Source: Tomocerus qinae (taxonomy: Eukaryota; Arthropoda; Collembola; Entomobryomorpha; Tomoceridae). From it: a stretch of DNA of 64,000 nucleotides. Numbering within the stretch: position 1 is the stretch's first letter; every line of letters begins with the position of its first letter. The notes under the pieces were generated by a model, which saw only the letters and a list, made by a program, of their open reading frames with translations, searched no databases and was not told the DNA's origin. Location of the stretch: positions 9,982,001 to 10,046,000 of the forward strand of contig CM034546.1 of assembly GCA_020055645.1 (NCBI GenBank), in the 5' to 3' direction. Shown here in pieces: positions 1 through 64,000 of the stretch. The translations under genes and the position numbers were made by a program.

Positions 1-297
1 AAATGAATTGGTCTATGCAATCGTCTACCTGAGTTATAGCATTGATTTGTTGTAACTTTTCAACAGCAGTTTGGAGGGCTGATATTTCAATTGCATTAAA
101 ATTGCGATTTTTTGCCTCTGATTTCTGTCTAGGTTCGCGTTTAAAAGGTATTTTTACACCCTTGATACATTCAAGAACGAAAGTATCAGCTGTTATCTCT
201 TTCCAATTAATAAAAAATTTAGATAGACGACCGGCAGAATAACTTACATTGACATTTGAGAGACGCTTAGTATTTTGGTAGGCACAGTTAGATGAAC
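1..297 (-). CDS. DIRS-like retrotransposon pol, N-terminal fragment (runs off window)
   Basis: An open minus-strand frame continues to the window edge. It contains AGRLSKFFINWKEIT followed by VKIPFKREPRQ. This is the 'GRL..F...W..lT...l..i.G..i.F...P.q' block that precedes the reverse transcriptase core in DIRS/Ngaro tyrosine-recombinase retrotransposons. It lies directly downstream of the gag-like frame ending at 304, as expected for gag-pol order. The RT catalytic motif, RNase H and tyrosine recombinase would lie beyond position 1 and cannot be seen. The start codon is not determined, and pol may be expressed by reinitiation or frameshift. The family call rests on motif memory only. Confidence 0.6.
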
Positions 298-861
298 ATG
301 GCTCTACTTCTCGAATCGTGGCTCTTGGCGTCGAAATTTATTGAATTGTCCGCGACTTTGTGGGCGAGATCGACGGAATTGAAAGCCGCCCCTGCGACGA
401 GGCAGCACCCCCCAGGTTAAAGACCCGGCAGGGTAATTTCTTGTCTGATTTGTTCCTGTAGCATATGGAACAAAACGGCGTCTGTCCAATGGAGGGCGAT
501 ATTTCCTAATGATCTTCAAATTGTTCTTGGATTCTTTCAATGCGTCAGAGAGACCATCTCCAAATAAAAATTCCGACACGGGAATCTTTGAGGCACAAAT
601 ACCAGCATATTCAGGGTTAATTTGCTCTCTTAATTTAGATCTGCGCTGTTGATTGATGTCTCGAAATGCTCCATCCATGGCGAGCATAGATGCCCCATCC
701 ATGGCTATTTGAACTAAATCGCGAGCCTTGTTTGCAGGAATTGAACCTGATATGTCCATCACTGTTTCTACAATTTTTGCGAACGCCGTCATTCCAGCAG
801 GCATCGAAAAAATTTAAATTTCCACAGTAACAAGCTCCTCCCACTTTCTAATTTCCACACT

Positions 862-918
862 TTAGCCCCGCCCCCAAGCCACGCCCCCGAAGGGGGCGTG
901 GCTTGGGGGCGGGGCTAA
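862..918. repeat. Perfect GC-rich palindrome, 27-bp arms
   Basis: The left arm ttagccccgcccccaagcca... (862-888) and its exact reverse complement (892-918) are separated by 3 bases. This is a very stable hairpin in an otherwise AT-rich region, and it marks the inner edge of the left terminus of the 828-2176 element. Confidence 0.9.
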
Positions 919-959
919 TCCAAATTTCCAGTGCAACATGAATTTTCTAAAGAAAATCC

Positions 960-1930
960 TGCACAGCCTGCGTTTTAAAAAATCTCCCCCAAATTTTCAT
1001 TTTATCCCAAAATTTCCAGGTTTTCCCAAATGTCCATTTCACACCAAAATTTCCAGTTTTCCTCAAATCTAAATTTTATACCAAAATTTCCAGTTTTCCT
1101 CAAATTTCCATTTTCACTAAAGTTTTCCAGTTAATTCCCAATTTTCTAGTTTTGTCAAAATTTCCATTTTATACCAAAATTTCCAGGTTTCCCCAAATTT
1201 CCATTTTATATCAAAATTTCCAGTTATCTTCAATTTTCCCATTTATACCGAGATTTCCAGTTTTCCCCAAATTTCCATTTTATTCCAAAATTTCCAGTAT
1301 CCCCAAATTTTCATTTTATACCAAAATTTGCAGCTATCCTTAAGTTCTTCTTTGAAAGCGAGATTTCCATTTTTCCCCAAATTTCCATTTTATACAAAAA
1401 TTTCCAGTTTCCTTCAAAATTTCCCGTTTTTCCCAAATTTCTATTCAATTTTTACTCTAATTTTTCAGTTTCTTCCCAAATTTTTAGTTTTGCCTAAATT
1501 TCTTATTTTCACTCAAATTTTCCAGTTTTTCCCAAATTTTCATTTTATACCAAAATTTCCAGTTTTCCCCAAATTTCTATTTCACTTAAATTTTTCAGTT
1601 TTATCCAATTTTATAGTATTTCCATACAATTTCATTTTCACCCAAGTTTCCATTATTTTTCAAATTTTTCAGTTTTTTCCTAATTTGCAATGTAAACCCA
1701 AACTCCCAGTTTCTCTCTAAATTTCCAGTTTTTCCCTAAATTTCCAGTTTTTTCCAAATTTCTGGTTTTCCCCGATATTCCAGTTTTTTCTTCAAATTTC
1801 CCTTTCCCCCAATTTCCAGTTGTACGGCATATTTCTAATTTTGCTGAGAAATTTTATTTTTCCCCCAAATTTCCAGTTTTTTCCAAATATCCAGGTTTTC
1901 TCTAAATTTCCAGTTTTCCCCAAACCAAAC
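960..1930. repeat. Degenerate pyrimidine-rich minisatellite (aaatttccagtttt-type)
   Basis: Imperfect, variable-length units alternate 'aaatttccagttttcccc' and 'aaatttccattttatacc'. The strand asymmetry (T/C on plus) and spurious open frames (for example 1152-1720) come from the repeat. The frames encode only FPFYTKIS-like periodic peptides and are not treated as genes. Confidence 0.8.
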
Positions 1931-2118
1931 TACATTAATAAAAAATTAGCTATAAATTCGTACTTGACTCAAACGCCATACTCATTTTTCATGGTTTCAT
2001 AAAAAAACAATTTGCATTCAGCTTAAAAAATTTAAATGGTCAAAAAAAATTTGCGGAGCCCCAATTTTCCGATTTCCAGCTTTTAAATTTCAAATTTCCA
2101 CATTTCACATTCCAATTT

Positions 2119-2161
2119 CCACACTAAGCCCCGCCCCCTTCGGGGGCGGGGCTTAGTGTGG
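2119..2161. repeat. Perfect GC-rich palindrome, 20-bp arms
   Basis: The arms ccacactaagccccgccccc and exact reverse complement flank a ttc loop. It shares the agccccgccccc core with the palindrome at 862-918 and sits at the opposite end of the same element. Confidence 0.9.
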
Positions 2162-3145
2162 GAGGAGCAAGGGTTGATTTCCACAGCAACCTCGTTGCAA
2201 GGTTGCAAGAGATTTTCGATGCCTGCATTCCAGCTGATATATTTTGCTGTAAAAATTGCTTTTTCAGATCCTCACTGCGTGAAGTCTGGGGAACCTGGTT
2301 CCAGATTTCGGGATTAACTTTCGGAGCAGCAAGTATTTTGCAGTTAACAGGAGTCTGTAGTTTGTCTGAGATTTTCTTTACTAAATCTTTATCCAAATCC
2401 TGATTAGGTATACGTCGAAATGATGTCGCAACATCTTCCGTTAAGACTGCACCGTACTTTTCCACAGTCTGGGTTATGTTCAATATATCTCCAAATATTC
2501 CGATTGCATCAGTAGGAGAATCTACATCTATTATAAAATTGGATAATTTAATTATTTGGACCCAACTACGTTGGTATCAAAAGACCCGTAGATTTTTGTA
2601 ATTGCATTAGAAAAGGTCAACTATTTTTTTGAGAGTGGAGTATTTGGACTTCTACCTTGCTTTGTAACAGTAGACTCTTTTTGTGATTTCTCATCTAATT
2701 TTTCCAATAAAAATTGTACATTCTGAGAATGTGATTCGTCCTCCAAATTCTCCAAATTGTCGAAGTCCTCGTTCTGTAAATTCTGAATCAAACTGGCAAC
2801 TCCAGAAAGCTCGTCTAAAGAACTGGAATGTTTTTCAACCGTAGATGAAAGGGCTGTTACTTTCTTAAGAATTTCGCCTAGAATTGAGCCGTCATTATTT
2901 GAAGCATCAGATTTTGAACTCTTGAGAAAGTCATTTTTTATTTTAAAGTAAGAAAATCTATTCTATTCCTATTGCTATTTAATTTCCCGCTGGTACAAGG
3001 GACTTTTAAATAACGTACAAACCCTGCCAAATACAATTATGAGACGAGCTGGTTAGGATTTATACTCCGGTTTTTTGGGTTCTTACCTGGAAGCAGTTGA
3101 TGAGGTCATCTTAATAGCACCGCTGGAATCGTCAGATGTAGACAT

Positions 3146-3778
3146 CTTTGCACTTAAAACGATGATATTTTGCACCAGAGAATCAATGTTGTTGATCGCA
3201 GCGAACGAGAATGAGCGCGATCGGTGAGCGTCCTACCCCAACGGCCATGAAACGATTAATGAGTCTAGGAAGGGAAGCGAGCACGCATGCTGGGATTAGG
3301 GGGTGGAACGTTCACCCGACGTTTTGCTTTAAAGTGCATGGGCCCTACCCCACTGCCGTGGGGCTTAACTACTCTAGTCAAACAAATATTATCAGTGATG
3401 CCAGAGGACGTAGGATGCACGAAATAAAATTCTACATTTTACAATTCTACAAACTCCAAACACAGTTACAAAGATCTTGAAATATCCGAGCACATATATA
3501 ATATAAAATTGAAACAAGCAGAAGAAGAGTAAAAGTATTATTTCTTTCATGATGTCCTGGGAACGGGAAACAAACGCTGACGATGTCGTTTCTGTAAGTT
3601 TTGTCTTCAAAAATGATTAAAGTATAACAATTTCTGGTTCTGCGTATTAAATCACGTAAATAGCTTGCTCATCGCAACTCACCATATGAATTCGCAAAAC
3701 TAATGTAATGCGCCCTGTGAAAGGTCTCAATTTAAACATAAACTACATTTCAAAATACCTTTACGGCGCACGTCATGC
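3146..3778. other. DIRS 5' leader and unassigned spacer
   Basis: This stretch lies upstream of the gag start. It contains two related G/C-rich segments (cctaccccaacggccatg near 3231 and ccctaccccactgccgtg near 3344), which could belong to the terminal repeat of the DIRS-like element. No gene is supported; the small open frames lack coding character. Confidence 0.3.
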
Positions 3779-3786
3779 ATATGTTA

Positions 3787-4283
3787 TGGAGATTTGTCAT
3801 TTGCCCGTAGTAAATAAGCATATGCTCGCGTGCAACCGTTCGAGAACATTCTGATTTGCCCTTGCCTGCCCGTAAGCTTCTTTGTTTGGCCCGTGCCCGT
3901 GAGCATCTTTGTTTGGCCCGTGCCCGTGAGCATCTTTGTTTGGCGCGTGCCCGTGAAAATTATGAGATGTGGGCCCGTGAAAATTATGAGATGTCGGCCC
4001 GTGAATTTAATTTTAACCTGTGGCGTGCTTACAGGCAGTTACGGGCGTCGGCGGGCAGCTGGAACTTTCCTGCCCATCATCGTGGCAAAGTAATCCAATG
4101 GTTGCCTAGTATCCTTGATCTGCCGGTTCCCGTACCCTCCCTAGTATTCTTAATCTGCCTGTGCCTGCTCGTGGCCGTGAAAAATCTGTTTCCTGTGCCC
4201 AAACCATACAGACACCCAAAACACAGTTACGTTTCCCTAGGAAGTAAGGACACGGGGCCGGTAGTTTCCCTGGCAAATCTCTA
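3787..4283. mobile_element. hAT-like MITE with internal cccgtg repeats
   Basis: The ends are tggagatttgtca (3787-3799) and, inverted, tagagatttgcca (4271-4283). They are flanked by an 8-bp near-duplication (atatgtta at 3779-3786, atttgtta at 4284-4291). An 8-bp TSD and a TIR starting T(A/G)GAG match hAT superfamily habits. The interior holds a 27-bp tandem unit (ctttgtttggcccgtgcccg..., about 3880-3955) and then a 24-bp unit (gggcccgtgaaaattatgag). No transposase is present. The TSD has one mismatch, so the copy is not very young. Confidence 0.5.
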
Positions 4284-4365
4284 ATTTGTTAGATTTGCAG
4301 AACAATGACTATTAATTCATTATATTTCCCTTTCCTCATTATTATTCAATTACTGAGGAAAACAA

Positions 4366-4437
4366 CATACCACCAGACATCCCCATACCATCAGACATAC
4401 CCATACCACTAGACATACCCATACCACCAGACATATC
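4366..4437. repeat. 18-bp tandem repeat (cataccaccagacatacc)
   Basis: Four imperfect copies lie in tandem. The minus-strand frame across it (VCLVVWVCLMVWG) is a repeat artefact. Confidence 0.85.
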
Positions 4438-5267
4438 AGGTTCTTATCCACAACCCTTAAAGTATCGACGTAATGATATGTATTTGTAAGCATGCCTGCT
4501 TGTAAGTATTTAACTGCCAATTTACAGATATTGCAATCAAATGCAAACAAATATCTACCCATTTTTGTAAAATTATTAAATGTTGAATGAAAGCTGTAAC
4601 CCGTTGGTGTGAAACTATATTAACATTCATAGTAATCATTCGTTGAAGTTACTTATTTATAAAATAGTATACGTTGCATTGGGAGTCGGTCCCGCGCTCT
4701 CGTGCGAGTAGGACATCAAAAGAATGTCCGCACCGTCCTGATGTACTTAATTTTTATAAACTTAGCTACTATTTCGTTAGATTTAGTGGATATAACACAG
4801 GCGCATCTTGTCATTGACAAATATGTCTAGTGAAATTGACTCTTAATACTCAATTTACTATATTTTACAATATTTTACAATATTTTATAACTAACCAAAA
4901 CCACGAGGCTGCTGAAGCTTCTGGAAGCTTCCGCAGCTGCTTCTTCTTCCATGCAGGTAAGTTAAGGTAGTATGGCATGGTAAGCACACTTTGCAACTAC
5001 TGCCACTCTCTTGCTGGAACCGAAGACTGCTAAAGCACACAACTACTTTCCTTGGCTAATTCCAATCATTTTCTTTTAAATGAAGTAAGTAAACCCTAAA
5101 ACATTATATTTGTTTAAATAACCAGGAGTATATAACCCATATTCCGTAGATATAATTCTTAATCATTAAACTATGGTTCATATATGACAACTAAAAAGAT
5201 TTAATTCCTAGCAGTATCTAATTATCAATAATTATACATTAAACTTAATATTATACCATATTTTTAG
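4438..5267. other. Spacer without a supported gene
   Basis: AT-rich sequence. A good donor-like site lies near 4957 (catgcag|gtaagtt) after an Ala/Ser-coding stretch, but the frame that would join the exon at 5268 contains a stop. I could not define an upstream exon. Confidence 0.3.
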
Positions 5268-6255
5268 GCCCCCCAATTCTACTGAGAAAGTTCTTAGGAA
5301 CCCAGAGGGCTTCGGCTCACTTGCTGACTCCTGGTCAAATGAGGTCGCCGAAAACGAAGATGACATCCTTAAGGACGATGATGAGGAGATCGAGGAATTG
5401 CGATCACCAGGTCTTTCTGACCTATTAGAGAACAGCAAAATAGAAGAAAATCCTTCAATGACGGCAGCTGACACCGCATCTCCGAAGGAAGTGGAGTTTC
5501 CCCCATTAGGAGGAAAATGGCAAACAGTCAAAAAAAATAATCCAAGTAAGGCACAGAGGCAGAGGAATTGGCTGCATAGGGGGGATACAGTTCTAATGCC
5601 TCCTCCTTCTGCTCCAAGGAGAGCTGCCTCTAGAAAAAGACCTAATTCTTCTTCGCCCCTAAACAAGCCCCCAAATAAAAGGGTTTCCAAACCAGATTGT
5701 ACCAATGTAACTATTACATTTCGAGTTGACAGTCTGGCAGAAATTCCTCAAACACTGGCTGAAAAAGTCAGAGAATATCTTGATAAACAGATTGGAGAGG
5801 CAGCTGACCTTAGCTTCGCCATCCAAACCGGAACAAGGAAAGTTCAAGGAGGTTATATTATATATCCTTGTGCTAATCCAGACACAGCGAAGTGGATAAT
5901 AGATAAAATTAATCAATTTTTTCCAGAAGGTGACAGTAACCCTGTTGCAAAAAACCCACAATCACCCCTACAGGGTTGGTTGGACGAGGATTTCAAACAG
6001 GCGGTCATTTCCATACAAATTTTTGCTAAAACCACCCCTAATTACAGTGATTTTTTTTCGCAGATTGCAAAACAAAACCCAGGGTTTGATACGACATGGC
6101 AGTGGAGAGTGTTCCGCACGATACCATGTCCTAGTGATAACCCTTCCTACTTCCTGTGCTACTTCCATGTAGTGCAGGAATTACTGATGTTTGTCAGAGC
6201 CAACAATAATACTCTGTTTCATCTCTCTAGCTCGCTTGCAGTCAGAGAGCAATAA
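5268..6255 (+). CDS. DUF4780-like protein, terminal exon
   Basis: The frame opens right after a splice acceptor (tttttag|GCC) and runs about 328 codons to TAA, so this is probably a 3' exon whose upstream exons were not found. An in-frame ATG at 5458 is an alternative start. The order is: an acidic N-terminal part (DDILKDDDEEIEEL), a basic Pro/Lys linker, then a globular C-terminal domain with TGTRKVQGGYIIYPCANPDT, WIIDKINQFF, SDFFSQIAKQNPGFDTTWQW and HVVQELLMF. That pattern (G.i.y.ca...t..Wi; Q.pg..T..W.v) recalls the arthropod DUF4780 family, which is often linked to transposable elements. The function is unknown. A polyadenylation signal (aataaa) lies near 6320. Confidence 0.5.
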
Positions 6256-7680
6256 TAATCGCCAAGTGCCAGATGAAAAATTAATATAAATCAAATGCAA
6301 ATTTGTGAATCTCGAGTTCAATAAAGCTATTTGAGAATAATTAAACTAATCTTTATTCTTCATACAGATCCTTCTGCATGACGCGACATGACGTAATTAC
6401 ATTAACTATTATTATAATAGCGTTCAAGTACCCCTCCTGTTACACAGGTGTCTGATTCATGTTTTAAAGTTTTTGTTTATTCAAAATCGAGTAGAATTAG
6501 TGACCGCAATCACTTTCATTGTCATCTATATGCTTTGATCATATACAAGATGCTTTCGACGTGATTACGGTCGGGTATTAACTTGTCACGGGAGCCACTG
6601 CAAGTAAGTCCTCGCGGCTTGAGCGGTAGTGCAGTTTACTCTTCAATAGTAAATTTGCACTCTCCCACTAACACACACACATACGTTGCATTGACTATTG
6701 TAAAATTAACAAAACAATAAAAGTAGCATACTTTATACAGTTTTATTTAAATGCTATCAAAATAGAATTCATCATAAAAGATGTAAATAAAACACAGGAC
6801 CCTACTAGACGTTATTTATGATTTGTCCCATAGTAAGTCTCGACTCTTGAGAACAATGCATTAGGTTGTTGTTCTGGAATCTAGAGAAGAAGATGCCGAA
6901 GAGAGATGAGAGCTGAATGAGAGAAGAGAGCCGCACTACCATTTCTAAGTTCAGGTTTGCTAATATTTCGCAAACTGGCGTTTTTTCGTTTGTTCACTTG
7001 ATGTCTGTGATTTTGATGTGATCTAGATTTTATGATTGTCACTCAAGTTTTGCTTAGTACTTTCAATGACTCATGGACAACACCAAGCTGCATGCCCCGC
7101 CGCTACCCTACAATTGTGACACTAAATGGACACAATTTTTGTTATAGTTATATTTTGTTATTCTGCTTTTTTTTCAATGTTGAACCTTGTATTGTTCCAT
7201 GTTTTAAAACATTTGAGCTTCTTCCGAATGTGTGCTTTAAAATAAGTTATGAATAAATGATGAAATTGAAATTGACATTTTGGTGGACCATTGGTCCTTT
7301 TATTTGAAGCAGTCAATACTACAGGCGGATTCAAACATAAACAACAATGATGTAATTTTCTAACTGACAGTCAAATTATGTTCAAACAATTATGTATTTA
7401 ATGCACTATTTTATCAGATAAGCATCAATCTTTTCAGAACACTGTTTATATCGCCTTATAAGTAACTTTCCTGTTAGATCAACAACGAAGATAATCTAAA
7501 CTATCTAAGAGACAAAACTTTTGCCCCAAACGGTTATTAGCATTTTAAATTTTTACAAGCATATTTAAAACACTTTTCCTCAATAGACAGCAATTATCCC
7601 AGATCAAAATCTGTGTCTATAAGCATTTACATTAACTACAGATTTTTTACTCCAGTACTACTTGTAGTTTACACAAGACG
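6256..7680. other. Spacer without a supported gene
   Basis: Includes the 3' UTR of the preceding exon and AT-rich sequence. Short open frames (for example 7032-7256) have no recognisable domain and no coding bias. Confidence 0.4.
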
Positions 7681-7689
7681 CTTCCTTTG

Positions 7690-8520
7690 GAACCAGTCGG
7701 TGCAGGAAACTCCGTGATAACACTCTCCGCATTGGCATTCCCCGCCACAGCCGTCGCTACCACCGCAACCGTTCCCGGAGGAGTGACCACATGTCCATTC
7801 AGAACCAGAGCCCGCATTGCCATTGGAACCAGTCTGTGCAGGAGACTCCGTGATAACACTCTTCGCATTGGAATTCCCCGCCGCAGCCGTCTTTGTCGCT
7901 GCAACCGTTCCCGGAGGAATGATTTCGGGTCCATTCCCTACCAGAGCCCGCGATGCCTTTCGAACCAGGCGGTGGAGGTGACTCCGTGAGAACACTCTCC
8001 GCATTCCCCGCCGCAGCCGTTCCCGGAGGAATGATTTCGGGTCCATTCCCTACAAGAGCCCGCGATGCCTTTCGAACCAGTCGGTGCAGGAGACTCCGTG
8101 ATAACACTCTCGGCATTGGCATTCCCCGCCGCAGTCGTCTTTGCCTCCGCAACCGTTCCCGGAGGAGTGACTACATGTCCATTCCCTACCAGAGCCCGCG
8201 ATGCCTTTGGAACCAGTCGGTGGAGGTGACTCCGTGAGAACACTCTCCGCATTGGCTTTCCCCGTCGCAGCCGTCGTTTCCGCCGCAACCGTTCCCGGAG
8301 GAATGACTTCGGGTCCATTCACTACCAGAGCCCGCGTTGCTATTGGAACCAGTTGGTGGAGGTGACTCCGTGAGATCACTCCGCGTTGGCTTTCCCCGCC
8401 GCAGCCGTCGTTACCGCCACAACTGTTCCCGGTGGAGTGACCACATGTCCATTCACTACCAGAGCCCGCGATGCCTTTCGAACCAGGCGGTGGAGGTAAC
8501 TCCGTGAGAAAACTCTCCGG
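7690..8520. repeat. GC-rich 136-bp tandem repeat, about 6-7 copies
   Basis: The anchor actccgtga recurs at 7709, 7845, 7981, 8093, 8229, 8365 and 8499. The spacing is 136, 136, 112, 136, 136 and 134, so the period is 136 with one shortened unit. The block is much more GC-rich than its surroundings. Because 136 is not a multiple of three, each copy shifts frame. The minus strand stays open in all three frames, giving peptides such as EWTCGHSSGNGCGG, ESVLTESPPPTGSKG and SRSHLHRLVP. One frame begins with ATG at 8529 and runs 159 codons. Whether it is translated cannot be told. Confidence 0.75.
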
Positions 8521-8831
8521 AATGTCCATTTCTAAAGTGCAAATACAAATAAAATGATTTAACCTCTATTGTAATGCAAGAATCGTAAAATCAGTGGCTT
8601 CAGGGTAGGTTCGTCTCAACGGAAAGTAAAGCGTCAAGGATTTTAGCGCGCAACCTTTTATCTCATCGTGTTAGCCTTATAGATTATTTTACACGCACTC
8701 AGGCAATGTACGTGTGGATAAGAATAGGTGGCACAGAATTAAAATCCTTGAAGTTGACGGGTTAGTGTGAAAAAATGCGCGGGCCTCTGCATTGACATCG
8801 TTATTGTATCTTAGTGCTTTTTTATTGAAAG

Positions 8832-9480
8832 TTTCTAAGAATTTGGAAACCATTTCCAAGAATTTGGAAACCATTTCCAAGAATTTGGAAACCATTTCCA
8901 AGAATTTGGAAACCATTTCCAAGAATTTGGAAACCATTTCCAAGCCATTGGAAACCATTTCCAAGCCATTGGAAACCATTTCCAAGTCATTGTAAACCAT
9001 TTCCAATCATTGGAAATCATTTCCAAGTCATTGGAAACGATTTCTAAATCATTGGACCATTTTCAAGTCATTGGAAACCATTTCGAAGTCATTAGAAACC
9101 ATTTCCAAGTCATTGGAAATGATTTTGAATTCATTCAAAATGATTTTGTATTCATTGGGAATGATTTTGTACTCATTGGAAATGATTTTGTGTTCATTGG
9201 AAATGGTTTTGTATTCATTGGAAATGATTTTGTATGCATTGGAAATTATTTTGACGTCATTAATTGATTTTGACATCAATGGAAATGTTGTTGAAGATAT
9301 TGGAAACGATTTGGAAACGATTTCCATTAATTTGAAAAGATTTGGAAACGATTTCTATTAATTTGAAAAGATTTGGAAACGATTTCCATTAATTTGAAAA
9401 GATTTGGAAACGATTCCCATTAATTTGAAAAGATTTGGAAACGATTTCCATTCATTGGAAACGATTTCCAAGCCATTGGA
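8832..9480. repeat. 21-bp minisatellite (ggaaaccatttccaagaatt-type)
   Basis: About 30 units lie in tandem. The left part is nearly perfect (tttggaaaccatttccaag). It then drifts to variants such as tcattggaaaccatttcc and cattggaaatgattttgta, and ends in a longer ~31-bp unit (aatttgaaaagatttggaaa). The 21-nt period keeps several frames open on both strands (NLETISK, FLEMVSK). These are not considered genes. Confidence 0.95.
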
Positions 9481-9656
9481 AAATATAACCACATCAAGTC
9501 ATTGTGAACGTGAAGCTTATGCTTATGTTAGAGAGAATTATCGTTTATTGGAAATAGTTTATATACAGCCCTCCCTTAACTGCGCAACATTGTCAATGGA
9601 TGCACCCCCATTGGACTAAAAATTTTTGGTTTTTAAAATACAATTATCTAGTTATT

Positions 9657-9747
9657 GCAACAAAGTCCGAGAATGAAAACCAGTCACAACTGTAGCCCTA
9701 ATATTATACTATCATTTGCATTTAGTTTAGTTCTCGGACTTTGTTGC
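9657..9747. repeat. Inverted repeat, 17-bp perfect arms
   Basis: gcaacaaagtccgagaa (9657-9673) and its exact reverse complement (9731-9747) enclose 57 bases. It lies inside the 8603-10098 element and could be a separate tiny MITE or a foldable transcript. Confidence 0.8.
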
Positions 9748-10415
9748 GTTTTTTAAATATTAATTTTTTAAAATTTTGCCTTTTTTTCGAAAAAATGGAT
9801 TATTGTTAAAAGTAAAACTTAAATGAAGGTTCAATAGTTTCACATTTACTCCTACACTACCTAAAAATAACAATTTTTCCCATTTTCATAACTGGAAAGC
9901 TGTTTTTCAAAAAAATTTCGAAATTTTATAAAGAAATCAAAATGGGGATATTTCCTAATATATACTACCTACTGCATTATGATTTTTTGCTAAGGGGGAT
10001 AAATTAAATAGTCTTTCGATTCAGAATGGTTATATTGATGTATATGAAGTCTCAAAAATTAGCTGTTTGAAAATCTTTCCGTTGAGACGAATCCACCCTT
10101 CATTTATAACCTAAGGCTTTTTCCAAACAAGAGTTAATTGAATACACCTAGACTTCAATTTGGTCGCAGAAAGAGGTTGGATTGGCCATTTACTTCACTC
10201 TTCGTTGCTGCGGCTCTGTCATACATATATTTTTATTTGTAGAATAGCACTGCTATGCCATGTTTTCTTTCTTTGTTATCGCATGTTTTCTTACTTTTCT
10301 GCTTATTGACCACACCAGTGTTAGTATTGGCATGCAGGAAGCTTAAATCCCTAGCTTATGACAGTCCATCATTTCGCATCCTTTCAAACTTTCGTGTATG
10401 CTATGACTTGCACAT

Positions 10416-10941
10416 TAGAGAGTTGCACGGGCTCGAGTTTCTCTTTCGGGTTTCGACCCGGCCCGGCCCGTACGGGTTTGGGCGGGTTCGGGCCACATTT
10501 AAAAAATGTTTACGGGCACGGGCGGGCTCGGGCTGATAGAAAATTGTTACGCACGGGCTCGGGCGGGCTACATTAAATTGACGACGACCGCGGGGGCCCG
10601 TAATAACCCGCTAGTTAATTAAACTATATAATATATACCTATATATTCTCAATGTACAGGTATATATTTTTGCAAAACAACTCCATATTTTTGATATATG
10701 TACATATTTTACTATATATTCATATCTTATACATATAAATATAAATATGCATGTATGTATGTACATTTTCGACCCTCGGGCACCCGCGGGCCCCTACGGG
10801 CAGATTTCTCAAACTCATTACGGGCACGGGCGGGCTCGAGTTAGGCATGCAAAATATTTACGGGCACGGGCGGTCACGGGCTCAGTTGCTACGGGCACGG
10901 GCGGTCACGGGCCGTAAAAAGTCAGCCCGTGCAACTCTCTA
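10416..10941. mobile_element. hAT-like MITE with perfect 8-bp TSD
   Basis: The 18-bp TIR tagagagttgcacgggct (10416-10433) recurs inverted at 10924-10941. The element is flanked by perfect TTGCACAT copies (10408-10415, 10942-10949). The 8-bp TSD and TAGAG start are typical of hAT elements. The interior is rich in cgggcacgggcgggctcggg-like units around an AT-rich core, in the inverse sense to the cccgtgcc repeats in the element at 3787-4283. It has no coding capacity. Confidence 0.8.
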
Positions 10942-10984
10942 TTGCACATGTATCGTGTAAAAAATTTTAAGTTTCCAACAAATC

Positions 10985-11235
10985 TAAATGACGGGTAGAA
11001 GGGCGTCAGTTGTCGGGTGGGAAGGCGGCGGGTGTCGGTTGGTTAGGCATCGGGTGTCCGGTAGTTAGTTGTCGGGCGTTGGGTGGGAAGGATTTGGCCG
11101 CTGTCGGGCATCGGGTGGGAAGGCATCGGGTGTCTGGTAGTTGGCTGTCGGTTGTCGGGTAGATAGGATATGGTCGTTGTCGGGCGTCAGGTGGGAGGGC
11201 GTCGGGTGTCGGGTATTTGACTGTCTGGTGTCGGG
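10985..11235. repeat. G/T-rich degenerate repeat (gtcgggtgtcgggtggga)
   Basis: Irregular repetition of gtcgggtgtc / gggtgggaaggc units just outside the hAT-like element. No gene is seen. Confidence 0.75.
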
Positions 11236-11401
11236 TATATGGGATGAGCCAAAGAGTAGGCCTACTCTTTCAAGCAGGGGAAGATTTGATGGACGATTTC
11301 TCTGCGTTCTAGCTCATTCAACTGCCTAACATCGTAACATCGTAAGGCACCAAGTTCGAATGAGTATTGATTTTCTAACCATTGATTACGATTTACGAGT
11401 T

Positions 11402-11456
11402 ACGGGGAAAAAATCGATATAGTCCCTGGTAGGGGAACTATATCTATTTTCCCCGT
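11402..11456. repeat. Imperfect palindrome
   Basis: The left arm acggggaaaaaatcgatata (from 11402) and the right arm ctatatctattttccccgt are complementary apart from a 2-base difference, with a 13-base loop. It lies about 0.8 kb upstream of the Harbinger transposase. Any relation to the transposon terminus is unproven. Confidence 0.65.
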
Positions 11457-12249
11457 AAATGTCAGCCTATAAACTATAATTCCCCATTTCGAAACCATTC
11501 CACGGTCAAACTTTAGACATTTGGTAAGTGTGCACTTACAGTATTAATTCGATTATTACCATAGCTATCAATAGAAAACGCAATTGTAACTTTCAATGCC
11601 CATGTTTCACTTATAGTAGAATGTATGTTAAATATCAATACACGGAGAAGTTGAAAGTCAATAATATTGATTACGAAATTCAATAAAATTTCAAAGTTGG
11701 TTGATATTGGCTTTTGGAATTAACAAAAACTCCAAACCTGTTAAAATTTATGGTTTATGAAAATGAGTTATGAAATTGATTTTATTATTTGTTTAAAGCC
11801 TCTGTGGATATGGCTAGACCAAAGCAGGGGACTGCAGGAAATAGATCCAGAACAAGGCTTTGGCTTAAGCTTTTTAAAAGTTAGCCAATTTTCGACTTCC
11901 ACTTATCCACAATCTTTCGAAAGCCGACTAACAGGTAAGCCCGCGAAAAGTCCAAACTTTAAAAAGTTAGCATTGGAAAATCATAGCCAACTCCGTGGAT
12001 TAACAACGTAAGTTAGTCTTAGCTGCCTTTGTTATCCACAATCCGACTTCCTTCACCTTAGATGGCTTTTCTAAGCCAACTTTATCATACTCGTCAAGAG
12101 GGTGACTTTTGCAGCAAATAGTTCACAAAATGTAAATAGCTAGTGATTTAGAAATTCCATTTTCATTATCTTTTAAATATAAATTTAGTGAACTTGGTAC
12201 ATTACTATAAATGTAATGACCGTGTTACACTAGATTTCAGTGACATTTA

Positions 12250-13528
12250 ATGGCAATTCCATTATTTGTACTTGAAGGAAGAAGGAAAAGAAGATTCAAA
12301 CCAAGGTTAACATTAGACAAACTTAGTGAAGCAGAAATTCGAAAATCAACAGGTTTTCCTTCGTGGGGTGTGGAAGAAATATGTGAATATAGTGAAAGTC
12401 TTGAAGGAATAAGATCAAATGCTTTCCGTGTTGAAACAAAGATTTTAACGTTTTTAAACTATTTACGTAGTGGTTCCTTTCAGTGGGGACTAGCATTATC
12501 ATCAGGAACATCTCAAAGTTCCATATCCCGGATTATAAACGAGTGCACTGATTTCTTTGTTGGAAAGGCTAACAGGCACATATCTTTTCCGTTCGACATA
12601 CAAGATGTTAATATTGTTAAAGAAAATTTTTATCAAAACAGTAGATTTCCAGGAATATTGGGTATAGTCGACGGAACACACATTGCAGTTAAGGCACCAG
12701 CTGACCAAGAGCCACTTTTCGTCAACAGAAAGCAGTATCATTCCATCAATGCACAAGTAGTAACAGACCCAAATTACAAAATTATTGACTTGGTGGCGAA
12801 GTGGCCAGGAAGCACACATGATTCCTTTATCTGGCGAAATTGTAGCTTAAGAAGTCGATTTGAAAATGGAGATGTGGGGCCCGGTTGGCTGATTGGTAAC
12901 AAAAATTACTATATTAAATTGCTATTAATGTATCACTGTCAATTATAAATATTGTACAACGGTCATTAATAGCAATTTATCGTATAATAGAATAATAACA
13001 TGAATATCCAAACAGATCAAAGTTTTCACTTTGTATTTTTAGGTGACAGTGGTTATCCTTGTGAACCTTGGCTTATGGTACCGTACAAAGAACGACAAGT
13101 TACTGGAGAATATCATAGAAGATATAATAAATCGTTGAAAACAACCAGGAGCAGCGTGGAGAGGGCCATCGGGAACTGGAAAAGTCGATTTAGAAGTCTT
13201 TGCCGGTGAAATATAGAAAATTCTAGAATATACCCCTGTCAAAAGTCAATTATCATATTGTGTAATAATAAAAATTGTTTTGTAATGTAACAGAACCGGA
13301 GGAACACTTTGTTACACTCCTACCAAAGCGTGTAAGTTAATAGTGGCATCAGCTGTTCTCCACAACATTTGCATTTCGAGAGAAATTCCATTGACCCAAG
13401 AGGACGAACACCACCGAGACAACTTCGTCATACCGCAATTACAGTGTGAAAGACAAGGAGTTGCAACTCAGTACAACACCACTACAGGCAGTGAGCAACG
13501 TGACAGAATAGCGCACGGGTTTCTGTAG
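12250..13528 (+). CDS. PIF/Harbinger DDE transposase (HARBI1-like), 3 exons
   Basis: Exons 12250-12895, 13043-13205 and 13294-13528 join in phase across GT-AG introns (G|gtaac...ttttag|GT and CG|gtgaa...taacag|A), giving about 347 residues, a normal length for the family. The N-terminal helix-turn-helix region includes ALSSGTSQSSISRIINE. The DDE residues fall in GIVDGTHIAV (exon 1), GDSGYP (exon 2) and SVERAIG (exon 2). The tail has SAVLHNIC, as in HARBI1. Family knowledge says it cuts and reinserts the element as a nuclear DDE nuclease that needs a Myb-like partner, and the partner is encoded just downstream on the same strand. No disruption is seen, so it may be active. Confidence 0.9.
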
Positions 13529-13590
13529 TGTCGTACAAAGGTCTTGACAATTGACAAGTATCACTGTCGACACTACATAAGTGTCGAACC

Positions 13591-14361
13591 ATGGAACTAC
13601 TAACGTCCCTGAAAACAAACCTGAAAGAAGCCAGGCGTCCAATTTTTACAACCGAGGAAAATCATGCCCTTATTTCGTCTGTTGCTAAATATAGCCATAT
13701 CCTTTTTGGAGCATTTACTCCACAAATAACTTCCCATAAAAAGGCGATGACTTGGAATCAAGTCGCTGAATCGGTGAATGCAGTAAGCTTTAATAAACGA
13801 TCAGTATGTGAAATTCAAAAACGATGGAAGAACATGAAAACAGCGACAAAGAAAAAGGAAAGTCATAATAAAAGAGAGATGAAGAAGACTGGAGGAGGAC
13901 CAGCTAACCTAACAAAACTGAATGACTTTGAAGAGACAATATTAACAAGCATGAGTGAAACCGAATTAAGCGGTATCGAGGGAGGAATTGATGTACATGA
14001 ATCGTCCGCGGATGTCTGTCCACATGTCCACTGTCCAGATAGCGATCTCAATAACAATGAAAATGCCAATCAATCTATGTCAACTGAGTTTGATGAACTA
14101 ATTCAAATTCGAGAAAGTTCCACCCAATCCGTCATTCCACAACCTTTAATAATATCCATAACTGAAACCGTCGACAAACATACTCAAACTGAGAAAGAAA
14201 GAATCAAATTCAAAAATCCATTAGAAAACTTGCAACAACAACAAGTGGAGTTGCTGCAAAGACAAGTTAAAAGTTTCGAAAGAATGGAGAAATTATTGGA
14301 GGAAAGAAACGATATTGCACGAAAAATGTTAACTCTTAAGGTTCAATTTTCGAATTCATGA
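13591..14361 (+). CDS. Harbinger Myb/SANT-like DNA-binding partner (NAIF1-like)
   Basis: A 256-residue protein. The N-terminal Myb/SANT-like trihelix spans about residues 15-85 (FTTEENHALISSVAKYSHIL, MTWNQVAESVNAV, EIQKRWKNMKTATKKK). It is followed by GGGPANLTKLNDFEETILTS and an acidic middle. The C-terminus is a Gln-rich coiled coil (LQQQQVELLQRQVKSFERMEKLLEERN). PIF/Harbinger elements typically encode such a second protein, which helps the transposase enter the nucleus and bind the transposon ends. It starts 62 bp after the transposase stop, in the same orientation. It appears intact. Confidence 0.85.
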   Translation: MELLTSLKTNLKEARRPIFTTEENHALISSVAKYSHILFGAFTPQITSHKKAMTWNQVAESVNAVSFNKRSVCEIQKRWKNMKTATKKKESHNKREMKKTGGGPANLTKLNDFEETILTSMSETELSGIEGGIDVHESSADVCPHVHCPDSDLNNNENANQSMSTEFDELIQIRESSTQSVIPQPLIISITETVDKHTQTEKERIKFKNPLENLQQQQVELLQRQVKSFERMEKLLEERNDIARKMLTLKVQFSNS

Positions 14362-14477
14362 ATACACTTTATCAATTATTACAATATATGATATACCACT
14401 GATATAGGTAACACTGACATTTTTAGGAGGACAAAGTTAAAAGGGCTTCAAAGGAATACTCACAAACATTTTACAGT

Positions 14478-14588
14478 GACCCTGATGCACCATTAAGTGA
14501 CCGTGATACACCCTAAAGCGACCGTGATACACTCTAAAGCGACCGTGATACACCCTAAAGCGACCGTGATACAAGCTAAATCGACTGT
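14478..14588. repeat. 21-bp tandem repeat (gaccgtgatacaccctaaag)
   Basis: About five units downstream of the Myb ORF; ccgtgat recurs at 14501 and 14522. The same gaccgtg(a/g)tacaa word occurs twice within the exonuclease gene (about 15529-15562), encoding its SVPRS-type linker. This ties the two regions together. Confidence 0.85.
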
Positions 14589-14826
14589 GCTGCACTCAAT
14601 TCAGATTTAAGTAAACATGTGTGTGATTATACTTACTAAGCTAAGTTTAAATTAAGGTTTAAATATGTTATGTATTTAGTTATGTATAGATTCCATTAAG
14701 TATCTTAAAATTTAAACTTTAACAAGTTAGAAATAGGAATTAATTGGCCAACTTGTGATACAAAACTAACAATTTTATTTAGTTAACATTATTTACGTAC
14801 ATTTTATGTTTTCCAGTATAATTTGT

Positions 14827-16183
14827 TCAAATACATGTTTCGCATTTACAATTTGTTTTGAATTTTTGATCAAATGAGCAATATAGGTACCCGTTTTTCT
14901 CCATTCGTTTTAGATTTATCGCATCGTCAAAATTTACTCCAAAAAATGGCTTTTCATTTATAGTTTCCATGTGTTTTTGTTTTAATGGTATATATCCTTC
15001 TCTAAAAATCTTCATGGTGCTAATGGCATCATTTTTTGAACTGTGAACTCCCCTTTGAAAATCAACTTTAAAGTGATAGAAGTAAATATCACGAAGACTC
15101 ATGGGCTCCCTCCGTTCTGTTCTATAGTAAACTGATTGTAAGTCAAAAGTATTTACAGTCATTGGTACAATATTTAAGCTTCTTAGATCGTTTTCACCAG
15201 CCACTGTTACTACCAATTTATTTTTCATTGTTGTTTCAACTACATTCTTTACTTCATCATAGTTTTCCCCTTCTACTAAAGAATTACTATGAAAGCCATT
15301 AATAGGGATAGTATTTGGGTTTACTTCGAAGCTTCCCTCCTCGTGCTGTACCACTTTATCTATTATAATGGTGTCATTATAGTCTACTAATGAGACAGTT
15401 GCCGCCTTTTCTCTCTCAATCCCCTTTACATTGACCAGATGAATCTTTTCCATGTCCATAGACAAAATGTCTCTCTTTTTGTAATCCGTCCACCACCCTC
15501 GGGGTACAGAAGCACCTGGTGATGTTGACCGTGGTACAGAATATGATTCTGACCGTGATACAACATCAGCAGGCACAGGCTGTTCCTTTACATTCGGATC
15601 CAGTCTCATTAATTTTGGTCCAACCCATGATCTTTCCTTGGCTAAGTTTCTTTTCCCAGCATTTGCCAAAATATTTCGCGCAAAGTGTATCTCTTCACTG
15701 CTTAGGCATTTTGTCAAAGCTTTAAAAAAGGCCAACTTTTCTAATGATTCCCCATAGTTGGCCCATGCTAGTACTTTTCCCTGAAAGTAAAAAACAAAGT
15801 CGTAAACATCATAAATTCATTTTTATTTACTGTAAAATGTAAAATGGAACCTAATCTGGGTCGGAAATTAGCAGGCGACTCCATTTTCCACTCCAACCAC
15901 TTAGCATAAATTGGCACACCAAAGTATGATAATACACCGAATAGTTACGTTTAGTATATACAGTATTATGCTAAGGGGAAGGTGAGGGGGGGTATATTTT
16001 ATATGTTGGGGTGATTGACAATATATTCAGGATTCCAGAAATGTACCACACAAGAAAATCGGGTAAGAACTTTACACAGAATTCTAATTTCAAGAGTTGT
16101 AAATCAATTTTTACATTTACTTTCATAATCTGAGGTACCGGGAGCTTAAGAAAAATAAATGTTTTTACTTTGGCAACATCCAT
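14827..16183 (-). CDS. DEDDh 3'-5' exonuclease, REXO4/ISG20-like, possible transposon cargo
   Basis: The main exon runs from an acceptor (actttcag|GGAAAAG at 15780) to the stop at 14827. A minimal first exon ATG-GAT-GTT-GCC-AAA|gtaaaa (16169-16183) fits in phase, giving about 322 residues. Motifs: Exo I in SMDMEKIHL (D.E), Exo II in GENDLRSL, and Exo III in HSSKNDA (H....D). The spacing is typical of the REXO4/ISG20 branch of DEDDh exonucleases, which degrade RNA or DNA from the 3' end. The N-terminal region is basic with no known domain. The C-terminal KTNCKCETCI resembles a small Cys cluster. The gene lies convergent to the Harbinger genes. It could be cargo of that transposon or a host gene beside it. 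All catalytic residues are present. Confidence 0.6.
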
Positions 16184-16440
16184 CTTTCTTAAAATATGGG
16201 AAGACAGGCTCCGTATGCGAAGATACTGTTGACGTTTTAGACACTGTTAGATATACCCAGAGTGTATCCCAAGAGAATCAATTTTTTGAAAGGATGGTCT
16301 AAAAATAGAAAATTGAGTAAGTTATGAGAATTGCCTTTCAAAATTAATGAAAGAAATTAAAATAGTAATGGCTACGAAAATTAAAATCTTACATTACACT
16401 CGAAAACTATCTGAAATGTTGGTCAGTTCCTTGGCTTTTT

Positions 16441-16751
16441 TTGATCGAATGTAAATCACATCTTCTTGGGTTTCGTGCATCGAAACAGCAAACTTGGTGC
16501 AGCAGTCCAACCTTTAAAAAAGATAATATTAATTGCTTTTCCAATCAAATAACTCTTCAGTCTGCACGAATGAAGGCAGCCTCATTAGCCCGAAGGCAGG
16601 ATGATAAACCCACTTGGCAGTGTTCGGCAGTACCGTATTTAGAAGTAAAATTGCATGAAAAATTTAATAGTACCTATTTGTATTTCACTGGACATCTAGT
16701 GAGTACAACGATTTGTAGTGAATTTGATGTGAATATATGTGAAGTTGACGG
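16441..16751 (+). other. Possible coding exon of unknown gene
   Basis: An open frame with plausible coding character (ARMKAASLARRQDDKPTWQC, KLHEKFNSTYLYFTGHLVS) ends at a donor-like GACG|GTGAG. Its phase does not match the exon starting at 17487, so it cannot be joined directly. No domain is recognised. It may be an upstream exon of the 17.5-23.4 kb gene with another exon between, or a chance frame. Confidence 0.25.
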
Positions 16752-16754
16752 TGA

Positions 16755-16811
16755 GATCCTTCGTACCATAAAGATATATATATTCTGAATATCTTCATGG
16801 TACAAAGGATC
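16755..16811. repeat. Hairpin, 23-bp arms with two mismatches
   Basis: gatccttcgtaccataaaga... pairs with ...atcttcatggtacaaaggatc across an 11-base loop. It lies just after the donor-like site of the preceding open frame. Confidence 0.75.
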
Positions 16812-17486
16812 CCGCCAACAAATTCAGATAAAATTGTTGTGCTCATTAGATGTCCTGGAAAATACAGATATGGACTATTAAAATTGAGATATTACTTACT
16901 GACACATAGAACTGGCTGGCAAGTGGAGAGGGCTACAGAACAGACTAGTTTACGGATTCTGGTGACGATCACGGCTCCAAAAAGTAAGATTGAATATAAG
17001 AAAACCTTTTGCCCTTCGTTGACTGACTTGGCCGAGGAAAGATTCAATTAGGTTGTTTTGTACCTCCATGCACGATAAATAGACTTTCCCTTTTTCCCCC
17101 TCTCATCTAGCTGCAAAAATACAATATTTAACGGCAACTAAACTGAATTCCGACTTTATTGACTAAAAAGGATTGAAAAATTTGATAATAATAATAATTA
17201 TGAATTACAGTAAACAGGTACGTACAAGCAAGCAGCAGTGTTGGGATCACTTGCTATTTCTAATGATGAAGTAGTGCGTGCTTCTTCATTCCCGCTCAAG
17301 TTCCCTTTTTCATTTAAACTTAGCGCTTAAATGGCAAGGGTAGACTAACTTAAATCAGCTAAGTCAACTAAGAATGAGACAGAGATAAGTCTAAGCCTGA
17401 AAACATTCTGGATGAAGTCTCAATGCTTTGAAAAGCCAGACTTTGGGGTGACTTAATTGAGCCAGGCTTTTCTTCGCATTTTTTAG

Positions 17487-20400
17487 CCTCACTCAGGATC
17501 TGGTCCCAGATAAAACATCTAATTCGGGTGTCACTGGGTGTAGGAAAAGGTTAAGCCTGAATTGCTCTACTTCACGTTCTGAGGAAGAAACATGTTCAAA
17601 GTCCACTTATGCTCATATCAATTCGGTAAGTAATTTTAACTTAAACAATTACCTGGATAATGAAATCTATGAAACAAGTTTAATGCCACCTTTAATTTGC
17701 TATACACATGTAGACATCTGTCGATCACGTTTCTATGCATAATCAATGCATGCCCACAACTGATGGGGCGTCAATTTGTGAGCCACCCGAGTCCTATTTT
17801 CCAAAAAACCCTGCAGTGGAAACTGGTGCATCACAATCGGTAAACAGTCTATCACCCCAATCTTCATCAACGCTTTCAAAAACAGCGATAAGCCCTAAGC
17901 CTTTTAAACAAAGGAATCGCGGAGCCGAATTTAAGGAAATGTCCAACATTGGTAATTAAATTTTACTGAAAACTAATAATTACAAAATATTTTAACACCT
18001 CTTTTAACAACGAGTGTGACAAATGTCTTCTACGAAGTTTTTATTTTTCTACGACTTTGTGACTCCATTCCTGCAAAGAACAAACCTAGGAGTTTGCTAG
18101 AAAGAGAACGCCATAGAATCATTGTGTAGGAAAAGGTAGGGGTAGGGAAGTAATTTGTTAGGGAACATTGATTATTGCATCCCTGTAATAACTAGCCCAT
18201 CACACAAATGTCCTAAGAAAAGTTTGAAGCTCAAGTTAATGATGAGTACTACTAAACATATAGAAAGCCATTAATTTTATTATTAATTACCTTTAGGTTA
18301 AATTTAAAGTGCACAAGAGTCAAGTAACAAGGTTAAATTTAAATATTATAGAAACGATTATGATTACCATGATCTTAAATAATTTAATAACAAGTAGATC
18401 GAGCGGAGGGCTTACCACAGTTACTCATTCACTAACAATGATCGTATTCTTCACACGTTTTAATTATACAGTTCAAGAAATTGTCCTTTAGATTCAATGT
18501 TGAACAGTTTATTTATGGGAATGTGTATCGGAAAATAGGAATAAAATAATAAAACAATTTGAACACAACATTTGCATTATGTATAGTTTAAATCGTACAT
18601 CTGCAATATGGGGATATTAAGCCACAGTAATTAGACTTGACGAAATGTTTTCCGTCGTTAACTTTTATTTTATTTATTTTATTTTATTTATTTTATTCAA
18701 TTTATCACGGATCATTGTGCTCGAGGATGTAAAGAGCCCTGATCCAAACTTACACAAAATGTAAGGATAGGGTAGGGTAATTGAGATATTACATTAGAAG
18801 CAAAAAACAGTACAGAAAAAAGAGCCTCTAATATAATATACAGACAAGATTAGTAATACATATAGTAAAAAACATACATTTTATCCTCTGGGGGATCGAC
18901 CCATATATATTATTAAATACCAATACTCAAACTAACAGACAAACAATTGTGTTACTATAGCCCCCACATCGAGAGACCCTAACGAAACTCCACTCAATTA
19001 AGGAGGGAGAAATCGAAGCTTAGCGCAATTACAGTTCACTCAAACAATATAGAAGTTAATAGACATAACCAAATAAATTCATCATATAGTATAAGACAAG
19101 TATAATAATAAATGTAATAAGTAGATATTGTAAACCCTTACAAGTTTTACGCGTATACTCCAGTAAACGCTGAGATTCCAGGTTAGCTTTGTGGTGATAA
19201 CAGAATAACAAAAAATGCCAATTAGTAGAAAAAAAATGTAGATACTGTGCTAGAGTGTGGACCTTATACCGACGATGTTAACTGGTGCTACACTGCTTGC
19301 CCTTGGCTGTAGAGACGAGGATTCAGCCACACGATGCAAATGGGGTAGATAAGGCCGACGAATTCAGCCTAGTAAGAAAAGCATTTACTAGCCAAGCGAT
19401 AATTACTGCAGGTCAGGATACAAGCTCAGATCTCCAATAGGCTTTATCGCTTATCTGCAATCTGCATATCGCCAGCGTTCACGCCGCTGCCTGAGTCGCC
19501 AACACGATTATCTCCCTTCACGTAGTCCAGGAATTTCCACACACAGCACAAAGAAATGATGTTTCTGTCGGTGTCTGTTTTAAGAAAACAATTCTGTTCT
19601 CTTAGTACACACAAAATGGGTCAATAAATCCGAAAACAAGTGCAAAAGGCCTCGAGAAGACGCCAAAACTTTAATTACAAATGTGGTTGATCCGAAATTA
19701 AGCTGGCCAGAATTAGAGGTTAAAGTAATGATAGAAACAAGTAAGTTTTTGTTACATGCCTATATTGACCATATTTTAACAATATGTAATGCATCGACAG
19801 TTTCCGCTCAAAATAAAAATGGTGATCATTAATAATTATATATGCTTTAATTCATATTGATTATGATAAATAATTTTGTAGACAATATCGACAATCGTCA
19901 TAAGTTAGAGAAAAAGGCAACACATAAATCAAATGTAGACACGTCTGACAAGGGAGAAGGTCCATCAAAGCAAAAGCGGAAAGGAAGAACATTGAAAAAA
20001 CAAAATGAATCATTTCCAATTTCATCAAGTAGAAAAAATTCAGCAGTAGCGTCTGATGTTCATTCCGACAATTCATTTCTAGGTAAAATTTATTTATGCA
20101 AAATAGTAAAATGTTTTCCACGTAAACTACTTTAAGCCACGATAATATAGAGTGCAGTTTAATTAATTTTTAATCGCAACGTGTTCTATTTTGTAGAAAT
20201 AGACGAAGTCACAAATGCTTTGGGATCGAACCATAACCCGTCGTCAGCACCAGTAACGTTGATTTCCGATTTAGATGGCGACTTATTTGACGATCCTGAA
20301 TTAAGCAATCTTTATGCTGGCATTGGGTGTACTACTGATAACTTTGACAGCAATAACATTTTATCTTCCATGACGAGAAACGAAAACCAAAGTCCAATTC

Positions 20401-23400
20401 AACTACCTTCAAACATTAATAATGAGTGTCATTTAAAAGCGATCAATGACCGTCTGAAACAACTTGAAGACAGGCAAAGGGGTAATAAGCTTTTAATAAA
20501 TTTGAATTATAAATAACATGTATTAAAATAATGAAAAAGTATAATCGCTAACGCTTTCCATTGGAAAATTATTTTCTCGTATTATTTAAAATAATTTTTT
20601 TCTCAAAACAGCCTTCGTATTCAAAGCATTTGTAATTCTTTTCCTTTCTTTCCTAGTCCTTTCAAGGTAGGTTATCCACAACAACAATTGACGGGCTCAG
20701 TAGGATAAGGGTCTTAGATATTAGCAAACTAGCAGATTTGGACTAGGCAATCTAATTTTTTAGCATTAGATCGCCCTGTACGCCCATCTTCAACAGGGTC
20801 AAGAAAGATAACACATAATTCATAAGGTGTAAATGACAAAAATCAAGTAGCAATTAAAATTTCTAATGTCCTTTATACTATCTGAAATTGTACAATAACA
20901 CAGCTATCCAATAAATAGTTTTGGTTTGCATTGGATGTCGTGGTGTACTACCGAGATATGGTAGTGGTCGAAATTTGTTCTAAGATATAACCAAATCAGT
21001 CAGTAGTTTAGGAGCTGTTAGTTAGTTCACATACCTAAAGCGGACATAAAAACGTACTTAATTTTTTAGTTTTCCAAATTGCTTTTTGCTCAAAATAAGA
21101 TGACCACTACTTATTTCGACGTAGGCATGCCTTAATGAAAATTACATTTTAAAATTTACGGATTAGTTTCTAAACTATATTAGAATTGCATTCTAAGAAT
21201 TTTAATTCATTTTATTGCAAAAAGGGAATGGCACACCACCAACATTATGGTTATCCCTTGTATTGTAAAGTAGAATAAACCATTGTAATGGAGTAAATAG
21301 CTTACGAGACTTATTTATTTCGTATTTAATACGGCGTATTATTATAATGGAATATAAGAAGACATGCATTGCATTGCATTACTAGTGCACACGTTTGTCC
21401 AAAATACTATGTAGCAGGTCCCCAGCCATGACGGCCAGCAGCCGTCGCCGGTATAAAAACTTAACGCGCCACCACGTTCTAAGACTTTATTCTGAGACTT
21501 TTTTACTCAAGGCACTGTTGATGTTTACGCTGCATTGTATCAATAACAACATTGTGTACATAAATATAAAAATAATTATAATTTAAATTAACCTTTGATA
21601 TCACAATTGTTGATACCCCTTCAATTTGAAAGGTTGACTTTTGCAGCATGGTTGATCAAGGAAAATAGAATATAATATACTGAGAAGGAATGGGGGTTCG
21701 AAACGTGACAATGTGTGGGAAAATTACATGATTATAGCCGATCCCTAATTTCCCCTTGGGGATCGTGTAAATGCACACTCGCCAATGGCGTCATCGGCGA
21801 GCTTTTCCCACCCACTTTTCGTTTTTCCATAGGGATCTGCACCGGGTTGATGGTTGATGATATTGAATTATGGTATAGGCCCACGTATATTTGAAAAGTC
21901 TGTAATGTGTGACAAAAAATTTCGTTATTAAAACTGAAATCTAAGAATTAAACAATAATAATAGTGACAACTGACAATAAATACCAATTAGGGTTAACTT
22001 TTTCAGTAGGATGGATGATATTGAATTACTGTATAGGTCACGTATATTTGAAGTCTGTAATATGCCACAAAAACCGTCATTATTAAAACTGGAACGTAAG
22101 AATTGAACAATAATATAGTGACTACTAACAAAAAATACTAATAAACATGTATTATTAGTAAACCGACGAATAATCTAGCGAAGACGATAAACCCAGGTGA
22201 CTTTTGCGACGGGATAACAATGTTGGGATGGGAAGTAAGATTTGACTTCAACACAAATATGTTATAAAAGTACATTCAAATTTACGAGAACTGAATTAAA
22301 TTATTCTGATCAGTCTGATTTTGCCAATTGAATTGATTAACCATTACTTAAATAGTCGAAAGTCCACGTAAACTTAATAATTTGTCAGTTTGACAAAGAT
22401 AAATGACAAGCAAAATGCAACGTCATATTCGTGACTATTCTTGTTTAGATTTCAACAGCATTAGTAGTAGTAACCTGCAATCCATAGGATATGGGAACAC
22501 GTGAAAGAACCGCGCTGGCAGTGCAATATTCAGCTGCATGCATTACAAGCTGGAAGGTAAATAATAAATATGAGGGGAGATATGTGTCAAAAGTGTACTA
22601 CGCAGAATACTTCTCGTATTACGCAGAATACTCTTCGTATTACACAGAATACTTTTCGTATTAAACAGAATACTTTTCGTATTAAACAGAATACTTTTCG
22701 TATTACGCAGAATACTTTTCGTATTACGCTGAATACTTTTCGTATTACACAGAATACTTTTCGTATTACGCAGAATACTTTTCGTATTACGCAGAATACT
22801 TTTCGTATTATGCAGAATACTTGTCGTATTACGCAGAATACTTTTCGTATTACGCAGAATACTTTTAGCATTACGCAGAATACTTTTCGTATTACGCAGA
22901 ATACTTGTCGTATTACGCAGAATACTCTTCGTAATACACAGAATACTTCTCGTATTAAGCAGAATACTTTTCGTATTACGCAGAATATTTTTCGTATTAC
23001 GCAGAATACTTTTCGCATTACGCAGAATACTTTTCGTATTACGCAGAATATTTTTCGTATTACGCGGAATACTTTTTGCATTACGCAGAATACTTTTCGT
23101 ATTTTGTAGATAATTATACCTAGAATACTGTATGCCTTTTGTCCATATTCTCCCCCCATACCTAGATTTTTGCCTACAGTCAGACAGACAGACAGACAGA
23201 CAGACTGTTAGGAGCATTCACAATACCTTACGATATCTCGTAAGCTAATAAACGACACGTCAATTTAGAATAGAATCACCTGGTCTTTATTTAATCTATC
23301 TAATATCTACTTAATAAAGTGATTATAACTTTCACAGATTTTCAGCACTATTGCGTCCAGTTGAACCAAAATTTAGCAGCAATCCAAGACCAGCAGAACT

Positions 23401-23444
23401 TAATTATGTCTTTGATTCAAGACTTGAGGAAAGGCGAAATGTAA
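17487..23444 (+). CDS. Unrecognised multi-exon gene, coiled-coil C-terminus (5' end missing)
   Basis: Six exons join with consistent phase at GT-AG sites: 17487-17625, 17714-17951, 19606-19740, 19882-20082, 20197-20481 and 23338-23444. Together they give about 367 residues to a TAA stop. Visible parts: a basic patch (CRKRLSL), a Ser-rich stretch (SLSPQSSSTLSKT), a segment KWVNKSENKCKRPREDAKTL followed by VVDPKLSWPELEVKVM, a nuclear-localisation-like KQKRKGRTLKK, an acidic part (ISDLDGDLFDDPELSN), and a heptad-like end (LKAINDRLKQLEDRQ, QLNQNLAAIQDQQNLIMSL). The layout faintly recalls arthropod DUF4806-type proteins, but I cannot confirm that. It is probably nuclear. The third intron in this list holds no repeat, but the second holds a LINE fragment and the last (2.86 kb) a minisatellite. 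Upstream exons are unknown. Confidence 0.55.
18668..19590 (-). mobile_element. 5'-truncated non-LTR retrotransposon 3' end (probable)
   Basis: Read on the minus strand, this AT-rich non-coding segment ends in repeated aaataaaataaaat units (plus 18664-18701), the form of a LINE 3' tail. It is preceded by a structured-looking 3' UTR (...cgagcacaatgatccgtgat). It sits wholly inside an intron of the 17487-23444 gene. No reverse transcriptase remains and no clear TSD was found. Confidence 0.4.
21856..22150. repeat. Tandem duplication, about 158-bp unit, 2 copies
   Basis: gatgatattgaatta...cgtatatttgaa...aagtctgtaat at 21856 is repeated at 22014 with point and small indel differences. It lies in an intron; no gene is seen. 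Confidence 0.7.
22598..23105. repeat. 21-bp minisatellite (cgtattacgcagaatacttt), about 24 copies
   Basis: Highly regular 21-nt units leave open frames on both strands (TFRITQN on plus; RKVFCVI and NTKSILR on minus). They are periodic by construction and are not proposed as genes. A (gaca)n tract follows at 23178-23205. The array lies in the last intron of the 17487-23444 gene. Confidence 0.95.
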
Positions 23445-25239
23445 ATCATCATGGACTCCGAAGCTATACTATTGAGATGAGCGCTGACACTGCGGGGTAT
23501 GCGGAGTTATTCTACTAAGCTGAGGACCAAAATATTGATTTTGATCCAACTTGCCATGTTATTGTGGGTCTTTAACAATTATATTATTAAAAGTAGTATA
23601 TTGAAATTTATATACTAAGTTAAGATGCAAATACTGTCGTTTATCAGTGCTTTTCGTGTCTGGGATTTTGCAAATCTAGAAGAATTTGGAAAAAAACTAT
23701 AAAATCAAAACAATAAATAAAATTATTTCCAACTATGTTTCAAGTATGTATGTATGTCTCTATGTAACTGTATTTTATGCCATGGACTTAGCGGCTTTTT
23801 GTTGCAATGCGCAAGAGAGAAGCGCGTATGCATAGCAATAAGTCCACCACGGGTTAACAGTAAACACTTAATAGGTTACTGTATTTCGAAATTAACTAAT
23901 ACACATGATTATGCTGGATGCTTACATTTCGAAATAGAGTCACGCATGCTGGGGGCTACTATCTGTATATTATAATCGATGGTAGACTTGACAAAGCAAT
24001 TTTACCTCTGTATCTAAGATGTCTGTACGTGTGGTAGGTTGGATTATATTACGCAACCCCCTCCCCCATGCACACAGGCCACTATAGTACACTACAAGTG
24101 TCATTGACAGATATTGTGGCAAAATGCTAATAAGTTGGGCTGCCAGGAGTCCAAATGTCATTCCGTCATATCATTAAAATAATTAAAAATAAAGTCCATA
24201 GTTCACCCAACAGTCACCATTTAACATAGTCGACATTTAATTATAAACACCTAGAAAAATACTTCAAAATAAGCTATAATGTAATATATGCAATTTCCCT
24301 AAACACAAAATGCGCAGGCTCAATTCCTCTAAACCACCGAAATGAGTCGTTTCGTATTATTATAATGTCAAAATAATAATATAAATTTACTTAAGAAGAT
24401 TGCATGGTGACTGGTGATCGAATGGAAATGATTGGCTAAAGATGATATTTCGTAATCATCGTACTATTAAATAGCATTTCAGAACTTTTTATCTAAATTC
24501 GTTCAACTAAATCGACAAACTTATTCAAAATATTTTAGTAGAGCTGGGTTTACTTTTCACTACCTTTTTACTACCCTTGATTCCTTTGTGCCAGCTTGCA
24601 CACCTTTTTGTAGATTAAATGGCAGTACTGGGACTCACTATTTATTCTTTAAAAATATTTATTCGTTAGTTGTACTCTTGGGATTTGTATGTTTTTCCAA
24701 AATCCCACGGGGAATTTAATATTTTTGATTTTATGAGAAAGCTTTTGGGTTACTTTGTGAGAGTTTTTTCGAAAATAGACTTTTACTGTTCCCTGTATCT
24801 GATGCTGCAATATACAGTTATTATTTTGGTGTAGGAAATTCTATTTTATCAGGAAGTTGGGGCTGCAGCTAATTTTTTTATCACTGAAGAAATAAAAATA
24901 TATTAATTTAAATATACTTTATAGTATATAATATATTTTCAAAGTTACCATAATAATAACCTAATGGGATGTTTTCGAAATTGTTTTGGGTGGCCTGCTG
25001 AATTTCTATTGAGTGCTAGATTTTCCCCTTAGCTGGGTTCACTAGTATATAAATAAAATCAATAAATAAAAATATAGATTTCATCAACATTTGTGATAAC
25101 ATTTACTGCATGTGTATATTGAATTCAGATATTAAGTTAGGATGCATTTACTTTTAACTTTATTTCTTTCTAGTTTTGCTCTGCTACTTTGTTTGTTTCA
25201 ATAATCAATAATGGAAAACGTCATTTGCTTATCAGAGAC
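23445..25239. other. Intergenic, no gene supported
   Basis: Starts with the 3' UTR of the preceding gene (aataaataaaatt near 23714 is a plausible polyadenylation signal) and continues as AT-rich sequence. Small frames near 23754 and 23970 show no family match. Confidence 0.4.
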
Positions 25240-25779
25240 ACATTGAGCTAGGCCACAAAAGCGCAGTAAATATTTGATAGAACTTAAATACAAAGGAATA
25301 TGTCAGGCCACAACAATCCAAAGAATATCCTAAAGTAACAGATTGTTTGGTTTAAGACAAAAAGGGTTCCTTATTACATCAAAAACTCAAACAACCAAAA
25401 AAATATTTTGTCGGTAATCGGGTAAGTTAAGATTGGGTTAATCATCTATTTCTTCAGCCTTTTTACCTTTTTAAAAAATGGCATAATTTAACCCCCTACA
25501 GATATTAATGTTACAATACTTTTTTGGCCAACAAATTTTCACAATTTCTTCCACTAAAAACGTTTTTTAATATTTCTGCCATTGTTGTAAGTTCACAAGG
25601 ATATATGTAGGCTGTTCACCCTAATTTCGTTAAATTATGTATGTGGTCAGCTTTCGTGTCTAACCAAGCTATGTGCTTGTGTAAAGTGTAAGCATAATTT
25701 AGTACATAGAGGTATGCGTTGGGGTACATTATCGAAAACATTACTTAGTAGTGGTATATTTGACTAAACTGTATTCACT

Positions 25780-26070
25780 TTACGAATCATCATTACAATG
25801 TAGGAAGGTATTATGCCAAGAAAAACAAATTGAGGCCAACAAAGTTCTTTGTCCCTTAGTGACACCGTTTTAGCAAAAACACGCTTAAATATTTGATATG
25901 ACCATGGCTATGGATAAGAGAAACATGAAAGCTCAAAATCAATAAGAAGGAAATATGAAGAAGTCTTCTTGTGAAGAGATAGCGGACAGTTTATTAAATC
26001 GCGAAATTATTATGAATATTAAGTTGGTAGTTCCATCATAATAATTCAGACATCTTTTACCAGGTAATGT
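25780..26070. repeat. Ir-array 5' flank unit, orphan copy A
   Basis: Shares ordered blocks with the other flank units: cactttacgaat, acgcttaaatatttgatatg (25881-25900), agcggacagttta and ttggtagttccatcat. No Ir coding sequence follows before the next unit. A weaker relic (gcgcagtaaatatttgatag, near 25261) precedes it. Confidence 0.7.
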
Positions 26071-26849
26071 AAGTCTCTAATCTTAAACATTTGTCACTCA
26101 ACTGTTAAAGCATACTGAATAACATAATTGTTTGTTTAATTTTAATTAGATCTGTGTCCAGTTCTTATTCTTAATAGTGAATAAGAGTATTTGTTAATGC
26201 GGTAGGTTATTAACTATAAAAATATAGTGCCAAAACCTCAAACAACTTTCCGAATTGTAATGAAAATTAAAGAACACCTGCTTGATTTTACTTCAAAAAA
26301 TACTAAAATGATAGGGAGACAACTTATGTATAGTTGTCTCCTGACCTGTTTTGTTTGGGTAATTGATGGTTCAGATATCAAATATCTAGGCTACATTCGT
26401 CATTAGTAGGGTGAATAACGTGTCACGAAGTATATTATATTTACCTTTATATTATTATTTAGAATGGCATATCTTAACCCATCACAAATATTTAAATTTC
26501 CATTATTCCTTGGCCAACAGCTTTTCACAGAATTTCTTCCTTCACTAAAAACCTTATTTTAATATTACTACCATCGCTGCAAGTCCGCAAGTATATACGT
26601 AATACGTAAGCTGTTCATGCTAATTTCGCTAAATTATGTATGTAGCCAACTGTCTTGTCTAACGGAGTGTGTTTGAGTAAGCTAATAGCTTACTATATAG
26701 CTTACTATATAGCTTAAAGCTATATTCTTAATATCTTTATACGTACTGGAAACACATAGTCCTAGTTACAGTACTAATATTCGTAATTATTATTAAATAT
26801 CAGAGATGTATTATATTAGTAGCGGTATTATTATTATTCTGTATTCACT

Positions 26850-27170
26850 TTACGAATATTCATTACAATGTTAGAAGGTAGTATGTCAAGAAAAACAAAT
26901 TGAGGCCAGCAAAGCTCTTTGTCTCTCAGTGACTCCGTTTCAAACAAAACACGCTTAAATATTTGATATGATTATGACCTATAGATAAGAGAAATGAGAT
27001 AGCTCAAAACCATCCCAAGAAATTCTTACTGCGATGAGGATAATGAGGAAGGCTTATACATGTGTGAAGAGATAGCGGACAGTTTATAGTCAAGAAATTG
27101 TAAGGAATATTATGTAGGTGGTTCCATCATAATATTTCAGATATCTTTGGTCAGGTAATCTAATGCTTTC
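26850..27170. repeat. Ir-array 5' flank unit, copy B (belongs to intact Ir)
   Basis: Same block order as copy A (cactttacgaat, acgcttaaatatttgatatg at 26951-26970, agcggacagttta, ggtggttccatcat). It is the nearest unit upstream of the intact receptor and may contain part of its promoter region. Confidence 0.7.
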
Positions 27171-28175
27171 ATCATAAACTGCTCTCACTTGAAACTGTTA
27201 AAGCATATTTATTATTATAAATTGACGGTTTAATTTTATAACATTTTATAGATCTTGATAATGTTCTGACTTTTAATTTTATACAATTAAAAATCTATCT
27301 GAAATCTTAGCCCCACACCTTTTAGCTTAGACAACTTAGTTCTGTATATACGTGCTTGGATACGATTATTGTTAATCCATTGGGTTATCAATTAATAATT
27401 ATTTAATAATAATCTCTAACAATTTTCGAACAATTAAAGACAATATTACACAATATTATGCTTGATTTTACTTTAGAAAAGGAGAAAATGAAACTGAAAT
27501 ATATAGATCCTCTTCGGCTTGTTTGGGAAAGTTATAGTTCAAATATCTGAGCTGCAGTGTGAGGATAGAGAAGAGAGCCAGAGGCGATATGCAAATCAGG
27601 GAACAGAATGATGGGTGAACTATCTGTATTGTGACTGGATTCGACATTCTGTGACCACCTAGGGAAGACGCAACAACTTGAGAACTTGAGTTGTGTGGAA
27701 TTAACGGTAACGAGAATGAAGAGACAAAGGACAGACACATCATAACATAAGTTAAAGTATGATAGTATGAAATAAACAGTATGGAATTCTCCCTCACTAA
27801 TTAATATCGCAATCATACACATTTAAGAATCTATGTACACTAAATGCGAGTGTATGTTCCGAGTTGATTGATTTATGTGACATTTGTACTGCGAAGTGCA
27901 GCTATTCCGCGAGGTCCTAAAAATATTTGAATTTTATGTAAGCATCCACTAACACTATCAATTTAGTGCGGGCCATAAGCTGCAATCATTCTGGATTGAA
28001 TTATACGGTTCGGTATTATCTCTACTTGAAGTCTAGAATCTCTTGTGTTTATAACTCTACTACACGCATGCTTAGAATAACAGAACTACCCTTCGACATT
28101 TTTTGAAATAAAGCTACATTTCCTACCAAATAGTAAAATAATTTTTTGGATGTGTTGACCTTACAATTTGACAAA

Positions 28176-30161
28176 ATGCGCATGGAAATATATTTTATTA
28201 AACGCTTTATCCCATTTTTATTAACTGTTATTGTCATCAACATCAACAATGTACAATGTTTCCAAAGTTTGTCATTTTATAGTAATTGTGACTTTAACAT
28301 GGTCACGTATTACCAATCCGAATGGCAGACAGACTTTATACTGTCTAATCAAAATGGCCAGCCCTGGACCTTGGCAACACTCTGGTATGACATATCTCGT
28401 TTCGGCCGTCATGAAGAAAATTCACGAGATCTCTCAAGAAATTTGTGCAGTGTAAATATTCTAATGGAACCAGGCCCTACTTTGGAAAATATAGTTAAAT
28501 ACTTCGGAAAAGAAATGAACCGTCGGGATTCAAGATTTATAATGGTCATTAAAGATGAACTGAAATGGAGGGATCCAAAGTGGGAATCTTATCTCATTGA
28601 AAGTTTGGTTGCACCTCTCTTTATATTTACAATGACAGAAAGGAACAAATATTCAGTTTACATTCCAAGTCTCTACAATCCAGAAAGTAAGGGTTTATCC
28701 CTTCATCGAATCAAAGACACATTATCCGAGGAAGAATGGGAAAAGATTTGGATTACTTTAAATGGCAATCTTCATGGCATTGAGATTGCTGGTTATGATG
28801 GCCACTTTCTGTTCAATGGTCCTAGAAAAATGCCAAAATGCCGAGGAACAATCTACTCTACGATAAAAATGGATTATTATTGTAAACATTCAGTTAGAGC
28901 TGTAGAATTGATGGCTGAAAGATGGAACTTCACTGCAGTATATGGAAAACCATTTCATTTAAATAAAGAAACAAAAAATGTACTTGGAAAGATAGGGTTG
29001 TTGTATCATATAACATACACTTATAAATTCCCTTGGTACAGAAATATTTTCATTGAATTCTTTCAAGAAATGATTCCGTACTACTGTGAATCCAATCCTC
29101 GTTACCTCGACACTCCTTTGGCAGTTCTGATTCAAAATACTTTTGATGATTATTGCTGGTGTCTGCTATTCTCGCTAATCCCGATTTCATTTTATGTTTT
29201 GAGCTTCAAAATTACTTCTTTATACAAGAGAATACAAGTAATTCTCGTATCCACAATAGCCGTTCTTCTTAATCAGGATGTCTCCAATAAAGGGAGAAAC
29301 ATTTTGTACTTGGTAATTGTGTCCATGGGATTTGTAATTGCTACTCAATATGAAACGTTGATAACAAGCGAAATTATTGCACCGCCTGACAGAAAACAAT
29401 TTGTGGATTTTAAGGATCTCGTGGAAAATGGATACAAGTTGTTGCTGCACAAAGACATATGGATATTGAATTTGGACGATAGAAACACTGAGTTCTTCGA
29501 AAAATATAAAATTCTGGATACATATAATAAAAGTGTCTACAGATTCGATTGGGGAACCGATGCATCACCTGATGACAGAAAAAAAGGATACGATAGATTT
29601 ACATGGTCGTTGTTGAGCAACTTTTTATTGAAAGTATTTGCCGTAACGGAGAAAGAGGGAAGTGTATATATCGTGCCCTTAATACCATCCAGAATTTCTT
29701 CAGATGGAGTCTGCATGACAGTAAAAGAAACAGAACTTACTGTTCCTATGTCTTATTTATTCCAAGATTGCTACCGTGATATATTCTATTCATATATTCA
29801 GACCATGCAAGAAAGAGGCTTCTTAAAATATTTTAGAGAACAAAGCAATTATGGGAATTATTCGGGTGATAGAATATCCCATTCAAAACGGAAGCATGAC
29901 GAGTCTCAGATAGTGGCTATAAGTCTTTCGATGAAGATTCACACCATTTTCTTCGTTTGTGGATACTTCTTAATTGTGTCGTTCTTTACATTGTTCCTAG
30001 AAAGATTGTGGCATCATAGATTGATTTTGCAATTAAATGTTTTAAGATTTTTAGACAAACTAAAATTGGTTGTTAAAAAGAAAAGTGTAAATCGCGGATT
30101 TCCATTTGCAGCGAATGATGTCATTGAATTGCGTAAGATTTTTAACAAAAAATTAACATAA
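28176..30161 (+). CDS. Divergent ionotropic receptor (Ir/iGluR-like chemoreceptor), single exon
   Basis: 661 residues. An ATG exists 10 codons upstream, but the ATG at 28176 (acaaaATGCG) is chosen because the paralogue at 33898 starts there and a signal peptide follows (FLLTVIVININNVQC). An extracellular S1-like part is followed by M1 (about residues 327-345, LLFSLIPISFYVLSF), a pore loop (about 352-370, VILVSTIAVLLNQ), M3 with YETLITSEIIAPP (about 377-405), an S2-like part, and M4 (about 587-610, IFFVCGYFLIVSFFTLFLE). This order is that of ionotropic receptors without the amino-terminal domain. Canonical glutamate-binding residues are not evident, as usual in divergent Irs. It probably acts in sensory-neuron membranes; the ligand is unknown. 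Confidence 0.75.
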   Translation: MRMEIYFIKRFIPFLLTVIVININNVQCFQSLSFYSNCDFNMVTYYQSEWQTDFILSNQNGQPWTLATLWYDISRFGRHEENSRDLSRNLCSVNILMEPGPTLENIVKYFGKEMNRRDSRFIMVIKDELKWRDPKWESYLIESLVAPLFIFTMTERNKYSVYIPSLYNPESKGLSLHRIKDTLSEEEWEKIWITLNGNLHGIEIAGYDGHFLFNGPRKMPKCRGTIYSTIKMDYYCKHSVRAVELMAERWNFTAVYGKPFHLNKETKNVLGKIGLLYHITYTYKFPWYRNIFIEFFQEMIPYYCESNPRYLDTPLAVLIQNTFDDYCWCLLFSLIPISFYVLSFKITSLYKRIQVILVSTIAVLLNQDVSNKGRNILYLVIVSMGFVIATQYETLITSEIIAPPDRKQFVDFKDLVENGYKLLLHKDIWILNLDDRNTEFFEKYKILDTYNKSVYRFDWGTDASPDDRKKGYDRFTWSLLSNFLLKVFAVTEKEGSVYIVPLIPSRISSDGVCMTVKETELTVPMSYLFQDCYRDIFYSYIQTMQERGFLKYFREQSNYGNYSGDRISHSKRKHDESQIVAISLSMKIHTIFFVCGYFLIVSFFTLFLERLWHHRLILQLNVLRFLDKLKLVVKKKSVNRGFPFAANDVIELRKIFNKKLT

Positions 30162-30499
30162 TGTAAATTAATTAAGCCACAAGATGCATACGTGTCAAAC
30201 AGAAAATCTATTTTATTTTTTTCTATAATATTTTAATTTTTTTATTTGAAAAATTTCCTTACAGCAAACATCCGAAGGAAAGATGATACGGAAGATAGCG
30301 AATTCTAGCTAGATGAAACAAGATATAATTTTTACTTGGAATCACCCTCATGCATGCATCAGATGTTGTTAAAAAGGGTTGCTCTCCCTTCATAAGTTTT
30401 TAACTTACGACAAATATAGTTATAATAATATGTTACTGCCTATAACAATATAAGTAATTATAACTGTATATATCATGATATAATATAGTAGTATATAAA

Positions 30500-30640
30500 G
30501 TAAACTCAATGTCGTCATCAAATTTCTTCGTTTCTCAGAGGCACAAAGTGATGTGCCATATCATGCGTGAATATTTGATTACTGTATTAGCTGTATGAGA
30601 AGTCACAACCCAAACTGATTCCTAATAAATATAATCCTAT
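30500..30640. repeat. Ir-array 5' flank unit, orphan copy C
   Basis: Blocks aaactcaatgtcgtcatc, ttcttcgtttctcagaggca and gcgtgaatatttgatt match copies at 32640 and 46780. It starts about 340 bp after the intact Ir stop. Confidence 0.6.
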
Positions 30641-31684
30641 ATAACGATAATGAAGGTTAAATATAGATTAAATTACGAAGCATCTAGATACATACTTGCA
30701 TACCATATTATACATAACAAAGTCAAAAGCACAGAAAGCAGTGTTCTGTTCGGGCTTTATTTCTTTACAGTTAAACAAAAATTGACAAAATGCAAATCTA
30801 TACCAATTCAAATTGGAGCACAATTCTAAAAGAACAGGAAAAAATAAATTCAATATGCAATGCCAGGCAACTAATAATTAATCTTCTTTATCGTAATAAT
30901 ATCTAAACAAAATCAGTTGTGTGGATATCTGTATCTTGCTATTATTCCTCTTACTAGTTACTATTAGCCTTTCGAGTTAGTCCTATCTCTTTTAATCAAT
31001 AAATCAATAATTATATCAGTGAAGAAATATTTATATGATTGAATTTCGCTGGTAGTTTTTCTATCTAAGTCATATTTTGCATATCTTAAACGAAGCTTTT
31101 TCTGACAACAATCGGTTTTCTTATAAGCTACTAAGTTTCACCACAGTCTTTACACAAATGAATATGGTAATATAATATATACATAGAATATATAATGTAT
31201 AATTTGTTTACTACTAGTTACTAGCAATTAAAAATGTAACTTTGAACTTAGGAAATAACAACCATCCAATTTCAGTAATATTAATAATGTAAATGTGTTT
31301 TCTGTAAAACGTTTTGAAATTTGGCATACATAAAAATCAAATCGTTAATTTACGCACCTTAATGACGACGACTAACGCTAAGCATTTAATAAATCTATTT
31401 ATTCGTTGGTAAACTTGAAATGATTATGTTTTAAAACCACAATTTATAGAAATTAAAGAATATAATAAAATACAAAAAAAATAATGAAATAAGAAGTTGA
31501 TATTAAAAATGTGTCTATTCTATTGATATAATGCAATGTATTTTAATAACATTTCTTTCTCAGTTTTGCATGAACAAAAAGTATAAAGCAATGCTTCAGA
31601 TTTGTGTTTCAGCCTACTGAAAACAGAGTGAATAATTATTTTCTTGATTCTAACATACTGTAATAATAGTGGTATATAATATTA

Positions 31685-32590
31685 CCTACTGTATTCACCT
31701 CAAGAATTATCATTATCATGGTGGAAGGTAGAAGGTCAAGACAAACTCATTGGCGTCAATAAAGTTTTTCTTACCCCAGTGACATACTATTTAGCCGAAA
31801 CGCTTAAATATTTTATATGGTTATGGCCTATAGATCAGAGGAATGACGGCTGAAAGCCATTCCAAGAACTTGCTACAGACAATAAGCATAGAGCCGTGAT
31901 ATGTATTTATTTACTTCCTGAAAATATGTAGGCAAAAATATTCAAAAAAATGGCAAAATATGTACAGAAATATGCCCAAAAAGTAGCAAAATACGCAAAA
32001 AGGGTACCCAAAAAAGAAAAATATGTATGTAAAAACGGAAAATATGTACGAACATATGTACAAAAAATCCAAAAACGTCAAAGGCTAAAAACACAATTTT
32101 TTTAGAGGAATCACTAAAAATTGTTTATAAAGAAAAACATTTAGATTAAAAATACTAATTTTTTTCCAAATTGGATCAACTTTTATTTTAAGTTTCTACT
32201 TTGTGTTAAAATATAAGCTTAATTGGCAAAAAAGCTAAAATATGAACAAAAATGTTCTAATTCCCAAAATATGTATGAAAATAATTTTTAGGTTCCAAAC
32301 CCTAAAATAATATGTAAAATAAAGTGGGTGTCAAAATGCTTGAAAATTAGCGAAACGTTGACATCCGAAGCTCAGAATTTAGTTACCAAAGATAAAAGAC
32401 ATGTTTTTACCTAAATATCACGGCTCTGACAATGAGGAAGGTTTAATTATAAAAAGGATAGCGGACTGCTTATTGAGACGAAATATTATTTCGAATATTA
32501 TATTGGTAGTAGTTCCAACCATCTAATATATTAACGTATTATCTCTTATGCGGTAATGTAATACATTCGTCTTAAACGACATTCGGCTCT
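31685..32590. repeat. Ir-array 5' flank unit, orphan copy D, split by an hAT-like element
   Basis: The left half (gtattcacctcaagaat, cgcttaaatattttatatgg near 31801) and the right half (gacaatgaggaaggttt, agcggactgctta) are continuous when the element at 31887-32427 is set aside. Confidence 0.65.
31887..32427. mobile_element. hAT-like MITE inserted in Ir flank unit
   Basis: The left end catagagccgtgatat and the inverted right end cagagccgtgatatttagg define the TIRs. The flanks gacaataag (31878-31886) and gacaatgag (32428-32436) form an 8-9 bp target duplication with one mismatch. The interior is AT-rich with aaaatatgtac-type repetition and no gene. Confidence 0.55.
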
Positions 32591-32639
32591 TAAAGCTTTC
32601 AGGGGCTTTTTAACATTTTATAGATCGGGGTTCCTAGTA

Positions 32640-32790
32640 TATCAAGAAAACTAAGCGGCGTCAGCCAAATTCTTCGTTTCTCAAAGACACAAAGTGTTGG
32701 GCCTAAACACACGTTAATATTTGATTACCTTAGTTAGGAGAAGTCTCAGCTAAAACTGGTTTATAAATGTATTGCTATACATAACGATAA
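32640..32790. repeat. Ir-array 5' flank unit, copy E (nearest to 33898 Ir)
   Basis: Contains gaaaactaagcggcgtcagc, attcttcgtttctcaaagac and cgttaatatttgatta, matching copies C and the one at 46780. Confidence 0.6.
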
Positions 32791-33897
32791 GCAGGGCTTA
32801 TTAGTTGGGGAGCAATTAACTTCTTAGAATAGTAATTAAATATATGATATTGAATTGAATTCTTCTATTTCTTTTAGAATTGGCAATATTGGCATAGATA
32901 TGAAAATTTGAAGTTGATTTTCACCGTTTTGTCAATATGTCTAATTCTAATTAAAAATAAATCAAGCCCGAATTACACGGTAAGCGCTTTTGACTTTCTT
33001 ATTTAGTATAATAATATGGTCAACTTTTGTGTCTGTCCGAGATTGCCTTGTTACTAATAACTTAACTTACCTTGCTTAGGCTTCTTGAGTGAAACTCACG
33101 TGAATACACATTGCTAAATACTAAGTATGTATTAATTCATGGTCTGATTTATTTAGCTAATATGAGGATACAAGAGAGAGCCGGAGGCGAATTGCAAATC
33201 AGCTCAAAAAGCTACGGGTAAACTGTTAGCTGTTGAGGTTCGAATAACGGCATTGGAAGAGACTAAGGACAGACACATCATTACATAAGCAAAATTATAA
33301 AATAAGTAGTATTATGATATTCTCTCTCACAAATCAATCTCGCAAGAATGTTCCGAGTCGACTGGTGACATTTGTACTGCAATTTTCACTGCCAAAACAA
33401 TTGCGAATTTTACTGTGAAAAATTAGATCTTTTTGGAAGTTTTATAACGCTTAGCCAATAAACGACTTTTAACAATGAATTAAATTATATTTACAGAGAT
33501 TTTTATTTTTTCCACCAATTTACTAGAGAAAGGTGACCTATTCAACAGCGTCGACGTAATTACACGATCTCTAAAGTGAATTGCACATAGAGGCTATAGG
33601 TTTTGTTAGAAAGATCTAGGGCACTTGTTCTAGAACCCTTTTCAATATTTATAGTAGTTCCCGAAAGCGGACCACAATACATCAGTTATCCAAAAATCGT
33701 AATAATTCAGAGCAATCGTAAAGGATTTAAATGCACACAAATGATCCAATAAATACCATAAATTATTTTAAATGACAAAAATGACCATAAATCTTTTTTC
33801 TTCAATCAATTGTGATCATTACTTGTCATTTGTACATTTTCAACCTTTTTAAAGGCAAAATAATTTATCGGATGGATTAAACTTTGAATTTGACAAA

Positions 33898-35874
33898 ATG
33901 CGTATGAAAATATATTTTATTAAACATTTTATCCCAATTTTATTAACTGTTATTGTCATCAACAATGTTCAATGTTTCCAAAGTTTGTCATTTTATAGTA
34001 ATTGTGATTTTAACATGGTAGTCTCTTATCACTATCACCAATCCGAATGGCAGACAGACTTTATACTCTCTAATCAAAATGGCCAACCCTGGACCTTGGC
34101 AAAACTCTATTAAGACAAATCTCGTTTCGGCCGTCATGAAGAAAATCCACGAGATCTGTCAAGAAATTTGTGCAGTGTAAACATTCTAATGGATCCATAT
34201 TATAATTTTCCAAATCTGGTTGGAACTTTTGGAAAAGAAGTAAACCGTCACAATTCCAGATTTATAATTGTCATCAAAGATGAATGGAAATGGATGAATC
34301 CAAAATGGGAGTCACACCTCATTCAACATTTGATAGCTCCTCTCTTCATATTTGCAATGAGAGGAGACGACACATATTCGGTTTACAGTCCTCTTCTGTA
34401 CTACAATCCAGAAAGTGAGAGTTTATCACTTTTGGACTTGACTAGATTCTCCGTGGAAGTATGGGATGGACATTGGAAAAGGTTAAATGGAAATCTTCAT
34501 GGCATTCGGATTGGTTCTAATTATGGGCTCTTTTCGTTCGAAGATCCAAAAGAAATGCCAACATGTCGGGAAACAATCTACTCGGTGATGAAAATGGGAT
34601 ATGATTCTTGTCAAAATTCAGTTAGAGCTGTTGAATTAATGGCTGAGAGATTAAACTTCACTGCAGTATACAGAAGGCAAGCTCGATTTAAACTATTTGG
34701 AGCGATTGACCTGCTTGCAAGAAGAGCGAACACTTATTATAGTATAGAATGGGATGAAACTCTTTTCATTGAATACTTTGATGAGTTGACTCCTTACTAC
34801 TGTGAGGCCAATCCTCGTTTCTTCGACATTCCTTTGACAGTTCTAGTTCAAAATACATTTGATGGTTACTCCTGGTTGCTGATATTCTCGCTATTTCCAA
34901 TTTCATTATATATTTTGGGATTAAGAGTTTCCAACTTCTATAAGAAATTCGAGTTCATACTTGTATACACATTAGCCGTCCTTTTAAACAAACCTTTTAA
35001 CAATAAAGGGAGAAACATCTTGTACTTGGTTATTGTGTCCATGGGATTTGTAATTGCTATTCAATATGAAACGTGGATTACAAGCGAGATTATTGCACCA
35101 CCAGACAGAAAACAATTTAAGGACTTTAAAGAACTCGTCGAAAATGGATACAAGTTGATGTTGGAAAAAGACAGGAGACATAATATAGGAGGAGAGGCGA
35201 AAATCGAATTCTTTGAAAAATATAAAATTTTGGATACATATAATTCAAGTATCTACAAAATCGATTATGAAACCGATGTATCCCTCAATGACATCATGAC
35301 CAATGGATACCCAGCATTGAGATTTAAGTTTTTGACAAACTTTTCTATGAAAATATTTACCGTTGGTGAGAAAGAGCTATGTAAGTACCTAGTGCCCTTA
35401 ATACCACCCGCAATATCTTCAGATGGAGTCTGCATGACAGTAAAAGAAACAGATCTTGCTGAACCTTATTCTTATAGATTCCGAAATTGCTACCGTTACA
35501 AATTCCTTTCATATTTCCAGACCATGCAAGAAAGAGGATTCTTACTATATTTTAGGCAGCAATACGAACTTAAGTTGCATTCGGAGTTTATAATATCCTA
35601 TTCAAAACTGAAGCATCAAGAGTCTCAGACAGTGGCCATAAGTCTTTCGATGAAAATCCATATCATTTTCTTCGTTTGTGGATACTTTTTACTCGGCTGT
35701 TTCTTTACACTGTTTCTAGAAAAGTTGTGGCACTACAGATTGACTTTGCAAGTATATTCTTTAAAAATTTTAAATAAACTAAAAGTGGTTGTTAAAATAT
35801 TTAAAAGAGCTGATCGCGTTTTTCCATTTGCAGCGGATAATGTCTTTGAATTGCGTAAGATTTTTAATAAATAA
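33898..35874 (+). pseudogene. Ionotropic receptor paralogue with one in-frame stop (pseudo-pseudogene candidate)
   Basis: Collinear with the intact receptor at 28176 from start (MRMKIYF) to end (FELRKIFNK), 658 codons plus the terminal stop. The only visible lesion is TAA at 34111-34113, about codon 72, where the paralogue has a sense codon. The next 586 codons stay open, with M1, pore, M3 (YETWITSEIIAPP) and M4 all preserved and no frameshift. Starting at the next ATG (34168) would lose the signal peptide. In Drosophila, an Ir with such a premature stop is known to be expressed by readthrough. Alternatives are a very recent loss, a polymorphism or a sequencing error. Confidence 0.8.
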
Positions 35875-36364
35875 TTCATATTTTGTTAATTAATTAAACC
35901 ATAAGATGTCTAACTGTTAGACATTCGATATCTGTAATTTTTTAATGGTTTCATTGTTTTTAATTTTTCTTACAGAAAACATTGGTCGAAAAGAGGATAC
36001 CGAAGACTGAAAATTGTAGCAAGGTGTAGATTGCGATGTTATATATATATATACATAGGAACTACATACCCACATATTATAATGTAAAAGCATTGGGGCT
36101 TGGATGTAAGAAAACTATTGGCGAAGTAAAACGATGTGACGAACAATTTTTATAAATTATTAATTCAATTGCGGGATAAACTGGCAAATAAAATGATTAG
36201 AATTTGTTCCTAACGATAAATATACCTCTAAAGGGTCTTTTGTTAAGACAGAAAGGATTACTTATTGTGTCATGTCATATAGCGTCTTTGCAACCTACTA
36301 TAAGCAAATAGTATAAATATTTTCTTCACTCTAATACAAATTAGATAGTATGTTAATTTTTTTA

Positions 36365-37560
36365 CCGTATTCACTTGATGAATCAGTTTTAGTAATATGG
36401 AAAGTGGAAGGTAACATATGTGAAGAATAACTCAGTTCTTCGTGTCGTAGTGGCACACTATTTAGACATGGGAAAATAGGAATTTGTATGGCACACACAT
36501 GACTTTTGTATGGGAGAGCTAAAAATAGATAGTGTGACTTTGTATGGCAGTTTATGACTTTGTATGGCGGTTTATGACTTTGTATGGAACTTTATGACTT
36601 TGTATGGTATAAGTTAATTTTACATTATAGATATGTAATGTTACCTTTTTATTTGATTTTAAAATGCAATGTAGGCAATTATTACGCAAGGTCAATGTCA
36701 GTTAGGATATTTACAGGAACCTAACACCTGGAATACTAACACATTTCAAACTGGCTGGGCAACTCCTACCACCTTTACCACGATCATAATATTCTGTACT
36801 GCAAGTTTTGTAATTAAATGTTTGTTTGAACTTCCAGGATAGTAAATCTTCAGAGTTAATGTCAATTTCAGTCCATGTCTGTTGCACCCTTGCTTTTTTG
36901 TTTCGTTTTCTTTATTTTCAACTTCACTATCATCAGTGTCACTGTCACTGTCCGTTTTGTATTCCAAACTTACAAATTTTCTTGACCCCGCCATTGTACT
37001 TCTTGTGTTCACTCAGATGCAATTTGTAAGGAAATAAAGCAAACACGAAGGCAGCAGAGCAGAAATATACTGATTGGAAAAATTCTGATAACATGCTAAT
37101 TGGGAGATAACGTCAGAGCTAAGAGTATTATGACTTCCCTTCACTTTATCCACAAAGCTAACTATCCATCCTTTATGCTTGGATATGCAGTTTCTACCTG
37201 GGTATTATCATTCTACTATATATATTCTTAGACTTAAATAAATTTACCAACCTGTGGTGATATCGTGCATCGGTATACTATGCATGTTTATATAAAACTA
37301 TCACCATACATAGTAATTATTTCCATACAAAGTCATTAGGTAAGTCATAACATACCATACAAAGTCACACTAAATGTCAAAAAATCCTCCATACAAAAGT
37401 CATGTGTGTGCCATACAAATTAATTGGCACCCTTTAGACATAAGGTGCTTAAATATTTGATATGCCTATGGCTTATAGATTTAAGGAAAATTAAAGTTCT
37501 AAACTATCCGAAAGGATTTGCTATATTGACCAAGATTTACTGTTCAAGGTCAAGGATAGT
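36365..37560. repeat. Ir-array 5' flank unit, orphan copy F, split by a transposon
   Basis: The left half (cacttgatgaatcag, gtcgtagtggcacactattt) and the right half (aaggtgcttaaatatttgat at 37443-37462, gtgaacagtgtattgcgtcg) are separated by the element at 36470-37432. Confidence 0.6.
36470..37432. mobile_element. Non-autonomous DNA transposon, ~43-bp TIRs, 9-bp TSD
   Basis: A perfect TSD tttagacat lies at 36461-36469 and 37433-37441. The TIRs share GGG at the tip, then 8 divergent bases, then aatttgtatggcacacacat... for over 30 identical bases. A 20-bp subterminal repeat follows (gactttgtatggcggtttat, 36530-36610). A short minus-strand frame starts with ATG at 36994 (MAGSRKFVSLEYKTDSDSD), and its likely continuation (TWTEIDINSEDLLSWKFKQT) lies in another frame; it may be a decayed relic of an element-encoded or captured protein. 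The 9-bp TSD suggests a Mutator-like or similar superfamily. A second copy of the terminus lies at 63345-63472. Confidence 0.65.
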
Positions 37561-37759
37561 GAACAGTGTATTGCGTCGAGACATTTATTGTGTTGGAAAT
37601 TCCATCTTTCATACTTCATGAGTTATTTTTGAGTTGATAAATCATTCCATTCGTCTTAAACGACTACTATCATTCCGCTATTACGTACGATACTGCAATG
37701 TTAATATCTCTTTTTAGTGTAGCCTTCGCCTTAAATTTTATACTCATTACTACCTCAAC

Positions 37760-39053
37760 GATTCTAGGCTATTTAGGCCAATCCAATTAGGCCAATAGGC
37801 AAAACCCATTTAGGCCAAACCAAAAACTCTGAAAACCCATTTAGGCCAAAAAAAAGTGACCTTTTAGGCCAAAACTTTATTTGCGCAGGAATTAGTCACA
37901 TATAGTAAATAATCAATGGAAATGTGTAAGTTATTCAACATTTTGCAATATTTAAGAACGTTTTAAAGAATATATAAGTAATTTTAAGCAAATAGTGTAA
38001 TAATGTAGAAATGCACACATAATTTGAGCTAAAATTCAATTCAAATTAATTCTTTTGGTGATATAAATTCTGGCACAGGCTCGAAGAAAGTCAATACGTG
38101 ATTTGTTGTAGTATTGCATGACTTGAAAACGAATTCTCTTGTCCAATCTCAGGTAACGGGGCAGTCGAGATGGAGTTTCCCCTTGTGCAAATAGTTCTAG
38201 CATAATGGAGCAATGCTTATGTTCTGATTGCAACAGTGGTATGAGTTTCCAAATGGGCGGATGAGCCTTGTCGACACCTGATACACAGCCTTACCAACAA
38301 CATGTGCATTATTTTAGCTAAAAATTAAAATTACAATACAATAAAATTGTACTTACTGTATCGCATCCGGTGGATGATTATGACCAATTTTCCCATTTAT
38401 AATGTCCCCATTCAACAAATCTTCAATCAGCGATGCTATACATTTTCTACTGTTTCTTTCGGTGCACCTCCAATATTTTTTATTTTTAATAACAATTTTT
38501 ATGGTATAAGAAAACCCTTCTCGGTGGAGTTTTTCTTGCTTAGCACGCTGTCCGCCATCCATGGTAAGCAAGGAAATACTAAAAGCTTACTGCTACTTAT
38601 TTTTTGTGAATGTTTTGTTTATCGTTCACTGATTATCATTATGACGGTGTAATTTCCATATTTCTTTCACTATGCATATACATATGAATCAATAACATCG
38701 TAGGTATGTGTAAGAAATATAGAAAGAGAGCTACCAAGCACCAAACGTCATAAACGTAATCAAATTACACACAGGCAACGAATTTTAGTTCAAATTATAT
38801 GTGCATTTCTACATTATTAAACTATTTGCTTAAAATTACTTATATATTGTCTAAAATGTTCTTAAATATTGCAAAATGTTGAATAACTTACACATTTCCA
38901 TCGATTATTTACTATATGTGACTAATTCCTGCGCAAATAAAGTTTTGGCCTAAAAGGTCACTTTTTTGGCCTAAATGGGTTTTCAGAGTTTTTGGTTTGG
39001 CCTAAATGGGTTTTGCCTATTGGCCTAATTGGATTGGCCTAAATAGCTGCACC
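37760..39053. mobile_element. Mutator-like element with ~270-bp TIRs carrying a FLYWCH gene
   Basis: The flank acctcaac is duplicated (37752-37759, 39054-39061). The termini (37760 to about 38035 and about 38790 to 39053) are nearly identical inverted repeats containing repeated taggccaa words. The inside holds a minus-strand FLYWCH zinc-finger exon and a second coding piece but no transposase domain. Long TIRs, an 8-9 bp TSD and FLYWCH content fit arthropod Mutator-like elements. It is inserted in the Ir array. Confidence 0.7.
38036..38562 (-). CDS. FLYWCH zinc-finger protein encoded in the Mutator-like element
   Basis: Exon 1 starts with ATG at 38560-38562 (MDGGQRAKQEKLHREGF) and carries FLYWCH signatures: GFSYTIKI, KKYWRCTERNSRKCIAS and GHNHPP. 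It ends near a donor ACA|GTAAGT (about 38352). Downstream frame 38036-38265 continues with HPPIWKLIPLLQSEHKH, a block that normally follows FLYWCH fingers in Mutator-derived proteins. The exact splice phase was not resolved. The protein would be about 145-150 residues, so it is a DNA-binding remnant without the MULE transposase core. Confidence 0.6.
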
Positions 39054-39061
39054 ACCTCAAC

Positions 39062-40660
39062 TATTTCGGCTTGTCTACGCGCTAAAACCGATTCCGACAC
39101 TTCAACCGATATGGCACCTACCTGTGCCGTAAAATTGTAAAACTATACAAAACCCCTAGGCATTTACGAGATCTACGCACACAAAGTAGGTAAAAAATCG
39201 GCAAATTACTGCCTAAAAATTTGAATATTTCAGAAACTGCTAGGAATTTCGTGATGAAACTTGGTAGTTAAGCTTTTGTTAAGGTAAGAAAGACTTTGTA
39301 TTTTGTTTTAAAGCCCTTACCCCTAAGGGGTAGGAGATAGTCATAGAGAGGGGAAACATCCTCTCAAAAAAAATTTTATGAGTGGAATAAACTGAAAGCT
39401 ACATTTTTTAATAGTTTACGATAGAATGCAATCATATTTGACATACTGATACATGTGTGGCCGCAACCGCAACCTATAGAGGGAAATAACAGTGTGCTAT
39501 GTGCACTCACCGAAACTAGATGAAGGTATCTCCACTTTAACAGAATTGGATATGAACTCAATCTGTTTACATTAAGTTGGCTACAAAATCAATCAAATTT
39601 TTCTTTTTCGGAAATCAAAGAAAACTAACTAAAACGTCAAGATAAAAAAATTAGTTTTGTTTACTAATCATTCCATGGTCCTGAAGCTGGAATCGTCGCA
39701 AGGCTCGGTTCTTATTAAACATTTGTGCTAAAATATATTTTAATGAACAACTATAACATTGTCTGAAAAACTGGGCCAATAATAATATAATATATTGTTA
39801 ATATTTCCAATGGCTACCACAAATGAGAATTAACAAACTTCAAAAGTAAATCGTAAAATTCACTCAAATATTCTATCTCAACAAAATAACGAAAAGGAAA
39901 ATACTTTACACTAAATTGATTTATGATAATTTTAAATTGGTACAAATAGTTATTATTACGCATTAAAATAACCACACATTGAAGTACTAATTATTTACAA
40001 TTCATATTTTAATTGTCTTTTAGAGAGCACATATTTTCATTGACAGTATTATGAACTAAATACATCAGCTTTCACTTTAGTTGAGACGGAAGGTTTAAAA
40101 ACACAGCCTTTTCAATTTTTTAGTACTTTTACTTTACCGTAGCCTGGCATATTTTTGATTGCAAACACGCAGAATTAAAGTGTGTACATATTATGTATAA
40201 TTAGAAATAATGGTAACAGTAGCTTAGTTAATAGTAACAATCACATTTACAGTATCACATTGACTATACAGTCTTACATTACAAAATGTGGCACATTGGT
40301 CCCACTCGCATAAAATTACACATTTAAGATACAGGACTATAGTCACTTTACATTAATGTCAATTAAAAATGGTACAAACGAGTCTTATTAGAAATTAAAT
40401 CGATCAATTTCCACCGAATCCATACATTTATCACTATTTCTCCAAAAAATCGTAAACTGCTTGAATTTTTCCTTTCCAAAACTCTTTCAAGGTAATGGAA
40501 ATTCGGAACCTGGATCGAAATTAAAGGCACCAAATAATTTCCATTAATTTTGACATATTGGCACTAGAATCTTTTCAGTTGAAAACGACAAAACCTTTTA
40601 GACCCCGTAGAATGGGTAATCTAAATTTTTATTGCTTATACGATTTGTTTAGATTGCTTA
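39062..40660. other. Intergenic, no gene supported
   Basis: AT-rich sequence; small frames (39376-39561, 40558-40758) have no domain, and the latter overlaps the fold-back element. Confidence 0.4.
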
Positions 40661-40673
40661 TCAAAGGACCAGG

Positions 40674-41224
40674 GGACAATTGCACCAAACTTTTGCTTTT
40701 AACTATGAACTTTTTTAGACAATATTACAAAATTTTTGTTGTACCAAAATTACAATAAAAGTAAAACGTGAGAAGTAAAAGTTACAAGTAAAAAGCGCTT
40801 ACTTCGCAGTTTCTGTTGCACCGACAACAAAATTCGAAATAGAAAAGAAAAGGTTGAACGACTTTGCAGGTATTTTTGCAAGGTCTCCAAAGGTTTGTCA
40901 AGTGTAATAGTACTTACTACATAAACAATAAGGTATTTTCCTAAAAGGTACTAGTTTTAACGGATTTACCGCAGCTACAAAATTTAATCTGCAAAATTCG
41001 CAGTCGAGGAGAATGAAAGTCGAAGTCAAGTGCAATCTTGCTAAGAAACAGGGCACAGTTAACATTTGCCACTATTTTACTTTTCACTTTTTGGTTACAA
41101 AAGTGGCTAGTGAGTCTTAAATTTTGGTACAACGAAACAACGATTTCACTTATTACTTTACAACTTTTACAAAGTGAAAAGCAAAAGTGACAAGTGAAAA
41201 GGGTAACTATGGTGCAATTGTCCG
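40674..41224. mobile_element. Fold-back / MITE candidate
   Basis: ggacaattgcacca (40674-40687) recurs inverted as tggtgcaattgtcc near 41210-41224. Inner segments also pair: tgttgtaccaaaatta near 40736 against aattttggtacaacg near 41120. No convincing TSD was found, so the exact ends are uncertain. No gene. Confidence 0.45.
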
Positions 41225-41684
41225 CAGGAGGTGGAGAAAAAATTCGTAGCTATTATAAAATCAAAATTGAACGAAGTGTAACTGTTTGAGCAAATATTAA
41301 GATTTTCATATGCACATTTTACTTACTGTAGGCACACTAAGAGGCTTTTTTTTAGGACAACGATACTTACAGATATAGGTAAGTGCAGTATATAGATACA
41401 TCACTTTTCGCTACATGTAATTTTTTCTCCATTGTCACCTCCTGATCCCAAAAAACTACCAATTCAATGGTGAATAGTGACCAATTAAAAATCTCCTAGA
41501 GTGTAACCATTTATAACTAAAATTTAGATAAGTAGAGTTTCTAATCCTACTAAAAGTTTAAGGACGGTAATTACAACAGGCTTATCCACTATTTGCTTTA
41601 GCATTGCACTGAAATCATCTCTAATAACAATTTCTAAGTATACATTGTACAACATTCAAATAAAAAATCATAGATGGTTATAGT

Positions 41685-44190
41685 TCACTTCACGAACGTT
41701 TCAATATGCTCCAAAGCTTCCTTTGCAGCCAGCTCTCTTGCTTTTTCTTTTGTTTCGCCATTGGCAAACATTACCAAGTCAAGTTCTGGTCGGTTAGTAG
41801 CCTTGACAGACACAACTTGGAGAAAAGCCTCCTCACCATCATTTACACATGGTATATCTGTAAAACTTATATCTAAGTTGCTTTCCCGTCCCAGTGCTAG
41901 AAGGAAACCTTCAACTCCTCCATGACTTTTTATAACTTCTGCGTCGCATTCTCCACTCTGAAATAGCATAAAAACGGTCAATTATTTATAAAGTTTGCAG
42001 AATTATTGTCATTTTTTACATCACACACAACTTTGGCATATTATTCGGCATAGAATTACCATTTACTATTTCTAGACTTCTAATTCTTCAATGCAATAGT
42101 TAAATACATTTGTATTTAATAGTAATAACATTTTTATGAAAATGCAGTTTCAGAAAATGAAACCAGTGATACAATTACACATTAAAGAGGGTATTGGTCA
42201 ATTCCTATTTCAGGTGGGATTTTGACTTTGACTCATCCGACTTCAACCAAGATCAATGAAGATAAAAATTATTTATCAATATAAATGTCATTATTATGAA
42301 TGCTTTAACTTTTTTGATTAGAGGGGCCATGGCAAAGTGCAACTTGTACAATATTTTGTTTAAAAGTAATTCAAAAAGTGGAAAATTTCTATAAAATGAA
42401 ACTATTTCATACAGTCTAAAATTTTATCACTAGCGCACAGAAATTACAAAATATTTTAGATTGGGCACAACAACTACTGCAATTTGGTGAACCTATCACT
42501 CTTAAAACTGAAATGGAAACAATATTTTAACATATTCGAATCGAAAAACCTTCCTGTTGCAAATGCAAATGTTTCCATAACTCGAAACAACTTAAATTTG
42601 TGAAATGGTCAATTTTAAATATGCAAACATCGTGTTACTCTAAAAGTCTAGAGTAGAGTACGGTAAATCTTGTCCAAAATGGAAAGTTTTCCTTTTATGT
42701 TCCCTCAAGATATAAAAATTAGTAAAGAAAATCTAGTTATAATTGGTTGTGATTTGGGAGATACACACGGTAATTAGTTTGAGATTGTAAAAGGGTCTGA
42801 AAATGTTAAATCAACACGGAACATAAAAAAGTCATTTTTACGGATTCAAAGAAGGTGGGAAAATTTACTTTTAACTTATTAACTAATTCCCCACAAAGTT
42901 TTTGGTAAAGGTGGTTTTTGTGGGATACTACCGTCGAACACTCTTCTAGAGTTCCGGTGCATGGAAGCTTGCCAAAATCCAGCTGATGTCCCTGTGAAAG
43001 CGACTCTCCTATAAGATACCACAACAAATTTATTTATTTATTTACTCATACAAACTTGATATTTTTAAAGTAACTAAAAATATCAGAACGGACATACATG
43101 TAGTCAAAAAAATTATGTTGAATGAATTACCATTTGTTGTCGATGAGTTAGCTCCGTCAACATTTTCAGGGATTTGGCGCCCTCTCAAAGTCATCAGCCA
43201 TTGGTGGGCCACCCTTCTCTTTGCTTGCTTTTTCGTTTTCGCCTTTTCCGCCTTTGACTCTCCATTGACGATACAAATGCATTCGAAAATCGGCATATGC
43301 GGTGGACCAACTCTGTCCTTTTCCTATTCAGAAAAGAACTTTTGTGATCACTACAATTAAATAATTGACGAAATAAGTAGAAATGAACGATTTTTATTTT
43401 CTTACATTATATTCTGGCGGTCCCAGGCTGAGTTTATCGCAAATGTCTAATAATTCTCCTATAGGATTAATTCCTATATCCGAATCTTGTAATAGAGCCG
43501 AGGACGAGGAACTAGGCGCTGCCAAAGCCGTGACTAGTTCCACAGCTGGAATATGGGCTTTCGCCGCTCCACCGTTTATTTCATAATAATCCTTCGGAGA
43601 TAATTTCATCTCTTCGTCGAGCATTGCCTTGGCTGCACTATGCTTGGCGTCTTTTTTGCTTTTGGAGGTGGCCTCGGCTGTCAACAATCAATAAAAACGA
43701 TATTTCATTTGAGTCGGGATAATCGCAAAAAATGTTCTAACAAGAAGACTAAGCAACTCAAAACAACTCTTTATCATAAAAAGTTAACTCCCTCGCGTAG
43801 TAACTTTTAAAACCATAACATTTAAGTTTAATTGTTTAATTAATTATACTATACCACTACGAATATGCGAATTATTTAGTTCTTTTTTACTATTCAGTCT
43901 CTCAAATTTGATAATGCAAAACATTAATTACTATTTGTAATTATACTGCACTACGTAAATATAATAATAATTATAAGAAATTACTCTAACATATTATTAT
44001 GCGTACCTCTTAATCTAGCATCTTTGTAGGTTAGTTCCAAGACGCACTTAAACCGAGGAATAATGGATTTTGTTTCCCCAGACACATCGTACGTCTCCCA
44101 TTTGGGCGTGTTGCCCTGTTTTCGGCTAATCTCTTCTATCCAAGAGACGGGGGTCTTCGAATTTAAAACTTTGTTGTACTCACTTTCCAT
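41685..44190 (-). CDS. Loquacious/TARBP2/PRKRA-like dsRNA-binding protein, 5 exons
   Basis: The exons, in transcription order, are 44190-44007, 43677-43406, 43323-43131, 43008-42869 and 41957-41685. All splice phases agree, giving 353 residues, close to the family's 310-370. dsRBD1 (about residues 11-85) has KTPVSWIEEISRKQGNTPKW and the basic helix SKSKKDAKHSAAKAML. dsRBD2 (about 130-198) has NPIGELLDICDKL and AKTKKQAKRRVAHQWL. The C-terminal degenerate dsRBD3 (about 280-352) ends in KEKARELAAKEALEHIE and in this family mediates dimerisation or Dicer binding. Known family role: cytoplasmic cofactor of Dicer in miRNA or siRNA production. Loquacious, TARBP2, PRKRA and R2D2 types cannot be separated by eye. 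No disruption seen. Confidence 0.85.
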
Positions 44191-44199
44191 TATTATACC

Positions 44200-46180
44200 T
44201 ATAACTATATCTGTGACAAAAAATATTATTGGATTTAGAATTTAGTATTCCTCATATCAGTATCTAATAATAGTTCATAATTGAAAATACATATTATATA
44301 GTAATTTATTGGAGACGGTAGTAGTAAAAAATATAATCAGTCATAAGTAATTGACAATCATCCGTTGTGAATTGTCTGTTTGGATCTAGTAGGTGGTTTG
44401 TGGTAGGGAATAGTGGGGTAAGACTTTGTTGAGGCAACATTTCTCTAAACTTATATATTTTGACATACAATAATTAATTTTGGGAGACTAGCAAATGTTA
44501 AATGTTTAAAATCGAAAACATATGTTTCTTACAAAATTAATTCTAACGAAATGATATGTTGCCTCTGCACTTTTTCTAATATCTAAGTTCAGACATTCAA
44601 CATTAGAATACCACCTCCTCAGATTTAACTGAACTGTCAAATCATAAAACAATTAATATAATATAGAAAAATATAAAGAAATTATTATACCCTTTTATTT
44701 CTAGTGTTCCAGTGTAAAGTTGAAAGTCCCCACGTCCCCAGTTCCAAATTTTAAGTATTGATGAATGTGCCTAATTCCGGGAAAGAGACAGATGGACAGA
44801 ATTAGACTTTAGCAATAAGTAAATTTTTACAAAAAAAATATAATATAGTATATAATATACCTAAAATTATTTTGCACTTCCAGTAGTCAGTCCAGGTTGC
44901 AAAGTCAACTTACAACGTGGCAAAATCAGAACCTGAACGTTGCAAGAAGCTGGGCTGAACCTGAACGTGCAGGATTTGACTTTGCCAATTTATCCGAATA
45001 TTTATTTGAATTGAATACATACCGCCATACACTCCCTCTTGCACAGTAGTTAGTAGTATGTTGTAGAATACATACTAAATATTTGAAGCCTTAAATCAGA
45101 AAAACACAAACGTTACTAAATGAGAGACAATGACAATGTTCAATGAGACAATGCTGAAATGGGTAATGCATAATATTATGATGGCAAATAATGTTTATAG
45201 TGTACTAGGTGAAACCTAGCACATAAGATGTGCTAGAAAAATGTTGAAACATGTAATATTATAGCGACTGCATATTAGCCCAAAATTCAATGACAGGCCG
45301 AAGATTTCAACCGCAGAAAAATTCATAAATTCCCTGCGCGGAGTGCACGGCGTACTAACACGAATTTAATCCAGCCCTTTATTTATTGCGCAATTCCACC
45401 TCAGCTTTATACTATTAGTATGATATAGATTGATAGGTTATTGATGAATATATTTTGATAAACATCCCATCCAACCCATCATGACATCCGGATGGGAAGG
45501 TATTGGTTCTCATCCAGCACATCAAACATACTCGATATCAAAGCTTAGAAGCTTAAAGAATATTTCGTAACAAGTATCTACGTACAGGTTGCTTAATTCG
45601 AACATTTATTTGTATTTGTTTGAATGCGAATTAAAAAAATAACATGTCATTTCTTACTGTCGGCTATTTCAAACCTTTTAGTCGTAAAAATAAGCTTCTT
45701 AGATAGTATGGGGTCTATTGTTTGCTATTCGATTATTCGAGTTGTTCGATTCACTCCAAAGGATGTGACAACCAACTCCTTTCCATCCAGCCTGTAATGA
45801 CCATCCAGGCTACTGTACCCATCCCATCCAGCCCATCATCAACATTTAAGAAATTGCCTCCATTCAATCCAGCCCATTACCGACACCAAAGCAATTGTCC
45901 TTCCAGCCCATCCAAACATCCGGATGGGATGGTTGGATGGTTATGTTTACATCTATCTATGGTGCGTTGGTATGCAAGATATTTAAAAACATAAGGAATA
46001 TTTCACGACACATGTCCAAACCTCGTGTTTATACTTTAAAAATACACGGTAAACCTCGGCTAAGGTGGCTCAACCGATGAAAAATAGAGGATCATCCGCC
46101 GTCGCCACTGAATATCACGGCTGGGGGCTCTGCTCATTTGTACATATAGACACATACAAACATACGTACATACAAAGGTA
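44200..46180. other. Intergenic with a degenerate ccatccagccc repeat
   Basis: No gene is supported. Between about 45470 and 45940, catcccatccagcccatca-type units recur, with palindromic catccggatg near 45484 and 45908. The small open frames there are repeat-derived. Confidence 0.45.
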
Positions 46181-46182
46181 TT

Positions 46183-46319
46183 TAATAATGTGCCCCAAAG
46201 CAGTTTACCCGACGTCCACCACACGCAACATGCTATTGTCGGGGACCTTCCGAAGTTACCCGACAAAGACACTTTACTAACAGTGGGCTTCGGGTAAACT
46301 GCTTTGGGGTACATTATTA
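46183..46319. mobile_element. Short hairpin MITE, 28-bp arms
   Basis: taataatgtgccccaaagca... (46183-46210) pairs with its reverse complement at 46292-46319 with one mismatch, enclosing 81 bases. The outer half of the right arm (tggggtacattat) also occurs near 25714 in the Ir array, so this is a dispersed family. Confidence 0.6.
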
Positions 46320-46779
46320 AAAACATTAATTATTCAATGCGCGTGCGCCAGATTACCTTTATACTTTAGTCATGATAGTATGGTATTATACAATAAACGT
46401 TTAATTTTGACAAGATTATCTCTAACTTTCACTAGCAAACCTAAAATTTGATTATTTTTATGTACATAAAACTCCAAATCATAACTTGTAATTGAAAACA
46501 TTTACAACACGCCTTTCCTCCGAATATGGTCATGTATAAGAAGGTACAATATGAGTATTCACCATAAGTTTAATCAATAATCAATTTATAAATCTTTTTT
46601 ATGCATGCACAATTCCATAATATTTCTAATCTAAATAATATTCACAATAACAATATATTACTGTAAAACTGTTTGGCTAATTATTATTATTTATTTTACA
46701 TTGTACTGTAATCCTATTGAGTGATACTTAAACCATTTATTATACTATAGACCTTGATTAAGCTGGTGTTTGAAGGTAC

Positions 46780-47000
46780 ATTAGTATGCCAAGAAAAGTA
46801 ATTCTCGTCAGCATATAGTTCTTCGTTTCTACAGAACAAAAAGTGTTCACACTTACACCAAACATATAAATATTTAATGAAATCTGATATAAAAGGAATG
46901 TCAGTTCAAAGCTGAAGTCAAAAATATATTCTCGATAACGAGGACGGCTTATTGGGTAGGGGAAAAAGATATAAATAATAATATACCAAGATATTATATG
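46780..47000. repeat. Ir-array 5' flank unit, copy G (upstream of deleted Ir)
   Basis: Blocks gccaagaaaagtaattctcg, agttcttcgtttctacagaa and cataaatatttaatg match the other units, at the expected distance ahead of the broken receptor at 47592. Confidence 0.55.
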
Positions 47001-47591
47001 CATATATAACAACCACAAGTTTACTAAAAATGATGAATTATCTAAGAGTTGTGGTTTTCGGCCTTTTCGTCTTGTATGGTATTCTTCAGTTTGAAACATA
47101 CTATAGATATTTTCTTCAATACTTAATAGCAAGCAAAATGGAAACATTGCAAATTTTACTTCGCTAAAAATTCAATTTTACCATTTTTAACTAATTTGGT
47201 GTAATAAAAAAGGTTGGAAAGCACAGCATTGGACTTTTCATGCTGATTTTTGCTGTGTAGATATTTAACTTCCTCGTACCCGACAGAGTTTTCTTGTATA
47301 AATAAGTTATTTTATAAATTAAGCTATTGCAATAATTCTGAATTCTCCACAAGAATTACTTTGAAAGCCCCTTAAAAATGTACCCTATTTAATTATTTAA
47401 TGGACGTTACAAAATTCTTATACTTATATATTTTGTACATATATATAATATCCTAGATTAACACGATTAGTAATTAGTAACAAAACTGGTGCTCGACATT
47501 CGGATGAGTTATGCTATATACATTGCTTACATCGTTTAGTACTTTACATGTCACTGGCTGAGATATTAGTACTCAAGAAAGCCATATTGAA

Positions 47592-48050
47592 ATGTATTTC
47601 CAACATCCATTTACTCCATTAGACTATTTATTGGCATCAACAATGTCCACTGTTTTCAAGTCATTTTATAGTAATTGTGACTTCAACATGATCACTTTTT
47701 ACCAATCTGAATGGCAGACCCGTTTTTTGTTGGCTAATCAAAATAATCAACCATGGACGTTGGCAACTTCAAATCCCGTATTTTCACACCATGCAAGGGA
47801 GGGGATTTTTAAAGTATTTTAAGCAACAGTCTGGCTTCGAAAATGATTTGGTAGATATAATATCCCAATCAAAACTTAAAAGAGTCTCGGACCGTGGTCA
47901 TAAATCTTTCGATGAAAATTCATACTATTTTCTTCGTTTGTGGATATGTTTTACTTTGCTCTGTCTTTACTCTGTCGCTAGAAAGATTATGGCATTATAC
48001 TTTACAAGAAAATGTTTTAAGCATTTTAAATAAACTGAAAATGGTAGCTT
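47592..48050 (+). pseudogene. Ionotropic receptor relic with internal deletion
   Basis: The N-terminal part (SFYSNCDFNMITFYQSEWQ, NQPWTLATS) matches residues near 30-80 of the paralogues. At about 47770-47790 it jumps to the C-terminal part (MQGRGFLKYFKQQ), so roughly 1.4 kb including M1, pore and M3 is missing. A further frameshift follows near 47890, since the M4 region (SMKIHTIFFVCGY) reads in a different frame. It cannot make a channel. The deletion may be replication slippage or unequal exchange within the array. Confidence 0.85.
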
Positions 48051-48301
48051 AAAACTGTCCAGGTTGCATATTTCTAGATGCATTAGATAGCATCTGGAAT
48101 TAATCATATTCTTACGATATTGCTTCAAAATTCTATATTAATATTGTCTTGTATACAGTAAAGCTTTTTAAACTTCTATTTTATTATGTCAATAGTTTGT
48201 AAAAGTCAATTCATTTAATAGATGCAAATTAATTACCAAATCATATTTTAAACATTTTGATGCATGCACAATTTCAAATTATGCCCTAATTGAAATAATA
48301 T

Positions 48302-48478
48302 TGTAAGATATTTAGCATATCTTGCACTTTTAGAGAATTTATTATAGTGATAAATAAATAAATTAGCTAGCTTAGACAATTATTATCTAAACTAAGTTCA
48401 ATATTTAGATGATTAAGCATCACGCCATGACACGTTCTGCTAAGTAAACAGAACATAGTTGAGGACAAATAAGATAAG
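48302..48478 (+). repeat. Outer element 5' LTR, first part (split by BEL insertion)
   Basis: 177 bp identical to 62796-62972. The LTR continues at 54854-55128 after the nested element; ATAAG is duplicated at the junction (48474-48478 and 54849-54853). Confidence 0.9.
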
Positions 48479-48887
48479 TGTTTGGGAGAATGATAACCGT
48501 TACTCTTTTATTTCATAGGATACTGTGCCTGCGCGCACTTATTTAAATATAGCGTTCTTTTCTACCATTCTGTCTACCATTTCACATTAAATTGATTACG
48601 ATACTTGCTCCAGTGTGGACGCATGCTTTTTGTGCTCTTCACAGATCAATTCATTTTAGTGTAGTTATCTTTTAATTCTGATTAATTGTAACTACTTGTG
48701 TCACATTATCTTAGGTTAGTAAATAAAGTAGTTTAGTTTATTTACACCTGTGTGACTACATCATTTTTTGGTTAGTTTCATATTTCTGAAACCAGTACAC
48801 AACGCATAGCACCAGACACAAGCTAGAGATAGATATAAGTTCAACCCACAGTCCACTGCATTTCAATTGGGGAACCTCATCCCCACA
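48479..48887 (+). repeat. BEL 5' LTR
   Basis: Begins tgtttgggagaatgataacc and ends ccccaca. Contains an AT-rich TATA-like ttatttaaatatag (about 48539) and an aataaa (about 48721) usable for 3' end formation in the downstream LTR copy. Confidence 0.9.
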
Positions 48888-49158
48888 TTTGGTCCTTCGA
48901 TAGCCGAATCACTGTTGTGATTTTTGAACCGTTTTTGGACTTGTCATCGGGTCTCATTGTGTCACCTCTCGTGGACTTTCTTCAGTCAATTTCAAGTGGA
49001 CTGGTCGTTATCAAGCAACGTCATATTCATTGTGGTCCGTCGGTCATCGTTGGATATCGTCGATCACTTTCAGCCCAGGTTGCGTTCATCGTTGGATAGC
49101 GTCAATCAACATTTGTGGATTCACTACTATTTAGTAGTTTGCAATCAGAAGCTCCATT

Positions 49159-52100
49159 ATGGACAAACTCATCAACAAGAGAAGAGGATTGGCGGGTAAA
49201 ATAGACGCCCTTCATACTCTAGTCAGCAATCATGCTACTGCGCCTTTGGACGACAAGGACGTGAAACTGTATCTGGAATTGGTAATTGACCATCGAAAGA
49301 AAAATGAAGATTTATTTGATGAAATTCTATCTCTGTGCAAAACTGATGATCAATTCAGTTCAAATCAAATAATCTATGATCAAGATAATTCAAAATTATT
49401 AGCAATCAAGAAGAGCCTTCTCTTAATTCAGGATACCTTTCCAACTGCCTCATCAAGTAGTGCAAGTGCTACAACAGCAAAACCTACAGACGTTCGTCTA
49501 CCCAAACTGGAGATACCAAAATTCGATGGTAAGCTACAAGACTGGTCTACTTTTCATGACCTATTTACTACTTCAGTGCATGACAATGCCTCCTTGAGTG
49601 GGGCTCAGAAGCTTCAACATTTGAAGTCACTTCTAGTTGGAGAGCCATCAGTGCTTCTCAATGCAGTCAACATTACAGACCGTAATTATAACGAAGCCTG
49701 GAAGATATTAACCAGTCGTTATGAAAACAAGCGAGAAATTGTGAAAAGTCACTTGGATCGACTATTCAGTCAACAGAACCTTCAGGTGGAGGATCCAATT
49801 GCTCTACGCAAAATGGCAGATACCACTGGAGAATGCGTTCGAGCTCTTAAAATCATGAAGATTTCTACTGAACAAATTGGTGAGTTAATTATCATTCATT
49901 TGATTTCCCGGAAGTTGGATGGAGAGTCCAGACTTGAGTGGGAGAAGAAACTCGGTACTGATGAAATACCTACACTTAAAAAATTCGAAGAGTTCCTCGA
50001 CAATCACGTTCGAGTCACATTAGCAGCCGGTCTTAGTAAGTCAAAACCTACATCCAGTGTTAAGTCAGATTTTCGTAATAATCACAAAAAACCTATATCG
50101 GTTCATGTTGCAAATTCAAAACCCTGTTGTGTGTTATGTGAGAAAGAACATTACATAAATACGTGTGATGCATTCCTAAAGATGTCTGTGGACGAAAGAG
50201 AGCAAACAGCTCAAAGACTCAATTTATGTTTTAATTGTTTGGTCTATGGGCACACAATTTATAATTGCAAGTCCAAGAAGCATTGCAGGGATTGCACTGT
50301 TCGTCACAATACTTTACTTCATCGACAGAAAGTAAAGGAAACCAAGTCAGAACCGAAACCAGAAAAGCCTGTGGAGCCCAAGCCCCCATCAACGGTTACG
50401 TCAACCATGCACTTATCCAGTGAAGTCGGCAATTCAACAAATGTGTTGTTATCTACAGCTCTCGTCAAAGTTCAAGATTCAAATGGTGAATTTCAGTATT
50501 GTCGTGCCTTATTGGATACTGGATCGGAATCTACTATTATTACAAACAACTGTGTGCAGAAGCTCGGTCTTAAGCAAAAGCGAGCGAACGTCTCCATTTC
50601 TGGAATTGGAGCAGCTGACATCGGGACATCAACCTCGGTCGTCAACTTTCACGTAAAGTCCTGTGTAAATAAATTATTTACATTCAATGTTGACTCTTTA
50701 GTTATGTCTAAAGTGACTGGCCCGCAGCCAAAATCTCAAGTGAATTATACCAAGTGGTCCCATATTGATGGTCTACCATTGGCAGATCCCATGTTCTTTC
50801 GGCCATCTAAAATTGACATTTTATTTGGTAACGATGTTTTCCCAGATTTATTAATAGGCAGGAAAATTCAAGGCCCTGAGGGTGCTCCGACTGCAGTGCA
50901 AACAGAACTCGGTTGGGTATTAATGGGAAAATACAACAATTCGGGCCCAAAACACGTGTCTATTTATCATGCTAATTGTGATATTAGTTCAACTTTGCAG
51001 CAATTCTGGGAGTTGGAGGAAATACCGAAGTCATCTCCACTTTCACCAGAAGAAATTCAATGTGAGCAGCATTTTGAAGCCACTCACAGCCGTGACCCTA
51101 CAGGAAGGTACACAGTCAAATTACCCTTCAAGTCTAAAGCAAAACCACTTGGAGAATCAAGAAACAGGGCAGTCCAACGCCTTCTACAAATCGAACGAAG
51201 ATTTTCTTCTCAGCCTGAACGTCAAGATGAATATAACAAAATACTACAAGAGTATCTCGATCTTGGCCACATGGAACCTGTTCCAGCAACGGAATTAGAA
51301 AAGGCAAGTTATTATATGCCTCATCACTCAGTGTATAAACCCTCTAGTTCTACAACTAAAGTGCGTGTAGTGTTCGACGCATCAGCCGCCACTACTTCCG
51401 GTTCATCTCTCAACGAGACATTAATGGTTGGTCCTAAGTTACAGCAGGACCTAATCTCTATTTTGATGCGTTTTCGAGCAAATCGTATCGCCTTTACTGC
51501 AGATATTGCCAAAATGTATCGGCAATTTCTAGTGCATCGTGATGATGTTGACTTTCAACGCATAGTGTGGAGAAAGTCAAAGGACGAACCCATTCAAGAC
51601 TACAGAATGTTAACTGTTACTTTTGGAACTTCTTCAGCCCCTTATCAAGCGGTGAAATGCGTCCAGCAGTTAGCAAAAGATGAACAATTTCTCTTTCCTG
51701 AAGCATCAGTCTTGCTATTACGTGACCTTTACATAGATGACTTACTTTCAGGTGCGGATAGCGAAGAGAAAGCAATCGAAGTAAAGGAGCAGTTACTTCA
51801 ACTCACTCAACGTGGTCAACTGGAATTAAGGAAGTGGTCTTCTAATTCCTCATCATTTTTGGAGTCTCTCCCCGCCGAAATGAGAGAGACTAATTTACCT
51901 CTTCGAATTGATGTCGACGAGTCAGTCAAAGCTTTGGGTCTTCAGTGGAATCCTGCCACAGACTGTTTCAACTTTACAGTGAAAGTTCCAGTTATTAATG
52001 GAACAGTGACTAAACGGATCGTTGCATCTGAAAATGCAAAAATATTCGACCCTTTGGGACTTTTGTCTCCTGTGACGATCAACGCAAAATTGCTATTACA

Positions 52101-54315
52101 ACAATTGTGGAAAATCAGTTTGGATTGGGACAGCTCTCTCCCTGATGACATTTTGAACTCATGGATGGACTACCTACGTGAGTTACCGTGCATAAAGGAT
52201 ATTAAAATTCCTCGTTATGTTTCTGATGTAAACAGTAATAGTGCCCACAAGAAGTACTACTTACATGGTTTTTGTGATGCTTCCGAGGAAGCATACTCAG
52301 CTGCTGTTTATCTACGGACAGTGACCGATGGCAAAGTCATCACAGTGAAAATCGTTGCTGCTAAAACTAAGGTGGCCCCCTTGAAGCAGCAAACCCTTCC
52401 TCGATTGGAATTGTGTGGTGCAGTGCTCGTTTCCAGACTCATGTTGTGTGTGAAGGAGTCTCTGGAGTTGAAAATCGAAGATGCCTTTGGCTGGACCGAC
52501 TCAACCATAGTCTTAGCTTGGCTCGCGTCCCCACCCCAACGGTGGAAAACTTTTGTTGCCAACCGCATCTCCGAGATTCAAGGAGTCATCCCTTTCGAGA
52601 AGTGGAACCATGTGAAGAGTGAGGACAATCCTGCGGACTGTGCCTCTAGAGGAATTTCTCCTACTCTACTCGCAGACCATCCTTTATGGTGGAATGGTCC
52701 AACCTGGCTTATGGCAAAGGAAGTGCCCAACATAAAAGACTCAGTCCATTCAGATAATCTCGATGAAGAATTAGCTGTGGAGGAGCGAAAGCAGAAAGTT
52801 GTCATCTGTCTTGGTGAGGTTGACAAATCATCTCTCTTGTACAAATATTCATCTCTGCCCAAACTCCTTCGCATGACGGCGTATTGTTTCCGATTTTTGA
52901 ATAATACGCGTAAGAAACCAAATCAAATAAAATCGAAGTTCGTGACAATAGACGAACAGAACGCAGCCTTGACTTACTGGATCAAGATTGTACAAGAGGA
53001 AGAATTTCACGATGAAATCCATCTTTTGCAGAAAAAGAAGACGTTACCCTCAAAAAGCAAAATTATTTCTTTGGCTCCTTTTCTGGATAACGAGGGTGTT
53101 CTCAGAGTGGGCGGTCGTCTGAAGAACTCACCATGTGCTACAGACAAGAAGTTTCCTGTCTTGTTGCCTAAAAAACATACCTTGACAAATTTAATTGTGT
53201 CTCATTTCCATTTAGTGAACCTCCATGCAGGACCACAATTATTATTGGCATCCCTGCGGGGAAAATTCTGGATCGTTGCTGGTAACGAAGTTGTTCGATC
53301 GTTTGTGCGGAAATGTGTGATATGTTGCCGTTATCGAGCACAGGTCTCTCAACATCAAATGGGAGATCTTCCAGAAGCAAGAGTTACACCTGGACGTCCA
53401 TTCTTGAGATGCGGCGTCGATTATGCTGGACCTTTCTCACTTTCAACAACCCGAGGACGAGGACAGAAAACATCTAAGGGTTATATCTGTCTCTTCGTCT
53501 GTTTTGCTACAAGAGCAATTCACCTGGAGCTGGTGATGGATTTGACTACGGAAGCCTTCATCGCAGCTTTGCAACGTTTCGTTTCAAAACGTGGAAAGTG
53601 TACAGACATTTTTAGTGACTGCGGCACAAATTTTGTCGGCGCAGACAAGGAACTCAAGACTTTACTACAACAAGTTCAAGCTCAAGATCATGACACAAAA
53701 ATTGCAAACTGTGCTACAGAACTCGGCATTAGGTGGCACTTCAATCCACCTGGTGCACCTCATTTTACTGGAATCTGCGAAGCTGGTGTGAAATCAGCCA
53801 AATTCCATTTGAAGCGTGTAATGGGGAATTCTACTTTTACTGTGGAGGAGATGGTGACTACTTTGGCGCAAATCGAGGCCTGTCTCAACTCACGTCCAAT
53901 TACACCGATGTCAAGTGATCCTAGTGACTTGACAGCGCTTACTCCGGGACATTTCCTAATAGGAGAACCATTGACTGCCATCCCGCAACCTGACATCACT
54001 CATCTGCAAGAAAATCGGCTCTCTCGATGGCAGAAAACTCAGCAAGTCCTGCAACATTTTTGGAAGCGGTGGTCATCAGAGTATTTACCGCAACTACAAC
54101 AACGTACTAAGTGGAGCTCATCTCATCAAAATCTCAAGGAAGGTGACTTAGTACTAATCAAAGACGAGGATCTCCCACCATTAAAGTGGAAAATGGGACG
54201 TGTAATTAGTGTCTATCCAGGAAAAGACAATGTTGTGCGTGTTGTGACATTGAAGACTTCTTCTGGAAACATTCAACGTCCTGTCGTGAAATTGTGTTTG
54301 TTACCCATAGAATAA
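49159..54315 (+). CDS. BEL/Pao gag-pol polyprotein
   Basis: 1718 residues in one frame. Order: DUF1759-type gag (about 110-200, PKLEIPKFDGKLQDWSTF), CCHC knuckle (about 355, CFNCLVYGHTIYNC) and a second Cys cluster, A17-type aspartic protease (about 450, ALLDTGSEST), reverse transcriptase with YIDDLL (about 857), RNase H-like region (about 1036, GFCDASEEAYSAAVY), H2C2 integrase zinc site (about 1348, HFHLVNLHAG ... CVICC), DDE integrase core (GVDYAGPF about 1418, SDCGTNFVGA about 1487, CEAGVKSA about 1540), and a C-terminal DUF5641 domain (LSRWQKTQQVLQHFWKRW). It provides capsid, processing, cDNA synthesis and integration. No stop or frameshift is seen. It starts 271 bp after the LTR. Confidence 0.95.
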   Translation: MDKLINKRRGLAGKIDALHTLVSNHATAPLDDKDVKLYLELVIDHRKKNEDLFDEILSLCKTDDQFSSNQIIYDQDNSKLLAIKKSLLLIQDTFPTASSSSASATTAKPTDVRLPKLEIPKFDGKLQDWSTFHDLFTTSVHDNASLSGAQKLQHLKSLLVGEPSVLLNAVNITDRNYNEAWKILTSRYENKREIVKSHLDRLFSQQNLQVEDPIALRKMADTTGECVRALKIMKISTEQIGELIIIHLISRKLDGESRLEWEKKLGTDEIPTLKKFEEFLDNHVRVTLAAGLSKSKPTSSVKSDFRNNHKKPISVHVANSKPCCVLCEKEHYINTCDAFLKMSVDEREQTAQRLNLCFNCLVYGHTIYNCKSKKHCRDCTVRHNTLLHRQKVKETKSEPKPEKPVEPKPPSTVTSTMHLSSEVGNSTNVLLSTALVKVQDSNGEFQYCRALLDTGSESTIITNNCVQKLGLKQKRANVSISGIGAADIGTSTSVVNFHVKSCVNKLFTFNVDSLVMSKVTGPQPKSQVNYTKWSHIDGLPLADPMFFRPSKIDILFGNDVFPDLLIGRKIQGPEGAPTAVQTELGWVLMGKYNNSGPKHVSIYHANCDISSTLQQFWELEEIPKSSPLSPEEIQCEQHFEATHSRDPTGRYTVKLPFKSKAKPLGESRNRAVQRLLQIERRFSSQPERQDEYNKILQEYLDLGHMEPVPATELEKASYYMPHHSVYKPSSSTTKVRVVFDASAATTSGSSLNETLMVGPKLQQDLISILMRFRANRIAFTADIAKMYRQFLVHRDDVDFQRIVWRKSKDEPIQDYRMLTVTFGTSSAPYQAVKCVQQLAKDEQFLFPEASVLLLRDLYIDDLLSGADSEEKAIEVKEQLLQLTQRGQLELRKWSSNSSSFLESLPAEMRETNLPLRIDVDESVKALGLQWNPATDCFNFTVKVPVINGTVTKRIVASENAKIFDPLGLLSPVTINAKLLLQQLWKISLDWDSSLPDDILNSWMDYLRELPCIKDIKIPRYVSDVNSNSAHKKYYLHGFCDASEEAYSAAVYLRTVTDGKVITVKIVAAKTKVAPLKQQTLPRLELCGAVLVSRLMLCVKESLELKIEDAFGWTDSTIVLAWLASPPQRWKTFVANRISEIQGVIPFEKWNHVKSEDNPADCASRGISPTLLADHPLWWNGPTWLMAKEVPNIKDSVHSDNLDEELAVEERKQKVVICLGEVDKSSLLYKYSSLPKLLRMTAYCFRFLNNTRKKPNQIKSKFVTIDEQNAALTYWIKIVQEEEFHDEIHLLQKKKTLPSKSKIISLAPFLDNEGVLRVGGRLKNSPCATDKKFPVLLPKKHTLTNLIVSHFHLVNLHAGPQLLLASLRGKFWIVAGNEVVRSFVRKCVICCRYRAQVSQHQMGDLPEARVTPGRPFLRCGVDYAGPFSLSTTRGRGQKTSKGYICLFVCFATRAIHLELVMDLTTEAFIAALQRFVSKRGKCTDIFSDCGTNFVGADKELKTLLQQVQAQDHDTKIANCATELGIRWHFNPPGAPHFTGICEAGVKSAKFHLKRVMGNSTFTVEEMVTTLAQIEACLNSRPITPMSSDPSDLTALTPGHFLIGEPLTAIPQPDITHLQENRLSRWQKTQQVLQHFWKRWSSEYLPQLQQRTKWSSSHQNLKEGDLVLIKDEDLPPLKWKMGRVISVYPGKDNVVRVVTLKTSSGNIQRPVVKLCLLPIE

Positions 54316-54440
54316 GATATTTCAATCTTTTATAGTTTTTAATTATTTTATTCTTTTATGTTTTAATGATTATTTTATCATTCATTATTATATTACTATT
54401 AATTAATTAGTTGGATTATATCAATCCAAAGTGGGCGGAA

Positions 54441-54848
54441 TGTTTGGGAGAATGATAACCGTTCCTCTTTTATTTCATAGGATACTGTGCCTGCGCGCAC
54501 TTATTTAAATATAGCGTTCTTTTCTACCATTCTGTCTACCATTTCACATTAAATTGATTACGATACTTGCTCCAGTGTGGACGCATGCTTTTTGTGCTCT
54601 TCACAGATCAATTCATTTTAGTGTAGTTATCTTTTAATTCTGATTAATTGTAACTACTTGTGTCACATTATCTTAGGTTAGTAAATAAAGTAGTTTAGTT
54701 TATTTACACCTGTGTGACTACATCATTTTTTGGTTAGTTTCATATTTCTGAAACCAGTACACAACGCATAGCACCAGACACAAGCTAGAGATAGATATAA
54801 GTTCAATCCACAGTCCACTGCATTCAATTGGGGAACCTCATCCCCACA
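54441..54848 (+). repeat. BEL 3' LTR
   Basis: 408 bp, near-identical to 48479-48887; preceded by the purine tract and followed by the duplicated ATAAG. Confidence 0.95.
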
Positions 54849-54853
54849 ATAAG

Positions 54854-55128
54854 TGACAATAATTTTGCAGTAGTTAGCAAAACACTATAGCAAGGTAAAA
54901 CACTATAGTAAAGTGCTATAATTATAAGACCTTAAGTTTAGTATATAAGGAGAGTCAGCCTGTTGACTCTTTAGCTAGTTCTGGATTGGCAATGTAACAG
55001 TAACATTCTTTCTTGAATAAACTGTAAAGTACCAATATGAATTAGTCTCACACACTCCGACAATCTCTCATCATTTCTCAGAGCAGAAACTCTCCATCTT
55101 CACATCCAATTATACACATGCCGCCACA
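54854..55128 (+). repeat. Outer element 5' LTR, second part, with promoter
   Basis: 275 bp matching 62973-63247 except one base (54855). A TATA box tatataag lies at 54942-54949, followed by a short inverted repeat agagtca...tgactct (54951-54970) at the probable start site. The signal aataaa is at 55016-55021. Confidence 0.85.
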
Positions 55129-55319
55129 TGGTGTCCTATCGTGAGGGGAATTGAATTAATTGAATTGGAAAACGTGAAAACGGAGAAAAATGAACTGCAC
55201 AGAGAATTTGAGACATTACGGAGACAAAGAAAAATGGAGAGAGAGTAAGCAACCGCCTACAAGCCTCCCGCTACACAGCTTCTGCACTCACACACACATT
55301 ACGACAACCGCACAGAAAA

Positions 55320-55570
55320 AACTCCCAGAACAAGTTATAAAGAGCATTCCACAAAAAGAAACACTCTCAATCACAAAAATTCAAGGAGGATTCCTTAAAA
55401 GGAAAAACTCCCAGAATTGTGAGAAGAAGAGCATTCTTATTAAGAAAAACTTTCCACCACAAAAACCAAGGAGGATTCCTTAAAAGAAAAAACTCCCAGA
55501 ATTGTGAGAAGAAGAGCATTCTTAAAAAGAGGAAAAACTCGCAAACTTTAGTTCAAGGAGGATTCCGAAA
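55320..55570. repeat. ~86-bp tandem repeat in outer element leader
   Basis: caaggaggattcc recurs at 55382, 55467 and 55554. Each copy carries aaaaactcccagaattgtga and gaagagcattctta. It is non-coding and may be part of the packaging leader. Confidence 0.75.
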
Positions 55571-56589
55571 AATCACACTACATATCTAAAATTTGGAGAA
55601 ACACTTTAGAGTTTTACACTCAGCAGAGCATTCTCTACAGAGGATAACCTCGACAGAACTTTGCCGAAAGGTTGATGGTTCTCCGCGGATAATGACCGTG
55701 GTTACAACACAAACACGCACAATTTTTGTTTTTGAAAAACCCAAGTCACTTAAAAAATTTTTTTTTCCAGTCATTTAAATTTTCAAGTCATTTCATTCAT
55801 TTAATTTTTTCAAGTCAAGTCATTTATTTTGATTTCTTCAAGACATTTCATTTATTTCGATTACCCCAAATTCAATTGTCTTATTCAAATACCTACGTTA
55901 AATTTTTTTTCTGACCAATAGTAAAAGTAAAATTTTTAGAAGGAGATATCCTCAGATCCCGCATTCAAAACTCCAACTAAAAATAGACTACTATGTAAAG
56001 TATATGAAAGAGCCTTATCAATGAGTCATTTAAATATGTAGATACAAAGTACGAATGAATAGAGAGCCCATTAAGATTAGAAACACATTAAAGCACATCT
56101 GCTACTTATCAGCTTGAAAATGCAAACGCGGAGCAATAGCCAGATATATATGTCAGCTTATTAACTAACACACTCTCTCATACATTTTCCTTTGATTCCA
56201 CTCACCATCTATAACTAGCTCCACATGTGTAACATCAGGGCGCCCATAAAAACATGTATACGGATCCAAGTTCGAAACGTAGAAAAAGTTAGCTTTCAAT
56301 CAAGACAATACTTATTAGTTTTTCACTCGTTATTATGTCAGACAATAACAAATGAGATTGGCCACGTACGTACAATAGAGAATAATTGAGAATACAAAAC
56401 ACTTTAATTAAGTTAGCTACTTAATTCACGAGTGTACATTTCAGATAACCCTCACCTTTAGAAGAGAAATTGGAATTCTAGACCCAATTTAGCATCTTCT
56501 ATTTATGGAAATCAATAGTCATATCCACTAGCGTGGATCCTCACATTTGAGGTCATTAGGCCGGCAGCGATAAAACAGTACTGTTCGAA

Positions 56590-57500
56590 CAAAAGCCAGG
56601 GTTCGGGAGACCATAGTAGACCCACAACCACATCCACTCCCATTGGTAATAAAAATTCGGGAGACTATAGTAGACCCACAACCACATCCACTACCATTGG
56701 TAATAAAAATTCGGGAGACCATAGTAGACCCTAAACCACATCCACTCCCATTAGTAATAAAGGTTCGGGAGACCAGAGTAAACCTCAGAGACACATTCAC
56801 TCCCATTGTTATTGAAAATTCAGGAGACCATAGTTACCCCCAAAACCGCATCCACTCCCATTATTAAGAGAGAATTCGGGAGCCCATAGTTACCTCGCAA
56901 TCACTCCCATCGTCAATAGAAATTCAATAGATCATAACTACCCCAGAGAACGTATCCACTCCCACTGTCAATAGAAGTCGGGATATCATAACTACTACAA
57001 AAAAATACATCAACTCCCATTACGAATTCAAATATAGTAGTTCGGGAAACCTTAGATACCACAGAAACACATTCACTTCCATTATTAAGCAAAAATAGTT
57101 TGGAAGCATATAGTCACTACAACAATCCACCCCCATTGTTAATTAAAACTTGGAAAGAACATAGTTAACACTACTGGTTAACACTACAAAACCTACTCTC
57201 ATTGTTAAACAAACAAAATTAATTCAGGAGTTACCATAGCAACATATCCAGACTTATTGTTAAGAAATCATAAATAGTCCAGGAAACCAGAGAGCAATCA
57301 CGAAAATACATCTACTCCTAGTATAATAGTTAGAGAAACTACAGTAATAATCGAGACACATCTACTCCTATTGTTTAGCGAAAATAATAGTATGGCATAT
57401 CATAGTAACCATAGAGACGCATTCACTCCTTTCATCAAAAAAATAAATAGAAGTTCGAGAAACTGGAGTTATTATAGACATACGTCCACCCTCATAGTTT
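56590..57500. repeat. 54-bp tandem repeat, decaying downstream
   Basis: ttcgggagaccatag-type anchors lie at 56602, 56656, 56710, 56764, 56819 and 56875 (spacing 54, 54, 54, 55, 56), then weaker copies to about 57500. The first copies keep an open frame on both strands, which I attribute to the 18-codon period. Confidence 0.85.
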
Positions 57501-58469
57501 ACAACTACCTCAATAGATGTAATCTACCGACAGACACGTATCAATTTCCAGAGGATGTTCACAATTTTTTTCCCATTGATAGAACTTACGTAAACTTATC
57601 CACATTCATAAACAAAGACGACAGAAACCTGAGTAATCACAATAGAAAATAGTTACAGAATCAGATGCATCCATCCGTAGTCAAAAAAGAAGTCCACAAT
57701 CTTTTACGAAAGAAATTCAAGAAACACTTCCATTCCAATTGTTAGACATGAACAAAAATCAGACAAATAGAAGCCAAAAATGACTACTACCCAGAGACGA
57801 CTAATATATGGAAGCAGATTAAAAATGGATCATCTATTGTTCTATCCAGTAGCCAGTAACACTACGAGGCCCTAACCAACCATAAACTAAGAAAAGAAGC
57901 CATAGACGATCACATCCACCCAAAAGATGTTCAAACAAAAATCCATAGATGACCGTCCTTAGATGTTCAGCATAAATCATGCCAAATTCCATCCAAACAC
58001 CATTGAAAATTTACGACCCGATGACAACTGCAAATTTAGCTCCACAACAACTGACAGAAGATAATTATCAGTATCATTAAACTTAGAGATGTCCAACAAG
58101 AATCATTTGTACCACAAACCCTTTTCAAATCATTGTCCACCATTTCGACTTTAGAGAAGACAACCATAAAATGCCATAGATCACCTATAAGACAACATAG
58201 TTGGCACTACAATCGGATTTACAACCTAGCTACGCAGACGACATAACTGACATCCATCAATCAGATTTACAACCCAGCTACAATGCGACGAACTAAATTT
58301 CTACTGGTTGAAACAATACCACCAACAATCCAGATAAATACGACAGACTCCTATATAAACCAAACCCAAAATCCACAAAACTCCAGTCAAAAAGTATCAA
58401 TCAAGCTACACCAGTCTCTCTTCTACAGCATTTATCTCTTTCCACACTTAAACATAACAAAGAAACGTC
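57501..58469. other. Outer element internal sequence, no gene supported
   Basis: A-rich on plus, C over G, with many stops. Similar composition continues through the element and sets it apart from the flanking DNA and from the nested BEL. Confidence 0.5.
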
Positions 58470-60323
58470 ATGAACATCACACCGAAACTAACCCATCTCC
58501 AATGTCAATCTCAACCAGATTCGGAACTTGCCATTTTAGAATGGTCAATTAAAAATTTTTGGACAATAGTAGGTCAAGACCAACGACAATTTCGCCCATA
58601 CATGTCAGACAAGAAATTCCTCATCGGTAAACAAATCGGACACGACTCTATTTGGTCCATAATCTTAGACGCCAACAATGATCTGATCAAGATTTGGATT
58701 TACCTAGAAGATATAATCAAAGATCTACAACAAATCACACCGTATTTAGAGGTAGAGTTACTCTACCCCGATACACGATTACCCTACGTATCCAAAAAAA
58801 TACCCATTCCACTAGAAATAGCACCAGGACCCTCTGCCATTAACAATCGTTATGGATTCCCAGATCTATTTAGACTATCATCACTATGGCAAGACAGACA
58901 ATTCTACACTCCAAATGACGAACTCCTTATAAAAGTCAAAATTCACATAATCGGAGATACTTATCACTTAGATAACATTTCAAGAGTACAGACACCAAAA
59001 ACAGGAACTTGTCTATGCACTACCGATCAAGACTGTAAAAATAGATCTTATCATCAAAATTACATGATAGAATTATTGGAGAAGAAATTATTCACCGATC
59101 TAACCATAAAAACAACTAACAATGGAGAAATCAAACTATTTTCAGTACATAAAAACATTTTGGCAGCAGCCAGCGACGTCTTCCTTGCCCAACTTACCCT
59201 GCCCCTACAAGAAAAACAAATAAACCAAATCGATTTATCCGAAAACTCAGCGGAAGCAGTACAAGCTCTTCTCATTTTCATCTACTCAGGATGAGAAAAA
59301 TTCCCACAGGACATGCAGTACTTACTCGAAATAGCAACATTGGCTGAAAAATAATTCATTAAAACACTTAAGACAACAATATGGAATCACATCATAGATA
59401 AACTTACGAACGATAATATAGACACAGTACGACACATGGCCACTGTATTATGCCCTCCACCACAAGTTAACAGAATCCTTCAACATTTTAATACAACCTC
59501 AGGACCTTCACGCGTTCTAACTACAATACCCAGACACCCCTTTTTTCCTGAAGATTGTGACGACATGATTAACGGCGAAATGGTACCCCGGCCAAGAACG
59601 TTGAACGATCCAAAATTCATACAACGATGACCATTCGCCGTCTTCATGCAAGCTTTTAAGAGAAACAATGACAAAGAAAAACGTCACATTGACCAACACC
59701 CGACCACCGTAATAATTCAAGATTATACAAATAAAAGCTCCAATACAAAAGGACCACACCCATGTTCTACAACATCAATGAGAAAAGAACGTCCGTCTAC
59801 AAATGACCCACAACCATGTTCTTCAGCGTCATTAAAGAAACCAGCTTCAAAAACTACTACAAGCCCACAAAGAAAGTTATACAAGTGCCCTATTTGCCCA
59901 TTTTCAACCATTAGTCAACACTACTACAACCAACATCGAAACTCCCACTACAGATGCCAAAAAAGCCCACAATTCCTAACTAATAATGAAGAAAATTTAA
60001 AAATACACATGAGCATGCATATTGGTGACAAAAGTATCCAATGTCCAGTATGTAAAGCTATCTGCTCTTCTAAAGAAACTTTCAGAACGCATCGTAATCG
60101 CCACCACTCCGGAAAGAAAGACACCCTATTTACCACGAGAAGAACCATTACAGAAAATCATACCCAGAACGATACAGAAGACGATACAGAACAAGACAAG
60201 GAGAGTGACACAAATATTCACATAGCAACACCAAATATCACCAGAGATAAAAATAACTTTACAAGTGACCCTTCTGACACTTCCAGAGAAGTTACACCAC
60301 CAGACAGTCATAGGTCAAACTAA
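58470..60323 (+). pseudogene. MATH-BTB-C2H2 reading frame with three in-frame stops
   Basis: One frame spans 618 codons. MATH domain (about codons 20-160: LEWSIKNFW, RYGFPDLFRLSSLW, LIKVKIHIIGD). BTB/POZ domain (about 200 onward: LFTDLTIKTT, FSVHKNILAAASDVFLAQL, NSAEAVQALLIFIYSG). Then stops TGA at 59292-59294, TAA at 59352-59354 and TGA at 59628-59630, none with a frameshift. BTB-like and linker sequence continues between them. After the last stop come two C2H2-like fingers (KCPICPFSTISQHYYNQHRN; QCPVCKAICSSKETFRTHRN) and an acidic tail ending at 60323. MATH-BTB proteins of the SPOP type bring substrates to Cullin-3 ubiquitin ligases. This looks like a captured host-type gene. It may be dead, or expressed in pieces or by readthrough. 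Confidence 0.75.
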
Positions 60324-60486
60324 TAAAGACAACACGGCTCATTACACCAACCAACACAAACATACGTAACCCCAAAAATCTATTTCTTCACTTCAGAAAA
60401 TATTCCCATCCTCTCAGTCCTTCATCTCCACTCTTCGCGATCAATCCTTCTTCAACAAGTACCCTACATTTCTAAATTCTACAAAC

Positions 60487-61095
60487 ATGGCCTACGTCAT
60501 CCAATTCGATAATGACCATTTCATCAAAATTTCCATCGAGCAACAAACAGACCCTCCAAACCCAAGTGTTTTAATTGACTTACCTCTTCAACTTCTACCA
60601 GAAAATGCTAACAGAGCACCGTGTCATCAAATCCTAATAACACCTGGACAAATTGAAATCACTCCAACTTCTTCCACATCAGTGCCACCCATCCTGCGAA
60701 AAGTTCAATTCATGGAGGAATCACCTGCCACTTTAACTGTACACACCAGTGCACCGGAAAATACAGCTACTCCGTCCATCGTCTCACCCGACAATGTTTT
60801 CCACATCACTACAACCACCAACAACACTACAACGGAAACAACTACAACATCGTCTACTTGGACTCGATATCCACCTACTAGACCGGTCAGAGAAGTTGTT
60901 TTTCGACCACCTCCTGTTTGGGTACACAACCATCCTTTTGCTATTCAACCACCTGCCGGACCAACTTTCGTTTCGTCTAAAGGACCAACATGCTTCACGT
61001 GTCATTCCGACACTCATCTGTTCCATGAATGTCCACATACCAAATGTTTTAAATGCAAACGATTTGGCCACGCCCATCGACAGTGCCTTAACTAA
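60487..61095 (+). CDS. Zinc-knuckle (Gag nucleocapsid-like) ORF of outer element
   Basis: 202 residues, intact. The N-terminal ~60 residues (MAYVIQFDNDHFIKISIE) have no recognised fold. A Thr/Pro-rich middle follows. The C-terminus has two CX2CX4HX4C knuckles in a row (CFTCHSDTHLFHEC and CFKCKRFGHAHRQC), as in retroviral-type nucleocapsid. It probably binds RNA and could serve packaging of the element's transcript. Placing a nucleocapsid-like gene at the 3' end, with no pol, is unusual. It could also be a cellular CCHC protein picked up with the BTB gene. Confidence 0.65.
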   Translation: MAYVIQFDNDHFIKISIEQQTDPPNPSVLIDLPLQLLPENANRAPCHQILITPGQIEITPTSSTSVPPILRKVQFMEESPATLTVHTSAPENTATPSIVSPDNVFHITTTTNNTTTETTTTSSTWTRYPPTRPVREVVFRPPPVWVHNHPFAIQPPAGPTFVSSKGPTCFTCHSDTHLFHECPHTKCFKCKRFGHAHRQCLN

Positions 61096-61189
61096 TTGCC
61101 TGTGACCACAATACAGTTTTGATTAACAGTGCATTGTCCACCATTCATCCAATAATAATACTTTCAGTGCACCCAGTTTTGTGCTCCTC

Positions 61190-61280
61190 TACTTTCTCCA
61201 CTCCACTCAGTTCAACTCTACTCTACTCTACTCTGCTCTACTCCACTCAACTCAGTTCTGCTCAACTCACCCTACTCTTC
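61190..61280. repeat. ctact microsatellite-like tract
   Basis: actctactctactctgctctactcc and related imperfect pentamers. Confidence 0.85.
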
Positions 61281-62795
61281 TCCTCTACACAGGATGTCTG
61301 CACGACTTCAATCAGCGCTAAGTCTCATACTTTCACTTTTAGTAAAAATCTAAGATTTAACTTAAGGAGGGGGGAACTCTAGGAAGGAATCTAGGAATTT
61401 AGAACAATTAGGAATTCTATAGGAAATTTAGGAATTCTAAGACATGTAAGAATTCTAGGCAATTTTAGGAAATCTAGACTTAAAAATCTAATCTAGATAC
61501 TTAGAGCAATTTAAGCAAAGAAATCTTACAATGTATGTAAGATTATAGTTACACTAACGACTACGAGTATGTCTATACTAAATATGTACTCTTTCAATTA
61601 ATGACAAATTTATGTAAAGAGGCTCGATGACAATAACTACCTCTTAAAACTAAAACAATTTAGATGCCCACTCAGATTGCTTATTAGTTATCGTATACTC
61701 AGATTACTTACTAGTTATCGTATTGAAATAATTCGTGACAAGTCAAATCAACTAATCTTCAGTAATAAGAAATTATCGGTATTTCTAGTAGTTACATGTA
61801 GTTACAATGTATCCAATAGTCTAAATCTATCATGCATAGAAATGTAATTAAGTACACTTTGCAATGATTAGTACTAGTTGAGATAGTGTAACACAATTGT
61901 TTTGATTACTAATTAACATGTTCACTGTAATTCATTCTATTATCTTATTGTAACACAATTGTTTTCATTGCTTATCAGCATGTTCACTGTGACTCCACTT
62001 ACAAAGTCATAAAATAAGCATAATAACGAAAATGCACCCAGCAGACTAAAAACAAACAAATTCAGTCATTTCCAATTAAAAAATTTTTTAGGAAAGCACT
62101 TTTCACTTTTAAAAATTAGTATGCACATCAATGTATGATCAATGTTTACTATTTTTTATCTAACTAATAATAGTCGCTAAAAATTCTACAAATTCTAATG
62201 TTGTAACTTTGTTGGATATCTTCCTCGCTTGAATTGTCAGGAGCAACATTTAGATACTTATTAGATACCTATTAAAATAATACGGAAATCAAGCCACTCT
62301 ACTAGCATAATCAAATTCTAATGAACAATTTTTCCGTAACATTTTGCCGTAACAATTTTTCCGTAACAATTTCCGTATCAATTTGCGTTAAATTTTCCGA
62401 TACAATTTCCGAGTCATATGAGTTACATGCTTACTACCTACTTATAGCATACGCAATAATCTTTTAAAGTGCCTTAAAATGTTCTAGCCTATTAGAATAT
62501 GAGTTTAAACCTAATTTAATGTTATTAGAAATTACTTATTGTTAAGTATAAAAATTCAAAAATCTAGTAAGTGTAATTTTCTTTTAACCCTGTTATGTCA
62601 TTTATTTTTAACTATTTGTTAGGGTAATTAACAAATTATTAAATAAATGTAAACAAAAAGTACATTCACACTATTACACGCACCTACACACATGAGTAAA
62701 ACCAATCCAGAGGTTAATAACTTTTACGTAGACTTTAACTAGACAGAGATAATAAATTCTATTTTTCGTCGTAGACGAAATCTTGAGGAAGGGGA
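61281..62795. other. Outer element 3' non-coding region
   Basis: No gene is seen. Short direct repeats occur: cacaattgtttt...catgttcactgt at about 61892 and 61952, and ttttccgtaacaat units at about 62330-62410. It ends in the purine tract before the 3' LTR. Confidence 0.5.
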
Positions 62796-63247
62796 TGTAA
62801 GATATTTAGCATATCTTGCACTTTTAGAGAATTTATTATAGTGATAAATAAATAAATTAGCTAGCTTAGACAATTATTATCTAAACTAAGTTCAATATTT
62901 AGATGATTAAGCATCACGCCATGACACGTTCTGCTAAGTAAACAGAACATAGTTGAGGACAAATAAGATAAGTAACAATAATTTTGCAGTAGTTAGCAAA
63001 ACACTATAGCAAGGTAAAACACTATAGTAAAGTGCTATAATTATAAGACCTTAAGTTTAGTATATAAGGAGAGTCAGCCTGTTGACTCTTTAGCTAGTTC
63101 TGGATTGGCAATGTAACAGTAACATTCTTTCTTGAATAAACTGTAAAGTACCAATATGAATTAGTCTCACACACTCCGACAATCTCTCATCATTTCTCAG
63201 AGCAGAAACTCTCCATCTTCACATCCAATTATACACATGCCGCCACA
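62796..63247 (+). repeat. Outer element 3' LTR (complete)
   Basis: 452 bp starting tgtaagatatttagcatatc and ending ccgccaca; followed by the TSD atat. Being unsplit, it shows the pre-BEL form of the 5' LTR. Confidence 0.95.
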
Positions 63248-63344
63248 ATATCTAATATCATAATTATCAACATTGTATTCAAAAATCAAATAAAATTGTA
63301 ATATTACGTACCTACGGTTACTAAAGTTTATAAAAATTAAACTT

Positions 63345-63472
63345 ACCATACATTTTCAACATTTCCATACAAATTCAAATATAAGCCGCCTTAGCCGCCA
63401 TACAAAGTCACACTATCTATTTTTAGCTCTCATATAAAAGTCATGTTTGTGGCATACAATTTCCTTTTCCCC
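63345..63472. mobile_element. Partial copy of the 36470-37432 element terminus
   Basis: On the minus strand from 63472, ggggaaaaggaaattgtatg, then acatgactttt and gagctaaaaatagatagtgt, match the left end of the 36470-37432 element. Only about 130 bp remains. Confidence 0.6.
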
Positions 63473-63479
63473 AAAAGCT

Positions 63480-63730
63480 AATTAACATCAGTAGGTCCTT
63501 CCATCCTACCTCCGTTTATAGGACCTCGATGGCCTCAGCCAAAACACGGTTTTACTTCAGTACCATTCCAAGAACTTCCTAATGGCGATGTAAAATGTTT
63601 TTTGGTGAAGTAATAGTGGACAATTTACTGAGCAGAGATATTATTATTATTCATATTATTATGTTGGTAGTTCTATTTACTATACATCAAATGATACTAT
63701 GATACCTTTGAATTGGTCGTCTTAAAATAC
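63480..63730. repeat. Ir-array 5' flank unit, orphan copy H
   Basis: cattccaagaacttcctaat, gtggacaatttactgagc and atgttggtagttctattt match flank units A, B and D. This shows that the Ir array continues past the LTR insertions and probably beyond the window. Confidence 0.6.
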
Positions 63731-64000
63731 TCACATTTCATTTCTACAAAATTATATATAAATTGAAGTATTCCTGAAGTATAAAAATGGGTTGAAGTAA
63801 GACAATGGTTGCACATTTTAAAAATCGCGCCATTGAGGGACATATCCTGACCTAACTAAAACAATTACATTGGTAATTATTTGTGCAACTATTACCTTAA
63901 TTCAACCTAAAATCGGTTCTCTAAATTCTCCTACTTTTTTGACATTTTTCAGTTTGATATTCTAGCTACAAATCATATGCTGACTAAGACAGGGGTTTTA

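What the first reader, a model, noticed from the sequence alone, without database searches (positions are those of the whole stretch)
48302..63247. Recently mobile LTR element without pol, carrying a MATH-BTB-C2H2 frame and a zinc-knuckle ORF
The ends (TSD, LTRs, primer-site-like and purine tracts) are those of a normal LTR retrotransposon, but the 7.7-kb interior has no RT, protease or integrase that I can see. In their place are a SPOP-like MATH-BTB module joined in frame to C2H2 fingers, and a nucleocapsid-like ORF. LTRs differ at 1/452, so it transposed recently using enzymes from elsewhere. I know of no described LTR family with this content.
Basis: partly seen in the sequence, partly recalled or inferred. 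Interest (0 to 1): 0.9.

Follow-up and report, generated by a model that had tools for sequence, protein, structure and literature searches.

The report
Pol-less LTR element with MATH-BTB-finger gene
An animal genome holds a small family of mobile elements that have kept the outer ends of a retrotransposon but show no copying enzymes, and instead carry two conserved genes of their own, one of which resembles a ubiquitin-ligase adaptor fused to zinc fingers.

Summary
48302-63247 is an LTR element: TSD ATAT, LTRs differing at 1/452, a 7.7-kb interior; its 5' LTR is split by a separate BEL/Pao element whose pol (49138-54315) is not its own. Six-frame Pfam finds no RT, protease or integrase in the interior. 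It is no single-copy chimera: the 334-Mb assembly holds a second complete copy (C), a 5'-less copy (B), an older decayed relative (D), a remoter one (E) and solo LTRs; no pol was seen in those profile-scanned (A, B, C, E; D only by BEL-pol tblastn). The MATH-BTB-C2H2 frame has three stops here, probably older than the insertion, but is open through BTB, linker and first finger in copy B. The frames evolved under purifying selection (MATH-BTB dN/dS 0.06-0.12; CCHC 0.2-0.4); noncoding parts show no codon periodicity. Homologous frames lie antisense in two other LTR element types with env-like frames, where I found no RT of their own. Best reading: a helper-dependent LTR element encoding a CUL3-adaptor-like protein and a zinc-knuckle protein (functions inferred). 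Closest precedent: planarian Burro (MATH in a Gypsy element, with pol). New variant of a known kind.

The parts
48298..48301 (.). target site duplication, left copy (ATAT)
48302..48478 (+). 5' LTR, first part (bases 1-177 of 452)
48479..54848 (+). separate BEL/Pao element inserted in the 5' LTR; not part of the element described; TSD ATAAG 48474-48478 / 54849-54853; pol frame 49138-54315
54854..55128 (+). 5' LTR, second part (bases 178-452)
55129..55146 (+). primer-binding-site-like stretch starting TGGTG right after the LTR; primer tRNA not identified
   Evidence: sequence; no tRNA test made
55467..56600 (+). noncoding leader block, unusually conserved between A, B and C (3.6-4.9% substitutions, no codon periodicity); candidate cis-acting region
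56602..57163 (+). degenerate 54-bp tandem repeats downstream in the leader
58470..60323 (+). MATH-BTB-linker-C2H2 frame; in this copy closed by stops at 59292, 59352 and 59628; open from MATH through linker and first finger in copy B
58506..58967 (+). MATH-like domain
59070..59342 (+). BTB/POZ domain
   Evidence: copy B
59880..60107 (+). C2H2 fingers (59880-59948 and 60039-60107)
   Evidence: below Pfam cut-offs
60487..61095 (+). zinc-knuckle ORF, 202 aa from its ATG at 60487; two CCHC knuckles at about 60988-61089
62312..62795 (+). noncoding 3' block next to the polypurine tract, conserved between A, B and C (3.7-5.3% substitutions)
62785..62795 (+). polypurine tract GAGGAAGGGGA, identical in copies A, B and C
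62796..63247 (+). 3' LTR; TATAA motifs at 63036, 63042 and 63063, AATAAA at 63135 (two more AATAAA at 62847 and 62851)
63248..63251 (.). target site duplication, right copy (ATAT)

Best explanation
This is one copy (A) of a low-copy, pol-less LTR retrotransposon family. Shown: LTRs with TG...CA ends, 4-bp TSDs, polypurine tract, several copies, no pol in the copies profile-scanned, and two gene regions under purifying selection in a lineage old enough for synonymous sites to be near saturation. Inferred: the LTR promoter makes an RNA that is packaged, reverse-transcribed and integrated by proteins of another LTR element; the conserved leader and 3' blocks are the cis signals for that. The MATH-BTB-C2H2 protein is kept because it helps the element: by analogy with SPOP it would bring CUL3 ubiquitin ligase (BTB) to a target chosen by MATH, while the C2H2 fingers hold it on nucleic acid, for example to remove a host silencing factor or act on the element's chromatin. 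The zinc-knuckle protein would bind the element's RNA and help it into the helper's particle. The window copy probably moved with its long frame already closed, so in its last move these functions, if needed, came in trans.
For: Element ends and TSD; TSDs also for copy C (ATAT) and two solo LTRs (ATAC, ATAT). LTR search: 12 matches, 3 being this element's own LTR pieces, 9 others. Interior: copies B and C. No pol: A 6 of 6 frames, B and C 3 sense frames each; 0 of 120 BEL pol proteins match the interiors of A, B, C by tblastn while 120 of 120 match the nested BEL. Selection: A/B MATH dN/dS 0.058, BTB-linker 0.077, first C2H2 part 0.265 (0.12-0.54), whole 0.120 (0.08-0.18); linker A/C 0.081, B/C 0.187; A/D MATH-BTB 0.079 and 0.118 at dS 1.93 and 1.45; CCHC A/C 0.386 (0.24-0.63), A/D 0.206, C/D 0.207. 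Substitutions pile on third positions in the long frame (22/19/69 against B, 37/29/83 against C, 62/34/174 against D) and are flat in 9 of 9 noncoding comparisons (lowest P 0.087). Leader and 3' blocks are the most conserved noncoding parts between A, B and C. Three stops against 0.10 expected since insertion, P 1.5e-4 (0.018 with the upper bound on LTR divergence). CCHC protein: 5 matches in the genome, all in copies A to D.
Against: No helper was identified, no expression or protein data exist here, and the biochemical roles are analogy. CUL3 binding was not tested. The CCHC selection signal is weaker, and over the 193 bases of CCHC that align between A and B there is no third-position excess (10/4/6, P 0.25). 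Copies A, B, C, D and E each have at least one damaged gene; no copy with both genes intact was seen. LTR divergence A/B (0.03) is far below synonymous divergence (0.23), so ends and core may have different histories (recombination). The no-pol tests have limits: Pfam's RVT_1 met even the open nested BEL RT only at E 0.0037, under its cut-off, and no integrase core model hit it, and BEL-pol tblastn tests for BEL-like pol only. D was not profile-scanned. Only one assembly was searched, and that search scores best candidates only.
Confidence: 0.6

Rival explanations
1. Deletion derivative: an autonomous Gypsy-like element carried MATH-BTB-C2H2 and CCHC as accessory ORFs (as MDG1-group elements carry sORF1/sORF2 upstream of gag), and gag-pol was lost before the present copies spread.
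For: Accessory ORFs upstream of gag with low dN/dS are known in the MDG1 group (PMC11952523, passages seen); Burro has MATH in a pol-bearing element. The 1.7-kb noncoding 3' part (61096-62795) could be where pol was (inference).
Against: No pol remnant in A, nor in the sense frames of B or C; no further element with a similar LTR (12 of 12 candidates scored). The older relatives keep the same gene order; the E region showed no pol in 3 sense frames, D only by BEL-pol tblastn.
Confidence: 0.24
2. Passive cargo: a large retrotransposon derivative (LARD) that trapped a host gene pair which does nothing for the element.
For: Total size and movement in trans fit what is said of LARDs (PMC6431247, section 5); this copy's long frame is closed.
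Against: Purifying selection between copies and towards the older relative; the CCHC gene was found nowhere outside the family in this genome.
Confidence: 0.1
3. A host MATH-BTB-C2H2 gene family under host selection; LTR elements picked it up several times, and the signal of selection was accumulated in the host genes.
For: 17 further matches at 23-38% identity exist, some with long open frames, and one fetched locus (L030) showed no LTR pair in its 10 kb. MATH-BTB genes are known to spread as retrogenes in the rat (PMC2724483, search listing only).
Against: Copies A, B and C share LTR, gene pair and 3' end, and most of the leader, so they are one lineage, not repeated captures; 5 of the 7 remote loci fetched lie beside env-like frames.
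Confidence: 0.06

Closest known systems
Burro / GYPSM1 giant Gypsy-like elements of planarians (PMC6431247, section 7 read)
   Same: LTR element carrying a MATH_TRAF_C domain (inside the polyprotein or as an upstream accessory ORF), CCHC knuckles and tandem repeats
   Different: Burro exceeds 30 kb with typical Gag, protease, RT, RNase H, integrase and an env-like region; 'BTB' and 'zinc finger' do not occur in that paper's main text
Large retrotransposon derivatives (LARD) and other non-autonomous LTR elements (PMC6431247, section 5 read)
   Same: LTRs kept, pol replaced by other DNA, moved in trans
   Different: described there as trapped DNA, not necessarily coding; here two genes are under purifying selection
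TR-GAG elements (name seen in the search listing; definition recalled)
   Same: non-autonomous LTR element keeping a gag-type nucleic-acid-binding protein
   Different: here no capsid-like domain was found, only two knuckles on a 202-aa protein
MDG1-group (412, mdg1) accessory ORFs sORF1/sORF2 (PMC11952523, passages seen)
   Same: small conserved element-encoded proteins ahead of gag, under purifying selection
   Different: those elements have gag-pol; sORF1 has a possible helix-turn-helix, sORF2 is a membrane protein
Bdelloid LTR elements with shared ORF3 types (PMC5408684, abstract seen)
   Same: the same accessory gene type found in unrelated element classes
   Different: there GDSL esterase and DEDDy exonuclease beside gag and pol
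Plant GAG-derived proteins of sunflower relatives (PMC9784723, one passage seen)
   Same: TciGAG1 is said to combine a MATH domain with a GAG-related domain
   Different: described under domesticated GAG genes, not as LTR elements with MATH-BTB-C2H2
SPOP / MATH-BTB CUL3 adaptors
   Same: MATH followed by BTB; closest solved structures
   Different: C2H2 fingers added; no CUL3 test

Membership tests
LTR retrotransposon (structure) | two direct LTRs with TG...CA ends and a target site duplication | tested here: met
   1/452 mismatch, ATAT TSD; copy C likewise
LTR retrotransposon (structure) | primer binding site complementary to a tRNA 3' end | tested here: inconclusive
   TGGTG... directly after the LTR in A and C, but no tRNA was matched
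LTR retrotransposon (structure) | polypurine tract before the 3' LTR | tested here: met
   GAGGAAGGGGA, identical in A, B, C
Autonomous Gypsy/BEL/Copia element | pol with protease, RT, RNase H, integrase | tested here: not met
   Pfam six frames of A; tblastn with 120 BEL pol proteins; limits of both tests in the Against line
LARD | LTRs with a long interior lacking gag-pol, moved in trans | tested here: inconclusive
   gag-pol absence met; movement in trans inferred, no helper found
TR-GAG | intact Gag with capsid and nucleocapsid domains (definition recalled) | tested here: inconclusive
   two CCHC knuckles; no Pfam gag model hit, but the structure model of the ORF was uninformative
Burro-type Gypsy | MATH plus Gag-PR-RT-RH-IN polyprotein | tested here: not met
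   no such polyprotein in A, B, C
MATH-BTB (SPOP-like) protein | BTB domain | tested here: met
   E 7e-12 window, 3.6e-14 copy B
MATH-BTB (SPOP-like) protein | MATH domain | tested here: inconclusive
MATH-BTB (SPOP-like) protein | CUL3 binding | not testable with these tools
   needs a binding assay
BTB-C2H2 (ZBTB-like) protein | BTB and C2H2 fingers in one frame | tested here: met
   one open frame through BTB, linker and first finger in copy B (finger E 0.029 there, below cut-off); broken in the window

The most novel reading that the evidence does not exclude
The MATH-BTB(-RING)-C2H2 protein is a shared module of a guild of pol-less LTR elements: at least three LTR types of this genome whose LTRs are not alike carry it (this family in sense; two types of about 15 kb with env-like frames in antisense), and in none did I find an RT of its own. 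Elements of the guild would depend on a helper, and the protein would be the common tool that lets them use it or escape host silencing.
Probability: 0.27. Interest if true: 0.92.

Novelty: new variant of a known kind. Interest (0 to 1): 0.74.

Why it matters
Non-autonomous LTR elements are usually seen as passive wrecks. A pol-less family whose own genes stay under purifying selection would show that such an element can be an independent player with its own regulatory protein, here one (CUL3-adaptor-like with nucleic-acid-binding fingers) that could act on host silencing. That other LTR types of the same genome carry homologues makes the question directly testable: what does the protein target, and which pol moves these elements?

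Tried and rejected
Protein database searches with the MATH-BTB and CCHC frames found no relative at the thresholds used; that search is insensitive to remote relatives, so this is weak. Viral contigs: LTR end, MATH-BTB and CCHC gave nothing. The structure model of the CCHC ORF was uninformative (pLDDT 33.8); that of MATH-BTB was low confidence (34.6), Foldseek alone had nothing at E<=0.001, its first hit being a TRAF6 entry at E 0.2, and the VIA second look was consistent. phmmer of the MATH part alone against the PDB found no MATH protein. Rfam and tRNA scans of the window: nothing. Considered and dropped: chance LTR-like repeats (TSD, copies); host gene with flanking solo LTRs (shared ends and leader); pol hidden in decayed frames (X-read frames, tblastn). 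Not tested further: strand-biased mutation as cause of the A- and C-rich strand (composition only). Primer tRNA: compared from memory only, no conclusion. Whether the LTR fragment near D (C3:31583510-31583690) belongs to D is doubtful, since no primer-site-like stretch follows it. Host: not named by the tools; arthropod by inference from the named BEL relatives among the 120 best of 6168 hits, not tested. Correction made while checking: copy C spans 8002 bp to its TSD, not the 7975 of the BLAST span. Odds changed with it: best explanation 0.62 to 0.60 and deletion derivative 0.22 to 0.24, because D turned out not to have been profile-scanned.


Full report
WHAT IS IN THE WINDOW. Self-comparison gives two LTR pairs. 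The inner pair (48479-48887 and 54441-54848, 99.3% over 409 bp) bounds a BEL/Pao element whose 1725-aa frame (49138-54315) hits Peptidase_A17, DUF1759, DUF5641 and the integrase zinc domain; it lies inside the 5' LTR of the outer element with a 5-bp TSD (ATAAG). The outer element has LTRs of 452 bp (48302-48478 + 54854-55128, and 62796-63247) that differ at one base, TG...CA ends, a TSD ATAT, a TGGTG... stretch right after the 5' LTR and a purine tract GAGGAAGGGGA before the 3' LTR. The interior is 55129-62795.

NO POL. Six frames of the interior, X at stops, against Pfam: BTB (E 3.2e-13), zf-H2C2_2 (0.025) and DUF7003 (0.018, below its cut-off); nothing of RT, protease, RNase H or integrase (6 of 6 frames). 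120 BEL pol proteins, all of which match the nested BEL by tblastn, give no match in the interiors of A, B or C, nor in two other elements described below. Limits: RVT_1 found even the nested BEL's RT only at E 0.0037, under its cut-off, and the tblastn tests for BEL-like pol only; it did not pick up the LINE-type RT-like frame that lies in element G.

COPIES. The assembly is 334 Mb in 115 contigs; the window is C1:9982001-10046000. The LTR finds 12 places, 3 of them this element's own. Copy C (C3:31573777-31581778, minus strand) is complete, 8002 bp, TSD ATAT, LTRs differing at 15 of 431 aligned bases, so older than A; its MATH part is rearranged. Copy B (C7:235640 to about 243814, minus) lacks the 5' end; BEL-like sequence lies upstream. 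Its MATH-BTB-linker-first finger is one open frame of 547 aa, while its later fingers and CCHC are damaged. D is a decayed relative on C3 into which C is inserted (MATH-BTB 71-74%, CCHC 48-55% aa), E a remoter one (about 35% aa) some 5 kb further with the same order MATH-BTB-C2H2 and a partial CCHC start. Solo LTRs: C1:7610366 (97%, TSD ATAC), C1:52681247 (92%, TSD ATAT), C1:57323352 (81%); C1:18244923 is 66% and uncertain. No pol in the 3 sense frames each of C, B (one protease-like hit lies upstream of B in BEL-like sequence) and the E region; D was tested only with the BEL frame by tblastn.

SELECTION. dN/dS (Nei-Gojobori): A/B MATH 0.058, BTB-linker 0.077, first C2H2 part 0.265 (0.12-0.54), all 509 codons 0.120 (0.08-0.18); linker A/C 0.081, B/C 0.187; A/D MATH-BTB 0.079 and 0.118 with dS 1.93 and 1.45; B/D 0.110 for one part and no value (saturated) for the other; CCHC A/C 0.386 (0.24-0.63), A/D 0.206, C/D 0.207. 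Substitutions by codon position are strongly third-position in the long frame against B, C and D (22/19/69, 37/29/83, 62/34/174; P 5e-10, 4e-8, 3e-27) and unequal in CCHC against C and D (26/10/34, 30/21/51; P 0.0017, 0.0009) but not against B (193 bases, 10/4/6, P 0.25); in 9 of 9 noncoding comparisons they are flat (lowest P 0.087). The leader block 55467-56600 and the 3' block 62312-62795 diverge by 3.6-5.3% between A, B and C (the 3' block by 15.8% from D) against 8-17% in the other noncoding parts compared, which fits cis-acting regions or exchange of ends by template switching; the latter would also explain why LTRs of A and B differ by 0.03 but synonymous sites by 0.23.

AGE OF THE STOPS. 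With half the LTR divergence as branch length, 0.10 stops are expected in the frame since insertion; three have P 1.5e-4, or 0.018 with the upper limit for one observed difference. So the copy probably moved with a closed frame; help in trans is the simplest reading.

WIDER FAMILY. The MATH-BTB query finds 24 places: 7 belong to A, B, C, D and E; 17 others have 23-38% identity. I fetched 7 of the 17. Five (F, G, L031, H = L032, L033) have the MATH-BTB frame antisense to frames of retroviral type. Of these, G's were profile-scanned: aspartyl protease E 2.7e-4 and Fusion_gly (env-like) E 6.8e-4, both under their cut-offs; F shares G's env-like frame; H is 70% identical to G over 1.3 kb of it; L031 and L033 are 92-94% identical to H. 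LTR pairs were shown for two of the five: G (C1:67976419-67991853, 638-bp LTRs, 99.7%, TSD ATAG) and H (C1:67041333 to about 67056266, 491-bp LTRs identical, TSD CAAA). The LTRs of A, G and H show no similarity beyond 14-21 bp chance-level matches. I found no RT belonging to them in what was scanned: for G, 4.6 kb in six frames and its two large frames; for H, sense frames of three segments; by BEL-pol tblastn both interiors. Some segments of both were not profile-scanned. G contains a later LINE-like insertion, absent from F, with an RT-like frame (named by its look, not scanned). The MATH-BTB frames of H, L031 and L033 have dN/dS 0.09-0.18; G and F differ by one nonsynonymous change; G/H 0.31 at dS 2.05. 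L029 (C1:10516090) carries MATH-BTB-C2H2 beside a weakly ATPase-like frame (E 0.014) and a BIR-RING frame, a Polinton-like context by recall only; L030 has MATH-BTB-RING-C2H2 near an F-box frame, no LTR pair seen in 10 kb.

HOW IT LIKELY WORKS. Shown: structure, copies, lack of pol in scanned copies, selection. Inferred: transcription from the LTR (TATAA at 63036, 63042, 63063; AATAAA at 63135), packaging and copying by a helper, CUL3-adaptor-like action of MATH-BTB-C2H2, RNA binding by the knuckle protein. Thirty-two ATGs lie between the 5' LTR and the frame, so its translation needs splicing, an internal start or another device; a simple scan found one donor-like site (54892, in the LTR) and no acceptor-like site of the pattern used.

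COMPARISON. Nearest in print: Burro (PMC6431247, sections 5 and 7 read), which has MATH but also gag, pol and env-like parts. LARD fits the lack of pol, not the selected genes. MDG1-group accessory ORFs (PMC11952523, passages read) fit selected small ORFs, with pol. Sharing of an accessory gene between element classes is known from bdelloids (PMC5408684, abstract read). A plant GAG-derived protein with a MATH domain is mentioned in PMC9784723 (one passage read). Paper searches combining MATH or BTB with LTR elements listed nothing else that I judged relevant (titles and abstract starts only); the library holds open-licence papers only and one search failed twice.

VERDICT. Real, recent as a copy, old as a lineage, multi-copy, without a pol of its own in every copy profile-scanned, with conserved own genes: a new variant of non-autonomous LTR element. 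Mechanism uncertain.

Noticed in passing
48479-54848: BEL/Pao element nested in the 5' LTR, LTRs 99.3% identical, frame of 1725 aa open; TSD ATAAG.
   Followed up: yes
L027+L028 (C1:67976419-67991853) and L034/L032/L035 (C1:67041333-67056266): Two types of about 15-kb LTR elements with protease-like and env-like frames in sense and a MATH-BTB-RING-C2H2 frame in antisense; no RT of their own found in the segments scanned. H lies between two pieces of a host receptor-like frame (by its look).
   Followed up: partly
L029 (C1:10511500-10521499): MATH-BTB-C2H2 frame (581 aa) beside a weakly ATPase-like frame and a BIR-RING frame; may be a Polinton-like element (recalled, not tested).
   Followed up: partly
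L030 (C1:67768500-67778499): 709-aa MATH-BTB-RING-C2H2 frame near an F-box frame; no LTR pair within the 10 kb.
   Followed up: partly
55467-56600 and 62312-62795: Noncoding blocks more conserved between A, B and C than synonymous sites: constraint or recombination between copies.
   Followed up: partly
61366-61377: A second, longer purine tract (about AGGAGGGGGGAA) 1.4 kb before the 3' LTR; meaning unknown.
   Followed up: no
55250-61100: Plus strand is mostly rich in A and C and poor in G over coding and noncoding parts alike.
   Followed up: no
28137-30161 and 34114-35874: Two long intronless frames that look like divergent ionotropic receptors (recalled, no search made).
   Followed up: no
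12244-12948: Frame that looks like a Harbinger-type nuclease (recalled, no search made).
   Followed up: no
C3:31572048-31588665: Cluster of three relatives: copy C inserted in the older relative D, with the remoter E about 5 kb away.
   Followed up: partly
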